A stretch of DNA of 64,000 bases, taken from assembly GCA_032622095.1 (NCBI GenBank), contig CP136069.1:158399043-158463042 (forward strand). The letters run 5' to 3'. Source of the DNA: Siphonodentalium dalli (Eukaryota > Mollusca > Scaphopoda > Gadilida > Siphonodentaliidae). A program made the translations under genes and the position numbers. Shown piece after piece: positions 1 through 64,000 of the stretch (positions are counted from its first letter, which is position 1; each line of letters starts with the position of its first letter). Below the pieces are notes generated by a model, which did not search any database, was not told the origin of the DNA, and saw only the letters and a program-made list of their open reading frames with translations.

Positions 1-192
1 TGACGCTCTCAGAGTCAGGGATGGTAAGTGGAGGGGCACCAAATTCGATTAAATGTTTTGTCGCCGATTTCTACCAAACTTAGAATCATCTCCATGATAT
101 GTGGAATGTCCGAGTCAGCGTTGGGGAGGGTCCCCAAGATTATGAAACATTTGTCACTGTCACTCACTAAATGCTAACAAACATATATGCAG

Positions 193-336
193 TCAAAACG
201 ACGCAACAGAGTAGAATAAAAGCGGTCCCCACTTTCAACATTTTCTTCAAGAAGGAGAAGATTGGTATCATTTGGAGATTTTTCTCCTGTGAGCTTCCAG
301 ACAACGACGAGTTAGCAACTGAAACTATAAATATCT
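193..336 (+). CDS. possible thioredoxin-like internal exon (partial)
   Basis: A 47-codon open stretch lies between an AG acceptor (ending at 192, 'atatatgcag') and a GTAAGT donor (337). It encodes the segment IKAVPTFNIFFKKEKIG, which resembles the cis-proline strand of thioredoxin folds (consensus gV.A.PTF..fk.g.k) and is followed by an acidic helix-like segment (LPDNDELATETINI). Intron phase is the same at both ends (phase 1). The catalytic CxxC would be in an earlier exon outside the window, and no later exon was found. The fold assignment rests on one short motif, so this could equally be a chance open frame or an old pseudo-exon. Confidence 0.27.
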
Positions 337-764
337 GTAAGTTTGTTGATGGGTCATTAGTTACTCTGGTATTCTTAAAATGAAGAGCATGTTGTTTTCA
401 CGAGCCGATCATGCTAAAATCCTGACTTTCCTGGACAATCCAGCAGACCATCCTGTATCTTGCATCGACAATTGTGATGATAGTCAACGAGTCTTCTATG
501 TTTGGCAGGGTTCATAGTGATTGATACCATCGGTAGCAGCGCCGAATCTCAAAAAGCAAGACCTTAATACAGATAACCTGACCAATTACAAATATACGCT
601 TCATATCAAACGTATAAGAGAAGTTGGTGACTGTCCACAATATTGGTCACATCAACACACATGGATTATTGGATTACTATCAATCGGCATAACTTCTTTT
701 AAAACTGGCCTTTGCTAAGCCAAGAACGACATTGACGTATATTATATACATAATGCGTCCTGGC
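337..764. other. no recognisable gene
   Basis: Non-coding as far as I can see. A short frame starting at ATG 380 and ending near 517 (about 45 codons) has no recognisable motif and no convincing splice borders. Confidence 0.4.
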
Positions 765-1140
765 TGACCACTATTTTGGCATAATAAACAACAATATTTC
801 CATTATTTATCATATTATTTTGAACACTGGTGTGAATACACATACAATTTATGTGTTGTCTGATTCTGTAACATTTTCGTTTGTCGAGAATTTTGAAATC
901 GGTCTCGGATTTACAATTTACAGCAATATTTTGGTGATGGCATGGGAATATAACTATGTTATTAATTACAACTAACATATCTTTATAATGTGCCTTAGCA
1001 AAGACATTTCGGCGAAATTTTATCAGTTAATATGTTTACCTTCAATGGTAATGCAGTAATACTGTTCACTCCGAAATTAGGACTGTCCGCTTGCCAGACT
1101 AAATGGATAAACTATGTAACTAGATAGATACGATCGGACA
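765..1140 (+). repeat. dispersed repeat family 'A/B', copy A
   Basis: This stretch aligns by eye with 4835-5255. Shared blocks in the same order include 'gaccactattttggcata', an AT-rich stretch, 'tttacaatttacagcaat', 'gatggca.ggga', 'tagcaaagacatttcggcga', 'gtccgcttgcca' and 'cgatcgg'. Both copies are diverged and carry no open frame, so this is an old non-autonomous element. Copy B sits next to a long hairpin; copy A retains only one arm ('gaccactattttggcat'). Confidence 0.6.
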
Positions 1141-3685
1141 CTTGTATTAACATTAATATTCATTAATAATTATGCGTCTAATTATATACGTAATTGCAAC
1201 ATGTAACGCACAATTTAGTTCCAGATTGACCGTGAGTTCAGGTATAGATCCGATTCTGCCAAATGGGTATGTTACTATACATTAGGCTCTTGCGAACCAC
1301 GATCTTTTCGTTATATTCGAATCGAATCGGTGGGAACATTTCACATCGAAGGGAACCTCGAATCGAGCCACCGTAATCGAAAGTTCAGCGACATTAACTA
1401 ATTTGTGTTCATCGCCGGCGATTACAGAAACATATATGACGAGTAATTTGTCAATTCATCGTGGTCCTACAAATGTAGTCGTACTAGAACAATGTACATG
1501 TGTACTATGAATACTATAGAGGAAAATATTTTCTGGAGTTATCGTTGAGACCGGGATGTTTATCATGATGCACGACTGGGGGGGGTAATCCAAGGTGTAT
1601 CAAGTGACACCCCGATATAAAGGGGTGTAATTCTATTTCCAGATTGTCGGAATGACTTCACTTGGAATATGCAGTGTAATTGCGACTATGACTGTCAGCA
1701 ACATTTAACTGTGTCATTTCCATTGTGTTTCTGGATGTTCATTGAGGAAATTATTACGAACCTCAACCAATACTGCTCTTGAAAAAGTCACAAAATAATG
1801 ATGCACCTGATGAAAGACAATCGGCTGACCATGGTGACACAACTGTGGGCAATACAAATCGAGTACACTGGATGCCATTGTTTTAAACAATAGTTATTTG
1901 TTCCCACAATGAATATTTAGAATAATTTTGTAAATGTTTTGATATGATGACATGATTTTAAAATATATAAGGACGAAGAGGATCAAGCAACAAGCGAGTC
2001 GTCGTTTATGTTGAGTTATCTCCTCAGAAAATGTATGAGTGTGAGGACAGGATTTGGATATAATGATTATGCTGAATTCTAATAAGCATAGACATTTATG
2101 ATTGTTCTGCGGTCAGGGGACAGCGAGACGGAGACGGAGAGAGAGTGCATGTGTGTATGGGTTTTTAGGTTACACTGGTGTAAATGTTTTTCGTAGGCCT
2201 CAGTGCAAACGTTTTAAAGCATAGCACTGCATACTGTTTACAATCTAATTTCTTGTACAGAATATCCTAAAATCTGAAAGATTGACATTTGCGGGCATCA
2301 GAACCGCACTAAAAATATAATAACATTTTTCAGACCACACCACAACATTCTAACTTCACTATACAAAGAGTCAATTCATGTGCCAATTGCTATTGTACAT
2401 ATGGAAATGCATATGAAAGAGGTGTGGTGTGGTTGTTATGCTATAACACACAAGACTATTGACCAATCAGGGCCCATTGTCTATTTTATTCTCTCCTATA
2501 ATTTCGGCCGCATCCGATAGAGGTCGTTCCGAACAATATTTCACAAGTGTAACCATTTTTAAACGAATATTTAAATTGACCGTTTTCTCTATTAAATTCT
2601 CTATTAACATCTAAAACAGACTGGTTCAGTTAATTGACGCTATTCGGAATGTATATGGCTATGTTGATGAATATACTTCCATTGACAAAATGGTATCTTA
2701 TACAGTACAAACATCCTATTACCACCTGAGGTGTTTGCGGATAATTTGGTGTAATGACCATGTGTTACTAACTCTTGGCGTATCTCTGGTGGACCATCGC
2801 ACGACTTATAAAGAATGTTTCTCCATATTCTCTCATAACACCATCTATGATTGCCATTCACATAACGACGTTTTCAAAAGTGTTGTTATGTTGTACAACT
2901 CTCAGACAAACAACGCACATGGTAGCATACAAGATGTGTTCCAAAAACACGATGTGTTCCAAATAAACAATAGCAGTCGGGTAACCCGTTCTACAGTGCA
3001 TGGACTGAAACTTAGGTGAATCAGTTGTCAATTACGATCAGTGTACCACATGGTATTCGAGAACTGAGTGATCTGAATTATTTTTAAAAAAGCACTACGA
3101 CTGAGAATTAGTTATAATATTGGAGCCGAATTTCAACAATAAAATTACAGCAATAAAATACATTTGCCCTCCCAGTTATATTCTCCGTTTATAACAAATT
3201 TAACATCCGATGGGAGAGTTCACGTTATTCACAACCAATCAACAATTGTATGTGATGTCGTAAAATAAACTACTCAGTTTAAGGGCAAATTGACGCGATA
3301 TTCACTTAGTTCGATAACATGCAGGTCTGGGCAAAAATACCATATATAATTAATACAGTGAAGTCGGAATTGTACCCCACATATATCGTCCTTAGTTTGT
3401 GCGATTGGTGTAGAATATTTGAAAAGTCACACTGCAAAACGTTTCCAACATTCGGGCAATTTTCCGGAATACTGGAGTGCCCGAATGATACATATTTAAG
3501 GTTAATTTGAATATATTTTGTTATATATTTGTCTATGTACAAGGGTATATTCTACAAAAATTATATTACAACCAGCTATGCTGTTTGGTTGTCTAGATGG
3601 GATACTGACAACAGTATCAAACATTGTTTCTTTCTCAATTTGGCCAATCAAAGCATAGTGGTTGGTAAAAATATAGCCTATGTGG
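1141..3685. other. intergenic, no gene recognised
   Basis: AT-rich sequence with only short open frames (up to about 109 codons at 2690-3019) that lack family motifs and overlap each other in several frames. There is a short purine-rich stretch near 2125-2145. I see no convincing exon, RNA gene or intact mobile element here. Confidence 0.4.
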
Positions 3686-4640
3686 TATAAGTTAAACTCA
3701 TTTTTTTCGTTTTTAGGTGCTGAACTTCGTTTACTGGAACAAGAAGCAAAGCACTCTATTTCAAGTCCTTTCGCACAGGATACAAATAAAAATCCATCTC
3801 ATCATGCAATGGAGGGCAATTATTTGTTTTGTGTATATTTTTGCATAAAACCAGTACCTACAACCGTAAAGCTATATTCACACTTTTTGAGTAGGAGTTT
3901 CAAAACAACTGATGCGATACGAAATTATCTAAGTGGGGTTATGGTTGGATTGCTTCGTTTGAGACTTAGTCAAAGTACCGAACCATTTGATGCGTATGAG
4001 CTCACTCTTGCACTGTGTGGTATCGCCAGGCTTTATCCACATTGTCCTCATCAAGCATTGCCAATTACCCTTGACATACTTGAGAAAATTTATAACATCT
4101 TGGACCATAATAATGCTCTTCGTGCAATATATTGGTGTTTATTCATAGTAGCCTTTCTTCTCAAGTTCAAACATCAATTTAGTGCCAACAAAAGTAATTT
4201 CCTTTGAAGAAACAAAACAGCTACTCCGTGGGAGTTTCGTGGCTCATAAAGTTGTTCTGTTAGTTATCATTACGTGGTCGAAGACCATTTAATATGGCCA
4301 GAGGATGCTTATATTACCATTAATCGATTTTCCCCAAAGTAACCTTTGTCCGATATCCGCATATAAAAATATGTTTCACTCACACCTTGAAATAGTGACG
4401 AACCAGCGTTTATGCGTGTACAGGGAAAACGTATGATGGCAATAACTTATATACAATTACAAAAGTTCCCTGGGCATTTTATAAAGGCCATAGGCCTGTA
4501 ACCGTCATTATATTCTACTCACTCGTTCCGTCGTGAGGGTTGTAGTTTTGCTTTCCAAGCGAATATTCCAACCGAATTTAATCAACTCACGGGAGATCGG
4601 GCCAGCGACGCGTATAAACGATACCTCCATTATTTGTATA
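3686..4640 (+). pseudogene. decayed tyrosine recombinase (YR-transposon or retroelement integrase)
   Basis: Reading frames joined by eye give an almost complete catalytic core of a metazoan mobile-element tyrosine recombinase. The first frame (to about 4200) carries the N-terminal helical domain: LFCVYF, an IRNYLSGV motif and the signature ALPITLDILEKI followed by ALRAIYW. After a frameshift near 4165-4185 comes VPTKVISFEETKQLLRG, then WSKTI, a stop codon at 4290-4292, and YGQRMLILPLI...NLCPISAYKNMF. A second frameshift near 4400 leads to PAFMRVQGK...ITYIQLQKF, a stop at 4499-4501, then the catalytic box HSFRR (4520-4534) and SDAYKRYL (around 4604-4627), which supplies the tyrosine. The R-H-x-x-R-Y logic is still visible, but two stops and at least two frameshifts make it dead. 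The ITP, WSKT and GD.ASDAYKRYL pattern fits the XerD-like recombinases found in invertebrate YR elements (Ngaro/DIRS or Crypton-like). No RT is attached, so the class is open. It is distinct from the Crypton at 33.6-35.3 kb. Confidence 0.8.
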
Positions 4641-4751
4641 ATTGATTCCTGAGAAAAAATGTTGTTTTCTCTCTGCGGATACGCAATTTTTTGGCGGCCT
4701 GCGGGTTGGCGGAGTAGAAATATATATTATATAGATAATGAATGGCTTGGA

Positions 4752-4852
4752 GTTGACTATGCCAAAATAGTGGTCCTCGATGAGGAATAGTCCACGAGCC
4801 GCAGGCGAGTGGACTATTTCTCCTCGAGGACCACTATTTTGGCATAGTCAAC
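4752..4852. repeat. long hairpin (foldback), 44-nt arms
   Basis: The left arm 4752-4795 (begins 'gttgactatgccaaaatag') pairs with the right arm 4809-4852 across a 13-nt loop, with about two mismatches. Pairing may continue weakly into the flanking 'ataatgaatg' and 'cattcattat'. It abuts repeat copy B, suggesting the hairpin is one end of that element. Confidence 0.85.
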
Positions 4853-5255
4853 GACAAGACATTCATTATTTATTATATTATATCGAACATTTGTCGGCTT
4901 TTGTGCCAATTCTCACACAATGTCTCTGTCTGATTTGTTATAATTTTATTTACCGTGAATTTTGGAAATATGTCTCAGATTTGACAATTTACGGCAATCT
5001 TTTGGCGATGGCAGGGGAGCATAAACATGTTATTAGTTAGATCTAACAGCATCTCTTCGTGATTCGTGCATTTATTTCTATAAATATGTCATTAGCAAAG
5101 ACATTTTGGTGAAATTTTAGAAGTTAACTTGCTTAACTTCGACTAAAACGGAAATAACATCCACTGGCATTACAAAAATAGGACTCGGGCCGCTTGCCAA
5201 CTAAACGGACAAACAATTAATTACACTGGATAGCAATGATCGGGCATTTGTGGGA
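4835..5255 (+). repeat. dispersed repeat family 'A/B', copy B
   Basis: Diverged direct copy of 765-1140 (see that entry). It starts in the right arm of the 4752-4852 hairpin and ends around 'cgatcgggc'-like sequence. It has no coding potential. Confidence 0.6.
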
Positions 5256-5489
5256 TCTTTACAATACGCCAATAAATCTAATGATATACCAACATTGCAA
5301 CAATTATCGTACAAGTTTTACTTTAAGATTGGCCGTATTTTCAAGGCGGCAACCAGATTTCGCGAAATGAGTTTGTTACTTTTAATAGAAAAATAATAGT
5401 AGGCATGTAGGAATCATACTGGGGTACTATCGTAAAATAGTATAGCAGTGTGCAGCCAATCAGAATGCGAGAAAGTCACCTGAGATATA

Positions 5490-5717
5490 ATATAGTACAA
5501 TACTACATGATAGTGTATTATTTGTATAATTTTGAATAGAATAATTACTTTTCGTGCTAACATGTATGAATTTGGGTGTTATTATGTATAAATGTTCTAG
5601 TTATGCTGATTTGTATATTTAATTCATACGTGTATTATATGTTGGTTCCTGTCTCGTTCCAAGAAATCCAATTGCAATAAATCCATTTCGAAGAATTTGT
5701 GTTTCGTTGTGGCAAGG
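5490..5717 (+). repeat. direct duplication, copy 1
   Basis: About 230 bp repeated at 6325-6556 (offset 835-840 bp). Shared landmarks are 'gtattatttgtataattttg', 'tattatgtataaatgttcta', 'tatgttggttcctgtctcg' and 'aagaatttgtgtttc'. Divergence is moderate (roughly one difference per 10 bases by eye). On the minus strand both copies keep a short frame reading NTNS.KWIYCNWI.WNETGTN, which probably just reflects common descent. Confidence 0.75.
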
Positions 5718-6324
5718 CCACGTTAAATATGCAAACCCATCGCCTTATATATACGACTTGGTTTTGGGTTTTCTTGATCACGAAACGATTTTGGTTGTGG
5801 TGGTCGGGAGTTTGCGTAATGTCGTGTTGTCGCTGTGACATTGGAATTTAATGAGTTCACGATATTTTGCGAATTTCCCCAGCGTCTCCTCGAATTTGTG
5901 AAGGGATCGAGAAAACTAACTATTAAACACGTTAGAATATGAAGCTAACTTGTCAAGTTATTTGTCTACAAATAAGGTAATTGACGGACGACTCGCAAAA
6001 TAATACGAAAACTTTTTGTCGGTTGAAAAGGCTATGCCCTTTAAATATATGCCCACGTTGTTTATAAAAGTCAGAATTCACTGGCGATAATTCCGACACG
6101 CTAGCGTTCACGCACAGTTCAATCAGTTTGTTTGGACATGTTGGCTACTCATTAGTTAACCGACATTCCGCTGTCAACTGTGTTGGCTAAGATTGGTCAA
6201 TTCGTCATTTATGGATTTGCTTTGAAAGGGAAAAAACCTAATTCCCTACCCACCCAACAAAATAAATGCATATACATACTCTGTGTTGATATAATTATAT
6301 ACGCACATCATGCGGTTGGAAATA
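5718..6324. other. spacer between duplicated segments
   Basis: No gene recognised. AT-rich sequence with short frames only. Confidence 0.4.
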
Positions 6325-6556
6325 TATATAGTACAACATTACATGACATTGCATTATTTGTATAATTTTGAGTAGAATAATTACCTTTCATGCTAACATA
6401 CATGTATAAATTTGGGTATTATTATGTATAAATGTTCTAGATATGCTGATATGTATATTTAATTCTTACCTGTATTATCTGTTGGTTCCCGTCTCGTTCC
6501 AAGCGATCCAATTACAGTAAATCCATTTTAAAGAATTTGTGTTTCCTTGTGGCAAC
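6325..6556 (+). repeat. direct duplication, copy 2
   Basis: Partner of 5490-5717; see that entry. It carries the same order of landmarks and ends at 'aagaatttgtgtttccttg'. Confidence 0.75.
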
Positions 6557-7355
6557 AGCTTTGTAATAATGTATATTGTGGAATTGTTCCTCACAATAAC
6601 GTCGAATTGGACTACGGTGATATGCTCCTGGAAACCCCTCCCAGTTACTGTTACGGAACGACCAACTATTATTCGCCAATTCACAAATAATCGTACGAAT
6701 TTGTGGATTCTTACTACCGAACGGATTTGAGTTAGGTGTGCAGGCATTTTTGAAATTTCACCAAAAACTCCGTATTAATATTGTAAAAATGATCATAGTA
6801 TCGATTACTGAACTCCTACATCATCCGTCACGGTATGCACACAGTAAACAGGGTGTCACATTATGGGGTTTTTACCCCTCGCAGTGGGACAGTTGACCTA
6901 CAGTATCCCCATCCCACGCGGGGCGTACCATACCAAGGAATAATCCAATTAGGAAACACTTTTTAAAACATTATCAACTTCATAGTGAAACATGTAAAAA
7001 CAGTAAACTTTATGCAAATATCTACTTACCAATGTTCCTGTTCTGTTCAAGAATGTCTTTATTGAAACAGTGACTCTCGAATACCAATACTTGGCGGACT
7101 CCTATATTCTTTAAGAGACTGGTAGTGTTATATACAATTCGTGCATCGGCAAACAACCAACCTTCTCGTTTGCTATTGTTAATGAATTATTGTTAGAAAT
7201 TCTCAATGGTTATGTATTGATAAAACGTACAATATGAAGCGAGCTGTGATTTAGCGCCCGTATGGCCTTGTTGCGAAAAATGACGGTGTCGATCCATACA
7301 CTTGCAATAACGATGTTCCATTCTATAAAACTACTGTTTGTGTGTTTTCGGTTCC
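6557..7355. other. no recognisable gene
   Basis: Several short overlapping frames (for example 6475-6747 minus and 6539-6730 plus) with no motif. Nothing supported. Confidence 0.4.
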
Positions 7356-7476
7356 AGTAGCGGTGGCTCAGTCGGTATGGTACATGACGCATAATGTCAA
7401 GATAAGCCGTCCAGCCACGGGGAAGCAGGCTCTAAACTCGAAGTGCGCGGATTTGTGGCGTATCTGGGCAAGTTTG
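7356..7476 (+). mobile_element. tRNA-derived SINE, 5' fragment (copy 3)
   Basis: Contains a near-perfect pol III A box (TGGCTCAGTCGG, near 7364) and a degenerate B box (GGCTCTAAACTCG, near 7429). It then shares 'ataagccgtccagc' and 'gtatctgggcaagttt' with the better-preserved SINE copies at 23843-24129 and 40171-40437. Similarity ends just after 'gggcaagtttgtt', so the 3' half is missing or unrecognisable. Confidence 0.65.
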
Positions 7477-8465
7477 TTTATTTCTGATTTCCCTCTGAAT
7501 ATGACAAACAAAATCGAATAGAAACATACTTTTCTGCGTTTTTTATTCGATCGCACACTTAGTGTCGGAGCCGAAACAATGAACTGAGTACCCCGGCATA
7601 ATTCAAAATACCCCACTCAGTTTTTCATTGTGACATATATATATATACCCTTGGGAAAAATGTTCTTGAACAAATTGTTTCTAAGTAGATACCAGACAAA
7701 ATGGCGTGAGATTGATCTGAATTTTAGATATATCTTGTGAAATATGTAGGGTCGGTTACATGTGTATGGCGTAAAAACAATATACTAGGTTTTGGTAGGA
7801 ATTTGATACTTTCTGCCAAAGATGTCAGCCAAAATGACGACAGAAAATGGAGAAATAAACTATTTTTCACACACTAATCCTACAAAATTTCTAGCCATTT
7901 TTTGGGGAGGTAGATTGTGGTTTACATTTTTTTATTCCTACTATCTGAGCCCGTGTGCAACATAATATTTAATAGTTTGATCTGAACTTTCAGATCTTTA
8001 CAATGTTTATTGTGAAGAATGTGGTATGAAATTACACAACATTGCCTTTTGTGCATACAACCATCATTTTCAAATGATCTGCAAATTTTGACGAGTTTCT
8101 CAAATCATTTAAATTGTTAGATGTTGTCCCAGTTTGTCATGCTAGTGTGTGGTTTTTTTCGAGTAATGCCTAACTGCCTTAATACATAAAAAACCCTAAT
8201 TTTGTTAGCCCCAGAGATGAGTCCATGTTTGAGTTTGGTACCCCAATATAGGAGGAAGGGTATAGTAAGACGACTGCGAGATATTTATCAAAAGTGATAA
8301 TTGTCTGTTACAACACGAGACACAAAACCGCCATGGGATTGTACTTGAAGACTGCAAATTCATCTCAATAATATCTAACAATGAAAGAATTTAATATTTC
8401 CCCGTGCATGGTCGTCACTAAGGTAACAATTTCGTCTGTCACTGGAAATTCAATTTAAAAGGTAC
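7477..8465. other. no recognisable gene
   Basis: AT-rich non-coding sequence. The stretch around 7830-7850 has 'gccaaaatgacgac', related to the AAAATGGCGGCC-type motif that recurs at 26.0-26.7 kb. Confidence 0.35.
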
Positions 8466-8568
8466 CTGATATATTTGACCAAAGTATCGAATCCAATGAG
8501 CGATGCGACAGTTCCAAGACAAACGAGCATTACCGCGAATCTTAATATTTGCAAGGTTGGAAGAATTT
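8466..8568 (-). CDS. candidate exon with one hydrophobic segment
   Basis: On the minus strand an AG acceptor (8570-8569, preceded by 'cttacaattatt') and a GTACCT donor (8465 downward) bracket an open frame. It reads ILPTLQILRFAVMLVCLGTV and then ASLIGFDTLVKYI, a credible transmembrane helix of about 20 residues with basic residues near its ends. No family is recognised. The flanking exons are unknown and other frames are open here too, so this could be fortuitous. Confidence 0.18.
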
Positions 8569-10325
8569 CTAATAATTGTAAGATGGAAGTATTCGTTCCA
8601 TTTCATGTTGATGTTTGTCGGGTACAAGGAAGTAGGCGACAACAAGCTTCAGTATATATTTTGCTCTTTTGGAAAATCAAATAGTGTCCTACTCCTTTAT
8701 CTCCTGTAACTCCACTAAAACATGAGTTACTTACGTGGTTGACGTTTTAACAATGGAAATTGGAAAACGGTCGATTTAGTCCCGTTACAGTAGTCATCGG
8801 TGTATGTGCAAGTACCCCGATCACCAGTACTGAATTTCAACCGGGTCTTGTTTTTTAAAGAGACAACATATCCATATTGGTCACTGAACAGCACATTTCA
8901 TAAAAGAGAGAAGAAAACACTGCATAGTACTCGTGAGATGAAAATAGATAGCCGATAGACGACAGTGTTAAATTGTCAGTCACGTTCACAGAAGTGAAGC
9001 CTCTGAGCCACTCCAGTGATGTTTATCCAGCTAGACTGACACCAGATCATCCTGAAAATGCAAAAACACCACAGGTCTTGTGGTTCCTTTTCGAAATATT
9101 TCCGCTGGTGTGCGACAGGGCTATACTGCAGCAAAATTTGACCTGGAAAAGTGCCACAGCTAGTTAAATACATTAAATACATTAGATATGATGTAGAAAT
9201 TTGAAATTTGAAATTTCTTGAATCAGGAAAAATTAAGTCTCCTATCATGGTCTTCAGATATGGTATTATGTGTATATGAATTGCATTTTGAAAATGTTCT
9301 ATCTGACAGTCCTTGGTACCCACTTATTTTCGTAGATTTTTCAGAGACAATTTATCACCTCAGCTGAAATACAATAACTGTGCCTTTCTGTGTGCAATTT
9401 GTTTAGTCAATTGTTTTGTGTTGCACTCCTATCTCATTGCTAAAGACATATTACTTGCTCTGATTTTATCACTTGGCCATTTGGTTTGGAATATTCATAT
9501 TTTCACTGTGTGCTATGACATCTCCAACGCCCCCCTCCCCGCCTGCGCATCTTCCTCCGGGGAAAGGTGGGATAACCTGGTTTACGAAGTTTATCTTCCC
9601 CCGCCCTGATCACCCCCTGCCTGAGATTTTTTAACTAATAACATGTACAGTAGTAGCCTGGGTAATTTTCATTTGCGAACTGTAATGTCTCTGCCGAAGA
9701 AAACGTGCTTTCTTGTCACCAATGATAGTTTTTTCTGCGGTGACATAGTCATTTTGAATAATAAAATCACACTAACTGGCCGCTGCATGTCAAGTTGAAC
9801 AATTCAGGCGGATGGGGGAACGATCGGGTTTGGGGGAGATAACATAGATGTCACACTGGTAAAATAAGTATATTTCAATCATGATAACCCGTGCCTTGTC
9901 CGACTATATGTGTGTTTACATCTGAAATGTGGCCTTTACACAAACACACTTTTTTATCATGTCACAACTCAACTACTATGATGTATGTCATACATATTGC
10001 TGATGCACAGTGGAGTTGAGACTAATGTTTGACTCTATGGCATTTTGATTACATTTTCTGCCATTTTGTTCAAATTTAAACTTGGGAAGATAACTGGCGT
10101 TGGATAATAATGCAAGTTATGAGTCACAAATAGCTATGCATCACAATCAAAATTGAACTCATGATAAGTGAAGGCTCATACCGAATAGAGGAAATCCAAT
10201 AATACAAGGTTTCGCTCAGCTGAAATATTTACCTTGAACTTGTAAGCCAGTACCTTCCATTATATATATGCGAGGATCCCTATGGGAGATTTCCATATAC
10301 AAGAGAATGCGCTGACACATGATAT
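8569..10325. other. no recognisable gene
   Basis: Open frames at 8973-9167 (+), 8976-9323 (-) and 9313-9609 (+) overlap each other and show no family motif. A C-rich stretch lies at 9530-9620. No supported features. Confidence 0.35.
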
Positions 10326-11314
10326 TTAACCCTTTGAACCCGAGAGGTCGGAAAACCGGTTGCAGCGTGAAACTCCAAATACCCGAGCGGCCGGTGTATC
10401 GACTGCCACTTGTTTATTGTTTACAAACATCGTCGCGGTCGTCTTCTCCAATAATTATGTTTTTGTCTGTGTCCTGTTGTTATTGCGTTTAAGCACACAA
10501 CATCATGCATTATGAAGCCTACAACATATTCGGTAAGCGAGGTGGTCCGGCAAATTTTGAAATCGACGCGGAAGATTTATGAGGTTAACAACAATTGTGA
10601 GTCAGAATGGAGAATGAAAGCACAGTGACACTGGGAGAGATTCACACGTCAGTCGCTCCCGCAGCGGGTGGCGATATTTCAAGTACCATACGACAAGAGG
10701 TCATTGCATGGGCAGTTAAGGGGTTGTGAAAGTGGGCGATGTAGGGGCGTGGCTTCATATCTGCAATTAGTCACGGTGATCATAATGTCCATACCTGGAA
10801 AAGGGACAAAACTTCGTTTGTTGAACGTAACTTTACACCGAAAGAAAAGCCGGGACCAAAGAATGTACCAACTGCAATAAGTGTGGACAATACACCCCTT
10901 GATTACTTAAATATATTTTGGGATGATGCACCTTGGCAGTTGATTTTCGACGAGACCAACCGAAACGCTAGTCACGTGATTTCGGAAAAACATAACATGC
11001 GTCTAGGAAATGTCTAATATGGGGCATAATACAATTGAATGCTCAGGGCAATGGTGGGATTGGATCATTTGTGTTTATTGCTTAACAACCGTTGCTACCC
11101 ATAAACAAAATTTAGGTTCACTCATCTGACCAGATATATCAAATTTCACAATGGGCCATTGGCTGCATCAAAACCGCCATTTCCTAGGGCTGAATACGTC
11201 GATAAAAGCTATAATTGCATTTTACTTTCAATTTCGGGTAGTTTCATCCATGGGGAGCCTACATGTAAAGTTTCAGACCTGTGGCACCACTTAACTCAGC
11301 GTTCAAAGTGTTAA
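10326..11314 (+). mobile_element. non-autonomous piggyBac-type DNA transposon
   Basis: A 981-bp element (10330-11310) is bounded on both sides by TTAA (10326-10329 and 11311-11314), the target site piggyBac duplicates. Its terminal inverted repeats match: 5' CCCTTTGAACCCG and, on the other strand at the right end, CACTTTGAACGCT. The inside carries a remnant of the transposase N-terminus (separate entry), which confirms the superfamily. The DDD catalytic domain is absent, so the copy is an internal-deletion derivative. Confidence 0.75.
10780..10999 (+). pseudogene. piggyBac transposase N-terminal remnant
   Basis: One frame reads W-x-K-R-D-K, then FVERNFTPKEKPGPKNVPT, then TPLDYLNIFWDDAPWQLIF, and ends with DETNRNASHVISEKHN before a stop near 11018. 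This matches the N-terminal start of piggyBac-family transposases (W...F...PGP......PL.yF...f.d......i..eTNrYA). Only about 70 codons are recognisable, and none of the catalytic aspartates is present. It lies inside the TTAA-flanked element 10326-11314 in the same orientation as the left TIR. Confidence 0.72.
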
Positions 11315-12052
11315 TACCGGACCAGCGCAGATCCCGCCATGAAAGTGTTAATTAATAATTTACCATAAAAACAGCTACTTTAAAACGCCCATATTACAGT
11401 ATACGATGGATTATCACAGATCTCACACCTGGAACAAATTAAAAGGCCCACATAAGATTGAGGGGCTGAGTTAACCCTTTTCTATATTAAAGCAGCACTG
11501 ATGAATAGTTATCCCATTGGACATTTTCAAATAATAAGGCCATTAGTTGAACTTATTATATAAACATTGCCCTCAATAAACAAGGTTCCTTCTGCACTTA
11601 TATTATCTGCCGTCAGTTTCTATCGCTTTAACGTCCCTCTAAATGAATAACAGATCATTCCGATGAATACTTTTATAACTACGTGAGAGCATCCATTCAG
11701 TATAAAAAAGTACAATGGTTATTTCTATTAATCCCATTAGTATTTATTCATGAAATGATCAGTGCCATCATGGCATGTCCTCACACAATGTGTCCGTGGT
11801 GGTAGTGGCCATGCCGGCGTAGCAGCAGACTGGACTCTGCATTGCAGTTTGACAAGTCATTTGTGGCTTATAAGTGATCACCAAGTAGTAGAAAATTGGT
11901 CAGGACACTTTCCCTCTTAATAGATGGTTATCGTCCATCTCAAAATAAGTACCGAATCACTCAAAATGAACCATCATACTTTGACAATGAAAAATTGTGC
12001 TGTTTTTAGAAATACTTTGTTTATCTATCATAGCTTCTTTTTTAATATGCAG
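11315..12052. other. no recognisable gene
   Basis: AT-rich. The 82-codon frame at 11924-12172 runs into the inverted-repeat arm and has no motif. Confidence 0.4.
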
Positions 12053-13321
12053 ATTTATCTACCATTTCCTACGAAATTCCCTGATACATTTTTGATACAA
12101 GGCGCTCGTGACGTCGTTGACTGGTTCAAAATCATGAATGAACTAACGTCACATCAATCGCGTGAAAAATAAAAACGACATTCCAACGTATATTCTTGCG
12201 TACTATAAACAAATATTTCCAAGGTTTTAACATTATTTGATTGCCTACCATCATGGGTATTATGGGTTAACATATACAAAGTAACTAATATGTATTTGTT
12301 CAGTATTTATTATAAATTATATAAAACATGCAGGTGTAAGAGATTGTGTCCATTGAATAGAATTTCCGTTAGGTATATTCGCGTGAACTTGCAGGTTGTG
12401 AGAATTTAGCAAAGCGAGCTGATCGCGTGACACAGATAACTTTGCAGGTTGGGAGAATTTACTCAAGAATAAATTATTAATTAGACCGTGATTTTAAAGA
12501 CTTTTGAAAGAAGATAAGGTTGATACACCCCAACCCTCTGTCGCACGAATTTGACCTGCATTTAGTTAGAAATGCGGCTCGACCCCGGCTGCCATTCAGC
12601 CAATCAAAACACACTTTTTGTCAACAAACCAATCAAATTATCGGAAGGTGATATGAACTAGTAATTCATATGAAATTGATTTATGACATACTTTCCAACG
12701 TAAATAATGATTGAGTCATATGATAAATATGAATATTAGTTTATCTACCATTGGTGTGACAGAATCCAGCACACAAATTACATTTTAGAAGTTTCGTAAA
12801 TGCCAAAATTGTTGGATTTGTGTCAGAGGATAAGTTTTCTTGAGTAAATTCTCCCAACCTGCAAAGGTATTGGTGTCACGCGATTAGCTCGCTTTGCTAA
12901 ATTCTCCCAACCTGCAAGTTCACGCGAATATGCCTAACTGAAATTCAATTCAAAGGACAAAATCTCTTACACCTGCGTGTTTTATATAATGTATAATATA
13001 TACTCAACAAATAGATATTAAATACTCAACAAATAAATATTAGTTACTTTGTGATATGTTATACCATAATACCCATGAGGGTAGGCAATCAACTAATGTT
13101 AAAACATAGGAACTATTTGTTTATTAGGCAAGAATATACGTTGGGATGTCGTTTTGATTTTTCACGCGATTGATGTGACGTCAGTTCATTCATGATTTTT
13201 CAACAGTCAACGACGTCACTAACGGCTTGTGTCGCAACTGCAGTAACAATACAGATGCTTTTATCGCCAATTCGTTATCGCCAATTGTATCAGGGAATTT
13301 CATAGGAAATGGTAGATAAAT
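12053..13321. repeat. large inverted repeat / foldback element
   Basis: The left arm 12053-12469 (starts 'atttatctaccatttcct') is the reverse complement of the right arm 12837-13321 (ends 'aggaaatggtagataaat'). Shared blocks include 'gacgtcgttgac', 'cacatcaatcgcgtgaaaa', 'gcctacc.tcatgggtatta', 'caggtgtaagag', 'cgcgtgaacttgcaggttg' and 'gggagaatttactcaagaa'. Arms are 417-485 bp with indels, separated by about 365 bp that carries no gene. No transposase is present. The long-armed structure is that of a foldback element or an old inverted duplication. Confidence 0.85.
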
Positions 13322-14159
13322 ACCAGTTATCATTACCGTTCATGATCTGTTACGCGATCATTACATTGAGGAATTCCTACCAAATCTGAACTAAAGAGAT
13401 GCCAAGGCACTTCATCAGTGAGATGGCAACTGTGTCGTGCGTTTTGTTTATAAATTATTCTATCTCATAACGGTAACTAATTCCAACACAATCATGGTTA
13501 TTGTCTAAAATACATGTATTTATCTCGAATAAATTTTTCCATAAAAGATTGTACTCATATTCGCCCAGAAACTGAGGGTACATTCACACACTGCCAAACT
13601 TTCAGACAAGTTTTTATGCAGAGGTCAATGTGTTTGTAAGTTGATACAAGATAAACTCCAGAATCAATTGTCAATGACATTCTATTATTATGATGTTTGT
13701 GATACCAATTGCATTGATACACTTGTCCACATTTCAAACTCGGTTTGTGCGGTCTTATATACTCTACTCTCGCTGTATCGTTAATAGAACGATGAAAAAT
13801 GTTCTGTAATAAAGGGCTATCTACAATGTGAAATCACCCTCTTATTATATAGTGCTGGTCGTTGCCTCTTATTTTCATGGTCAAGTTTAATAAATGATTT
13901 TATTTCTAATGCATTCCATCTGTCTCATATCAAAGGCATGCAGCTAGTCCTTCACACTTGGTACATCCTAAAAATCATAAATGTCTGTAGAACCATCATT
14001 ATCGCGAATAACATGAGAAAATTAAAAGTCCAAAAAACCAAATTTCTTAGATGAATCGTTGCGGTCAATTCTTTGAATATGCATTTATGTCTGTCGGTGA
14101 ATTTGTTAATGAAAAAGTACGTCGACTAGATTTGACCCTTTTGACCATTGAATGGCTAT
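13322..14159. other. no recognisable gene
   Basis: No supported coding or RNA feature. A 60-codon minus-strand frame (13555-13737) has no motif. Confidence 0.4.
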
Positions 14160-14305
14160 TATCCAACATATCCTCGCGTAAATGCGCACATAACCGATCT
14201 ATAATGTGAAATAGGTACATAATGTGATTATTTTATTCTGAAATAAGCAGATAATGAACGCATACCCATTATTTTGTTTTATGGCACGGACCACAGTGAA
14301 TACAC
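14160..14305 (+). mobile_element. palindromic MITE family 'M', 5' partial copy
   Basis: Contains the family 5' part: 'aacatatcctcgcg', 'gatctataatgtgaaatag', 'gaaataagcagataatg' and 'gttttatggcacgg'. It is interrupted by the next copy, which starts with the same 'cacaacatatcc' sequence. Confidence 0.7.
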
Positions 14306-14660
14306 AACATATCCTTGCCAAAATACGCACATACTCGATCTATAATGTGAAATAGATATACAGTGTGATTATGTTATTCTGAAATAAGCAGATAATAGAC
14401 TCATTGCTGTTAATTCGTTTTATGGCGCGGGCCATAGAGAAACAACATTTTGAAGAGCGTACACCTGCAAAGGCGCGAGTTGGCTTATGTGTCCGCACAT
14501 AATCTGCATAGAATCGCCTCACTGTGAGTCGATAATATGACTAAAATGCTCTCCTTTTCAGCACATTATCGACTCAAAATTGGACAATTCTAAGCAGATA
14601 ATCTACCTATTACATGTTCTATTGTAAGTAGATAATGTGCGGATCTTCGGGGGGGGGCAG
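14306..14660 (+). mobile_element. palindromic MITE family 'M', near full-length copy
   Basis: This copy best defines the family. The 5' end is 'aacatatccttgccaaaata', followed by 'cataaac/gttttatggcgcgggcc' and 'gagcgtac'. The core is an internal palindrome in which 'cataatctgc.tagaatcgcc' and 'gagtcgataat' are mirrored by 'cattatcgactc' and 'gattctaagcag'. The 3' end is 'gtagataatgtgcgg'. No protein is encoded. Confidence 0.75.
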
Positions 14661-14689
14661 GCTGGAAAACACGTTTTAAAGACCGTACA

Positions 14690-14865
14690 CTTGGAAAGTC
14701 ATGCGAGAACTTCTTTGTGTCATTGTTCACACATTTATTGTTCACGCATAATCTGCTTAGAATCGCATCATTGTGTGTCGATAATGTGACTAAGACGCAC
14801 TCATTGTCAGCATAATATCGACTCAAAATGAGGAGATTCTAAGCATATTAAACTACCTAAATAAA
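14690..14865 (+). mobile_element. palindromic MITE family 'M', partial copy
   Basis: Carries the 'aaagaccgtaca' block and the palindromic core ('cataatctgcttagaatcgc' mirrored by 'gattctaagca'). It lacks the 5' third. Confidence 0.65.
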
Positions 14866-14999
14866 GTTGGATTATCAGGCTGGATTATCATATATGAATC
14901 CCAGTCACACATGATTCCCAGCGCCAGGTATGTTCAGGGTTGTTTCATAGAAGATGTTCTCTGTCAAACATCAGCTGTGAGAAGGGGATTTACACCGCA

Positions 15000-15370
15000 A
15001 CATATCCTCGCCAGACTATGCAGCCTGTTATCCCGGAAAGCAGCACATTATCTGCTGATGATGTAATTTATTTTAGGTTGATAATCTGCTTAGAATTTCC
15101 TCATGTTGAGTCGATAATGTGCTGAAAATGAGAACATTATAGTTACACTATCGACTCATAATGAAGTGATTCTAAGCAGATTTCGTGCGCACAATGACAC
15201 AAATAAGATGACTCACAACTTTTCGGGTGTACGATCTTTATCTGGTATTTTCAATGTGGTCCGCGCCATAAAACGAAATAAGGGTAAGAGTCCATTAACC
15301 GCTTATTTAAAAGTCAAATAATCACACTATGCACATTATAGGTCGATGAATTATGTGCGGATATATCGCA
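15000..15370 (-). mobile_element. palindromic MITE family 'M', inverted copy
   Basis: Reverse-orientation copy. In plus-strand order it shows 'cagcctgtt', 'gcacattatctgct', 'ctgcttagaatttcctcat', 'gtcgataatgtgctgaaaat', 'cgcgccataaaacgaaata' and 'cacattataggtcgat'. Together with its neighbours it makes a tail-to-tail and head-to-head cluster. Confidence 0.7.
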
Positions 15371-15515
15371 TTATGAGTCGATAATGTGACTAAAATGCTC
15401 TCATTTTCAGCACATTGTCGACTCAAAATGATGCGATTCTAAGCAGATTCTGCTTAAAACAAGTTACAGTATAAGCAGATAATGTGCGGGTTTTCTAGAG
15501 AACAGGCTGTACACC
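15370..15515 (+). mobile_element. palindromic MITE family 'M', 3' partial copy
   Basis: Core palindrome plus the 3' end: 'gagtcgataatgtgactaaa', 'gattctaagcag', 'ataatgtgcgggttttc' and 'agagaacaggctg', which marks the family's 3' terminus. Confidence 0.7.
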
Positions 15516-16314
15516 TCTTGGTCAATCCCCCATTTGGCTGGGTTCCAGCAATTGAACAAATCTTAATCTACTCTCTAAAGAACTACCCAAAGTCAATTTG
15601 GTAATGCGATATCCACCAGAAATAACATTTTGTTTCTTGTTAGTAACGAATGCAATAAAATACCACTCGCCTGCTCAAAAGATCATAAAAGCACACTTTT
15701 TACACGCTTTAAGATTATCGATAAAAACAGACAGCAATCGTCTTTCATTGTTATATCACTTAATTTTTTGCGGGCTGGCTCAGACCCCCTATAATATAAT
15801 AATAAAATACTAATTTTGATTGATCAGCTCATATCTGATTGTTATGTTTATATATCAAACAAAAATAAATTATTGCACAGGAGCAGCATGACTTAGTTGA
15901 CCATCTTCCTGCTGCCCCTGAATGATGGGTGTAATAGGAACATATGGTGACATATTTACAATTTCACACAGACTATTTGATATTTGGATGCCTAATTTTA
16001 ATATTCTATATGGGCATTTTAATAGAGAACGAGTTGAATTTTGAACAATGATGTCCTATAGTAGGTGAGATGTTGGACAAGTTCGAAATATTGTAACAAA
16101 ACTAGTTGGTGGTTGAGGCAGTGCTGTGTCATATTCGCGGACAATGCCGTGCATGTGACAGGTCTATCTAGGGTGATTAGGGTGATAACTGGAGTACATA
16201 TTGGAGTTCAAAAGTTAAACCTTGCTCAGATGATTGAGTCAAGTGGCATTTTGCCTTCTGCAATGTAGCTTAATTTGATTTCACAGGTAACCGATTGAGA
16301 CTATATTCCAATTC
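15516..16314. other. no recognisable gene
   Basis: Short frames only (15598-15813 and 16065-16268, plus strand), without motifs. Nothing supported. Confidence 0.4.
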
Positions 16315-16650
16315 AACACATCCTCGCGCAAATACGTTCATAATCGACCTATAATGTGAAATAGGTACATACTGTGATTATCCTATCCTGATATAAGGAG
16401 ATAATGGACGCATACCCGTTATTTCGTTTTATGGAGCGGGCCATAGTGAAAACAGGTGTTAAAGAATTGACTTCTGTGTGTCATTGTCCGAGCATAATCT
16501 GCTTAGAATCGTCGATTATGTTATTAAAACGCTCTCATTTCCAGCACATTATCGACTCAACATGAGGCAATTATAAGCACATTATCTGCCTAAAATAACT
16601 TCAATTATAAGCAAATAATATGCGGGTTTTCGAGAGAACAGGCTGTCCAA
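16315..16650 (+). mobile_element. palindromic MITE family 'M', full-length copy
   Basis: Runs from 'aacacatcctcgcgcaaata' to 'gagagaacaggctg' and has every family landmark ('gacctataatgtgaaatagg', 'gttttatggagcgggcc', core palindrome, 'atatgcgggttttcgag'). At about 335 bp it gives the unit length. Confidence 0.75.
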
Positions 16651-16859
16651 TTGTTTCCATAGACAATAACTTTTGAATGTGTAATTAAATACACATTTTA
16701 TTTTAATTAACTGAATTCCACACGTTAAGTAATTAATGATTTGGTAGGGCTTCTGAAAAAGACATGTTCTAGGCTTATTGCTTCTTAATTTATCCGCCTG
16801 TCTAGTTTTAATACCAAGCTAATCAGTGAAGATCTTTTTAAACGACGTATGTGCGGTTA

Positions 16860-17990
16860 GTGGTGTCTCATGCTCTCATTTACCAAACAATTTTGTGTGT
16901 CAGCTGCTATCAAGTGGTGTGTTTTTGTGTCTGTTAAGCCCCAAATGATTATACTGACGGGCGTTTTCTTGTCTGGAAAGCACAAGAAACACGACAAAGC
17001 ATTCCGTACGGTTAGTGGTTTTTCATATTCCAAACATTCGATTGATTTCACTGAGGACGGGAGTTTCCCCGAGTCGTGAATCCCGACAGAATACAACAAA
17101 AGTCACCCAGCAACTTCTTTCTATGGTGCATTAGGGAGTCTATGAGATAAAGTTCTGACTCGGATTTTTATGCTCACAGAACACAAACACGCAATACAAT
17201 GGTTGTATTTGTATTTATGTGAATTCATGGTCTTTCAGTGAAAATTCAACGAGTATCGTAAGCCATCGTTGTTTTGTGGTGAGCTCCAGTTGGACAGAAA
17301 TCAACATGGTTAACATTGAAATATTTCTCGAACAATCTCTGGCGTCAACAGCTATCAATTGGCATGTTCTCGAGACATATAAGGCTCCAATTGATTCCAC
17401 CGAAGACGGGAGTTTCTCGTCTGAATAGCACAAGTATAGCACGACACAACATAACTTTTAAGTTCAACAGAGTTCTGTAAGGTTAGTGGTTTTTCATTTT
17501 CCAAACAATGTTGTGCGTCTATCAAATGGCTTGTTCTTGAGACCATTTTAAGCCACCAATTGATTCCACCGAGGACGGGAGTTTCTCGGCTTAATATAGC
17601 AAGAGGCGCCGCTCAACTTCTTTCCAAGGAAGCACTCGGGAGTCAATATGAGATATAGTTCTGACTCAGATGTACTCGGGTCGATCGCTTACAGAAACGA
17701 ATCTCGCGATAACGTGGTTGTGTTTGTGTTTGCATATATTCGTGATATGTCAGAGTAAGTTGAACGAGTATCGTAAAGCCATCATAATATGTGTCATGTG
17801 GTGAGTACCAATTGGACAGAAATCAATGGTGAAGAGTTTTTTTTATTATTCAGACAATCTAACGTCGGTTCCCTGCCTTCATTTCTCGCTTCAGCAGCTA
17901 TCAAGTGCACGACATATTCCAGAGACTTTTGCGGCCCCAATTGTCTCCACCGAAGACGTAAGTTTCACGGCTAAATATACCAAGGAGTAC
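16860..17990 (+). repeat. diverged repeat block related to the 53-bp minisatellite locus
   Basis: Three or more diverged tandem modules. Each contains 'gattccaccgaggacgggag'-like sequence (near 17040, 17393, 17565 and 17947) plus shared flanks such as 'ggttagtggtttttcat', 'ccaaacaatgttgtgcgtct', 'ttggacagaaatcaa' and 'gagatatagttctgactc'. The same modules recur at 20488-20760 and 22047-22330, on either side of the minisatellite. Small frames here (60-80 codons on both strands) are shared because of repetition and do not look like genes. Confidence 0.75.
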
Positions 17991-18009
17991 TACAGATGTC
18001 CAGTCTAGG

Positions 18010-18133
18010 TGTGTTCATGTTTTGTTGTGTGAGATATAAATTCGAGCACACCCGAGTCAGAAATGTATCGCTCGATACATTTCTGACTCGGGTGTGCTCG
18101 AATTTATATATCACACAACACAACATGAACACG
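18010..18133. repeat. near-perfect hairpin, about 61-nt arms
   Basis: The left arm reads 'gtgttcatgttttgttgtgt...gtatcg' and the right arm 'cgatacat...acacaacatgaacac', meeting around 18071 with a loop of only two bases. Very few mismatches. It has the same architecture as the other hairpin elements in the window. Confidence 0.85.
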
Positions 18134-18458
18134 CGTTAAGGCTCACGGAAAATTCACTTCCTCTATTTCCATTTCCTTTCACGAAACTAAAGTAACTGTT
18201 CGTTTTATTTGTTTGAATCATATTGCAACATTGGTCGCTCTACATTTATCCAGCGCTCAACCCCGTTAACTTATTGAAATCATTTAGCGACGCCTATTAA
18301 TTTGCACATAAATCAAATTAACTCGTTTTTCTTTTTATTGTAAAATATGTTCACGATAGCGTTCTTCCACATTCATTAATATTGACAGTGGTGTCTGCCA
18401 ATTGTATTTGGAAAGGCGTATGATTATATAATTATTTCTATTAAGGAATACACTTATT

Positions 18459-20168
18459 GGCCCGATTCGTCATCTCTGGTTTAAACATTCGAGTTTAAAC
18501 CTGGTTTAAACCTACATTGGAGGTCCAGCCAAACCGGGTCTAAGGGGGCGTTTTTGTCGTTCAGTTGCCATCTAATTGACAACTCGATTCGGTGATATTA
18601 TGTAATCAAACTACCCTCTTACCAATCAGACCAAACGATAGACCGATATAATGGTTATTGATAAGTCATAAATTATCGTGACCGCGTGCACGCTCAGTGG
18701 ATTTATTCATTGAGAAACAAGTATCGCCCATTGACTATTAATCCGATCTCATTATGTGTTTAAATCAATTTAACAAAGAGTTTCACGCTCTGTTCATCAA
18801 TTTGTTTGTGATATATTTCTGCAAGTTGCTTCACCCGCAAAGACAAAATTTGGTGTATTTACGTGTATATCTGTAAAGGGTATAGGAGCTGTCTATCTGT
18901 ATGTCCGTTTGTCTGTTAGCAACTGTTCTCCATTACCCATGGACCGATTTCAATTTAAATTACGTGTGGTGATTCGTGTGGCATAACGGCGTTAGGTTTT
19001 AGAAATCTTGATTTAAAAATAAATAAAATATAATTTAAAAGAAATGAAAAAATTGTGTTAAATTGATTTAAGGAGTTGAATCTAAAAAGAAACAAAGTTA
19101 AAAATTTAAATTAACATTTTAATTAATATCAAGTCTCCATAATCGAATCAATCCTGGACCAAGAGGCCAGTCAAGTAAATGCGATTTGATTATGAGTGCA
19201 CACCATTAGCGGTATCTGAATTGTTGGAAGTGGGCAACCATGCAGAGGGACAGCATTTAATAAAGAAATATATTACATGCGTTGAATTTTTTTCAATGTC
19301 ATAAATTTCCCGACATACAGAAAATCAAAAAGGTTCCCAGGTTATTATGGGAATTTATGGGCGTAGCCAGAGTAGAGCTTTGTGGCATGATCTACATCAG
19401 AATAAGTTATCAAATTTGACTCATATAGCAATATAAGTTTAGGATTGCAAACTATGTGTATATCATATCTGGTCATGCAGTAGCATAGTTTTGGTGTCAA
19501 ATTAAAACGTTGAACCCTTCAAATGAATTCGTAGAAAACACCAGTATTTGTGATTGCCACAAGCCAAACAAAAACACCACAAGATCATATATTAAGGAAC
19601 ATGTCCACATCAACTGTGATATGATAACACCAGTCGGCAGTCGCCACTTAGACATGCCCTCAGTCGAGATTATTTACAGCTCCACCCTTTGACTGATTGT
19701 TTGACAATTCTAAACCGCGATGAAGAAAAGACGGATTCGTCATCTCATGTTTAGCCTCGATAAAGCTAGTTTAGCTGGACCGCGGAATTAGATGGTTTAG
19801 TTGCCGGTTTAAGCTTATAAAACGCAAAAACAATATTGAAATTGACTTATCCCCATACGCTTTATATGTGTGACTGCTTCTCGCTTATAAATTTCCAATC
19901 AAAATATGACGGCTGTCGTAATTATTGATTTTCGCAATCAATAAAACGAGGCGGTCCGCATTAGGAAAGTACGTTTAATTATCACGACGATACAGAGACA
20001 CTACTGCTAAACCACTGGTCTGGCTCGACCAGGTTTAAACCAGAGATGACGAATGCGTCACTTAGACCTGCGGTCTCGGGTTTAAACCACGGATTTTGCT
20101 GACTCACGGCGGTTTAAACCTAGAGGTTTACGTAGACCGGGTTTAAACCTGAGATGACGAATCCGGCC
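18459..20168. mobile_element. Harbinger-like non-autonomous element with TIRs
   Basis: The terminal inverted repeats begin GGCCCGATTCGTCATCTC (left, 18459) and GGCCGGATTCGTCATCTC (right, read on the minus strand from 20168). They are followed on both sides by clusters of the palindrome-like motif GGTTTAAACC (at least three near each end). A 3-bp ATT flanks each end (18456-18458 and 20169-20171), consistent with a 3-bp target duplication. A GGCC-G.TTC terminus with such subterminal motifs is typical of PIF/Harbinger MITEs. No transposase is visible in the 1.7-kb interior, which contains a nested copy at 19733-20054. Confidence 0.6.
19733..20054. mobile_element. nested related TIR element
   Basis: A second pair of ends with the same core 'ggattcgtcatctc' (left, 19733) and 'gagatgacgaat' (right, to 20054) lies inside the larger element. 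Subterminal 'ctggtttaaacc' variants accompany both ends. It spans about 320 bp and has no coding sequence. Confidence 0.5.
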
Positions 20169-20359
20169 ATTGGGTGTAATTCGGCCTTCACTAATTTTCG
20201 TTGACGTCTATTAATTTTAACATGACTTCTGTTAAGTTGGAATTGACTTATAGAATGGTATGTGCATTATTTTAGTTTTCATTTGACTTCTATTAAGTTG
20301 GAATTTACTTTAATTATTAATAGTTAACACCTATTATCAAATAGCCGTCCATATATTTA

Positions 20360-20472
20360 GCTGTCAGACTTAATATAGCGCTGAGATGGAGACGTCCGCT
20401 GCTAAGTGCTATAGGTGATTTTCAGATAAATGGGGCGTTGGTAAACCGGGGATATACTACGAATAACAGATA
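20360..20472 (+). repeat. direct repeat flanking minisatellite block, left copy
   Basis: About 113 bp ('acttaatatagcgctgagat', 'gagacgtccgctgctaagtg', 'gataaatggggcgttg', 'aaaccggggata') repeated directly at 22327-22442, bracketing the 2-kb minisatellite-containing segment. Confidence 0.8.
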
Positions 20473-20487
20473 ATGTATTAATGTATG

Positions 20488-20760
20488 CCATCGTTGTTTT
20501 GTGGTGAGGACCAATTGGACAGAAATCAACATGGTTAACAATGACTTATTTCTCGAACAATCCCTAGGGTCAACAGCTGCTATCAATTGGCATGTTGTCG
20601 AGACATTTAAGGCTTCAATTTATTCCACCGAGGGCGGGTGTTTCTCGTCTGAATAGCACAACAAAACATACATTTTGACAAACAGAGTTCTGTAAGGTTA
20701 GTGGTTTTTCAGTATCCAAACAATGTTGTGCGTCTATCGTGTGGCGTGTTCTTGGGACTT
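20488..20760 (+). repeat. module duplicated from or to 17250-17530
   Basis: Shows ordered similarity to 17250-17530: 'gccatcgttgttttgtggtg', 'ttggacagaaatcaacatgg', 'tttctcgaacaat', 'caattggcatgtt', 'cagagttctgtaaggttag' and 'ccaaacaatgttgtgcgtct'. The two loci are paralogous segments about 3.2 kb apart. Confidence 0.8.
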
Positions 20761-20774
20761 TTAAAGACCTAATT

Positions 20775-22046
20775 GATTCCACTGAGGACGAGAGTTTCTC
20801 GGGTCTTGAGTCTGTTACGCCTTAATTGATTCCACTGAGGACGAGAGTTTCTCGGGTCTTGAGTCTGCTAAGCCCCAATTGATTCCCCCGAGGACGAGAG
20901 TTTCTCGGGTATTGAGTCTGTTAAGCCCTAATTGATTCCACCGATGACGAGAGTTTCTCGGGTCTTGAGTCTGTTAAGCCCTAATTGATTCCACTGAGGA
21001 CGAGAGTTTCTCGGGTCTTGCGTCTGTTAAGCCCTAACTGATTCCACTGAGGACGAGAGTTTCTCGGGTCTTGTGTCTGTTAAGCCCTAATTGATTCCAC
21101 TGAGGACGAGAGTTTTTCGGGTCTTGTGTCTGTTGAGCCCTAATTGATTCCACTGAGGACGAGAGTTTCTCGGGTCTTGAGTCTGTTAAGCCCTAATTGA
21201 TTCCACTGAGGACGAGAGTTTCTCGGGTCTTGTGTCTGTTAAGATCTAATTGATTCCACTGAGGACGAGAGTTGCTCGGGTCTAGAGTCTGTTAAGCCCT
21301 AATTGATTCCACTGAGGACGAGAGATTCTCGGGTCTTGAGTTTGTTAAGCCCAAACTGGTTCCACTGAGGGCGAGAGTTTCTTGGGTCTTGAGTCTGTTA
21401 AGCCCTAATTGATTCCACTGAGGGCGAGAGTTTCTCGGGTCTTGAGTCTGCTAAGCCCTAATTGATTCCCCCGAGGACGAGAGTTTCTCGGGTCTTGAGT
21501 CTGTTAAGTCCTAATTGATTCCACCGATGACGAGAGTTTCTCGGGTCTTGCGTCTGTTAAGCCCTAACTGATTCCACTGAGGACGAGAGTTTCTCGGGTC
21601 TTGTGTCTGTTAAGCCCTAATTGATTCCACTGAGGACGAGAGTTTCTCGGGTCTTGTGTCTGTTGAGCCCTAATTGATTCCACTGAGGACGAGAGTTTAT
21701 CGGGTCTTGAGTCTGTTAAGCCCTAATTGATTCCACTGAGGACGAGAGTTTCTCGGGTCTTGTGGCTGTTAAGCTCTAATTGATTGCACTGAGGACGAGA
21801 GTTGCTCGGGTCTTGAGTCTGTTAAGCCCTAATTGATTCCACTGAGGACGAGAGTTTCTCGGGTCTTGAGTTTGTTAAGCCCAAACTGATTCCACTGAGG
21901 GCGAGAGTTTCTTGGGTCTTGAGTCTGTTAAGCCCTAATTGATTCCACTGAGGGCGAGAGTTTCTCGGGTCTTGAGTCTGTTAAGCTCTAATTGATTCCA
22001 CTGAGGACGAGAGTTTCTCGGGTCTTGTGTCTGTTAAGCCCTAATT
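20775..22046 (+). repeat. 53-bp minisatellite, 24 units, with 11/10-unit higher-order repeat
   Basis: The unit (starts 'gattccactgaggacgagag', contains 'tttctcgggtcttgagtctg', ends 'ttaagccctaatt') repeats 24 times over exactly 1272 bp with no length change. Variants recur in order. The 'cccccgagg' unit at 20881 returns at 21464 (11 units), whereas the 'gttgctcggg' unit at 21252 returns at 21782 (10 units). One unit was therefore lost from the second higher-order copy, apparently by fusing two neighbouring units near 21517. Each unit can form a short CGAG/CTCG hairpin. Single diverged units lie in the flanking duplicated modules. Confidence 0.95.
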
Positions 22047-22326
22047 GATTATACTGACGGGCGTTTCTTGTCTGAAAGGCACAAGAAACACGACAAAGCT
22101 TTCCGTACTGTCAGTGGTTTTTCATATTCCAAACATTCGATTGATTCCGCTGAGGACGGGAGTTTCTCGACAGAATATAGCAACATGCACCCCAACTTCT
22201 TTCTATGGTACATTGGGGAGTATATGAGATAAAGTTCTGACTCGGATCTTTATGCTCACTGAACAGAAACACGCAATAAATTGGTTGTATTTGTTTTTAC
22301 ATTAATTCATGGTCTTTCGTTGTAAA

Positions 22327-22442
22327 TTAGATGTCTAACTTAATATAGCGCTGCGATTGAGACGTCCGCTACTAAGTGCTATAGGTGATTTTCAGATAAA
22401 TGGGGCGTTGTTAAACCGGGGATGTACTACGAATAGCAGATA
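22327..22442 (+). repeat. direct repeat flanking minisatellite block, right copy
   Basis: Partner of 20360-20472. It contains the same 'acttaatatagcgctgcgat' and 'gataaatggggcgttgtt' blocks. Confidence 0.8.
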
Positions 22443-22509
22443 TCGAATGAGCCGCGAATCAGCCAAACTCCTTGTTCACAGGGTATGGATAAGTTCATAA
22501 TTACTTACC

Positions 22510-22562
22510 TGTTTCACATTATAGGTCGATTATGTGCATATTTCCGAGAGCATATGTTGACA
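22510..22562 (-). mobile_element. palindromic MITE family 'M', 5' end fragment
   Basis: 'cacattataggtcgattatg' followed by 'gagcatatgttga' is the reverse complement of the family 5' end. Only about 50 bp remain. Confidence 0.55.
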
Positions 22563-23135
22563 ATGAAGTTTACTAGTTACAGTTTCAAACAAAAAGCAAC
22601 AGCCATCAGCCTAACAACCTTATCCCAGAGTCAAAGTATGGGTAAGTTCCGTGTTTTGAAATTTGTTTTCATCTTAAATAATTGCCACGCTTACATAATT
22701 ATAGATTTAAAATTTCCTCATATTTGAGAAAATTATTGAGTTATTAATTCTCAGCCAGGCCTCAACAATGCAGCTCGTGGTACACTAATTATATACACTG
22801 CGTCCGGTTCAAACACAAAAGCAACAACTATGGTGCGCGATACATGCGAAATGCCTGCAAACGAATGCATGTCAAATTTAAATTTGTGAGTGTATGAACC
22901 ATAACACAGTTTTTTGTGAAAATATTGCAATAAATATTAACAGCGGAATTACTCAATTACACCATAAAACGATTCAGTTATCCAAATTCTTTATTTCATG
23001 CTGCATTGAAGTGAGCGAATTGGACATATTCGGTTCCTCTGATTCGACAAACTACTCTCTGGAAATCCGAATAATTGTTGATGTTGTGTCGCTTAATGAC
23101 ACAAGGTTTGAGTATCCCTCTCTATTGATCACAGT
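22563..23135. other. no recognisable gene
   Basis: The 111-codon frame at 22894-23229 runs into the terminal repeat of the next element and shows no family motif. Nothing else supported. Confidence 0.4.
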
Positions 23136-23842
23136 CGGCCGAATTCTGGTCCCTGGTCTAGACCACCCTAATAATCACGGTGTTCCATGTCTGGACCTGG
23201 TCTTGCGAAACCACCTGGTCTCGATTTAGATTAGGCGGATTGTTGTTCAATCAACGACGATCGGTGTATCGACTGACAAAGGCACGCTTGGTGCTCGAAC
23301 AATATGATTGCGTTCACGTCGCGAATAGTTGACCATTAATGTAACGGGTTATCACCGAACACGTGCGGTGTGTCGTCTTTACAGGCATGTGATTAGGGCG
23401 TCTCCATGTGGAGGTGGGGGTGTTGTCCATATTTCCAATCCGCTCCATCCTAAGTTGGGGGTGGGTGAGACACAACAAGTTCCCATGTCGCCACGACCCT
23501 ACCTTTATGTTTATTTATTATGATAACCTATTTTGATGTCAGCGGTTTGAGTAAATGTTTTAGTTGAGTAAAAAAAAACTTGTTTCACGGCCGATGGAAC
23601 CACCCATGGCCTATACGTGGCTATACATTGTTTATACCACCTCCCCATGCACCGAATAATCAGTCTCAGAGACCGCCCTTTTAAATCTCGACCCAAATAT
23701 ATAATGGGCTAAAAACAATTGCGCCCATCATTTCAGTTGCCATCAAGCCAATTTCCAAGAATCCAAATGGTAAGACATTATTGGAACAAGGACGATTAAC
23801 AAAATGTACGTTAAAATAAGAATTTCTCAGAGATTTCTAGGG

Positions 23843-24129
23843 TTTGGTTTGGTTTGTTAGGGTTTATCGTCGATCTAACCGCTAGGCCACACACGACGTT
23901 GTCAATTTTACGGGTGGAGGAAAGACCACGCAGAGGCTTAATTTCACCGAGAAATCGTCCCACTGCGTGTAGAAACCACTGATCCCCGGAAAGCAACTGA
24001 CAAACTTGCCCAGATACACGATTACGGTCACCCTACCTATGACGGGGTTCGAACCAGCTTCGTCAGCGCTGGACGGCCTGTGACGGTGTAAACACCTGAC
24101 ACTCTACCGACTGAACCACCGGGACCCCC
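23843..24129 (-). mobile_element. tRNA-derived SINE, full-length, with target-site duplication
   Basis: On the minus strand the element starts GGGGGTCCCGGTGGTTCAGT. It has a pol III A box (TGGTTCAGTCGG) and a B box (GGTTCGAACCC) about 60 bp later. A body with 'gtatctgggcaagttt' and 'ggtctttcctccaccc' follows, then 'gtggcctagcggttag', and it ends in an A-rich simple tail ('acaaaccaaaccaaa'). A 13-bp duplication, gagatttctaggg, flanks it at 23830-23842 and 24130-24142. It is therefore a genuine retroposition product of a pol III transcript, probably mobilised by a LINE. The tail-proximal 'gtggcctagcggttag' also resembles a tRNA A box. Confidence 0.9.
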
Positions 24130-24224
24130 GAGATTTCTAGGGACACAAGATAGTAAACTCCATTCTTGTATTTCTTTTTCAGCAAATGCGTTTAAATAAA
24201 AGAATCATAAATTTATATATTTAG

Positions 24225-24415
24225 ATTTTTTTTTTCTTCTATTTTTGTTTTGTTTTTCATTTTATTTCAATGTTTTGAAAAGAAAAAAACTTGTTTTTTT
24301 GTTTGTTTTGTTTTGTTTTTGTAATTTTGTTTTCTGGTTCTGTTTTTTGTTTGTAATTTTTTTTTTCGTCTTTACTGTTTTTTTGTTTGCTTTACGTTTA
24401 AAATAAAATTACTTC
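24225..24415. repeat. T-rich low-complexity tract
   Basis: Long runs of T with interspersed G (ttttgtttg patterns) on the plus strand, about 190 bp. Simple-sequence expansion without further structure. Confidence 0.8.
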
Positions 24416-25319
24416 AAACATCAGTATTATTCTTGTTCAAAATACTGGAATAATCTACGTGAATGGGCGGTACGAGTAATCCCCATTAAGAAGCATTCCA
24501 ACGTCAATTTTATGAATACGCCGGGAAAGCCCCGCACCCCAACCATGCGATGTAAGACGAAAATGAAAATCCGATGTGCCATTCACTGTTATGCCGGGTC
24601 GCCCATGCTCATCCACAGCAAATCGCCGGGGTACACGCACGCATGGTTGTTACAGTTATGATAGGTGACATTATATAAAACACAGTTACACTAGATCATT
24701 TCTAATGTCCAGTTAAAAGCCAGCTTGTGATTGCTCAAACTATTCACCATCGTGCGAATGACTGGCTGACAATCAAACTAATAATCCGTATTAGAGTTCT
24801 GCACCATAAATATATTCTCGAAACCAGACTTCGCTATTCTCGTCTCAGGATCAAGTCTCGGTTTATACAAAAATCTCAGACCAGGGAGGGACTAGGTCTC
24901 AGTTGCAGACTATTACCTATAACACACATAATTATGGATTATATTAAATCTTGTCCAGTTCATATATAATTATAATCTTTACTCTGCACGACATACAAAT
25001 ATAACACAATTACAATTTGGTTAACATAAAGATAAATGCTTCCAAAAAATACTTATGTTTCTGTTACCAGAACTTGTACGTTACCACATGGTTCGAATTA
25101 TGAACAGACCGACAAAGGCTTGAATGACAATAAGAAGGCAAACCTTGGTTTACGTAAACCTGAGTTTCAAAAAGACGAGAATACGGACCAGTGCTGACCA
25201 ATAATCCCAGCTTACTCGCCTCGAAGCTGGGTAACACATCGCGATCACCGTGGTTTCGGCCTGGTCTAGACTATAGTTTACATGAAACCCTGTCTAGACC
25301 AGGGACCAGAATTCGGCCG

Positions 25320-25999
25320 AGTAAGTCGGTATCCAACGAATATGATTCGAGTTTAGATTGCAGAGTACGGTCCACTCCATTCGACATGTCTCCTGCATCT
25401 TATATATTATATATGTGTATATGTGTCGTTGTCGCTGTTTTCAGCCATTCGCACAATTTGGTGAATGATATAAATCTCATACTATCGCATTGTCGACCGT
25501 TTTGGTTGGACTGTTAGTCCGTGTGCTGGTATGACCCCTCGCGCACCCCACTACTTAACTTCTTTTGGCATTTTCGTGTATTTTCATGTACCCAAATGTG
25601 TATTGTTCAGGAAAAGTGATGTTAACAGCAAATATTTTGGTCCTGTTGTAACTACTGAGTCAAAGTTTAGCCTTACTCAGTTACCATTTTTTCCGATCAT
25701 GATGGGGTGGGGGATACAGTATCCCATATAAGTGATGTCATCATGATTGGATTTCAACAGACGATGTGTCATTGTGTATGAATCTGAATACCCTATACAT
25801 TGGTAGAACAAAATATGAATGTGTCACTGCTGATGTCAACAGATGTCAAAAGGTCACGAAACGGCAACAAAAACTTAAATATAATAGTATGGGAGCTGAT
25901 AGGCTAACTCCGCACCACAGGACTTAACTTAACCATACCAATTTCCTTCCTTCTTATGTCCCTCAACTGTTAAGCAGTATTAAAAGTGGCCGCGTAGAC
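25320..25999. other. no recognisable gene
   Basis: Short frames (25191-25517 and 25531-25731, plus strand) overlap the transposon end or lack motifs. Nothing supported. Confidence 0.35.
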
Positions 26000-26670
26000 A
26001 CGATGAAAGATGGCGTCCCAACATGGCCGCCGTTTTTAAGACGAGGCAGTATAAGTCAGTTTGATGTAAGTTAAAGGGAGACACTCTTGCTAAATGTAGT
26101 ACTGTGAAGCTAAGACAAAATTCTACCTTTTTAGAAAAAAGTTGGAACTCCCGCTTCAAGATGGCCACCAAAATGACCGCCGGAAATTTCATCAAAAATA
26201 ACCATTGGGTTTCTAGTCATATTTCAACACGAAACGAGCAGAACTGTGCAATTTAAGTCTGGCATACCATTACTTATGAATATTTCAACTCAATGGAACC
26301 AAAATTGTCACTTTGACTCGAAATGACTGCCAAAATGGCGGCCAAATTATGTAAAATGGTATTTATTGCATCAGCGTGCCCGGCAATCGCTTATAAGTTG
26401 TGGTTATTGAATACAAACGACTAAAATGCCTTCTATGCGTTGAATACTAACATTTTTACTGATTGACCTTGGTGTTAATTTTACTATGGTAACCACTGAT
26501 TTACCAGAAATATTGGATTTTTCTCGCAAATTTGACATCAAAATGGCAAAATTAACTTTTCAGATTTGGTATCAAATATGTTTATTGTTTTGATCTGTCT
26601 TGAGTGTTCACACAGGAGTTTTTAGACCAAATTACTTAAGGCGGCTTTCGAAATGGCAACCAACTTTGCT
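26000..26670. repeat. degenerate repeat with recurring AAAATGGC(G/C)GCC motif
   Basis: Motif variants occur near 26018 (gatggcgtcccaacatggcc), 26158 (aagatggccaccaaaatgac), 26325 (gactgccaaaatggcggcc), 26543 (catcaaaatggcaaaatt) and 26651 (gaaatggcaacc), spaced about 110-220 bp. The spacing and intervening AT-rich sequence suggest an old tandemly organised repeat. A small related stretch lies near 7830. The open frames are not gene-like. Confidence 0.45.
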
Positions 26671-26814
26671 AAAAAATAAATCACATAAATCCCGAACATT
26701 ATTCTCTGATGTTCGGAAAAGGGAGCAAATTGTGACTCACTTGGTTATTAAACATGTTACATAATCAACTTACAACTAAACGTTCTATTCTGGTTGATCC
26801 AGTATTGAAATATC

Positions 26815-27065
26815 CAGCCTGTTCTTCCGAAAACCTCACAGTATCTGCTTATAATATAAGTTGTGATAGGTAGTTATCTGCTTAGAGTCGCCTCATTTTG
26901 TGTCGATATTGTGCTGGAAATGAGATCACTTTAGTCACAGTATCAACCCATAATTAGGCGATTCTAAACAGATTATGTGTGGACAACGACTTTTCTGGTG
27001 TACGCTCTTTGTGGCCCGCGCCATAAAACGAAATAACTGGTATGAGTCCATTATCTGGTTAGTTC
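26815..27065 (-). mobile_element. palindromic MITE family 'M', inverted partial copy
   Basis: In plus-strand order: 'cagcctgttcttccgaaaac', 'cacagtatctgcttataat', 'atctgcttagagtcgcctca', 'gattctaaacagattatgtg', 'gtacgctctt' and 'gcgccataaaacgaaataac'. These are the 3' two-thirds of the family. Confidence 0.7.
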
Positions 27066-27150
27066 ATGGTGTGCTTCTGAGCTTGTGTCTCGTGGGTTTT
27101 GTTGTGGCACTTGGCGACAGGGTTCCACGACGTCTTGATTTGTGTATTTT

Positions 27151-27382
27151 CAGGCCATACTTGTATTTAGTTTTAATTCGCATATATCACATGTTTCATT
27201 ATCCACCTGAACAGACTGAACTGTATGATGACATTTTGGAACGAACGAATACCTCGTTGGCAAGTTGTGCCATTTATACATGCACACAGTACATTAATCG
27301 GCGCTTTGCAAGTATATCACGATGTGGACAGGGTGTTATTCGATTACTGACCTGGATTGCTAATAGGAACCCCAGTGCATGA
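27151..27382 (+). CDS. weak candidate exon, unidentified
   Basis: An acceptor-like 'gtgtattttcag' (to about 27151) is followed by a 76-codon open frame that includes HYPPEQTELYDDILERTNTS and ends at a stop (27380-27382). The codon pattern looks reasonable but I recognise no family and no partner exons. It begins just after a MITE copy, so it may be an open tract in a repeat. Confidence 0.15.
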
Positions 27383-30109
27383 ATCATGTGGTAAAGACAT
27401 TGCTGGTGAAATTATGGCAGCTACGGACGTTTGTTCACGCCTCAGTTTCGAAGAATATTTAAATATTTGACAACTGCAGAAAAGTCGCATTAACACCCCT
27501 ATAAATCAAATAAGGGGATCCATAATCTCATATCTCCGGGAATGATAGGAACAATTTATAGAACAAACTATTTATATAGATGAATATGTTATTTATAGAT
27601 GAATATCTCACAAGTTTATGATCACAACTAAATTTATTGGAAAAAGAAAACAAACAGTATTTTTCATTATTTGAGCAAATGTGAACCATGATATCGTATT
27701 GCTTGATGTTGCATATATTAGTTGACCAGCAAACGACGACCAGTTGACGGAGAAAAAACATACATTGAAATATTAATTGAGAAGAGCCTAATATGTAACC
27801 CGTGCAATATAGCAATTACCACCCTCCTTATTTGAAGTTCATAGGAGTTCCGGGAAGCTGGGGCATCGGGGAAGGGCTTAATAAGTTGCAAAACAAAATT
27901 TTCCCTAACCCCTTTTGTATATTATAGATATAAAATTTCAAGTCAAGTTGAAGCAACTGATCTCATTAATAAACCTGGCCTGACTCCGTTTCATCACATT
28001 TTATTGTACCGAATAACTACCAGGGGTTCGGATTACAAGTTACTTCATTTTAAATGTATTTAGTCAGTCGTACTTATCTCGTTGGTTGAACTTTATCGAA
28101 AAAAACACGTTGTTTCGATTTTTTGGGCTACAATGTTATTTCTTTCTGGAAGGTGACAGTCCCAACTCGCACGGCAGTAAATAAATTGTCATTTGTAATT
28201 TGACGTCACAAGTATTTAACGTTGAAGTTTGATTGTGCACAGGTGCGCTGACAATTGCCATACTAATTTCCAACCCCGTTCTTCGTTGGTACAATCTCTT
28301 CAGGAACACATTGACGACTCAAGAAAATTGTAGAGGGTGTATTAAATAAGAGGCGTTTTAGCTCTCATTATTTATATTTCCCCATGCAGGACTTCACTAT
28401 CACTCCATGTGCGTTGAACTCTTCAACTCGTCGTCGATAATCCACCAATGCAATTGTATAGGGTGCGTTTATATTAGTTAAGTTCTGTGTACAGAAATAT
28501 GTGAAGTCTTGTGTCACGGAGTACTGTGATCACAACATGATTACTGGTAGTGAACGCGCGGTCATCAACACTCTGGTAATTGATAATTCACTATGAGTTC
28601 TCGCCAGTTTAGACCAGGCAAAACAAAATGAATCCACTATCAGCAGATCAAAGCGAGTTGATCTATGTCGCACAGGGAGGTGCCTATAATGTCTCCGTGA
28701 GGGGGTAGTTGCACATTGGATTTTTCATCTGCGCCTCCCCCCTTGAATCAGACCAACCCCACCAGCTTGTATAATTTCATTCGCACCCCTACCCTTGAGT
28801 ATTTATTTTTCCCAACTTTTCCCTCACATGCCTGGGTGGTCCGGTATCCGTATCCTGTTCTGAATGGGTAAGTAGTCATGTAGTCAATAACCAGATGGAG
28901 GTACAGCATCAACTGGGTAGATTATATAGGTCTGAGCAAATTATGACATCTGCAAATGCCAAAATCTATATCATCCAGTGGTCTAACTCGTGGGTGAATG
29001 GCGTTTCTAAGTTATTTCTAAACTTGTGTCTCGATCCCTTTAGCTTTTGCTGCACCTGGGGCAGGACCATACACAACCATGATCGGCCCGGTGTGAGCAT
29101 TTCGAAATATTAACATGAAAATCGCAAAATCCTATTATCTAGATTGGCCTCCAGCTTTCCGAGTTTTGTAAATTTCCAAGTTGACACCCCCTAATTTCGA
29201 CGAACTACACGAGCATTGACCATTGATACTGAAACATGATGCGAAATTTTAGAAAGCTTTGACGCCATTTCAAAAACTGAGTGTCACTCTGCGATTTATT
29301 GCCTCTGGTTACGAACCGAGTTTCCGATGTCGACTCAGAAATATGCAAAATCGTCCAATATGTTTGCTCGGCCATATCAAATATACCAAGTACTTGTGTG
29401 ATCACTTAGCGAACCATCTGATGCCATGGAATAGCTTAATACGTGTGTTGATCTAACAAAGATTAAGCACGTATATAATATACGTCAGGCCCGAGTAATG
29501 ATTAATCAAATCCGGTTTGGCTATCGCAATGCCTCGGTGTTAACCGTGACTTATAAAGGATACGATTTTTGCTCACACGAACGATTACCGTTTTCTTTCT
29601 GTGTACGTTCTATAACTAAACGTTTACAGATTATCACTAATGTAAACGCACCCGTAGCGAACGTATTCAGCGAGACACATTTTTTTCAAACTTATTACGC
29701 ATTATAAATGAAATTGATAAAATTCTGACAGTGGTATACTATCAAGAGGACAAAATTGTTTAAATTCCTGCATAATTTCCGGTGTCGATATACCCGGTGA
29801 TCATATGTAATTCAAAACTGATCCTTGTGTAGAAAGTGTGACATGAATATTGTTAACGTCATTTCATTTAGTAACCGCACTGGGTACCTCTTAATTTCTA
29901 AGAAGACCCAATCAGTTATGTTGACTCCAGCGACGACTGCTTCTTGAACAGTTTGTGCATATCAGTTATTAATATTAATAGAAGTTAGCTCGAATATTTA
30001 CACTTCTGGTGATTGTTTTTGGAGGGCCATACTGACAGATACAATTATACCTTAATTTATCGGGTTCAATAGATGAATTCCGAAGACAAAAATAACATCA
30101 AGTGTTATA
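27383..30109. other. no recognisable gene
   Basis: About 2.7 kb of AT-rich sequence. Frames of 65-95 codons (27528-27815 minus, 28895-29113 plus, 29205-29405 minus, 29259-29456 plus, 29498-29707 plus) have no motif and conflict with one another. No RNA gene seen. Confidence 0.4.
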
Positions 30110-30290
30110 ACTCAACATAACCTCGTTCATATTGGAGCATATTGGACCTATATATTCACATATTTATATTGGACATACTTGATTCTAAAATAAGCACATA
30201 ATGCAATATTACCCGTTATTCCGGGTTATGGCGAGGGCCCCAATGAAAACACATTTAAAAGAGCGTGCATTTGGTAAGTCGATTTATAGG
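30110..30290 (+). mobile_element. palindromic MITE family 'M', diverged 5' partial copy
   Basis: 'caacataacctcg', 'aaaataagcacataatg', 'cccgttattccgggttatgg', 'gagggcc' and 'aaagagcgtgcattt' follow the family order at lower similarity than the other copies. Confidence 0.55.
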
Positions 30291-32351
30291 TTCACATAGA
30301 TCGTAATTCAGATTCAATTAATGCCGATATGGGTCTACTTGTGTTTTTAGACAAGTTCATTATGAGCTTATTTCAGTGTGTATTTCAGTTATCTTTATGA
30401 TTTGATTTTGCACTCAAATTAAACCACACCGACTGGTCTGGCCGCTGTAGAACTGAGGCATGCAAAAAAGGTTCTTAAATAACGTCATTTGTGATGCACT
30501 ACTCAGTGACATGAACACGTCTTACTCTTCGAATTTACTTTAGTTTTATTAACACTGAGTACAGTTATCCGAATTGAGGATTTTGTCATAAATCTATTGA
30601 TATACCTTCTAAAGCTCGGAACATCAAATATCAAATATAATGAGGAATCGGAAGATGGAAGAAATCACCGAATTATAATGACAATACGATATGTAAACAT
30701 ATGGGTAATATTCAAGAGACGAATACCATTTAGATATTATTTGCAATCATTTGGATGACATCCCGAAACAATATATCCCCGAATTCTTTTGGAAGAAATC
30801 ATTGAGAGAGAAATTCCATGCCATCATATCCCATCAAAATATAAACGTCGTGGAAAGAAAGAGTATGTATTCATAAGTTGTGGTTTTAACAAGTTGTCCT
30901 ATTCCATATGGACGGAATCAGACAGTTACATGTATTATTATGGGTGAACACTTGTAATTATCCTATTAATTTTATCGCATATTATCGTGTAATCTTATTG
31001 TATATACTCATGCATATTTGTACATAATTGAGATGACCAATGATGAACGTGATGTCCGAAATATGTGTACATACTGAATATACGGTTTCCTTGTTTCATT
31101 TTCATGTGTGACTTAGCAATATATCAATCAAAGAAATACGTAGAATAGAAACACTTGTTGCCCAAATAGTTATAATGAAGCAAACATTCATTTGTTGTGA
31201 TAAATGATGTTCACAAATTGTTTCGAAGATATCTTGGCTGGATTTAGGGCGATTAGGTTGGAATGATTCTAGAAATGAATGAAATACATACATGTACATA
31301 CAGTTTTGTGACATTTTTATACACTGCCAATCGACAATAAAGTAAATGCTATAGTGATAAATTGTTTGTGTTAAACTAATTCTAACTTCATTCCTAAATT
31401 CAGAAACAATAACGAATTCTTGTGCAGTATCTGATGACAAGAAATTATCTACTGAGACTTGTAGATGCCACCCAAATCCGTCAGCCATGCTCTAGTAAGA
31501 TGTTCTAAGTGTAGTCTGGACCACATGTCAGAAAACAGGTGTGAAAATATGTCGGTGTTTCAAAATAATTTCATTTGAAAATGACGGGCCCCAGTGTTGC
31601 ACTGAAGCTGGGAATATATATGGAGGGAACTAAATTGTTGGATGTCAGGGCTATTTCGTTTATATTACTGTTGTATTTTACACAGTAAGGGCGTGAAACG
31701 TGAATATATTCGCTTCTCTCATATAACCGATCCTCTGCTATAGTCTGCTCCAGTTACCGGTGTTCAAAGTAGAGTATTTGCCTCACTTGTGGAAGAGAAA
31801 TAGAAGGCAACTCGTAATGCTCTGCCTACAGGCTGTTTTTACAGAGTGTACAATGTCTGTACACCAACAGTAAATGCGTGTATGGCTCTGTATTACATGT
31901 CCCCACTATCACATTACATACACTTGAATTTAATAGTTTTGCAGTTCATATTTAATAATTTATTCAACACATCAGAAACTGATACAATATAAACAATCAA
32001 CAGATATACAGAAAAAATATATTTTATCTCCCAAACGTGAATCTCTTAATATAGTAATGGACCACACATTGCCTTGATCCGTTCGATTAAAGTTTTCAGA
32101 CCCAAACTATACAATTATAAAGATATATGATTGTATAATAATTATTCCGCTGGTGTGCTGGAAATATAACTAAAATACAATTACGTAGACATGAGGTGTA
32201 TCTCAGCAGATTGTATTGAGAAAATATGTGTTTAATATTGAATATATCTCATATAATGGTTCTTCTAACTTCTCCAGCTACTATCGTTTAATCCTTTGCT
32301 TTAATTGACATACGATGCTTTATTTTTAATTCATAGTATAACATTAAAACT
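30291..32351. other. no recognisable gene; one 128-codon minus frame
   Basis: The frame at 31102-31488 (minus, starts MADGFGWHLQVSVDNFLSS) is the longest here. It has no recognisable domain, no obvious splice context and an isoleucine/serine-rich composition that AT-rich DNA can give by chance. The rest shows nothing. Confidence 0.3.
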
Positions 32352-32355
32352 GTGT

Positions 32356-32440
<85 letters not shown>
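32356..32440. repeat. (GT)n-(TA)n microsatellite
   Basis: 'gtgtgtgtgtg' passes into about 70 bp of uninterrupted TA. The alternating Ile-Tyr frames on both strands are artefacts of this repeat. Confidence 0.98.
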
Positions 32441-32442
<2 letters not shown>

Positions 32443-33002
32443 AATTAGATTTAAACAATAACTCATATAATGGTTCTCCTAACTCATCCAGCATCTACCA
32501 TTTAATTCTTTACTATAACTGCATACCATACATTCTAAATTAATATTACATTACAACTAGTATCAAGGCAATTTACACAAAAAGTCATGAAAGTCAAAAT
32601 GAATTATATCACATTACACATCATTACTTACAATTTAATTTAATAGTTCAAGTTTATTATTATATTCAACATATAAATATGATTATATAAGCAATGAATA
32701 TTCAACAGTTCAAATAAATTCCAAATAATATTTTTCATTCAATATGTGAAGTTCTTAATGTAGTAGTGTAGAATATATCACAATGATCCGTTCGATTTTA
32801 GTTTTTCAGAACGAAAAAAGAACAGTTATAGCAATTATTCTTGTGGTGATTGTGCTGCAGACACCTACTTATGCAGGCGGTATATCGCTGCAAAGCTTCA
32901 TGAAGATATTAGTTTTTAAATATTCTAAATATATCATGGAATTGTTCTCATAACTGCTGCCGCTTCTGCCATTTAATTCTTTGCTTTAAATTGCTATACA
33001 TA
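32441..33002. other. no recognisable gene
   Basis: AT-rich sequence. The phrase 'ctcatataatggttctccta' followed by 'tccagc.tctacca.tta' recurs near 32260, 32463 and 36400, suggesting an old dispersed repeat. No coding sequence. Confidence 0.35.
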
Positions 33003-33170
33003 GAGGATACCTGCGGTTCTCGAGTGAATACCAAAATTACATCATGAGTGGATACAGTGGAATATAACTATTCCCACGAGCGGCCTTGGCCGCGAGTGGG
33101 AATAGTTATATTCCAATGTAGCCACGAATGAGGTAATTCTGGTATTCACTCGAGAACCGCAGGTATTCTA
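33003..33170. repeat. near-perfect hairpin, about 80-nt arms
   Basis: The left arm ('aggatacctgcggttctcga...aactattcccac') pairs with the right arm ('gtgggaatagtt...agaaccgcaggtattct'). A small palindrome, GCGGCCTTGGCCGC, is at the centre (about 33083-33096). Mismatches are few and mainly in the middle of the arms. Confidence 0.88.
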
Positions 33171-33638
33171 TTTATTATATACTAAACAATTTAGCTGCGC
33201 GTAATCATTAGAACAAATTAGAAATATAATGTTATTGTTTTGATCGATATATATAATGACTTGGTTTGGTCGATCAGCTGTTCTGTGACCGGTTCACTGC
33301 GATCTTCTGTAAATATATGCGTGCATACAAAAAAAAAGTCCCCGGTGACCCCGCCAGAATGAAGAGAAACCATTCGAAATATTCATCAATTATGAACAAT
33401 TACCTCGAACAAAGCATTGGAATTGCTTATCTTCAATAAATGATTTTATTATTATCAAGCATAATGAACAATTAACAACACAAAAGGTTCGTGCCATTTG
33501 GAAATACCAAAATCCCAATTACTGATAATACTTCCGCTTCGCAGTTTGGAATGTAAAAATCAACAGTTTTATTCAATTTCACTCGCTGTCTATTCTCCTG
33601 ATTCGCCGGTATTTCACCCTTGGACTAGACTCGGTGTC
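33171..33638. other. no recognisable gene
   Basis: No supported feature between the hairpin and the Crypton relic. Confidence 0.4.
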
Positions 33639-35251
33639 TTATGTGGTGTGAGGCTTCGGTGAGCAGCTGTGAAAGTGCATGTACACCGATCCACTGAATG
33701 TTACGTTTGAGAAAATGGATTTCAAACTTTGCATCGCACTTGATGAACTCACAACTCCAGGTGAACCAATAAGGTCATTATTCGATACAGTAACTGTCGA
33801 TTTCGAAACAGTTACATTTGTCGGTGATGATGTTGAAATAGTGTCAGAACTTGGTACAGGTGCAGGTGCGGTTTCCAATACTGGTGAAAGCTGGACTACA
33901 GGTTGTGCAGCTGGGAGTACTGTCTCTGACTCTGTGACTTATTTCCAGCAGTATTTGATAAAATTGAAGAAATACGTTTTGTTTGGACAGCATTCATTTT
34001 GGAGTAGTTCAACAAACTGTTTACATTCTTGTGTCCTGACACTTGGATTATCTGATGCGGTGGTACATGTTCATCGTTAAGTGAGTGGATCAGCAGTTTT
34101 CGAACACTGTAGTTGGTAAGTCGCTTATCCGTTGTGAGGCCTGAGTCTACACACGTGCCCTGCACAATTCTATTTAAAGAATTAATGCCGAATGCATTGC
34201 GCTTATACCAAGGCTTGCCTTTATTCCAGCCCTGGTACTTGACAGCGAGGAAGAACGGGCTATCTGGATATTTTTCCTCTTCTGGTCGCTTCTCGCTGAA
34301 CAATCGATATAATTTAACCGGGTCTCTCTCTGGGTTGTCGGTCGAATATGCCCTTGGTTTAATTCTTCTGATGTGTCGTGGATTTTCACCGGTTCTTGTC
34401 TTTGTTTGTCGCTCCTGTGTGTAGATGATATATTCCTGTCCATACTCATCTTCTTGCAGACTGGTGTCGCCCCATTTCAAAGAATGAGTTTCCTCCCCTG
34501 TTTTCATTCCGAAGTACAAAACACAAGTCCACCACATAATTTTGTAACGACTTTGGGTTATATGGTCCAAGAACTTGCGCCCCATAAAATCGCTCAACAT
34601 CATCTTGTGTAATCGGATCTGCTTCAAATGGCTTACTGCCCTTTCCTATAGACTTCAGTTGTTTCTGTTTGCTTTTCAGAGTTTCACGACATGATTCAAA
34701 CTGATTATTACTTATGAGGGAAACTGGATATGATCGCATCCTGAGGTATCAATCAAGTGAGGGCATGAACGCTCGAAGAGACATTGACTCATACTCAGTT
34801 CCATCTTTTTTTCTCACAGATAGGAGGAAACTTGATATATGCCCACATCGAACATTTAGGGAATGAATTCGGGCTGCCTCTGTTCATCTTTACTCAGCAG
34901 AAATGTTCTAAAGAGTTTAATATCATATTAAGTTTTTTTAACAGTATTTTTATTTCTTTGTTGGTCATTGAATTGAAATACTTCCTCATCAGTTACATTT
35001 GTAAAACTGGAACTTACAGTGGAAGTTGAAAGCAATGGCAATATCGGCAATGCAGCTGAGGCTGAGTCTGAGGCTGAATTCAGTAGTGAGCTTGAAGTGG
35101 AAGTTGAAGCTGCAGGAACCTGCTGGTCAAATATAGAGTCACTATTCCGAACACAAACTTGTGGGTCTTTATCATTATATTTAGCTAATTTTTCCAGTAA
35201 AGAGTCCCAAAACACACCGCCTTCTCCGTCGATTTCAAATCCGTCTTCCAT
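33639..35251 (-). pseudogene. Crypton-type tyrosine recombinase (DUF3504-like) pseudogene
   Basis: On the minus strand a run of frames rebuilds the order of a Crypton recombinase. ATG at 35251 gives a Ser-rich N-terminus, then TDEEVFQFNDQQRNKNTVKKT, an in-frame stop at 34928-34926, and YDIKLFRTFLLSKDEQRQ. Downstream comes NNQFESCRETLKSKQKQLKS...GKGSKPFEADPITQDDVERFYG (34739 onward). A frameshift near 34540-34560 leads into VLYFGMKTGEETHSLKWGD, the catalytic arginine region. It continues with ERQTKTRTGENPRHIRRIKP, a WYKRNAFGIN segment, TNYSVRKLLIHSL, SGHKNVNSLLNYSK (nucleophile Tyr) and a stop at 33896-33898. A last frame (33878-33639) ends SIFSNVTFSGSVYMHF, the usual C-terminal tail. The canonical NHSVRK is NYSVRK here, so a catalytic His may be lost. 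Cryptons are DNA transposons with this recombinase, and related domains occur in KCTD1 and QRICH1. The copy is dead but recognisable throughout. Confidence 0.85.
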
Positions 35252-35426
35252 ATTTTACTTGACGAATGACGTTGCTAATGTAGACAGGAGTCTGTGATGC
35301 AGTTAATGGGGAAATACTCTAATCTCACGCTCAAATGTGCAAATAGTCCGTATCGCTTCAGGCGTATGCATATCAATTCCAAATTTAACGGCATTACAAT
35401 TGATTCGCCCCGATTGGAGCAAGCGT

Positions 35427-35492
35427 TTAATATAAGGAAGCTAGCGTGTAATATAAGGAAGCTACCATGTAATATAAGGAATCTACAGTGGA
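35427..35492 (+). repeat. short tandem repeat, about 23-bp unit x 3
   Basis: Three successive copies of 'taatataaggaagctac.gtg'-type sequence, the third diverged. Confidence 0.85.
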
Positions 35493-38103
35493 ATATAACG
35501 TTGGCTGACAGTTGGGCGCTCGACTAGCGAAATATAGCTTTTTACTGGAACAAGAAATCAATAGAATTTGATAGGGAAGCATATAATAAATATTTTTTTA
35601 TTACATTACAGTTAATTTTGGGGCAATTTCCGCAAATCTCTGGAATGTTAAAATGACTTTTATCATTTTACTTACAAACTAATTTAATAGTTTAACAGTT
35701 CATGTTCAGTATATAGTTCAACACATCATAAATATGACACATTATAAACAATTAATATTCTACAGTTACATATCAGTTTTGTCTTAATGTAGTAGTGTAC
35801 ATTATATCAAATTGATCCATGATATCTAATTTTTTGAGATCCGGAATATAGAACTATTGTATTAATTATTCCATCAGTGATTATGAGGTTGAAATATATC
35901 TGAAGAACAAGTACTAGTTTAGGGGTCGATACTATGAACTTTTTACAAATTGTTAAATTGTACTAATTTGTTATTACTAACTATTTAACGACAAAGCTTC
36001 CTGGTAGTGCTGGGGAATAATTGTGAAAACCAAAAGTGGTCTGTAAACGGAATATTACCCAGAATACCTTAATATGAATGATAATGCATGTGCAACAGAT
36101 GGCGAATGCCATAGAATGGGGTCTGGAATCACAGCACTTGGTGAGAAGTTTGTGTTAAAAATTAGCGATTAGCGCCTGTACTATAAAAACGTGTAACTTA
36201 GTTTGTTGGTAACTTTTGCTTACAAATGTCATTGAGAATTTACCAATTGAAAGAGGTCCGAAATATAGAACGATGGTAGTCATTATTCCTCCTCTTGTGA
36301 TCGTTCTGTATAGAGATATCTGAAGTGCAACTACCTGTTCTGGAGGTATATCTCAGCAATTGTCATCAAGATATTATTTTTTTAAATATTGTAGAGATCT
36401 CATATAATGGTTCTCCTAACTTCTCCAGCTTCTACCAATGCATTATTTGCTTCAATCGATATTCCATACATTCTTTTAAATTAAATCTATTAAACTACAA
36501 CTAATATTAGGGCATTAGGGCATTTATTTACAACAGTCATGACATTTATGAAAAAAAATCTGAAAATATTTAAGAAATGTAGTGAACATTTTGAAAAAAA
36601 ACTACGGAAATAGCAAATATGAAAATATAAAATGAATATGGAAATCGAATATGTTTCAATATATTTACAAATTAGATTTCCGCCCATCCCTATATGTAGC
36701 TGTACACAAATTATTTTAGTTGTATGGGGCTGCAAATACAAAACATGTAATCCGGGGGACATAGCTGCGATCCCATGTCGCCTCTGTCGAATGTGGCATT
36801 GCTTGTTTGATAATTTCATTATCTTCAAAAGCTATGACAGATAAAATAAAGTTAGATATTTAGTTGTGCAAGCTGACCAACTCCGTGTTTTACCTGTGGG
36901 GAATAGCCTGATTTCTCTCTACTGAATTCTGTCATCTGCGCTTGCAAGACAATATTTTGAAATTGCTACGGTAACTTGTCTATATTTCAACTATTTCTTA
37001 GTTCTATTGTATCGCTATTGGGTAGAAGAAGCTAATTTAGTGGTCACGGTCTGCTTGTGGGTGAAAATTGTCAATGTAAGTTTAAAACGTTTAACTACGA
37101 GTGTTATGTTTATATGCAAACCAAGGCGCATAAGGCGTTCGGTGAATAATGATACGAACGCACCAAAGACATTTGTTTACGCCGAGAATTCCTGTCTAAA
37201 ATAAAACAAATATTCATGGGGTCTTTGCCGAAAACAATATTAAACAGTATGCCTCCCAAGTGGGCTAAAATTGCTGGAAAATATGTACTGCTACCATGTG
37301 TTCAATGCAAATTCCCACTGCTTCCAATGATACACCATCAACCAGCCATTTTTGCACAAGACACATAAGAAACCACCACCTGTGCGATAATCAAATAATT
37401 TCTCCTGATATGGTAAAATATAAAGAGCTGTGGTATCACTGTGTTGTGTTAAAAAGTATGTAGAGTATGCTTATCAATATGCCATGTATTTATTTCATCA
37501 ACTTCTTTTGATTTGCAATACCTGATAAAAGTGACTATGTGTACTTTGATGTATGAAGATTACGAGTCATATACATTGTGGTAAGCATGTAATTATATAC
37601 ATTTTGCATAACGAAATACTACTTATAAGAATTACGAATAGGGTACTCTTTACGTCAATATAATTTGTGTTCTTTCTATATGTTGTCGTTCTGTCATACC
37701 CGTAGTTGCGATTGTGGTTGCGGGGGGTTTCTACAAGTTCGAGGTAGTTTCTCTGGTCATTAATGTGGGAGTTAACTCTGAGATTGTGCCCTTGTAGTCG
37801 ACACGTAGCTTGATTTCTATCGCTCTGTGGCAAACAAATATTTTTCGCCGTCAATCACCGAGCCAGCCACTGAACGTAACCTGACGGCAATGTAATTAAG
37901 TACAAAATAATCACGGCAATCAGAACCATTTCACCTTACTGCGAGTGCCGAGGTGTCACAAACGGACTCTTAGTCGTCAATTCTGAGAAAATATCTTTGG
38001 GCCGTCCAAAAATTACGACTACTACACGTATTAGCTATTCGTAATTCTTATCAGCAGTAGTTCATTATGAGAAATATGTCTAATGGTTTACAATTGAAGC
38101 TCC
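35493..38103. other. non-coding; 3' flank of the minus-strand gene
   Basis: Frames at 36490-36828 (minus), 36632-36844 (plus), 37007-37204 (plus) and 37567-37854 (minus) show no motif. The segment immediately below 38104 should include the 3' UTR of the PAN-domain gene. A minus-strand AATAAA is present near 37491-37496, but I cannot tell whether it is used. Confidence 0.35.
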
Positions 38104-38927
38104 TCATGCTTTGACAATTGTTTTCATTTCCTGCTCGTCCTTTCCGCTGTCAGCCACTTTTCTCCGAAATAGTTTGGGGAATAGCTTAGTGGTATCGAAT
38201 AGAACCATCACGACGAACGGAACCACAACAAGGATCATCGCAGATGCTCCTATCGCTTGTGATGATGGACGCGGATCCGGAATGGAAATCTTCTGTCGTA
38301 ACGCTTGGCTTGTCGCGTTCTTGGTTATCTCTAGCTCTTGTACCAACTGTTCTATTTTCGTCGCAAGCTCAGCTGATGTCATATTGTTGGACGACCTGGA
38401 ACTTGTCTGACCATGATCGCATATTGCAGTGGTGGCGAAAGAACTAGACGCTGTTACTGTTATAGTTAATGTTGATAGTTGCGTGGATGTCTCGGATAAT
38501 GAACACAATGGAGTGGTTGTAATTATGTTGGTTTCTGTGCGGATGACAGTGTATACCTGTGTTGTAGATTCTAATGTTTCACGTACCGTTTCTGTTGCAC
38601 AAGTCGCTGTTGCTATTATAGTTGATGCTGAGAGCTGTGTGATTGTCTCTGATGCAGAACATGGCGGAGTGATTGTAATGCAACTGGTTTCAGTGTGGTT
38701 CAATGTGGGTGTCGCTGTTACTGTTATAGTTGATGCTGAGAGTTGTGTGGTTGTCTCGGATACTGAACATGACGGAGTGATTGTAATTAGACTGGGTTCA
38801 GTGCGGATCAATGTGGATATCGCTGTTGTAGATACTACCGTTTCAAATACCGTTGTGGCAGCAGATACCGTTTCTGTTGCAGAAGTCGCTTGTATATTGC
38901 CATAAAATACACTCGGTTGCTGTCCTC
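38104..38927 (-). CDS. terminal exon of PAN-domain membrane protein: Ser/Thr-rich repeats, coiled coil, transmembrane segment
   Basis: A minus-strand exon of 273 codons plus stop. The start is set at 38927 by a strong acceptor (pyrimidine tract then 'cttccag', AG at 38929-38928), which gives phase 1 and matches the donors of the two upstream exons (43153-43230 and 44656-44865). The product begins GQQPSVFYGNIQ and continues into a Ser/Thr-rich mucin-like stalk with three imperfect copies of IRTE...ITITP.CS.SET.TQLS..TITVTA, each holding one Cys. A heptad-like helix (LATKIEQLVQELEITKN) follows, then TSQALRQKISIPDPRPSS, one transmembrane helix (AMILVVVPFVVMVLF) and a short Lys-rich cytoplasmic tail ending EMKTIVKA. 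I recall this stalk, 'K..TS...R.KIS..D.R.SS' and TM layout from mollusc surface proteins, so a type I membrane protein is inferred. An in-frame ATG at 38979 lies in the intron side and is not preferred. Confidence 0.75.
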
Positions 38928-39700
38928 CTGGAAGAGAATTGAAGTGTGTCATAATTTTAGTTTCCGAATCCGGTCGCATTACCCATTCAGAATATCTCGA
39001 GTTATGAATTGCTGGTTGGGACTTATCGTCTCAGGCTATTAATATCCGATGGAGGTTGAAGCCTGAAATTATGCTCGCTTTTGTTACATATTCCGGTGCC
39101 GAGGATAAAAATAGGTGGATAAGTTCTGTATGAAATACTACGGTGGCTGATGTAGTACATAACAAATATTTTCATCTCGAAATTTCGACATACTATAGAA
39201 GTTTTATCGAAATTTCGAAATGTTATCTCGCCGGGTTAATACCTTCACATCACATGCAACTCAAATGGAGATAAACGACCTCATAACTATAGTTAAATAG
39301 TTTATGCACACTCCAGATCTAGGGTGGTGTAGATTTTCCATTAGATCTCTTTGTAGACGGCATTTGTATATAGAACCGATTTTTAGGCTGTTATTTTCTA
39401 AGTTGAAGCCGACTAAATGTGTACATTTGGACTACGTTCCACCCATGTATTCGGAATATACATTTTCTACAACTTTCTACAATTTCCAAGTGTATTTGAT
39501 AATTTTAGTTTGTCATAATGTTTGTTTCTGAATCCAGTCGTGTAACTTTAGTGGTGTATCATGAAGCATAGCTCGATTTGTGTATTGCTGGTTGTGACTT
39601 ATGGTCTCAGCCGATTAAAGTACGATTGCCGGGGATCTACATAGATCGACAAGTTCTGTATGGAATACATACATGTATGACAGAGGAACTTATTCAAACT
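38928..39700. other. intron with internal duplication
   Basis: The 5' flank of the terminal exon (38945-39140) is partly repeated at 39505-39690. Shared phrases are 'tgtcataat.tt.gtttc.ga', 'attgctggtt', 'gacttat.gtctcag' and 'aagttctgtatg.aatac'. The duplicate carries no intact exon. It may be the remnant of a tandem exon duplication. Confidence 0.5.
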
Positions 39701-40170
39701 TGGAACCACGATCCATCGACCCGGTACTTCGCGTAGGAGTTGCTATCTACTCAACACACGTTGTTATATTTCTAGTGCTCTCATACAATGTCCCTTGGTA
39801 GGTTGCTGCGATTCTTGGAGCAGTCATCCAAAACAATTGAGGGACTGCAATAAACATGCATTGGATTCATGCCAATTAATATACTAGTAAATTGCAATTA
39901 CAAGCCTATACAATGATGTATGTTCAGCTTTATTAAATACGAATACTATAATTTATTACGTTCATTCAGCTGACATTATGATGGCAGCGGTCCGAGGTTT
40001 ACGATGCCGAAACAGAACCGGGAACGGTGGTCGGGTACTGTGAATCCCCTGGTTTCGATCGATTGGAAGAGAATCCATGAATATAGAACTATTTGAATGA
40101 GTTTCGTGAAACCAGAGTACGGCCGACCAATATGACGTGTCGCAAAAGATGCAACTCTTACTCTAGTAAC
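39701..40170. other. intron, nothing recognised
   Basis: No motif-bearing frames between the duplicated segment and the SINE. Confidence 0.4.
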
Positions 40171-40437
40171 CCCCTCCCCCGGTGACTGATTTGGTAAGGT
40201 GAATGGCACATTATACCAACATAAGCCGCCCAGCGATGGCGACCTTGTTCAAATATTTGTGATCCACTCAAATGGAATGAAGCATGATTCTTGTATCTGG
40301 GCAAGTTTATGTTGGTTTCTTCTGGCATATTTCCCAGTCAAATCAGCCATGTGCACGGTCTTTCCTCCAACCGTACGATTGGCAACGTGATGTCATAGCG
40401 GCTGAAACAACGATAAACCCCAATAAGCTAACTAACT
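40171..40437 (+). mobile_element. tRNA-derived SINE, diverged full-length copy (copy 2)
   Basis: Same order of blocks as the 23843-24129 copy. These are 'ccggtgactgatttggta' (decayed A box), 'ataagccgcccagcgatggc', 'accttgttcaaat' (decayed B box), 'gtatctgggcaagttta', 'cacggtctttcctccaacc', 'attggcaacgt', 'catagcggctgaaa' and 'cgataaaccccaataagcta' leading into a 'ctaactaact' tail. It lies in the large intron of the PAN gene, opposite to the gene's orientation. Confidence 0.75.
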
Positions 40438-41344
40438 TATATGCTCCAGTATCTTATAATCACACCAGCCATTTAATTGGCAACAATAACCATGTGTCAT
40501 GTTGCCAGCCTGTCATCGTGTACTTCACTGTGACACCGAGATAAAAATATTACATGTATCTATATTCCTAGATCCTTTGAACAAGTCAGTAGTTGTAAAA
40601 AGAGCTGAAGAACCTTGTGACAACATATTTGTTATTAAGTTATATTTTAAAAGTATGGCAACCATCTTATCTAATTTGGCAAGAATAAGTTCACTTTCTT
40701 GGAACCAATGTGCAAGTATGCTTCCAGAAAATTGTAAGACATCCTGGGGTCTTGTTCATTTCATTCACCTGGATGAATAGTACGCATGTAATTTATAAAT
40801 TAAACCGGTAAATTCCTTGGCAAGTGCAATTTGTAATACCATTTTCACGAATAACTCAGATAGCTCTTGATTCTAATATATATGGGAGCCTATGATACTG
40901 CTGCATGCAGATACCAAGCACGCATAGGTTTTAAATAATTTATTTTTAGCATCAATATTAACGAGTCAAATTTCTGAACCATACTAAAATCTAATGATCA
41001 TACCCTGAGAGCTACGTAATCCGACATCCGGAAGACAGTCAGCGTAAATACACATATAAACCATCCATTATTATACTTGTACCGCGACCGGTGTTGAATT
41101 GCAGGAAAGTGTTCTTTTTTGGCATTTGACAATATTGGGTAATAAACAACTCCGCCCCACAAAGTTGCACACAATATGTTATGTGCAAACTTTCGTGTTA
41201 ATGAGATAACACACCTTTATTTTATAGCTCAAACTTGTTTATATTGATTTCCCTAAACTATTTCAGATTAGTCTCTCAACCCGTAGAACGTTTTGCGCCA
41301 ATCCGAATAAAGTTTAGTCACCCACAAACGATTCAATACAGACA
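40438..41344. other. intron, nothing recognised
   Basis: The 93-codon plus-strand frame at 40499-40780 has no motif and opposes the gene. No supported feature. Confidence 0.4.
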
Positions 41345-41730
41345 GCTTAAATGTACTCAATCCGATCAGAGGGTCCTATATTACTATTTCTTTGGCTTTG
41401 GGGGTCAAATATATTTGATTCGAGTCGAGGAACCCATCCATAAAAACTCAGAGTGTAGGATGGATAACTCTAATTTCAAGTGGTTATTATTGTTAATAGT
41501 AGGCACTTGATTTTAGAGTTATCCATCTTACACCCGCAATTTGTCCGTTTTGATCACGTGTTTTGCCAACTTATGGGCTATATATCCGAAAATTAATAGA
41601 TTTAAAAATTCGATATCTAATCACTCTGAGCTTTGATGGGTGAGTTCCTCGACTCGAATCAAATATTTTTTACCTCCAAAGCCAAAGAAATACTAATATA
41701 GGACCCTCTGATCGGATTGAGTACCTTTAA
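41345..41730. repeat. inverted repeat, about 108-bp arms (foldback)
   Basis: The left arm 41345-41455 ('cttaaatgtactcaatccga' to 'aaaactcagag') is mirrored by 41624-41730 ('ctctgagctttgatgggt' to 'gattgagtacctttaa'). A second, inner inverted pair ('gatggataactctaatttca' near 41459 and 'gattttagagttatccatct' near 41511) lies between the arms, so the whole can fold as nested stems. It is intronic. Confidence 0.85.
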
Positions 41731-42529
41731 ATTGACCCAAGTCACTCACAATGTGTAAATGTGCAAAACGTCTGTAAAGTCATCACCAATACGAAGAACT
41801 TCGTTCTTATAGTAATTTGAACACAATCCCATTGTTATGAACGTTCCCCGACTTTTAGTAAAGCACACGAACTTCAAAGTCGTGATCAACGTGGACCAGC
41901 GCACGGGTTGCATGTCGTGGTCAACACACGCTCAAATGCGATTTCCAGCTAATCCACTGTGAGCAGTCAATTGTGCTCTTACAAAGAGTCTTTATTTATC
42001 TGGAACTATTTCTGTAAGAGGGCAAACAACGTAATAGTTACGTGATACGTGATCACATGCCTTACTTGACTCGTTTTATAAATTCCGCTATAAACTGAGG
42101 ACTCATTATAGATCCTCTATATATTTTAACCTAAATATGATTTTCAGAATATTTTTTCCATGCTTTGACATTTTCCAATTCCTACCGACAAGTTTGTGTT
42201 AAATTTGATATCTTACTGGACTAATTGGAGTTGTATTGATAATTCAACTGTTTGCCTACATGTAACAATGGTTGACAAGCGAAATCTCAATGGAGAGTTA
42301 TTATAAATGAAAATAAGAACAAAGTCAATCTATTTTTTTTCAAACACTTGTTGATGATTGTTGGTTTAAAGATTTTTATGATATTTTGCATGAACCCACT
42401 TCGAAGGCCATGCGTACTTTTAAACAGCAGTCTCCATACACTTGTGTATTGTTTAATCTGGAAAAGTAGCATATATTTGTATGAGTTCATTGATATGGCT
42501 TCAACTAAGCCAGTGTTTTCAAAACTCAG
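41731..42529. other. intron, nothing recognised
   Basis: No supported features. Short frames only. Confidence 0.4.
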
Positions 42530-42745
42530 AGAGTTTCTCGTCAGTTCAGTCCAGTATGTTTTCCAGAAAACTCACACATTATCTGCTCATAATAAAATTT
42601 GTTTTAGTTCGATACACTGCTTAGAATCCCCTCATTTTGAGTCGATAATGAACTGAAAATGAGAGCATTTTAGTCACATTATAGACTAATAATTACATCG
42701 TTATAAGTTTTTTATGTGCGGACAATGACACAAATAAACCAACTC
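42530..42745 (-). mobile_element. palindromic MITE family 'M', inverted copy in intron
   Basis: In plus-strand order: 'cacattatctgctcataata', 'actgcttagaatcccctcat', 'ttgagtcgataatgaactga', 'cattttagtcacattataga' and 'tgtgcggacaatgacacaaa'. It matches the 3' half and core of the family. Confidence 0.7.
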
Positions 42746-43152
42746 AAGTCTTTATGAACGTTTATTATTTGTTTGTAAATAGGTGACTTGAGATTCTGAA
42801 GCATTTTTGTTTCTGAAAATTGATTCCCTCGGTTTCTAGTTTGTTTGGTATATAACAGTTTGCTCTGCTTTATCCAGAATAAACCAATGTATTCTAGTGT
42901 TGCCATTTTATGAGCACTATTGATGATTCAGTCTTTTTGATATTTATGTCAATAGAAATATATATGTTAAGTTCCGATATGTTGGCCAGGCAGCTTTCAC
43001 GTAGTTTCAGAGAGAGCAGGCGTTAGCGCATATGTTTGCGTATGGACATGTCTGGGTTTAATAACCCAATCAACAAAAGGGCTGTATATATTTAGGTATA
43101 ATAACATACATAGGGTGCTTTGCAGTCAAAGTATTAGTAATTGTGTTCTCAC

Positions 43153-43230
43153 CTGTGGTGTAGTCACATGTGTCGGTCGGATCTAGACAATCGCTCGGTG
43201 GAGGTATACTGTTATCAATTGTCGCCCATC
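43153..43230 (-). CDS. middle exon of PAN-domain membrane protein (linker)
   Basis: A 78-nt minus-strand exon. The acceptor 'attaattccag' (AG at 43232-43231) and the strong donor GTGAGAAC (43152 downward) give phase 1 at both ends, matching the PAN exon upstream and the terminal exon downstream. It encodes 25 full codons, WATIDNSIPPPSDCLDPTDT then CDYTT, with two cysteines and a Pro-rich start. Joined in order the three exons keep one reading frame (junction codons AGA and GGA). The exon is too short to assign a domain; a hinge between the PAN module and the stalk is the likely role. Confidence 0.62.
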
Positions 43231-44655
43231 CTGGAATTAATTATACACCTAGCACACAGCATATATATATAGTTCGTCGATCACGACAAACACGATTACA
43301 AGGGTTGTACATCGTGACAATTTGATGTTGTACGAGCAAAAAGAAAAACATATATACATGAAATTAAAAATAGCGTACCACTGAAACACACATATCTCTT
43401 ATTACATGATACTACTCAAGGAAATTATCAAGATCGATTATGGTCTCACTTCTATTCTAACGTCAATAATTCACAAAAACCTAAATCGCTTTCTAAATTT
43501 CTAACTCCAATCACTTGAGTAATGTGTAATAAATATGGTATTCTCGTTGAACACTGATCAGCCACATATACGCGTAATTTGTAACTTGTGTTATTGTCAA
43601 CGGAAGTCACATTATTGTTGTTCCGCCTACATGAACGGGGTCAAACCGTTTTGAAGTTTTGTGTCCAACGTGTAGCAATATGCAGCCCTGATTAATAATC
43701 AAATCTTCTGATAACCGAACGAGTGACCCAACGCAACGCGCGCAGACTGACAATGGGAAGGCATAGACAAACGTTTCGTTACTGCAAGAAAACGTTTTCA
43801 AAATTTATCTGGATCTAACCAGCAAAAAAACTCTTGAGTTTTACGTATCATCTTCGCTGCATGTAGAATCCCGACAAATATTAAGAGAAGACCAAACCAT
43901 TTATATAAATACACTTTAAAAGTTAAACTTTGTTTTTTTTTTGTCTATTAGGGTTCCAATAACTGCCAGAATAATTAGTATTAATTAAGTTCACAGCACA
44001 AGCAAATCACCAGACTAGCTTATTGTCTTGACTATACGAGAAGCTTTATTTGCGTTATAATGCTGAGGTATTTTTATTACATTATATAACATCATATCCC
44101 AATATATTACAATGAGGAATAAAATAGCCACAAATACTTAAGCCCAAAGAATAAAAATACTGATATGCAGTCTGGACCACCCAGTTAACTGAAAAATTGC
44201 TACAGTATTGGAGATGGTGGTAAGCTGGGATATGGTTGTATACATAAGACATAACTAATCTTATGCTCTCAGTCCATTTTATTGACTAACAGACATGATT
44301 GTCGTGAACATTCTCAAATAGAGAAAATACCGCACCGACTGAAAGTTTGTAGTACCTTAAATCAACAACAAATCGTGTAATAATGGCATAGCAAGTGAAC
44401 TTGTAACTTCTATCTGATTGGTGATTCTTAAATTATGTGTCGCGTTGATCACATGTACCAAATTCCAAATTTCAGAAAGAAAATCCAGACTTCAACAATG
44501 AAGGCGACGATGAGATAGTAGTATTTCACATGGTGATTATAATGGCGACGGCAAACAGAAAGCTTGTTATTAAAGTCACGACAACAATGGCGATGACGAC
44601 GCCGGTTATAAAGAACAAGCGAATGATACTTTTTCGAATTTGTAAATCTACTCAC
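43231..44655. other. intron of the PAN gene
   Basis: No further exon was found on the minus strand. A short frame at 43607-43801 (minus) has no motif or good splice sites. Confidence 0.4.
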
Positions 44656-44865
44656 TAGGAGCGCAATTTTTCCGCTTCATGACACCGCGGCCGGTTACTA
44701 TGTTTCCAGAATTAACTTGATTTCTGAAAACGTGGCAGGTGTTGTTGAAGTACAATGCGGCCCAGCAATTTGTTTCTCCGAGACAGATGTTGTCACAATT
44801 GTTCTCGCTTGTGGTCGACACAGGAACCGTGATGTCGCATGCGAAGTCCTGCTCCATAACACACG
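44656..44865 (-). CDS. PAN/apple-domain exon of a secreted or membrane protein
   Basis: A 210-nt minus-strand exon between the acceptor 'ccttctttaatag' (AG at 44867-44866) and the donor GTGAGT (44655-44650), phase 1 at both ends. It encodes CVMEQDFAC, then NNCDNICLGETNCWAALYFN and NTCHVF, with a final Cys in KRKNC. The CxxxC...C.A..y....C.v spacing and length (about 70 residues) fit a PAN/apple module, a Cys-rich extracellular fold for protein or glycan binding. A symmetric 1-1 exon is typical of shuffled extracellular domains. It splices in frame to 43153-43230 and then 38104-38927. The exon with the start codon and signal peptide was not found; the region upstream has been disrupted by a 0.75-kb repeat and a 4-kb LINE. 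Confidence 0.7.
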
Positions 44866-44867
44866 CT

Positions 44868-45030
44868 ATTAAAGAAGGATAGTTATTATGTGTATGTTAT
44901 GCGTGGTGACGCGGAATAACGATGAAAAGAGCAAGCGGCTATGGCGAATACCAAGCGGGTCGACCAAAAAGAATCGCTGACTGATAACCAACATTTTAGT
45001 GTTCATGATACACACTTTTTCAGAGACAAA
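44868..45030. other. intron 5' to PAN exon, nothing recognised
   Basis: Short spacer. A minus-strand frame with ATG near 45024 encodes a hydrophobic stretch but ends before the exon and has no usable donor. Confidence 0.3.
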
Positions 45031-45778
45031 TATTGACTACTGCACTCAACAAAATTGGGTTGAAATTAACTAAATAACCCAACGTTTAGTGAACCGAATC
45101 CGACTAAACGTTGGGTTAGAGCTATTGACTAAACTGTTAACCAAACATTGAGTTATGGTAACCCAACTTTGTAACTAATCGATGGTTTAAATTAATCAAA
45201 TATTTGGTTCAGAAGTAACTAAACATGGGATTAGAGAAAAACTATGTCAATATATAATTATATTTCATCTCAATGAAGGAGTTTTGACCACATAATCTGA
45301 GATTCTCTGGTCATTAATTAAGTTTTCCCAACAATAAATCCAATGAAATGTTTCATTTCGTACATTAACGTCTAAATAGAGATATATTGAATTAAAGCAG
45401 ACTTCGAACCTAGTATGTAGTGTGGGAGTCCGAGACGAGATGTAACATATCATGACTTCCTTTTCGGTAAAACATTAAAACAACATCAAATACTTGTACG
45501 AAAGACACACGCAATACTACAACTATATAATGCCGAGTTAACAGATGCCTTCGCCCTGTATTTATTTGAGTTTAATACCAATCAAAAAAAATATGCAAAG
45601 AGAGCTCACATCCAGCAGAACTTTATCAAGGAACGCAACTGAAAACCGGTGATTATTAACTAAACTAATCTAACTCAACAATTTAACCCAATTTCTGGAA
45701 TTTGACACAACCATTAACTTAACTTTGGATAACCCAACCATTTTGACTAAACATTATTTTGAGTGAGTGCTGTCAATA
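45031..45778. mobile_element. possible MITE rich in AACCCAACC-type subrepeats
   Basis: The ends are imperfect inverted repeats: 'tattgactactgcactcaac' (45031) versus, on the minus strand from 45778, 'tattgacagcactcactcaa'. Both terminal regions contain many copies of 'taacccaac' and 'gactaaac' in both orientations (45050-45240 and 45650-45750), for example 'aacccaacgtttag' mirrored by 'ctaaacgttgggtt'. No protein is encoded. Confidence 0.5.
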
Positions 45779-45916
45779 ACTGGTTTTCAATAATCTGATA
45801 TGTGCTATTTTCAGAGTTCACGATGGCAGGACAATTCTTAGTGGCTTTTTTTTGTTTTTTTAAACTTGGTCCAAATTGAAAAACCAAAATATGGGATCAT
45901 CGAGAAAACCGAAACT

Positions 45917-46008
45917 AAAACAAAAATATAAAGAAACACACACACAAATATAAAGAAACACACACAAAAATATAAAGAAACACACAAAAATATAAAGAAA
46001 CACTCAAT
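45917..46008 (+). repeat. tandem repeat, about 21-bp unit x 4
   Basis: Unit 'aaatataaagaaacacacac' repeated four times, shrinking towards the right. The hydrophobic minus-strand frame over it (Phe/Val/Cys runs) is an artefact of the repeat. Confidence 0.9.
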
Positions 46009-46577
46009 AATAACTGAAATTTTTTCAAGTTGCCACATATGGAAATGAAATTTGTGAACTGCAGAAGCTGTTATGCTATGCTTTAACCACCCATATATGA
46101 ATTCACGTGTTACTAGTGGCATGTGTATACATACAAGGTACTAAGTGTAATATGTATGCATATACACACAATAGAGTATTGCCGTAGTCGCTCTATTTTC
46201 CATCTTCTGTCCTCGTTATATCGTCATGTTCATATTCATCGTCATACATTTAATTAGAAATTTAGCATATATGTATTCGAGGGTGTCATATAATGAAAGT
46301 GTCAATTACAATGGCCCTCAACTTGTAGATGAGATAATGACATACATCACAGTCAATGAGCAATAAGGAATGCGGAAAGTTTAAATGTTTAAGCAATAGC
46401 AGAGGTCAATCTGAATAGCCATATACAGTTTGATATTAACTGGACGAATGATGCTGGCTCTAGGGTGGGCTGAAGTATTTAAATATATGCTTAGACAGTG
46501 ATATCAGCTTGGAGACTCCATTTCTTCCAGCATCTTAACACTTCCACGGCTGGATCTTCCTGAAATTTTGCGAAACT

Positions 46578-46686
46578 CATCCCAATAGGAGACTCGCATA
46601 TATAAGATAATGCACTGGCTTACAAGGTCAGGGTAAATATTGTTAGGCCAATGCATTCTCTTATATATGCGGGGCTCCCTATGGGA
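46578..46686. repeat. inverted repeat at the LINE 5' junction
   Basis: 'ccaataggagactcgcatat' with 'aagataatgcactggc' is mirrored by 'gccaatgcattctcttatat' with 'gcggggctccctatggg'. A related single end ('tatatgcgaggatccctatg') occurs near 10264-10283, so this is a dispersed small foldback. The LINE begins about 20 bp to the right. Confidence 0.6.
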
Positions 46687-46702
46687 CAGGGTTTTCGCAT
46701 AG

Positions 46703-49700
46703 GTAAATATCACCATTGAAAATGTGAGAATTAGTTTGGCTAATATTTATGGGCCAAATAACGATAACCCAGAATTTTACCATAACCTGCAAAAAGCAAT
46801 TACTAAAATAGGCAATACTCAAATCGTAATATGTGGTGATTGGAATTTGGTTCAAAATCAAACGTCCGATACTTTTAACTATAAACATACAAACAGTCCA
46901 CGCGCACAAGAGGCGGTGCATAGTCTTGTCGATAGGCTCGAACTAATTGATGTATGGAGATCCAATAATAAAGAACTTAAGCGTTTCACTTGGAGAAGAA
47001 AGTCACCTATAAAAATGGCGAGGCTGGACTATTTCCTCGTATCAGATGATATTTTAAGCCAAATTGGAGAGAAACCAAACATACTGCCGGGATATAGATC
47101 CGATCACTCGATTATAACATTATCACTAACATTAAATACTCACCAGAAGGGTCACGGTTTTTGGAAATTTAATCTTTCACTTCTACGAGACAAAACATAT
47201 ATCGATATGATGAATGAGCTCATTGAAACCAATAAGATTCGATACAACTACACTACAGACGAATTAGATAGTTCCCCTCATCATACTTGTAAATGTGATA
47301 TCAGCAAAAGACTTTTTCTAGATTCACTTTTATTGGATATAAGAGGGGCTACCATTGCTTACTCTTCAAACAGAAAACGAGATCGTAAATCAAAAGAAGA
47401 ATCTCTACAGAAAGCTAAATATGATCTTACCGAATTGGTTGATAAGAATGGGTCGGACATTGAACAGAAGGTGAAACTTCTGGATGAGATACAAAAAGTC
47501 GATAACGAGTTAATGGATATGAGAAAGGAAGCTACAATGGGTGCAATGATAAGATCTAGAGCAAAATGGATCGAGGATGGCGAAAAACCAACAAAATATT
47601 TCTTAAATTTGGAAAAGCGTAATTATATATCCAAAACCCTGACCAATCTGATAGACTCAAATGGGAAATTATTAACCTACCAAAATGACATTATTAAAGA
47701 AGCTCGTAACTTTTATCAAACTTTATACGCTTCAAAATGCACTACTCAATCCGAGACACATTTTGCCACTTTCGACAATAACGTTTTGAAACTAAATAAA
47801 GATATTTCAGATAGTATAGAAGGGCCAATCACCATACATGAACTGTCTGCAGTATTAAAACAAACAAAGAATGGTAAGACATGTGGATTGGATGGATTTC
47901 CGTATGAATTTTGGAAATTTTTCTGGCGAAAGCTTGGGCCTATTTTATGTGAATCTCTCAATGAGTCCTATAAATCAGGAGAGCTCTCCATTACACAAAA
48001 ACAAGGAATTATAACTCTTCTCCCCAAAAAAGACAAAGACAGACATCTTCTAAAAAATTGGAGACCGATTACCTTATTGAACAGCTCATATAAGCTGGCA
48101 TCTGCATGTATAGCTCAGCGGATGAAACAAGTTCTCCCCCATATCATTAACGAGGACCAAACGGGTTTCTTGAAGGGCCGATACATAGGAGACAATACAC
48201 GACTGATTTATGATCTTATATACCAAACTAACTTGAAGAAAATTCCTGGCCTCTTACTACTTTTAGATTTTGAGAAAGCATTTGACTCTGTATCGTGGAA
48301 ATTCATGCACAAATGTCTTGAATTTTTCAACTTTGGAGAAACGATAAAAAAATGGATTTCAATATTTTATACGAATATTAACTCTTCCTTACTCATAAAT
48401 GGGCACATATCACAATGTTTCACACTAGGTCGAGGCTGTCGGCAGGGCGATCCTATATCTCCGTACATTTTTTTGATTTGCGCAGAAATCCTAGGTCTCA
48501 TGATTAGAAATAATAAAAAAATCAAAGGAATTACCCTCGATGGTTTTGAATTTAAGTTAACGCAGTACGCAGACGACACGACACTTATTCTAGACGGTTC
48601 CGAAAGTAGTCTGAGTGAGGCTTATTCCACCCTAAATGCCTTTGCTAAAATATCGGGACTCAATCTCAATGCGAGTAAGTGTCAGGCGTCGTGGATTGGA
48701 TCAATGGTGGGGCGGCAAGAAAATATATGTCCGGACCTGCATCTCACATTTTCTGACTCATTTAATCTTCTTGGAATCAACTTTAATACTACTTTAAACA
48801 AAATGTCGATTAATTTTGAAAATAAGCTGAATGAAATTAAACGATTAACAGAAACATGGAATCATCGACTACTTACCCCATTTGGTCGTATAACAGTTAT
48901 AAAATCCATCATTATCCCCAAATTAACTCACCTATTCATCGCATTACCTAACCCCAACAACAATTTCATGACCAAACTCGAAAAAATACTATTCAATTTT
49001 CTCTGGAATTCCAAGCGGGACCGAGTAAAAAGAAAACTCGTCTGTCAAGACCACTCTCACGGTGGAATGAAAATGGTAGATGTAAACAATTTCCTCATGT
49101 CAATGAAAATAACTTGGGTGAGACGATTGTTATTGAAAAGTTCAAAATGGACACCCCTAACCGACCTTCCTATCACCAAAGACCACCTATTTCTGACATA
49201 CAACCATGCTTTTCTAAAAAACAAAGCTAATGTCGTGAACAATCCTTTCTGGCATGACGTACTACTGGCTTTTGCAAATATGTTAGAAAAAAATAAGAAA
49301 CAAAATCGATTTCAGGCATGCACTGTTTGGAACAACCCCGATATAAAACTGGAAGGACATACCATTAATTTTTTTTCATGGCAAAAAAAAGGAATTATAT
49401 ATGTAAATGACTTGTTTCAAAGAGGTGGCATATTACACACAGAACAATCTTTATTCGAATGTTATCATATACGTACAGATTTTCTGACAATGAACAGCAT
49501 CCGCCAACAAATAATAGCTATGTCACAAAAGCTCAACCAACCCTTATTTCGTATTGAAAGCCCTTTCCTTCCAAGTAATTTTGTTATCCCATTGAACAAT
49601 ACTCATGGTGGACAGGACTTCTACAAAATTTTAAATTCAATGAATATCGTACCAAAATCCCATACAAAATGGCAGGCTGAATTTGAGGATAATGACATTC

Positions 49701-50629
49701 AATGGGAAAACTACAACCGGCTTGCTTTCACCACGACGCCTGACACGAAAATGTGGTGGTTACAATATAGAATTAATCATAGAATACTTTCCACAAAGAA
49801 ATTTCTTAAAATGGTCAACCTAGAACAAAATGATTTATGTAATCGCTGCGGCACAACATCTGAAGATATATCCCATATTTTTTGGGACTGTCCGCTTGTA
49901 AAAAACTTTATAAATGATGTTACTATTTGGTGCAAATCAAATGGTATCGCCTTGTTAGCCACAAGAAAGATTGCAATTCTTGGATCCCTATCAATGGGCG
50001 GTAACTCTATGATGAATCTGTTTTGGCTACTGATAAAACAATACATATACAAAACTAAATTTAATCCTGATATGTTATCACTAAAATCCTTTCTATCAGA
50101 ACTACAATCTAGATATTTACAGGAGAAATTGTTGGCACAGTGCCAAATGAAATTACCCTCTTTTGAGAAAAACTGGTTTTTAATCATTGAAGCTCTTAAC
50201 AAAACGTCAGAAGCAAACAAACCATGATGTATCAAAATATCGTTCCCGAGGAATAAGTGCCGAAAAACCGCCGAGTTGACCCACCAGAAAGGGAAAAAAC
50301 TTATTTCAACATCAATCAAAATCCCATTATACTCAGCAAAGAGCTATATATACACAATTAATATCTTATAAGCCTTGAACCTACCGATATTAGCTCTTTG
50401 ACTAAACATATGTCTAACATAGCCTGCGGGACCCATACCAGAAACGTGTATAATTATAAACTTGTCGCGATGAGTGAAAGAGCATGTGAGCGAAAGGATG
50501 TATGCAAGTTACTGATAGACTGGGGATGAAAGAGTTAGTGTGTGATCTTTTTTTGCAAATCTTGTTACAATATTTATATACATTTAATCTTGATCAATAA
50601 AAACTTTAAAAAAAAAAAAAAAAAAAAAA
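46703..50629 (+). mobile_element. 5'-truncated L1/Tx1-like LINE with poly(A) tail
   Basis: A non-LTR retrotransposon insertion. The coding frame is open from 46703 (codon after a stop at 46700-46702), runs to 50227, and is followed by a 0.38-kb 3' UTR, a polyadenylation signal AATAAA (about 50596) and an A-run at 50608-50629. Truncation removes ORF1 and the first half of the endonuclease. I could not identify a clear target-site duplication. The long undamaged frame and intact tail indicate a recent insertion. Confidence 0.92.
46724..50227 (+). CDS. LINE ORF2: endonuclease (C-terminal half) - reverse transcriptase - zinc knuckle
   Basis: A frame of 1167 codons counted from GTG 46724; the true start is lost and the frame is open from 46703. 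Residues 1-150 are the C-terminal half of an APE-type endonuclease: NIYGPN (7-12), GDWN (38-41), RLDYFLVSD (about 101-109) and SDHS (about 126). The N-terminal catalytic part is missing. Reverse transcriptase motifs follow: NWRPITLLN (about 446), QTGFLKGRYIGDN, LLLDFEKAFDSVSW (about 512-525), GRGCRQGDPISP (about 569) and the catalytic YADD (about 615). A C-terminal C-x2-C...H-x4-C knuckle, CNRCGTTSEDISHIFWDC, is at about 1039-1056. The gene copies LINE RNA into DNA at a nicked target. The domain order and motifs place it in the L1 clade, probably Tx1-like. No internal stop or frameshift is visible. Confidence 0.93.
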   Translation: MRISLANIYGPNNDNPEFYHNLQKAITKIGNTQIVICGDWNLVQNQTSDTFNYKHTNSPRAQEAVHSLVDRLELIDVWRSNNKELKRFTWRRKSPIKMARLDYFLVSDDILSQIGEKPNILPGYRSDHSIITLSLTLNTHQKGHGFWKFNLSLLRDKTYIDMMNELIETNKIRYNYTTDELDSSPHHTCKCDISKRLFLDSLLLDIRGATIAYSSNRKRDRKSKEESLQKAKYDLTELVDKNGSDIEQKVKLLDEIQKVDNELMDMRKEATMGAMIRSRAKWIEDGEKPTKYFLNLEKRNYISKTLTNLIDSNGKLLTYQNDIIKEARNFYQTLYASKCTTQSETHFATFDNNVLKLNKDISDSIEGPITIHELSAVLKQTKNGKTCGLDGFPYEFWKFFWRKLGPILCESLNESYKSGELSITQKQGIITLLPKKDKDRHLLKNWRPITLLNSSYKLASACIAQRMKQVLPHIINEDQTGFLKGRYIGDNTRLIYDLIYQTNLKKIPGLLLLLDFEKAFDSVSWKFMHKCLEFFNFGETIKKWISIFYTNINSSLLINGHISQCFTLGRGCRQGDPISPYIFLICAEILGLMIRNNKKIKGITLDGFEFKLTQYADDTTLILDGSESSLSEAYSTLNAFAKISGLNLNASKCQASWIGSMVGRQENICPDLHLTFSDSFNLLGINFNTTLNKMSINFENKLNEIKRLTETWNHRLLTPFGRITVIKSIIIPKLTHLFIALPNPNNNFMTKLEKILFNFLWNSKRDRVKRKLVCQDHSHGGMKMVDVNNFLMSMKITWVRRLLLKSSKWTPLTDLPITKDHLFLTYNHAFLKNKANVVNNPFWHDVLLAFANMLEKNKKQNRFQACTVWNNPDIKLEGHTINFFSWQKKGIIYVNDLFQRGGILHTEQSLFECYHIRTDFLTMNSIRQQIIAMSQKLNQPLFRIESPFLPSNFVIPLNNTHGGQDFYKILNSMNIVPKSHTKWQAEFEDNDIQWENYNRLAFTTTPDTKMWWLQYRINHRILSTKKFLKMVNLEQNDLCNRCGTTSEDISHIFWDCPLVKNFINDVTIWCKSNGIALLATRKIAILGSLSMGGNSMMNLFWLLIKQYIYKTKFNPDMLSLKSFLSELQSRYLQEKLLAQCQMKLPSFEKNWFLIIEALNKTSEANKP

Positions 50630-51419
50630 TTTCGACAATGTTTTCTTAAAATAAGATTTATCTGTTCTTGGATACGTTTTAGCACCAAGACCAGTCAGCA
50701 GACTGAGCCTATATAAGAACAGACAAAAATAATAAATGAACAAATCAAAGTTATCATGGTGCTTTGTGTGATTGATTACGGTTCAATTTCATTTCAGTCG
50801 CAATGCCATATCACTACTAGGAACCAAATCAAGTGGTCAGGAAATGTATATCGAATTAACTGTGCATAAAGCGGACAGTTGATGATATGAAATCTACATG
50901 ATATACTTACTAAAAGAACATTGATGATAGGTTTTATCAACTAGGAGTGATGAGTATATATTCAGGAACAGACTAGTGTACTGTGCAAATATAAATATTA
51001 AGCCACGCATAAGTTAGCATACAACTACTCGTGAAATAATAGTACTTGTGAACTATCAACTGTAAATAGTGCATTTATAAGGCTACAAATTAAACTATTC
51101 AAAGTGTTGGCAATATCTTAAATACTAGTTTAGGAATCTGGTGTAAACCTTAATAATATAATCAAGTTGAATGACACGTGATTGGGTGTGAAAGCAGTCT
51201 ATATTGAACTCAATTGAATATTCTACCCATAAATATTGTTTTCTGCCTTTCAAATTGTAGCGTCATTCTTCAAGCATTGTGTCGAAATTCTTGATCGCAA
51301 ATATCAACTTTCATAATGTTTTAGATACTTCGATGACTATATGATTAGTTCGCTCCACCCGAGCACAAATATTTATCTCATATATATTCTGTTATTACGT
51401 TGCGAGTGATACACTGTCC
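50630..51419. other. no recognisable gene
   Basis: AT-rich sequence after the LINE tail. No open frame of note. Confidence 0.4.
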
Positions 51420-51620
51420 GTCTGATTGCTTGAATCAACACATCTCATTTTGTGACAAAACGAAAACTGTGCGATGAACAGCAATTGTATAATTATTTGA
51501 GTATGTTAAGTTGTTTCTCAGCCCTAATTTTCGGTACTTTGAATTCATAGTCCAAAACGGCACACGAATGGTCGTTAGATGAGCTTACACCGAGACAGTT
51601 TGAATAATTATATCGTGAGA
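51420..51620 (+). repeat. dispersed repeat shared with 56280-56460
   Basis: Shared blocks in order: 'ttgtataattatttgagt.tg'-like sequence, 'aagttgtttctc', 'tttgaattca' and 'caccgagacagtttgaa'. No coding content. Confidence 0.55.
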
Positions 51621-51850
51621 AATTAGTTTGTTCATGAGCTGGGCAGAACACCGTCCACATATAATTGCTCGTGTAATTAACATGGCATAGCCATACTTTT
51701 GAGACTTAAGCCACATCAAATGGATACTTTGACAGACAGACAGATATACTGTAAAATAAAGATATATAGCAGTTATTGACTGCAACTTTGGAAGAGATGG
51801 CAGGGATTATTATCATTCTTTTAATCGACATGCTGAATATATATATATGT

Positions 51851-52006
51851 CATCAACGTCATTTTTCGGTTGATCTATGAGCGTATAGACCGATCAGTAG
51901 ACGAATAACATACTGTATAATTCCGCGAAGAGGATTATACTAAGTATGTTATTCGTCTACTGATCGGTCTATACGCTCACAGATCAACCGAAAAACGACG
52001 TTGATG
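51851..52006. repeat. near-perfect hairpin, about 70-nt arms
   Basis: 'catcaacgtcatttttcggt...gaataacata' is mirrored by 'tatgttattcgtctactgat...cgacgttgatg'. The centre 'ataattccgcgaagaggattat' keeps partial pairing. A (TA)n run lies immediately outside the left arm. Confidence 0.9.
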
Positions 52007-53785
52007 GCTTATAATTACAACTATAACACTTTATTTTCAGCTATCTACTATTAATCCATCTCAGAAAATTAATTTCCAAAACATGATTTTCCGTTGGACG
52101 ATCTCAAAATTTGGTTGATGGGCCGAAAATAAATTGGCCGAAATTGTCAACGAGCAACTTCGTCAAGCAAACTTTCCGAAAATAAATATTTACGCTTCAA
52201 CTTCAATTATCAGTAATGAACAATCCATGATAAAAAGAATTACTTGTTTGGCTACGATTTACGTTTAAAATGACTCAACAACAACCCAATAATTACCAAC
52301 ACACACAGAGTCGAATCCGCGATCTCCGGTAAAATTATTAACTCCAGACCAGTCATCATCATCATTTACATCATGATCATGGCCGGTGTAATTTGTAAAC
52401 AAATGCCCTGATCATATCTAATGTGCTCATGACAAATGTCATGTCATTATCGTTGTAATAAAGCTGAAAAATGTTAAAAGGGTTGTAATCGGGTAACACA
52501 TTTTATTTATTTCCAATAAATTTTGCCATGTTGATCAGCCTGATTTAGGTTACAATACACCAAATAGAAATTAGTAGAGTGATTTCCCCTGGGACCCCCA
52601 AGCTAGGATCAGCATAAAAAAAATTCTGGCAGCCGAATGGTCAATGATACATGGATGAAAATTGCACGAAAAAATGCACAAACGTGTTTCCCGACGAGAA
52701 ACATCAAATATAACCACACGGTGAACAGTTACGGCTGTCAAATTGGCGAATAATTTATGGGAGGGGTTGGTGTTTTTTTCGATGTCATTTTTTCTCAATT
52801 TTAAGGGTAGTGTGACGTTTGTCAAACTGCAGCGAGATCGAGATCGTTGACAAGTACTTTTGAGCACATTTTCTTGTGTCTAAAAGGACGTTCTTCAATT
52901 TTTTATACTCGTGCAGGGTCAAAGCTTTCATGCGAATACAGGCCAGCAGTATTTGTTAACACTGAGGCCTTTGCAAATCATTTGGTGTATTGTAACCTTT
53001 ATGATAAGTTGTGTTCACAGCAGTAACTATACACGTTGTCGTAGACGCTTTTTCGAAAATTGGACAAATAAAAAACGCGGCACGAACTTTGAGTGTTCAA
53101 TCGAGCTTTACAGAAACATGAATATACGGCTGAAATGAACAGACATAAGTATAGTATAGTGTAGATAAGAAGCAGAGACATGGAATATAGACATAGACTA
53201 CTTGTTCAAATGTTTCTAACATTGAGTTTTCGAGTTGTTTTTTCACTGAAATTCTAATGGAATTCTCGTTCCGCGCTTTCGCGTCATCCGGGGACGTCGT
53301 GTGGGGCGACGGTTATAGACTCGCCCAATTTTCTTAAAGTGTCACTACGCGATGTGACTCGTCTATTGCAAAGTCAATGCACTGATAGACGCAGGTCACG
53401 CGGTAGCCTCTCGACCAATCAAATGCCCGCATTTCGACGAAAACGAAAGTAGTTGTAATTATATACTATTGTACAGCTTCAAATATGTGTGTACCCATGC
53501 AGCGCATTTCCAACATCAGGTTCAACAAATAATTGAGTTTGTTATTTGCTTGAGTGCATATGGTTGTTGTCGAAATGCATGTATTCAATACAATAAAACT
53601 GTTCAATCTTGCAGTAAATAACGATGTGTGGTAACACAAAGACCCCCTGGGGTGACCCCATTCACTAGACCTATTGTAGTGCAGGTTGATATAGTGTCTG
53701 AGAGACATTTCGTTTTACAAACGTAGTTCCATGATAATCGATAGATGCAAGTTTTAATGGAAGTTAACATTATTTTCGTGTTTTA
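52007..53785. other. no recognisable gene
   Basis: Frames at 52571-52867 (minus), 52911-53138 (plus) and 53466-53708 (minus) lack motifs. The part directly below 53786 is the 3' flank of the lectin-like exon. Confidence 0.35.
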
Positions 53786-54059
53786 TTAGCATAAAACAGT
53801 AAGCAGAGATGGAGTAGTTTGCTCACGTTCGGGTGACGATGCTTCACAAACGAACTTCTTCTGTTGGTAGCAGTCATTTTCCCAAAGTATCATTTCGGGG
53901 TGAGCGTTGCTCCCAGATGTTCCAAGATGCACACACGTTTTTTGCGAGTCGAAATGGCCGATGAAGTACCCAAGACCATCGACAGTCTCACATGTATTCC
54001 ACATAGCAGCAAATCCACTGGAGTCGCCAACAATTCTAGCTCCAACATGTACATGTAGA
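53786..54059 (-). CDS. terminal exon of a C-type-lectin-like gene (partial)
   Basis: Minus-strand last exon, 90 codons plus stop. The acceptor 'tgtgtatattacag' (AG at 54061-54060) sets the start and leaves one base to finish a codon (phase 2 intron). The product contains FAAMWNTCETVDGLGYFIGH, CVHLG, and then MILWENDCYQQKKFVCEA, which matches the C-terminal signature of C-type lectin domains (C.....W.d..C....fvCE). A short Ser/Glu/Thr tail follows (SSPEREQTTPSLLTVLC). No EPN/QPD or WND calcium triad is evident (WEND instead), so sugar binding is uncertain. The stop codon overlaps a minus-strand AATAAA (gcTAATAAAA), so the 3' UTR would be very short. The N-terminal exons, expected above 54.1 kb on the same strand, were not found. 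Confidence 0.52.
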
Positions 54060-54830
54060 CTGTAATATACACAAACATATATTTGATCATTTAGCATACA
54101 GCATACGATCCGTGCGCCCACGAGATACAAAGATTCATATATTTTATGCATGTCAGTTGAATCTCATGCCGTTGCTTTATATTCTACGCATCCGCATATA
54201 TTGTACTATTTTAACAAAATGTTAATTCGATTTTATCAATTGTGTACCAAGAAAACCTATGCCCTTATTAGTTCCTTCATACATAATTGTTTGTCATCAG
54301 TTCTTCGAAAGAAGGAGGTCAGTCCCAATTTCGAGATGTTTCAGTAGCATACAGAAAGCAATAAAATTGTTGGATTCTTTTCTTTTCTTTTTTCTGAAAA
54401 TACCGGGTTTTTTTTTTTTTGGGGTAAATGTTCTAAAGATGTAGTCATTTTGGATGGTGTTGGTATTGCCGCTCAACAGCTTTTTCAGATATCCCACACC
54501 AATAAGTACAAGAAAACCACACTAGTTGGACAATGTAATACCGTAATAGACACTGCATGGCTTGAGAAGTAACACATATTTAGCTCGTCTCTGATGTTGG
54601 CGGCCATGAATGTATGTCCTTATTTTTCGTCGAAAACACAATTGCCTGTTAAGCCAACAAATAGGAAATACAGAGTAGACAATATGTTTACACTTCCGGG
54701 TATGTTGTCCATTTGGGTGTCAGTGCAGGGGAAAGTGTATCATCTATACATACAGTTTACAGAATAGCGAATGTGAACATTTATGTCTTTAAATTGAAGT
54801 TCTATGATAAAATAATTATCACGGTGAGGC
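54060..54830. other. intron or 5' flank of lectin-like gene, nothing recognised
   Basis: Includes an A/T homopolymer tract near 54380-54420. No exon with a lectin signature seen. Confidence 0.4.
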
Positions 54831-55061
54831 ATGTATAAACATTGCTGGTACATCGTCTGCTCGAATGTGCTGGAACCATTGGGTGTGACCATGTCGGGAT
54901 TTAGGTTCTTGCAGAACACGAATATGTATGCATTCGGCGAAATGTTTTCTCGTGGTAGTGGAGTGGCCAAATCCCAACAGTGGTATGATACCACAAAAAG
55001 CGAAACGGGTCTTAGTTTTCGAGGTAGCCCTATCGTCGGTAGAAAACATTTTCTGGATGGT
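54831..55061 (+). CDS. weak candidate exon, unidentified
   Basis: An open frame from ATG 54831 with clean codon choice, including FRFLQNTNMYAFGEMFSRGS and AKSQQWYDTTKSETGLSF. It ends at a donor-like GGATG/GTAAAT (from 55062). I recognise no family. The minus strand is also open over 124 codons, so the direction is uncertain. It may belong to a gene that continues to the right, but no partner exon was found. Confidence 0.2.
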
Positions 55062-55396
55062 AAATCTATATAGTTTACGAACATTGTTCTCGGTCTTGTA
55101 AAAGTTTGTGGCATCTATGTATTGTAAGACTATTTGTGAAGGTACCTTACCGACAAATTAGCCTATTTCCAATGGTAATACGTAATTGGTTAATAGGGCA
55201 TTCACATAACAATATACACAGCGATATATTAATGTTATGGTATGGTATATCGCAGTTTTCGTATTGGCTTTTCTACACTAATGTTTGGAGACGTAGCTGT
55301 TCTTCTAGCCTAGTGAAAATCAAATCAATTGGATTAATTATCTCGAATGTTGAGTTTTGCGGATATTGTCATTTTAAGTTTTTGCTATATTCCTTT
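55062..55396. other. no recognisable gene
   Basis: The 109-codon plus frame 55106-55435 overlaps the SINE fragment and lacks motifs. Confidence 0.4.
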
Positions 55397-55458
55397 TCTC
55401 GTCGTTATATGGCTTTATTGCTAAAACGATGTTAAACCCCAATCAATCAATCAATCAA
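55397..55458 (+). mobile_element. extremely 5'-truncated SINE with target-site duplication
   Basis: Only the last 62 bp of a SINE: 'tcgtcgttatatggctttat', 'tgctaaaacgatgttaaacc', then (CAAT)n. It resembles the 3' end of the copies at 23843-24129 and 40171-40437 ('gacgataaacccc...'). A 13-bp repeat, gctatattccttt, flanks it (55384-55396 and 55459-55471). The truncation at the 5' end with intact tail and duplication shows target-primed reverse transcription. Confidence 0.85.
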
Positions 55459-55471
55459 GCTATATTCCTTT

Positions 55472-56279
55472 CCCGAAAAACAAAGGTTTGATTGGCACGT
55501 GTTATACCATGTATGCGTTCGTTGAAAGAAGAGCTTGTGGTCAGGCCAACTCTTAACAGTGCGGTGTGCTGACAATTCACTCATGTCACATGTGATGGTG
55601 ATACATAAGCTATTATTAAGTCATTGATAATAGTTGTCATATGTATGTGTAAAATATGACTTTCTTTCCCATTCTCCCCATTTAAGTAGATAGTTGTTGA
55701 AAATAATAAATGCAATAACTCTTTCTTTTACGACTATATACCAATTTCGAAAATAGCTTAAATTAAAAGTGAACAATGGGTAGCAATTGTCGTTGTCCCC
55801 CGATTTTTTCAAAGTTCGCAGCACTCTAAAATGAATTTCAGCCGTCATTCCGTCCCTCCGAATGTGGGTACCTTAACTGTGAAATGAACTCCTCCTACAG
55901 TAAAGTTCGAATACTATTTACCTAAAGCTTCGGGACATTGTAACTGACACATTGAAGATGTGCAACAGGTATTGTGTTGGCGGAAATTGTTGTTTTTATT
56001 TTAGAGTTATTGACCCCTTCTCGACTGAGTGAATATACACGTTGGTCCCTAAATATTCAGGACATTGAACGTCTCAACCTCAGTTGTCAAGTTATGTTTT
56101 GTGAGTCATAGTTTCCAAGAGACGACTTTTTTAATCGTGTCGGATCAGAGATGTCGGACCTTTCTTCTGATACAGATTGTGAAACTGAACGAAAACATCA
56201 TTGGTCACATGTGTTTTGATTGAAACATTGTCCATGTTCTCTGACTACTGGTGTCTATACACTTCGTAGCTGACAAAAC
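55472..56279. other. no recognisable gene
   Basis: No supported features. Confidence 0.4.
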
Positions 56280-56460
56280 GCAGATGCAGTGCGTGCTCAG
56301 CTGACGGACGATGTCCAGCAATATTTGTGTGTTAGAATGTGGATATTGAAGTTGTTTCTCGGCTGTAGTATTTTGTATATTGAATTCAGACCCCAATGGA
56401 ACATGACCATTCCATTTCTGAACGTTCACCGAGACAGTTTGAACATGTCTTCGGTTCTGA
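56280..56460 (+). repeat. dispersed repeat shared with 51420-51620
   Basis: See the 51420-51620 entry. Here the phrases are 'gaagttgtttctcggctg', 'tattgaattcagac' and 'caccgagacagtttgaa'. Confidence 0.55.
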
Positions 56461-57694
56461 GCAATTCATCTGATCGTGTCCTGTAGCGGAGCACCATACA
56501 AATATAATTTATTTTCTCTTGCAAATCTCTTCAACACGACCCTGTTTTATGGCACTTAAAACATCGTGAATGGATGGCACGAATTTATATTCAGTGAAAG
56601 TTTCATGCATTTAACTCTGATGGGTGTTGAGAACGGCTGCATGTCGTGTTGTGTAACAGTATTGTTAACCACAAACTGTGTTGACATTATTATATATTCT
56701 AATACACTTAAGCCAATATACCCCCGGAAACATCACATATTTGCGGGGGGTTATTAATCGATAACCTGTCGCAATGTATAGTCCGGTTCACTACTTCAAT
56801 GTTAGATATTCCTACGCGCCAATATTGCCGTCAGATGAATTCCTAATCTCGGCCATGCCAATCCATCCCCGCTCACTGTTCCGTTTCTCTTCATGACGTC
56901 ACACTTACGCAGTACATGCCGGCGACGTCACGAAGTAGATATATAGAGTTGGCGCCCTTGCTACTGACTTCCGTTACTAGCTCGTTGCTATATAAACAAA
57001 CCAGTGGCGTCGCTTTTGTCGAAATTTGACAGTCAGTACATTCGCCCTGTACACATGTACTTTCAGAAAACACAAAACACCACACCGTTATATCCTATCA
57101 ATGTCAGTGTCTCGATATCATTTGACCAAATTTCTTGACATGAAACCGCGACAGACACGGCGTGAAATACATCGCATTGAGTAAACAATTTCAATTCAAC
57201 TGTTCAAGTTCGCGGTAAAATCAAAACCGCAATTTGTAAGTGGTAAACATCTGAAAAAGTCATGAGGTACATGCAGAAACTAATTGTTGTGCATATTTAT
57301 TTATATTTTAGGTGGCAATTTTTCATGTGAATCAGCATTTTTAACGATAAGAGCGATGCTAATTGGGGGACTATATTTAATCCAGCGCATTAAAATTAAA
57401 ACAAAAAGTCGTGAATTGGCTGAGTGTTTTCTATGTCTGCACATTTGATCGATAATTACAAGGCATTTGTGTGTCGATATAACGTTTAAAGTTCGAAGAG
57501 AATTAGAATCACTGTGTAGGATCTATTCCTAGGAATGTGGTGCTCTCCCGAGCAATATTTACGTGCTTAGCGAGCAAATATTCCGGTGTTCTGTCACATT
57601 TTGCTCACTGTGCGACAGAGATAACATGCGTGGGTAATAAACACGCGTTTTAGTAATCTTTTAAACGCAAATATTGGACGAATGAATACGAGAT
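56461..57694. other. no recognisable gene; part related to the 61-kb hairpin
   Basis: Around 57040-57095 'attcgccctgtaca' and 'caccacaccgttat' match the right arm of the hairpin at 60973-61142, so a fragment of that element lies here. Upstream of 57695 could hold the promoter of the small candidate gene, but no core-promoter motif is decisive. Confidence 0.4.
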
Positions 57695-57712
57695 GGACGT
57701 GCCAAAGAAGGT
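57695..57712 (+). CDS. possible first coding exon of a small two-exon gene
   Basis: ATG GAC GTG CCA AAG AAG (MDVPKK) ends directly at a consensus donor AAG/GTGAGT (57713). The phase (0) matches the acceptor of the exon at 58621. On its own this is weak evidence; it gains support only from the frame match. Confidence 0.28.
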
Positions 57713-58215
57713 GAGTAATATATGTTGTAATATTATGCCACTATATTGGCATACTGCCCAGTAATATAAATAAATTACTCAATATTTTGCGTTTTTTTGG
57801 AAATTCGTCACTTCAACGGCGTATTACCGACGTAATACTGAATACTGTATATTGTAACTGTGTATGCCTGTTCCTCAATACATTCCTGAAGTCAATGCAA
57901 CATGAAAATGTCATTAATAACATACCAAATCGAAGAAAACGACCATAAAATAGGTCTACATGTGTATTCCGGTGGTTTACTGAGTAATTCCGGTGCTTTG
58001 TGAGTTGAATAATCGTTATTCCGGTGCTGTACTGAAAACTCAGCTGGCTGAAATTATTTGTTAAGAAATTATAATACAAGCCATGCCGGGATACAAATGA
58101 AGTAGCTCACCCGTTCTGTAGTTAATATAACGTTAATTATTTTGACAATACGCTTATGCTCACAACATAGTCAACTTAATAAACTATATATAATAAAGAA
58201 CATACTATATTATAT

Positions 58216-58218
<3 letters not shown>

Positions 58219-58282
<64 letters not shown>
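58219..58282. repeat. (AT)n microsatellite
   Basis: About 64 bp of uninterrupted AT dinucleotides. Confidence 0.98.
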
Positions 58283-58284
<2 letters not shown>

Positions 58285-58466
58285 GCACTTTGGGAGACAA
58301 AACAATGACATATGAATACTCGTTATTCAGTAAATAATTAGATGTTAGTTATGCCTACATATAAATATTGGCGTGTATTATGGATGCTATAAGAACACCA
58401 TATAATGTATTTTCCTGCTGACATTGCGGGGACAGTTTGTCAAAGAATAATGCAAGTTATAAATGG

Positions 58467-58560
58467 GGCGAACTAATTAGCTCGTCCACGGACGGATATC
58501 AGGACATGCTAGAATAGGGATTCATGGTCTGATGTCCGTCCGCGAGTTAATTACTTCACC
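58467..58560. repeat. hairpin, about 38-nt arms
   Basis: 'ggcgaactaattagctcgtc...atcaggacatg' is mirrored by 'catggtctgatgtccgtccg...ttaattacttcacc' around a short loop. Several mismatches. Confidence 0.8.
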
Positions 58561-58620
58561 TACGCATGAATACACACCTTCACGTTATAATTTTTACAGT
58601 TTCATGTTTTTATTCTTCAG

Positions 58621-58803
58621 AAATGGCGACGCTACTACTGTCAAAAGAAAGTTGGAGATGGGAACGCCACACTACAACACACACTCGCCAATCACGGTGA
58701 TCGTGAGATCACGCTCCTCTACTCCGATTGCGATGGCACACGTTATACTGCCAAACATGTTGGTGTATACCCCATTTTTTGGACAGGGATGTTGATAATA
58801 TGA
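58621..58803 (+). CDS. possible second exon of a small gene, unidentified protein
   Basis: The acceptor 'gtttttattcttcag' (to 58620) is followed by 60 codons and TGA (58801-58803). The frame reads KWRRYYCQKKVGDGNATLQH, then DREITLLYSDCDGTRYTAKH and VGVYPIFWTGMLII. Joined to MDVPKK (57695-57712) the predicted product is 66 residues, basic at the N-terminus, with two cysteines and a hydrophobic end. The family is unknown. An alternative frame of similar length is open over the same DNA (starting FRNGDATTVKRK), so the reading is uncertain. Confidence 0.3.
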   Translation, partial: KWRRYYCQKKVGDGNATLQHTLANHGDREITLLYSDCDGTRYTAKHVGVYPIFWTGMLII

Positions 58804-58843
58804 AAATAGGGGTTTTTCCCCTGATTTAAGTCAATAAGTAAAC

Positions 58844-59037
58844 CATACAGTAATGCACTAATTAATCAACTCCTTAACCGCAGCAGAATTATGGATAACT
58901 TTTCAGGATTTAGTCGGAAATATGGCTCGAGAGCTTTTCGATGAATGGCAACAAGCCATATTTCCGACTAAATCCTGAAAAGTTACCCATAATTATGCTG
59001 TGGTTAAGAAGTCGATTAATTAGAGCATCACTGTATG
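58844..59037. repeat. near-perfect hairpin, about 82-nt arms
   Basis: 'catacagtaatgcactaatt...gtcggaaatatggct' is mirrored by 'agccatatttccgactaaat...agcatcactgtatg' around a 27-bp centre. The inner 30 bp are perfect, and the outer part has several mismatches. Confidence 0.9.
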
Positions 59038-59341
59038 AGGTAAGAAAGCCCTCATGCAGTGACACTGCATGCATGTATAGGATATTACCATAGTAAAGGC
59101 TAAAATATGTGCAAAAATAAATTAAAAACATCATACAAAAAAATACTAGAGTTCCGGGAAGTAGACATCAATTCTTTGGATAGAGGGATGCTGATAATAT
59201 GTAATTAGGGATTCTCATTGTTGAACACAAACTCACAGTTGACTGTTGAGTACAGGTTAAAATTAGCTCAATGCTCATCTTGTGTTGCTAGGTGATACAC
59301 CAGGTCATGCTAATAGTTTATGGGTAGGTTAGATAGTAGTC
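59038..59341. other. no recognisable gene
   Basis: No supported features. Confidence 0.4.
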
Positions 59342-59448
59342 ACAATTACACTTAAGCGCAATTGATTGCGCTTAAGTGCAATTGATTGCGCTTAAGCGCA
59401 ATTAATTACGCTTAAGCGTAAATGCCCTATTTGCGCTTAAGCACAATT
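59342..59448. repeat. tandem array of the palindrome GCGCTTAAGCGC
   Basis: CTTAAG cores at 59351, 59371, 59391 and 59411 (period exactly 20 bp) and 59435, each inside an AATTGCGCTTAAGCGCAATT-like palindrome. Each unit is its own inverted repeat, and neighbouring units can also pair with one another. Confidence 0.95.
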
Positions 59449-60972
59449 CATTATTAAATGTGAATTTGGCCTCCCATACAATACATATGACTCACACCCA
59501 AGTGGATTATCCATATGAATGTGAGCCACACAAGAACACACATGGCGAAGACAAATAGTATAAATAGAAAATAATTGCAAAATGGCTATAAGAATAGACA
59601 TATAATCCATACAACTGACCCCAAGCATGTGGTGTAAACCACTAAGGTCCATGACAATAAATATATGAATACATGAATATATAAATACGAATAATGAAAA
59701 TCCAACATTGGTGCATACACACATGATGGCGTCACAAATCAGAAACTGACCACCAAAACGACGCAAATGTCGAAATAAAACAATTATACATACAAACGGC
59801 CACTCAAATACACACATAAACACATATATATATACACTTACACATTTGCGGGTTTGTAATTTGGCGGGTTTGTAATTTGGCGTTCGAGTTCGCAATGAAA
59901 ATCTGGTCACGATTATCGGGGAACATCACTGAACGATGAGAATAAAAACACCCCCACTGGTCCATCAACGTTCTATCACCCCGTGATACACATGTAATAT
60001 GTAGTTTAGCTCTTTTTTTAGCCACAACAGGAACAGTAGCGTGGGATTACTCTATTAAAACACTATTACTACCTGATTGTGTTGTAAGTTTTGCTCGAAT
60101 GGACCTAATTGCATGAACCTGTGTATAGTCATAGCTGATATCGTGTTTAGTTTTTCGCGGTTATTCCACCAAACTGCGTAAGAATGTTTGAGGTTTTCCT
60201 GTTTCGACTGCTCGGTTGTTTCAAAATCTCAGCATGATATTTTACATGAAACATGATATTTGTGAACACTGGTGCAACAGTTTCTGTTGGGGATATAACA
60301 AGGATAATGACATATTAATTGTCATAAACCAACCAACTGTGTCACATTCCAAGATTGGCCACAATTACAGTTACACAATAAAAATACGTTCGACAATCAT
60401 TTCCTGAACAAGAATTGAGCGTTTGTTATCAGTTATATCCAATAGAACACATGGAAATAATTATAGATTACATAGTTCATGCATATACTCCCCATTGCGT
60501 TTGCTACCCCAGAAATACGTGATTAATCGAACAAAGTATGCCTTTATGGACGTATATGCGACGCAAAATAACATATTAAGTTTATTACCCCCTAACCAAC
60601 GCATAATATTTAGTATTTATTCGCTTTTTTGCTTGTTATAGCACAATACATGATCCTGGGGAGAGCACTTGACTATTGGGAGAGCACTGAGCACTCTATA
60701 AAGTATCGGAATATAATTATAAAATGTCGATTTACGGGCATTCCTATGGGATTTCTTACATTTTCTCACATATCAATGTGAACATCAATATAAATAATCC
60801 ATTGGTTAAAAGAAACCTGCGATATACTTACATAATCTGTAATTTTTCTTCACTTTTGTGCGGCGAAAATAAAAAATCCACAGTTAAGCACCGGAATGTC
60901 ATGATAAAAATTGCTAAAAAAATTGGTAGAGCACCACATTCCTATGAATAGATCCTCCACAGTGATTAGAAT
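59449..60972. other. no recognisable gene
   Basis: The 157-codon minus frame at 59437-59910 is rich in Cys/Phe/Ile/Val with no domain and includes repeat-like ACACAC/TATATA stretches. Other frames are short. 'gggagagcact' occurs twice near 60659-60689. Confidence 0.35.
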
Positions 60973-61142
60973 GGGGATAACAGTTTGGTGTTTAGTAATT
61001 TCGGAAAGGTACATGGCGAATATACTGTGGCAAATACCCGTTAATGAGCTCCGGCTCCGCCGTCGCCCATTAACTAAATATTTGCCACAGTATATTCGCC
61101 CTGTATCTTTCCGAATTCACAAAACGCCACACCGTTATCCCC
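60973..61142. repeat. hairpin, about 72-nt arms
   Basis: 'ggggataacagtttggtgtt...actgtggcaaatacccgttaa' is mirrored by 'ttaactaaatatttgccaca...cgccacaccgttatcccc' around a GC-rich centre (gctccggctccgccg). A related arm fragment lies at 57040-57095. Confidence 0.85.
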
Positions 61143-62508
61143 TAATTAACATTTGTGACTTCCTGTGGCGCCATCCCAGCCAATACACCACACTATGTCG
61201 AGGAAGATCAACAAATCCCTGCTGATAATCAAGGTCGTGTGAGGTGTAACCAACACAATTGGGTTTACAAGAGGTGTTAACTGAAGAAAATCGTTTGATT
61301 GTACTTCCTTTGAAAGCTCAATCGAGAGAGAAGTGTTTAATGCCACAGTCCTGATTGGATTGACATATTTCAATATGTCTCGCTACATTTTGCAGTGTTT
61401 ATTATTAACAGACACTGAATGTATATTGAACCCAAAGCTAAGAATCAAGCGCTAGGATATACATCAGCGCCGTTGGAACTCATCACACCAACGTCGAGTA
61501 TGTTGTCATTTTAGTTTGACTAGACATGTGTAATAAATAATCAGCAACAATCCCAGCAGCCGCCTCGGACTACCATTTTGGTTATAATCTGACCAAAATA
61601 CTGGTACGTAACCGATTGACTTACGCCGGAGAACATTGTCTGCTCTGGACTAAGTACAAACATAACACATGTGTAGCATATAGCCTCTGGTGTTGTATTA
61701 TTGGTGGCAAGGTGCAAACAGACATTTCAGCAACGGCTGTCAGTCACATTTCATGGCAGAATTCTTTTCATGTTCGTGCCAATAGTATGGCTATTAACCT
61801 CGTACTGTCTTATGTGCTAATACATATTCATGCGTTTGTAAAGTATCTTCTCAATTCAAGATTCTCAAAAAATTTGATTGAACTGACAGCCGTTTACAGA
61901 AGGCATTAAACAGAGGTGAAATCTCTACATGTATGCAGGCACGAATGATCGTGCCTGCATACATGTAGAACATGAAACATATACTATTGATTAAACGTTA
62001 CATTGATTATATTTATAATTATATCCCTTGCTGAGATATGTAAATACTTTGTTACTCAAGTATGCAGACACTCCTATTGCATGCTATAATTTCACACACT
62101 CATCTACTCCTGACTCACCTCATTGATCCACGTTCCCCTTCTGAAACCGATCACGACATGGATATTTTTCTATCCCTCACTTACGCTGTCCTGGTTAGAT
62201 AAAATGAATATCCCAGACATTCCACACATGCATCTAGTCGAATAGCGGTATATATATTTTGAAAATCACATCGAATCGCTATATTTTGACTTTTCTACAA
62301 AAATAACTTGTTATCCACCGAGTCCCATTTGATAGTTAAAACCAGAAATGTGTACCAGGTTATCACACAAATGAACCACTCCTATGAGCCATATACACAA
62401 AATACAACTGAAACGCTATATGACGTCATGACGTTATAAGATGAAAGTCCTCATTTGACAGAAAGGATTCTCAACATTCATTCTGAACATTATGTGTTGT
62501 CGCTAAAC
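61143..62508. other. no recognisable gene
   Basis: Contains the small palindrome at 61924-61969. The 97-codon plus frame at 61616-61909 has no recognisable motif. Confidence 0.35.
61924..61969. repeat. perfect short palindrome, 46 bp
   Basis: 'tctacatgtatgcaggcacg' is mirrored by 'cgtgcctgcatacatgtaga' around a 6-bp centre. No accompanying element is recognised. Confidence 0.9.
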
Positions 62509-62509
62509 G

Positions 62510-62550
<41 letters not shown>
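62509..62550. repeat. (AT)n microsatellite
   Basis: About 40 bp of TA repeats immediately before the 'ctagaaggtgacccgacttc' sequence. Confidence 0.97.
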
Positions 62551-62551
<1 letters not shown>

Positions 62552-62720
62552 TAGAAGGTGACCCGACTTCGTCCGGGCTTTGACCTTGAATTGACCATTT
62601 TGAAGGTCAAGGTCAGGTGGGGTCAAACACCAACACCCCAAAAATGGTGGAAATCGGCCCAGCGGATACCGGGAAATCGGCCCAGCGGATACCGACATCC
62701 CCTATGCATAAAATTTCGTC
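62551..62720 (+). repeat. dispersed-element end with AGGTCA-rich sequence and a 26-bp tandem duplication
   Basis: Begins 'ctagaaggtgacccgacttc' (partial hairpin gacccgac/gtccggg) right after a TA microsatellite, a junction type common for element ends in invertebrate genomes. It contains 'gaaggtcaaggtcaggtgg' and 'gaaatcggcccagcggatac' duplicated in tandem (about 62650-62700). It is related in phrase use to the 131-bp satellite downstream. Confidence 0.5.
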
Positions 62721-63146
62721 CGTAAAAATCCGCCAGTTTAACCCGATTTGATTTCCACTCAAGTATATAAACGCGCCTCATATACACACGCTCATTAATT
62801 ATCAAGTTTCAACGTAAAGATGCCCGAGATATCGCCAAGACGTCTGAAACAGTCAAATGCATCGGCCGGTTAAGCGTTAACGTGATCTAACGTTATGACC
62901 TCTAACGACGTCATAGAAGTTACGCATTGTTTTTATCCTGATGGAAGATAGTACCACTTCTTCTTGATAATTGAGGCAGATAACTAAAACGGATACATAC
63001 GCATTATATATCGTTGGAAAGAGGAAACACGAAAGATTCTCACAGTGTCATTATTATGACTGGCATTTTATTATTCGCGCTGTTTCGAATCGATTTGTAA
63101 GCACCGAACTCAAATGAAAGTCACGTAACACAGCGTAAAAACAGAT
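62721..63146. other. no recognisable gene
   Basis: No supported features. Confidence 0.4.
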
Positions 63147-63475
63147 TTGACCTCGGCACGTGAAAAGTTTACCTCGGATCTTAAAATCAATAGGCCTATG
63201 TCACCCCCGGCCGAAAATACCCCCACATACCAAGTTTCATCGAAATCGGGTCGGCCGTTTTCGAGTTCATCGATTACACACAAACAAACAAACAGATCTT
63301 CCAAAATATATAATACGTACGTACTCCCACAACATATATATATATATATCTATTATATATTTAAGAAGATCTGTGTATGTGTGTGTGTGTGTGCGTTTGT
63401 TTGTGTGTGTGTGTGTGTGAGGGTGGGTGTGTGTGTGTGTGTGTGTCTGTCTGTCTGTCTGTAATCGATAGACTC
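63147..63475. repeat. inverted satellite copy plus (GT)n/(CTGT)n microsatellites
   Basis: 63170-63285 is the reverse complement of a 131-bp satellite unit (for example 'ccccggccgaaaatac' and 'tttcatcgaaatcggg') and ends in (ACAA)n. 63375-63460 is (GT)n passing into (CTGT)n, which leads into the forward satellite array. The microsatellites therefore sit between two satellite units facing away from each other. The open frames here are repeat artefacts. Confidence 0.85.
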
Positions 63476-63477
63476 AA

Positions 63478-64000
63478 AAACGGCCGAGCCGATTTCGATG
63501 AAATTTGGTATGTCGGGGTATTTTCGGCCGGGGAGTGACATAGGCCTATTAATTTGCCCGTGCGACGTGACCTTGACCTTGAAATCGGGTATTTTCAAGG
63601 TCAAACGCCCGAATATCACGGGATTTCGATGAAACTTGGTATGTGGGGGTACCTTCGGCCGGGGAGTGGCATAAACCTATTAATTTGCCCGTGCGACGTG
63701 ACATTGACCTTGAAATCGGGTCATTTCAAGGTCAAACGCCCGAATATCACGGGATTTCGATGAAACTTTGTATGTGGGGGTACTTTCGTATGGGGAGTCT
63801 CATAAGCATATTCATTTGCCCGTGCGACGTGACATTGACCTTGAAATCGGGTCAATTCATGGTCAAATCGCCAATTTTGATGGGATTTCGACGAAATTTT
63901 ATACATAGGGTTACTTTTGTCCACTGAGTGTTTTGGACGGGTCAAATCGTGACCCCGACCTGACCTTGACATTCAAAATGATCAATTCGAGGTTAAATCG
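63478..64000 (+). repeat. 131-bp tandem satellite, about 4 units, continuing past the window
   Basis: 'gatttcgatgaaa' recurs at 63491, 63622, 63753 and 63884, a spacing of exactly 131 bp each time. Other landmarks per unit are 'ggtatgtgggggta.cttcg', 'ggccggggagtg.cata', 'tttgcccgtgcgacgtgac', 'ttgaccttgaaatcggg' and 'tttcaaggtcaaacgcccga'. Divergence increases to the right. Apparent proteins here (PVRRD.DLEIG..) are repeat translations. Confidence 0.95.

Follow-up and report, generated by a model that had tools for sequence, protein, structure and literature searches.

Do three short stretches of open reading frame, scattered over some 7 kb of repeat-bearing DNA, make up a gene, is that gene complete, and what would its product do? 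These questions are raised by minus-strand exons at 44865-44656, 43230-43153 and 38927-38104 in the 64,000 nucleotides of Siphonodentalium dalli DNA analysed here (the window). An earlier note had joined them into a single gene encoding a PAN-type domain, a linker, a mucin-like stalk and a transmembrane helix.

Exons, phases and splice signals

The three exons (210, 78 and 824 nt) are present at these coordinates; AG precedes all of them and GT follows the ends at 44656 and 43153. The frame is in phase 1 at the entry of the first exon and at both junctions, and the joined product is open for 369 residues up to a stop, which agrees with the splice signals, phases and continuous frame claimed before. 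Splice sites were scored with a home-made matrix built on consensus frequencies. On this scale the acceptors at 44865, 43230 and 38927 rank in the top 2.2%, 6.1% and 0.06% of 3110 AGs, and the donors at 44656 (CTA/gtgagt) and 43153 (CAG/gtgaga) in the top 1.5% and 0.08% of 3819 GTs. Nevertheless, exons of similar quality also arise by chance: symmetric phase-1 exons scoring at least 6.2 number 10 in the whole window (two of the claimed exons counted in) against a mean of 2.55 in 20 Markov windows, and the same count with the symmetry condition dropped gives 38 against 17.9. Taken alone, splice signals and phase are thus weak evidence, and neither they nor a cysteine pattern, each by itself, is proof of a gene.

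The linker exon (43153-43230, minus strand; 78 nt, phase 1-1), with three consecutive prolines and two cysteines, stands apart from its surroundings. Among the 94 open symmetric phase-1 exons of 30-300 nt in the interval 44655-38928 it ranks first with a score of 9.1; the runner-up, at 3.1, is a shorter form of the linker using the same donor, and the best exon that does not overlap it scores 2.7. This rank between the flanking exons upholds the very short exon of the earlier note. Its skipping would leave the frame intact. Repeats of at least 25 nt internal to the interval 38928-44655 fall into two families of direct and two pairs of inverted copies. A self-search for paralogues of the exons returned, besides the self matches, weak ones only (E 0.082 or worse), and the Rfam and tRNA scans gave no matches.

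The PAN domain, the stalk and the membrane anchor

The first exon (44656-44865, minus strand; 210 nt, phase 1-1) has AG/GT borders and an open frame, and its peptide reaches 24.3 bits with the Pfam profile PAN_1 (PF00024; curated cut-off 21.4 bits). Exons 1 and 2 together give 24.4 bits and the open reading frame 44896-44651 gives 22.2, also above the cut-off, whereas the full joined product, at 19.0 bits, falls below it; the reversed PAN peptide, used as control, has no match in Pfam. The profile check suggested in the earlier note hence sustains the PAN assignment at the level of the exon peptide. PAN/apple domains are built on a central cysteine core and an outer cysteine pair. The exon encodes seven cysteines, including CDNICLGETNCWAALYFNNTC. 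Their C-x3-C-x5-C-x9-C spacing provides the core, and cysteines at residue 1 or 9 and at residue 67 are available for the outer pair, with one cysteine left over. The core motif is weak evidence, since our self-written pattern for it has three matches in the window, and Markov windows contain 0.39 each on average. The PAN exon had no match among the solved structures of the PDB, PAN plus linker had none in NCBIfam, and the single-sequence AlphaFold2 model of the exon (pLDDT 46.7) was too low in confidence for use.

Beyond the junction codon, the last coding exon (38104-38927, minus strand) has a further 273 open codons, which run through a Ser/Thr-rich stalk, a short possible coiled coil, a transmembrane helix and a basic cytoplasmic tail, to a TGA. 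Measured from stop to stop its frame has 308 codons, exceeding the longest stop-free run in each of 50 Markov windows (mean 153, maximum 223). The closest downstream AATAAA is at 37494. The three Ser/Thr repeats reported earlier are found in frame as a tandem repeat of three related 35-residue cores within 38446-38814, minus strand, starting at 38814, 38706 and 38550 and carrying one, two and one cysteines, respectively. The repeats of a mucin-type (PTS) stalk are rich in serine and threonine and also in proline. In the 159 residues of this stalk Ser plus Thr account for 44.7% but Pro for 3.8%, so that the Ser/Thr-rich half of the term mucin stalk stands and the term itself is loose; a classical mucin domain is ruled out by the proline content. 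Four N-glycosylation sequons were counted. Between the repeats dN is smaller than dS in all three comparisons, none of which is significant (Fisher tests on rounded counts, P 0.76, 0.27 and 0.09), and the idea that the repeats demonstrate selection was dropped. The coiled coil keeps only a marginal standing, as a short possible stretch whose best register has hydrophobic residues at five of nine a/d positions. The single transmembrane helix, by contrast, is clear: the 19-residue hydropathy mean at residues 321-339 is 2.74, the next best segment reaches 1.28, and a tail of net charge +4 follows.

Could the exons be unrelated and joined by chance, or represent a decaying or untranscribed copy? 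The chance yield of symmetric exons of equal splice quality, the background frequency of the apple-like core and a 5' end that was not found would all be compatible with this. Against it stand 369 codons free of stops and frameshifts, the PAN_1 match, the long frame of exon 3 with its membrane helix and tail, and a linker that is the best exon in its interval, and we regard such an origin as improbable. The stretch very likely holds the 3' part of an ordinary animal cell-surface protein gene, incomplete in the window. With considerable confidence, the three exons can be read as the 3' part of a gene whose product is a single-pass membrane glycoprotein of type I, with a PAN/apple domain, a two-cysteine linker, a Ser/Thr-rich stalk of about 160 residues with three repeats and, behind a transmembrane helix, a short basic tail.

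The 5' end and a possible lectin-like exon upstream

As a complete gene the three exons do not hold up, because no convincing signal exon was found; moreover, they may be joined by a further exon upstream, whose donor at 53827 is in phase 1. A strict search upstream for a signal-peptide exon gave no candidates. A looser one gave 16 rows, six of them with phase-1 donors and five of these six sharing the donor at 59496. The phase-1 search that had been proposed thus yielded, within 44.9-64 kb, weak candidates only for a signal-peptide exon or start codon, and the 5' end of the gene may lie beyond the window.

The possible upstream exon (53827-54059, minus strand, phase 2-1) resembles the C-terminal half of a C-type lectin domain, ending C...WENDCYQQKKFVCE, and has an acceptor (ttacag) in the top 6.5% and a phase-1 donor (gtgagc) in the top 2.0%. 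If it is joined to the PAN exon, the gene would read signal, C-type lectin domain, PAN, linker, Ser/Thr stalk and transmembrane helix, an arrangement to which we give an even chance. The joint would span a 9-kb intron bearing a LINE (46703-50629, plus strand; endonuclease, reverse transcriptase and zf-RVT, poly-A at 50608-50629) that lies antisense to the gene. The joined frame is open and scores 21.4 bits with PAN_1, exactly at the cut-off. Upstream candidates with phase-1 donors (19 kb searched, 60-320 nt, minimum splice scores) number four: two are versions of this exon, a third is antisense in the LINE and the fourth consists of a hydrophobic stretch. However, the full-length version scores last of the four (4.0), and a shorter one with a different donor comes second (4.8).

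The lectin resemblance itself is limited. The C-terminal signature occurs once in the window against 0.13 expected, with a pattern that was relaxed to fit after the sequence had been seen; a stricter published signature would presumably not fit. Neither Pfam, NCBIfam nor the PDB returned a lectin match for the exon: the PDB gave seven weak matches (best E 0.033), five of which we take to be proteins with WW domains, and NCBIfam one meaningless match (E 0.1). When a C-type lectin profile was scanned over 2159 open reading frames, the minus-strand frame 54579-54448 came first (E 0.34) and the lectin-like frame next (E 1.6). The former was judged a chance match rather than the first half of the domain, because the part of the profile to which it aligns would be filled by the start of the lectin-like exon. 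It lies shortly upstream of that exon, in the correct order. No first-half lectin exon was recognised among nine phase-2 candidates upstream, and the four phase-2 starts there are all weak. Hence a complete C-type lectin domain was not found: there is no profile match, and the relaxed C-terminal signature is the sole resemblance.

The lectin-like frame could alternatively stop at its own TAA, which is overlapped by an AATAAA, in which case the exon would belong to a neighbour or be a relic and a signal-peptide exon would be spliced directly to the PAN exon. The donor at 59496, which follows ATG-started hydrophobic frames in five of the 16 rows of the looser search, would suit such a shorter gene. 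It is weak (2.5), however, and the surrounding frame is hydrophobic over most of its 162 residues and has no Pfam match; a poly-A signal overlapping a stop codon would, in addition, be unusual. We consider the shorter gene doubtful. The choice bears on another claim, that every internal exon is symmetric. This is correct for the PAN and linker exons, both 1-1, but since the lectin-like exon is of phase 2-1 the rule would fail if that exon belongs to the gene. The general premise is sound: class 1-1 symmetry is the rule for shuffled extracellular domains, in passages of a source that do not name PAN (PMC8001218).

Probable role and relation to known proteins

The product is most likely an ordinary surface protein of type I, of known kind, that serves recognition or adhesion. 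Its PAN domain, possibly aided by a C-type-lectin-like domain further upstream, would bind a glycan or protein ligand, held at a distance from the membrane by the O-glycosylatable stalk, and the cysteines of the stalk repeats may allow chains to cross-link. As the tail is short, direct signalling would require a partner and is less likely than adhesion or ligand capture. A bolder reading, in which a diverged C-type lectin domain, PAN and the Cys-bearing Thr/Ser repeat stalk form a lineage-specific receptor cross-linked into cell-surface multimers, seems to us unlikely. The literature matches listed contain no description of this combination and, by title and opening of the abstract, no PAN protein with a Ser/Thr stalk and transmembrane helix in molluscs or close kin. 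A pattern scan for an orthologue in viral contigs gave 17 matches, none confirmed.

The gene shares with PAN/apple proteins the PAN_1 score and the C-x3-C-x5-C-x9-C spacing. It differs in presenting a single PAN domain on a membrane stalk; the PAN members of blood clotting and the growth-factor group are secreted, with kringles or proteases. Another comparable protein is LET-653 of C. elegans, with PAN, mucin-like and ZP regions, whose PAN domains bind luminal matrix (PMC4970718). The likeness is an extracellular PAN beside a mucin-like stretch; Pfam detected no ZP domain in the joined product, and a LET-653-like identity was rejected on this ground, though an undetected upstream exon might still encode one. 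If the upstream exon belongs to the gene, the mollusc multi-domain C-type lectin proteins (CTLDcps; PMC10140915) would be comparable in combining a lectin-like domain with other extracellular modules, although the lectin part here is without profile confirmation. The main text of that paper contains the word apple nowhere and pan twice, once as pan-genome in a reference.

The locus opens no long-standing question and represents no new kind of system. Its yield is one more gene model for an animal genome, plausible and easily overlooked; should the lectin-like exon prove part of it, the gene would be a further example of module shuffling in surface recognition proteins. The case also indicates that, between well-supported flanking exons, even a symmetric linker as short as 78 nt can be traced by its splice sites and phase.

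Exon structure and chance controls

The three minus-strand exons proposed in the earlier note are present exactly at 44865-44656 (the PAN exon, 210 nt), 43230-43153 (the linker exon, 78 nt) and 38927-38104 (the last coding exon). AG precedes all three and GT follows the first two, both junctions fall between the first and second base of a codon, and the joined exons read through 369 residues to a stop, holding PAN module, linker, Ser/Thr stalk, membrane helix and short tail in one frame. On a simple splice matrix built on consensus frequencies, acceptor 38927 and donor 43153 rank among the best 0.1% of candidates, acceptor 43230 is weaker (top 6.1% only), and at donor 44656 the last exon base is not the usual G; the splice sites are good, though uneven. 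The nearest downstream AATAAA lies at 37494. The intron ahead of the last exon contains an inverted repeat at 41347-41730 (arms of 109 nt, 92% complementary, spacer of 166 nt).

At 308 codons between stops, the frame of the last exon is longer than the maximum stop-free run of every one of 50 Markov windows (peak 223), and the linker exon, scoring 9.1, ranks first among 94 open symmetric phase-1 exons between its flanking exons; the runner-up (3.1) is a truncated version that uses the linker's own donor, and the next candidate that does not overlap scores 2.7. The window contains 10 symmetric phase-1 exons that score at least 6.2, counting the two claimed, versus a mean of 2.55 in 20 Markov windows; when the symmetry condition is lifted the counts are 38 versus 17.9. 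The apple-type Cys core, by our own pattern, occurs three times versus 0.39 per Markov window, and at least once in 35 of 100 such windows. Given these controls, neither phase nor Cys pattern, on which the gene had been proposed, is sufficient by itself. Skipping of the linker would also preserve the frame, so its inclusion is not forced by phase. The symmetry noticed earlier holds for the two exons named, both class 1-1, in agreement with the rule for shuffled extracellular domains, stated without naming PAN (PMC8001218); a possible upstream lectin-like exon, if included, departs from it (phase 2-1).

PAN module, stalk and proposed role

Pfam PAN_1 (cut-off 21.4 bits) recognises the exon-1 peptide (24.3), exons 1 and 2 joined (24.4) and the surrounding ORF (22.2), and the reversed peptide gave zero Pfam matches. 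With the lectin-like piece in front the score is at cut-off, and the full joined product falls below it (19.0). The stalk has 159 residues (Ser+Thr 44.7%, Pro 3.8%), the product carries four sequons, the single membrane helix claimed is clear at residues 321-339 (hydropathy 2.74), and the tail has a net charge of +4. The three Ser/Thr repeats are seen as related cores that begin at 38814, 38706 and 38550, with 1, 2 and 1 Cys, the first and third sharing by eye a related head segment; differences among cores lean synonymous, not significantly (dN/dS about 0.7, 0.5 and 0.5). The suggested coiled coil is marginal, with at best five of nine a/d positions hydrophobic.

The product would be a type I surface glycoprotein whose stalk may raise the PAN module off the membrane, and this module, perhaps with a lectin-like one, would bind glycan or protein ligands. 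Since so short a tail leaves no room for an obvious signalling domain, capture or adhesion is the likelier role. LET-653, whose PAN domains bind luminal matrix (PMC4970718), is a precedent for matrix binding by a PAN module. PAN domains, Ser/Thr stalks and mixed modular receptors each belong to a known kind, and the exact combination is not described among the matches listed from a literature collection that covers a minority of subscription papers. The gene model is real and sensible; its biology is ordinary.

The 5′ end

The gene start is not established within the window, and the model lacks a complete 5′ end. Over the 19 kb upstream, four candidate exons of 60-320 nt had a phase-1 donor and reached the minimum splice scores set: one runs antisense in a LINE (6.2), another is a hydrophobic stretch (4.5), and the remaining two share the frame from 54059, with donors 53992 (4.8) and 53827 (4.0). 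The long form, 54059-53827 (minus strand), resembles the second half of a C-type lectin domain and ends in WENDCYQQKKFVCE. The ending signature of such domains, which was loosened once this exon had been viewed, has one match in the window versus 0.13 per Markov window (100 windows). No library match names a lectin here, a home-made C-type lectin profile gives this frame just E 1.6 (2159 ORFs), and no first half of the domain was recognised among nine phase-2-donor candidates further upstream. The chances that this candidate exon belongs to the gene are even. Bivalve C-type lectin domains are found in uncharacterised combinations (PMC10140915). As for an upstream signal-peptide exon, there are weak signal-peptide-like starts near 59.6 kb.

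Other elements in the window

The LINE (46703-50629, plus strand) lies between lectin-like exon and PAN exon. Its endonuclease/RT/zf-RVT frame is uninterrupted over 1174 codons, and its poly-A end occupies 50608-50629; no target-site duplication emerged from a simple search for exact matches across 44901-46760. The first part of its frame appears cut or shifted. The broken frames of a tyrosine-recombinase-like gene (33639-35254, minus strand; DUF3504, Pfam 48.2 bits), with a Ser/Thr/Val-rich tail, are probably the remains of a decayed Crypton-like element. Two long nearly complementary arms at about 51850-52002, delimited by eye, form a hairpin that resembles a foldback or MITE element. The TGATTGATTGGGGTTTAACATCGTTTTAGCAATA repeat at 55398-55457 (minus strand) is reminiscent of one common in molluscan genomes, a possible hint of the organism group. 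Tandem arrays comprise a minisatellite at 20764-22057 (24.4 copies of a 53-bp unit, 92% matches) and a satellite-like array at 63491-63872 (2.9 copies of a 131-bp unit).
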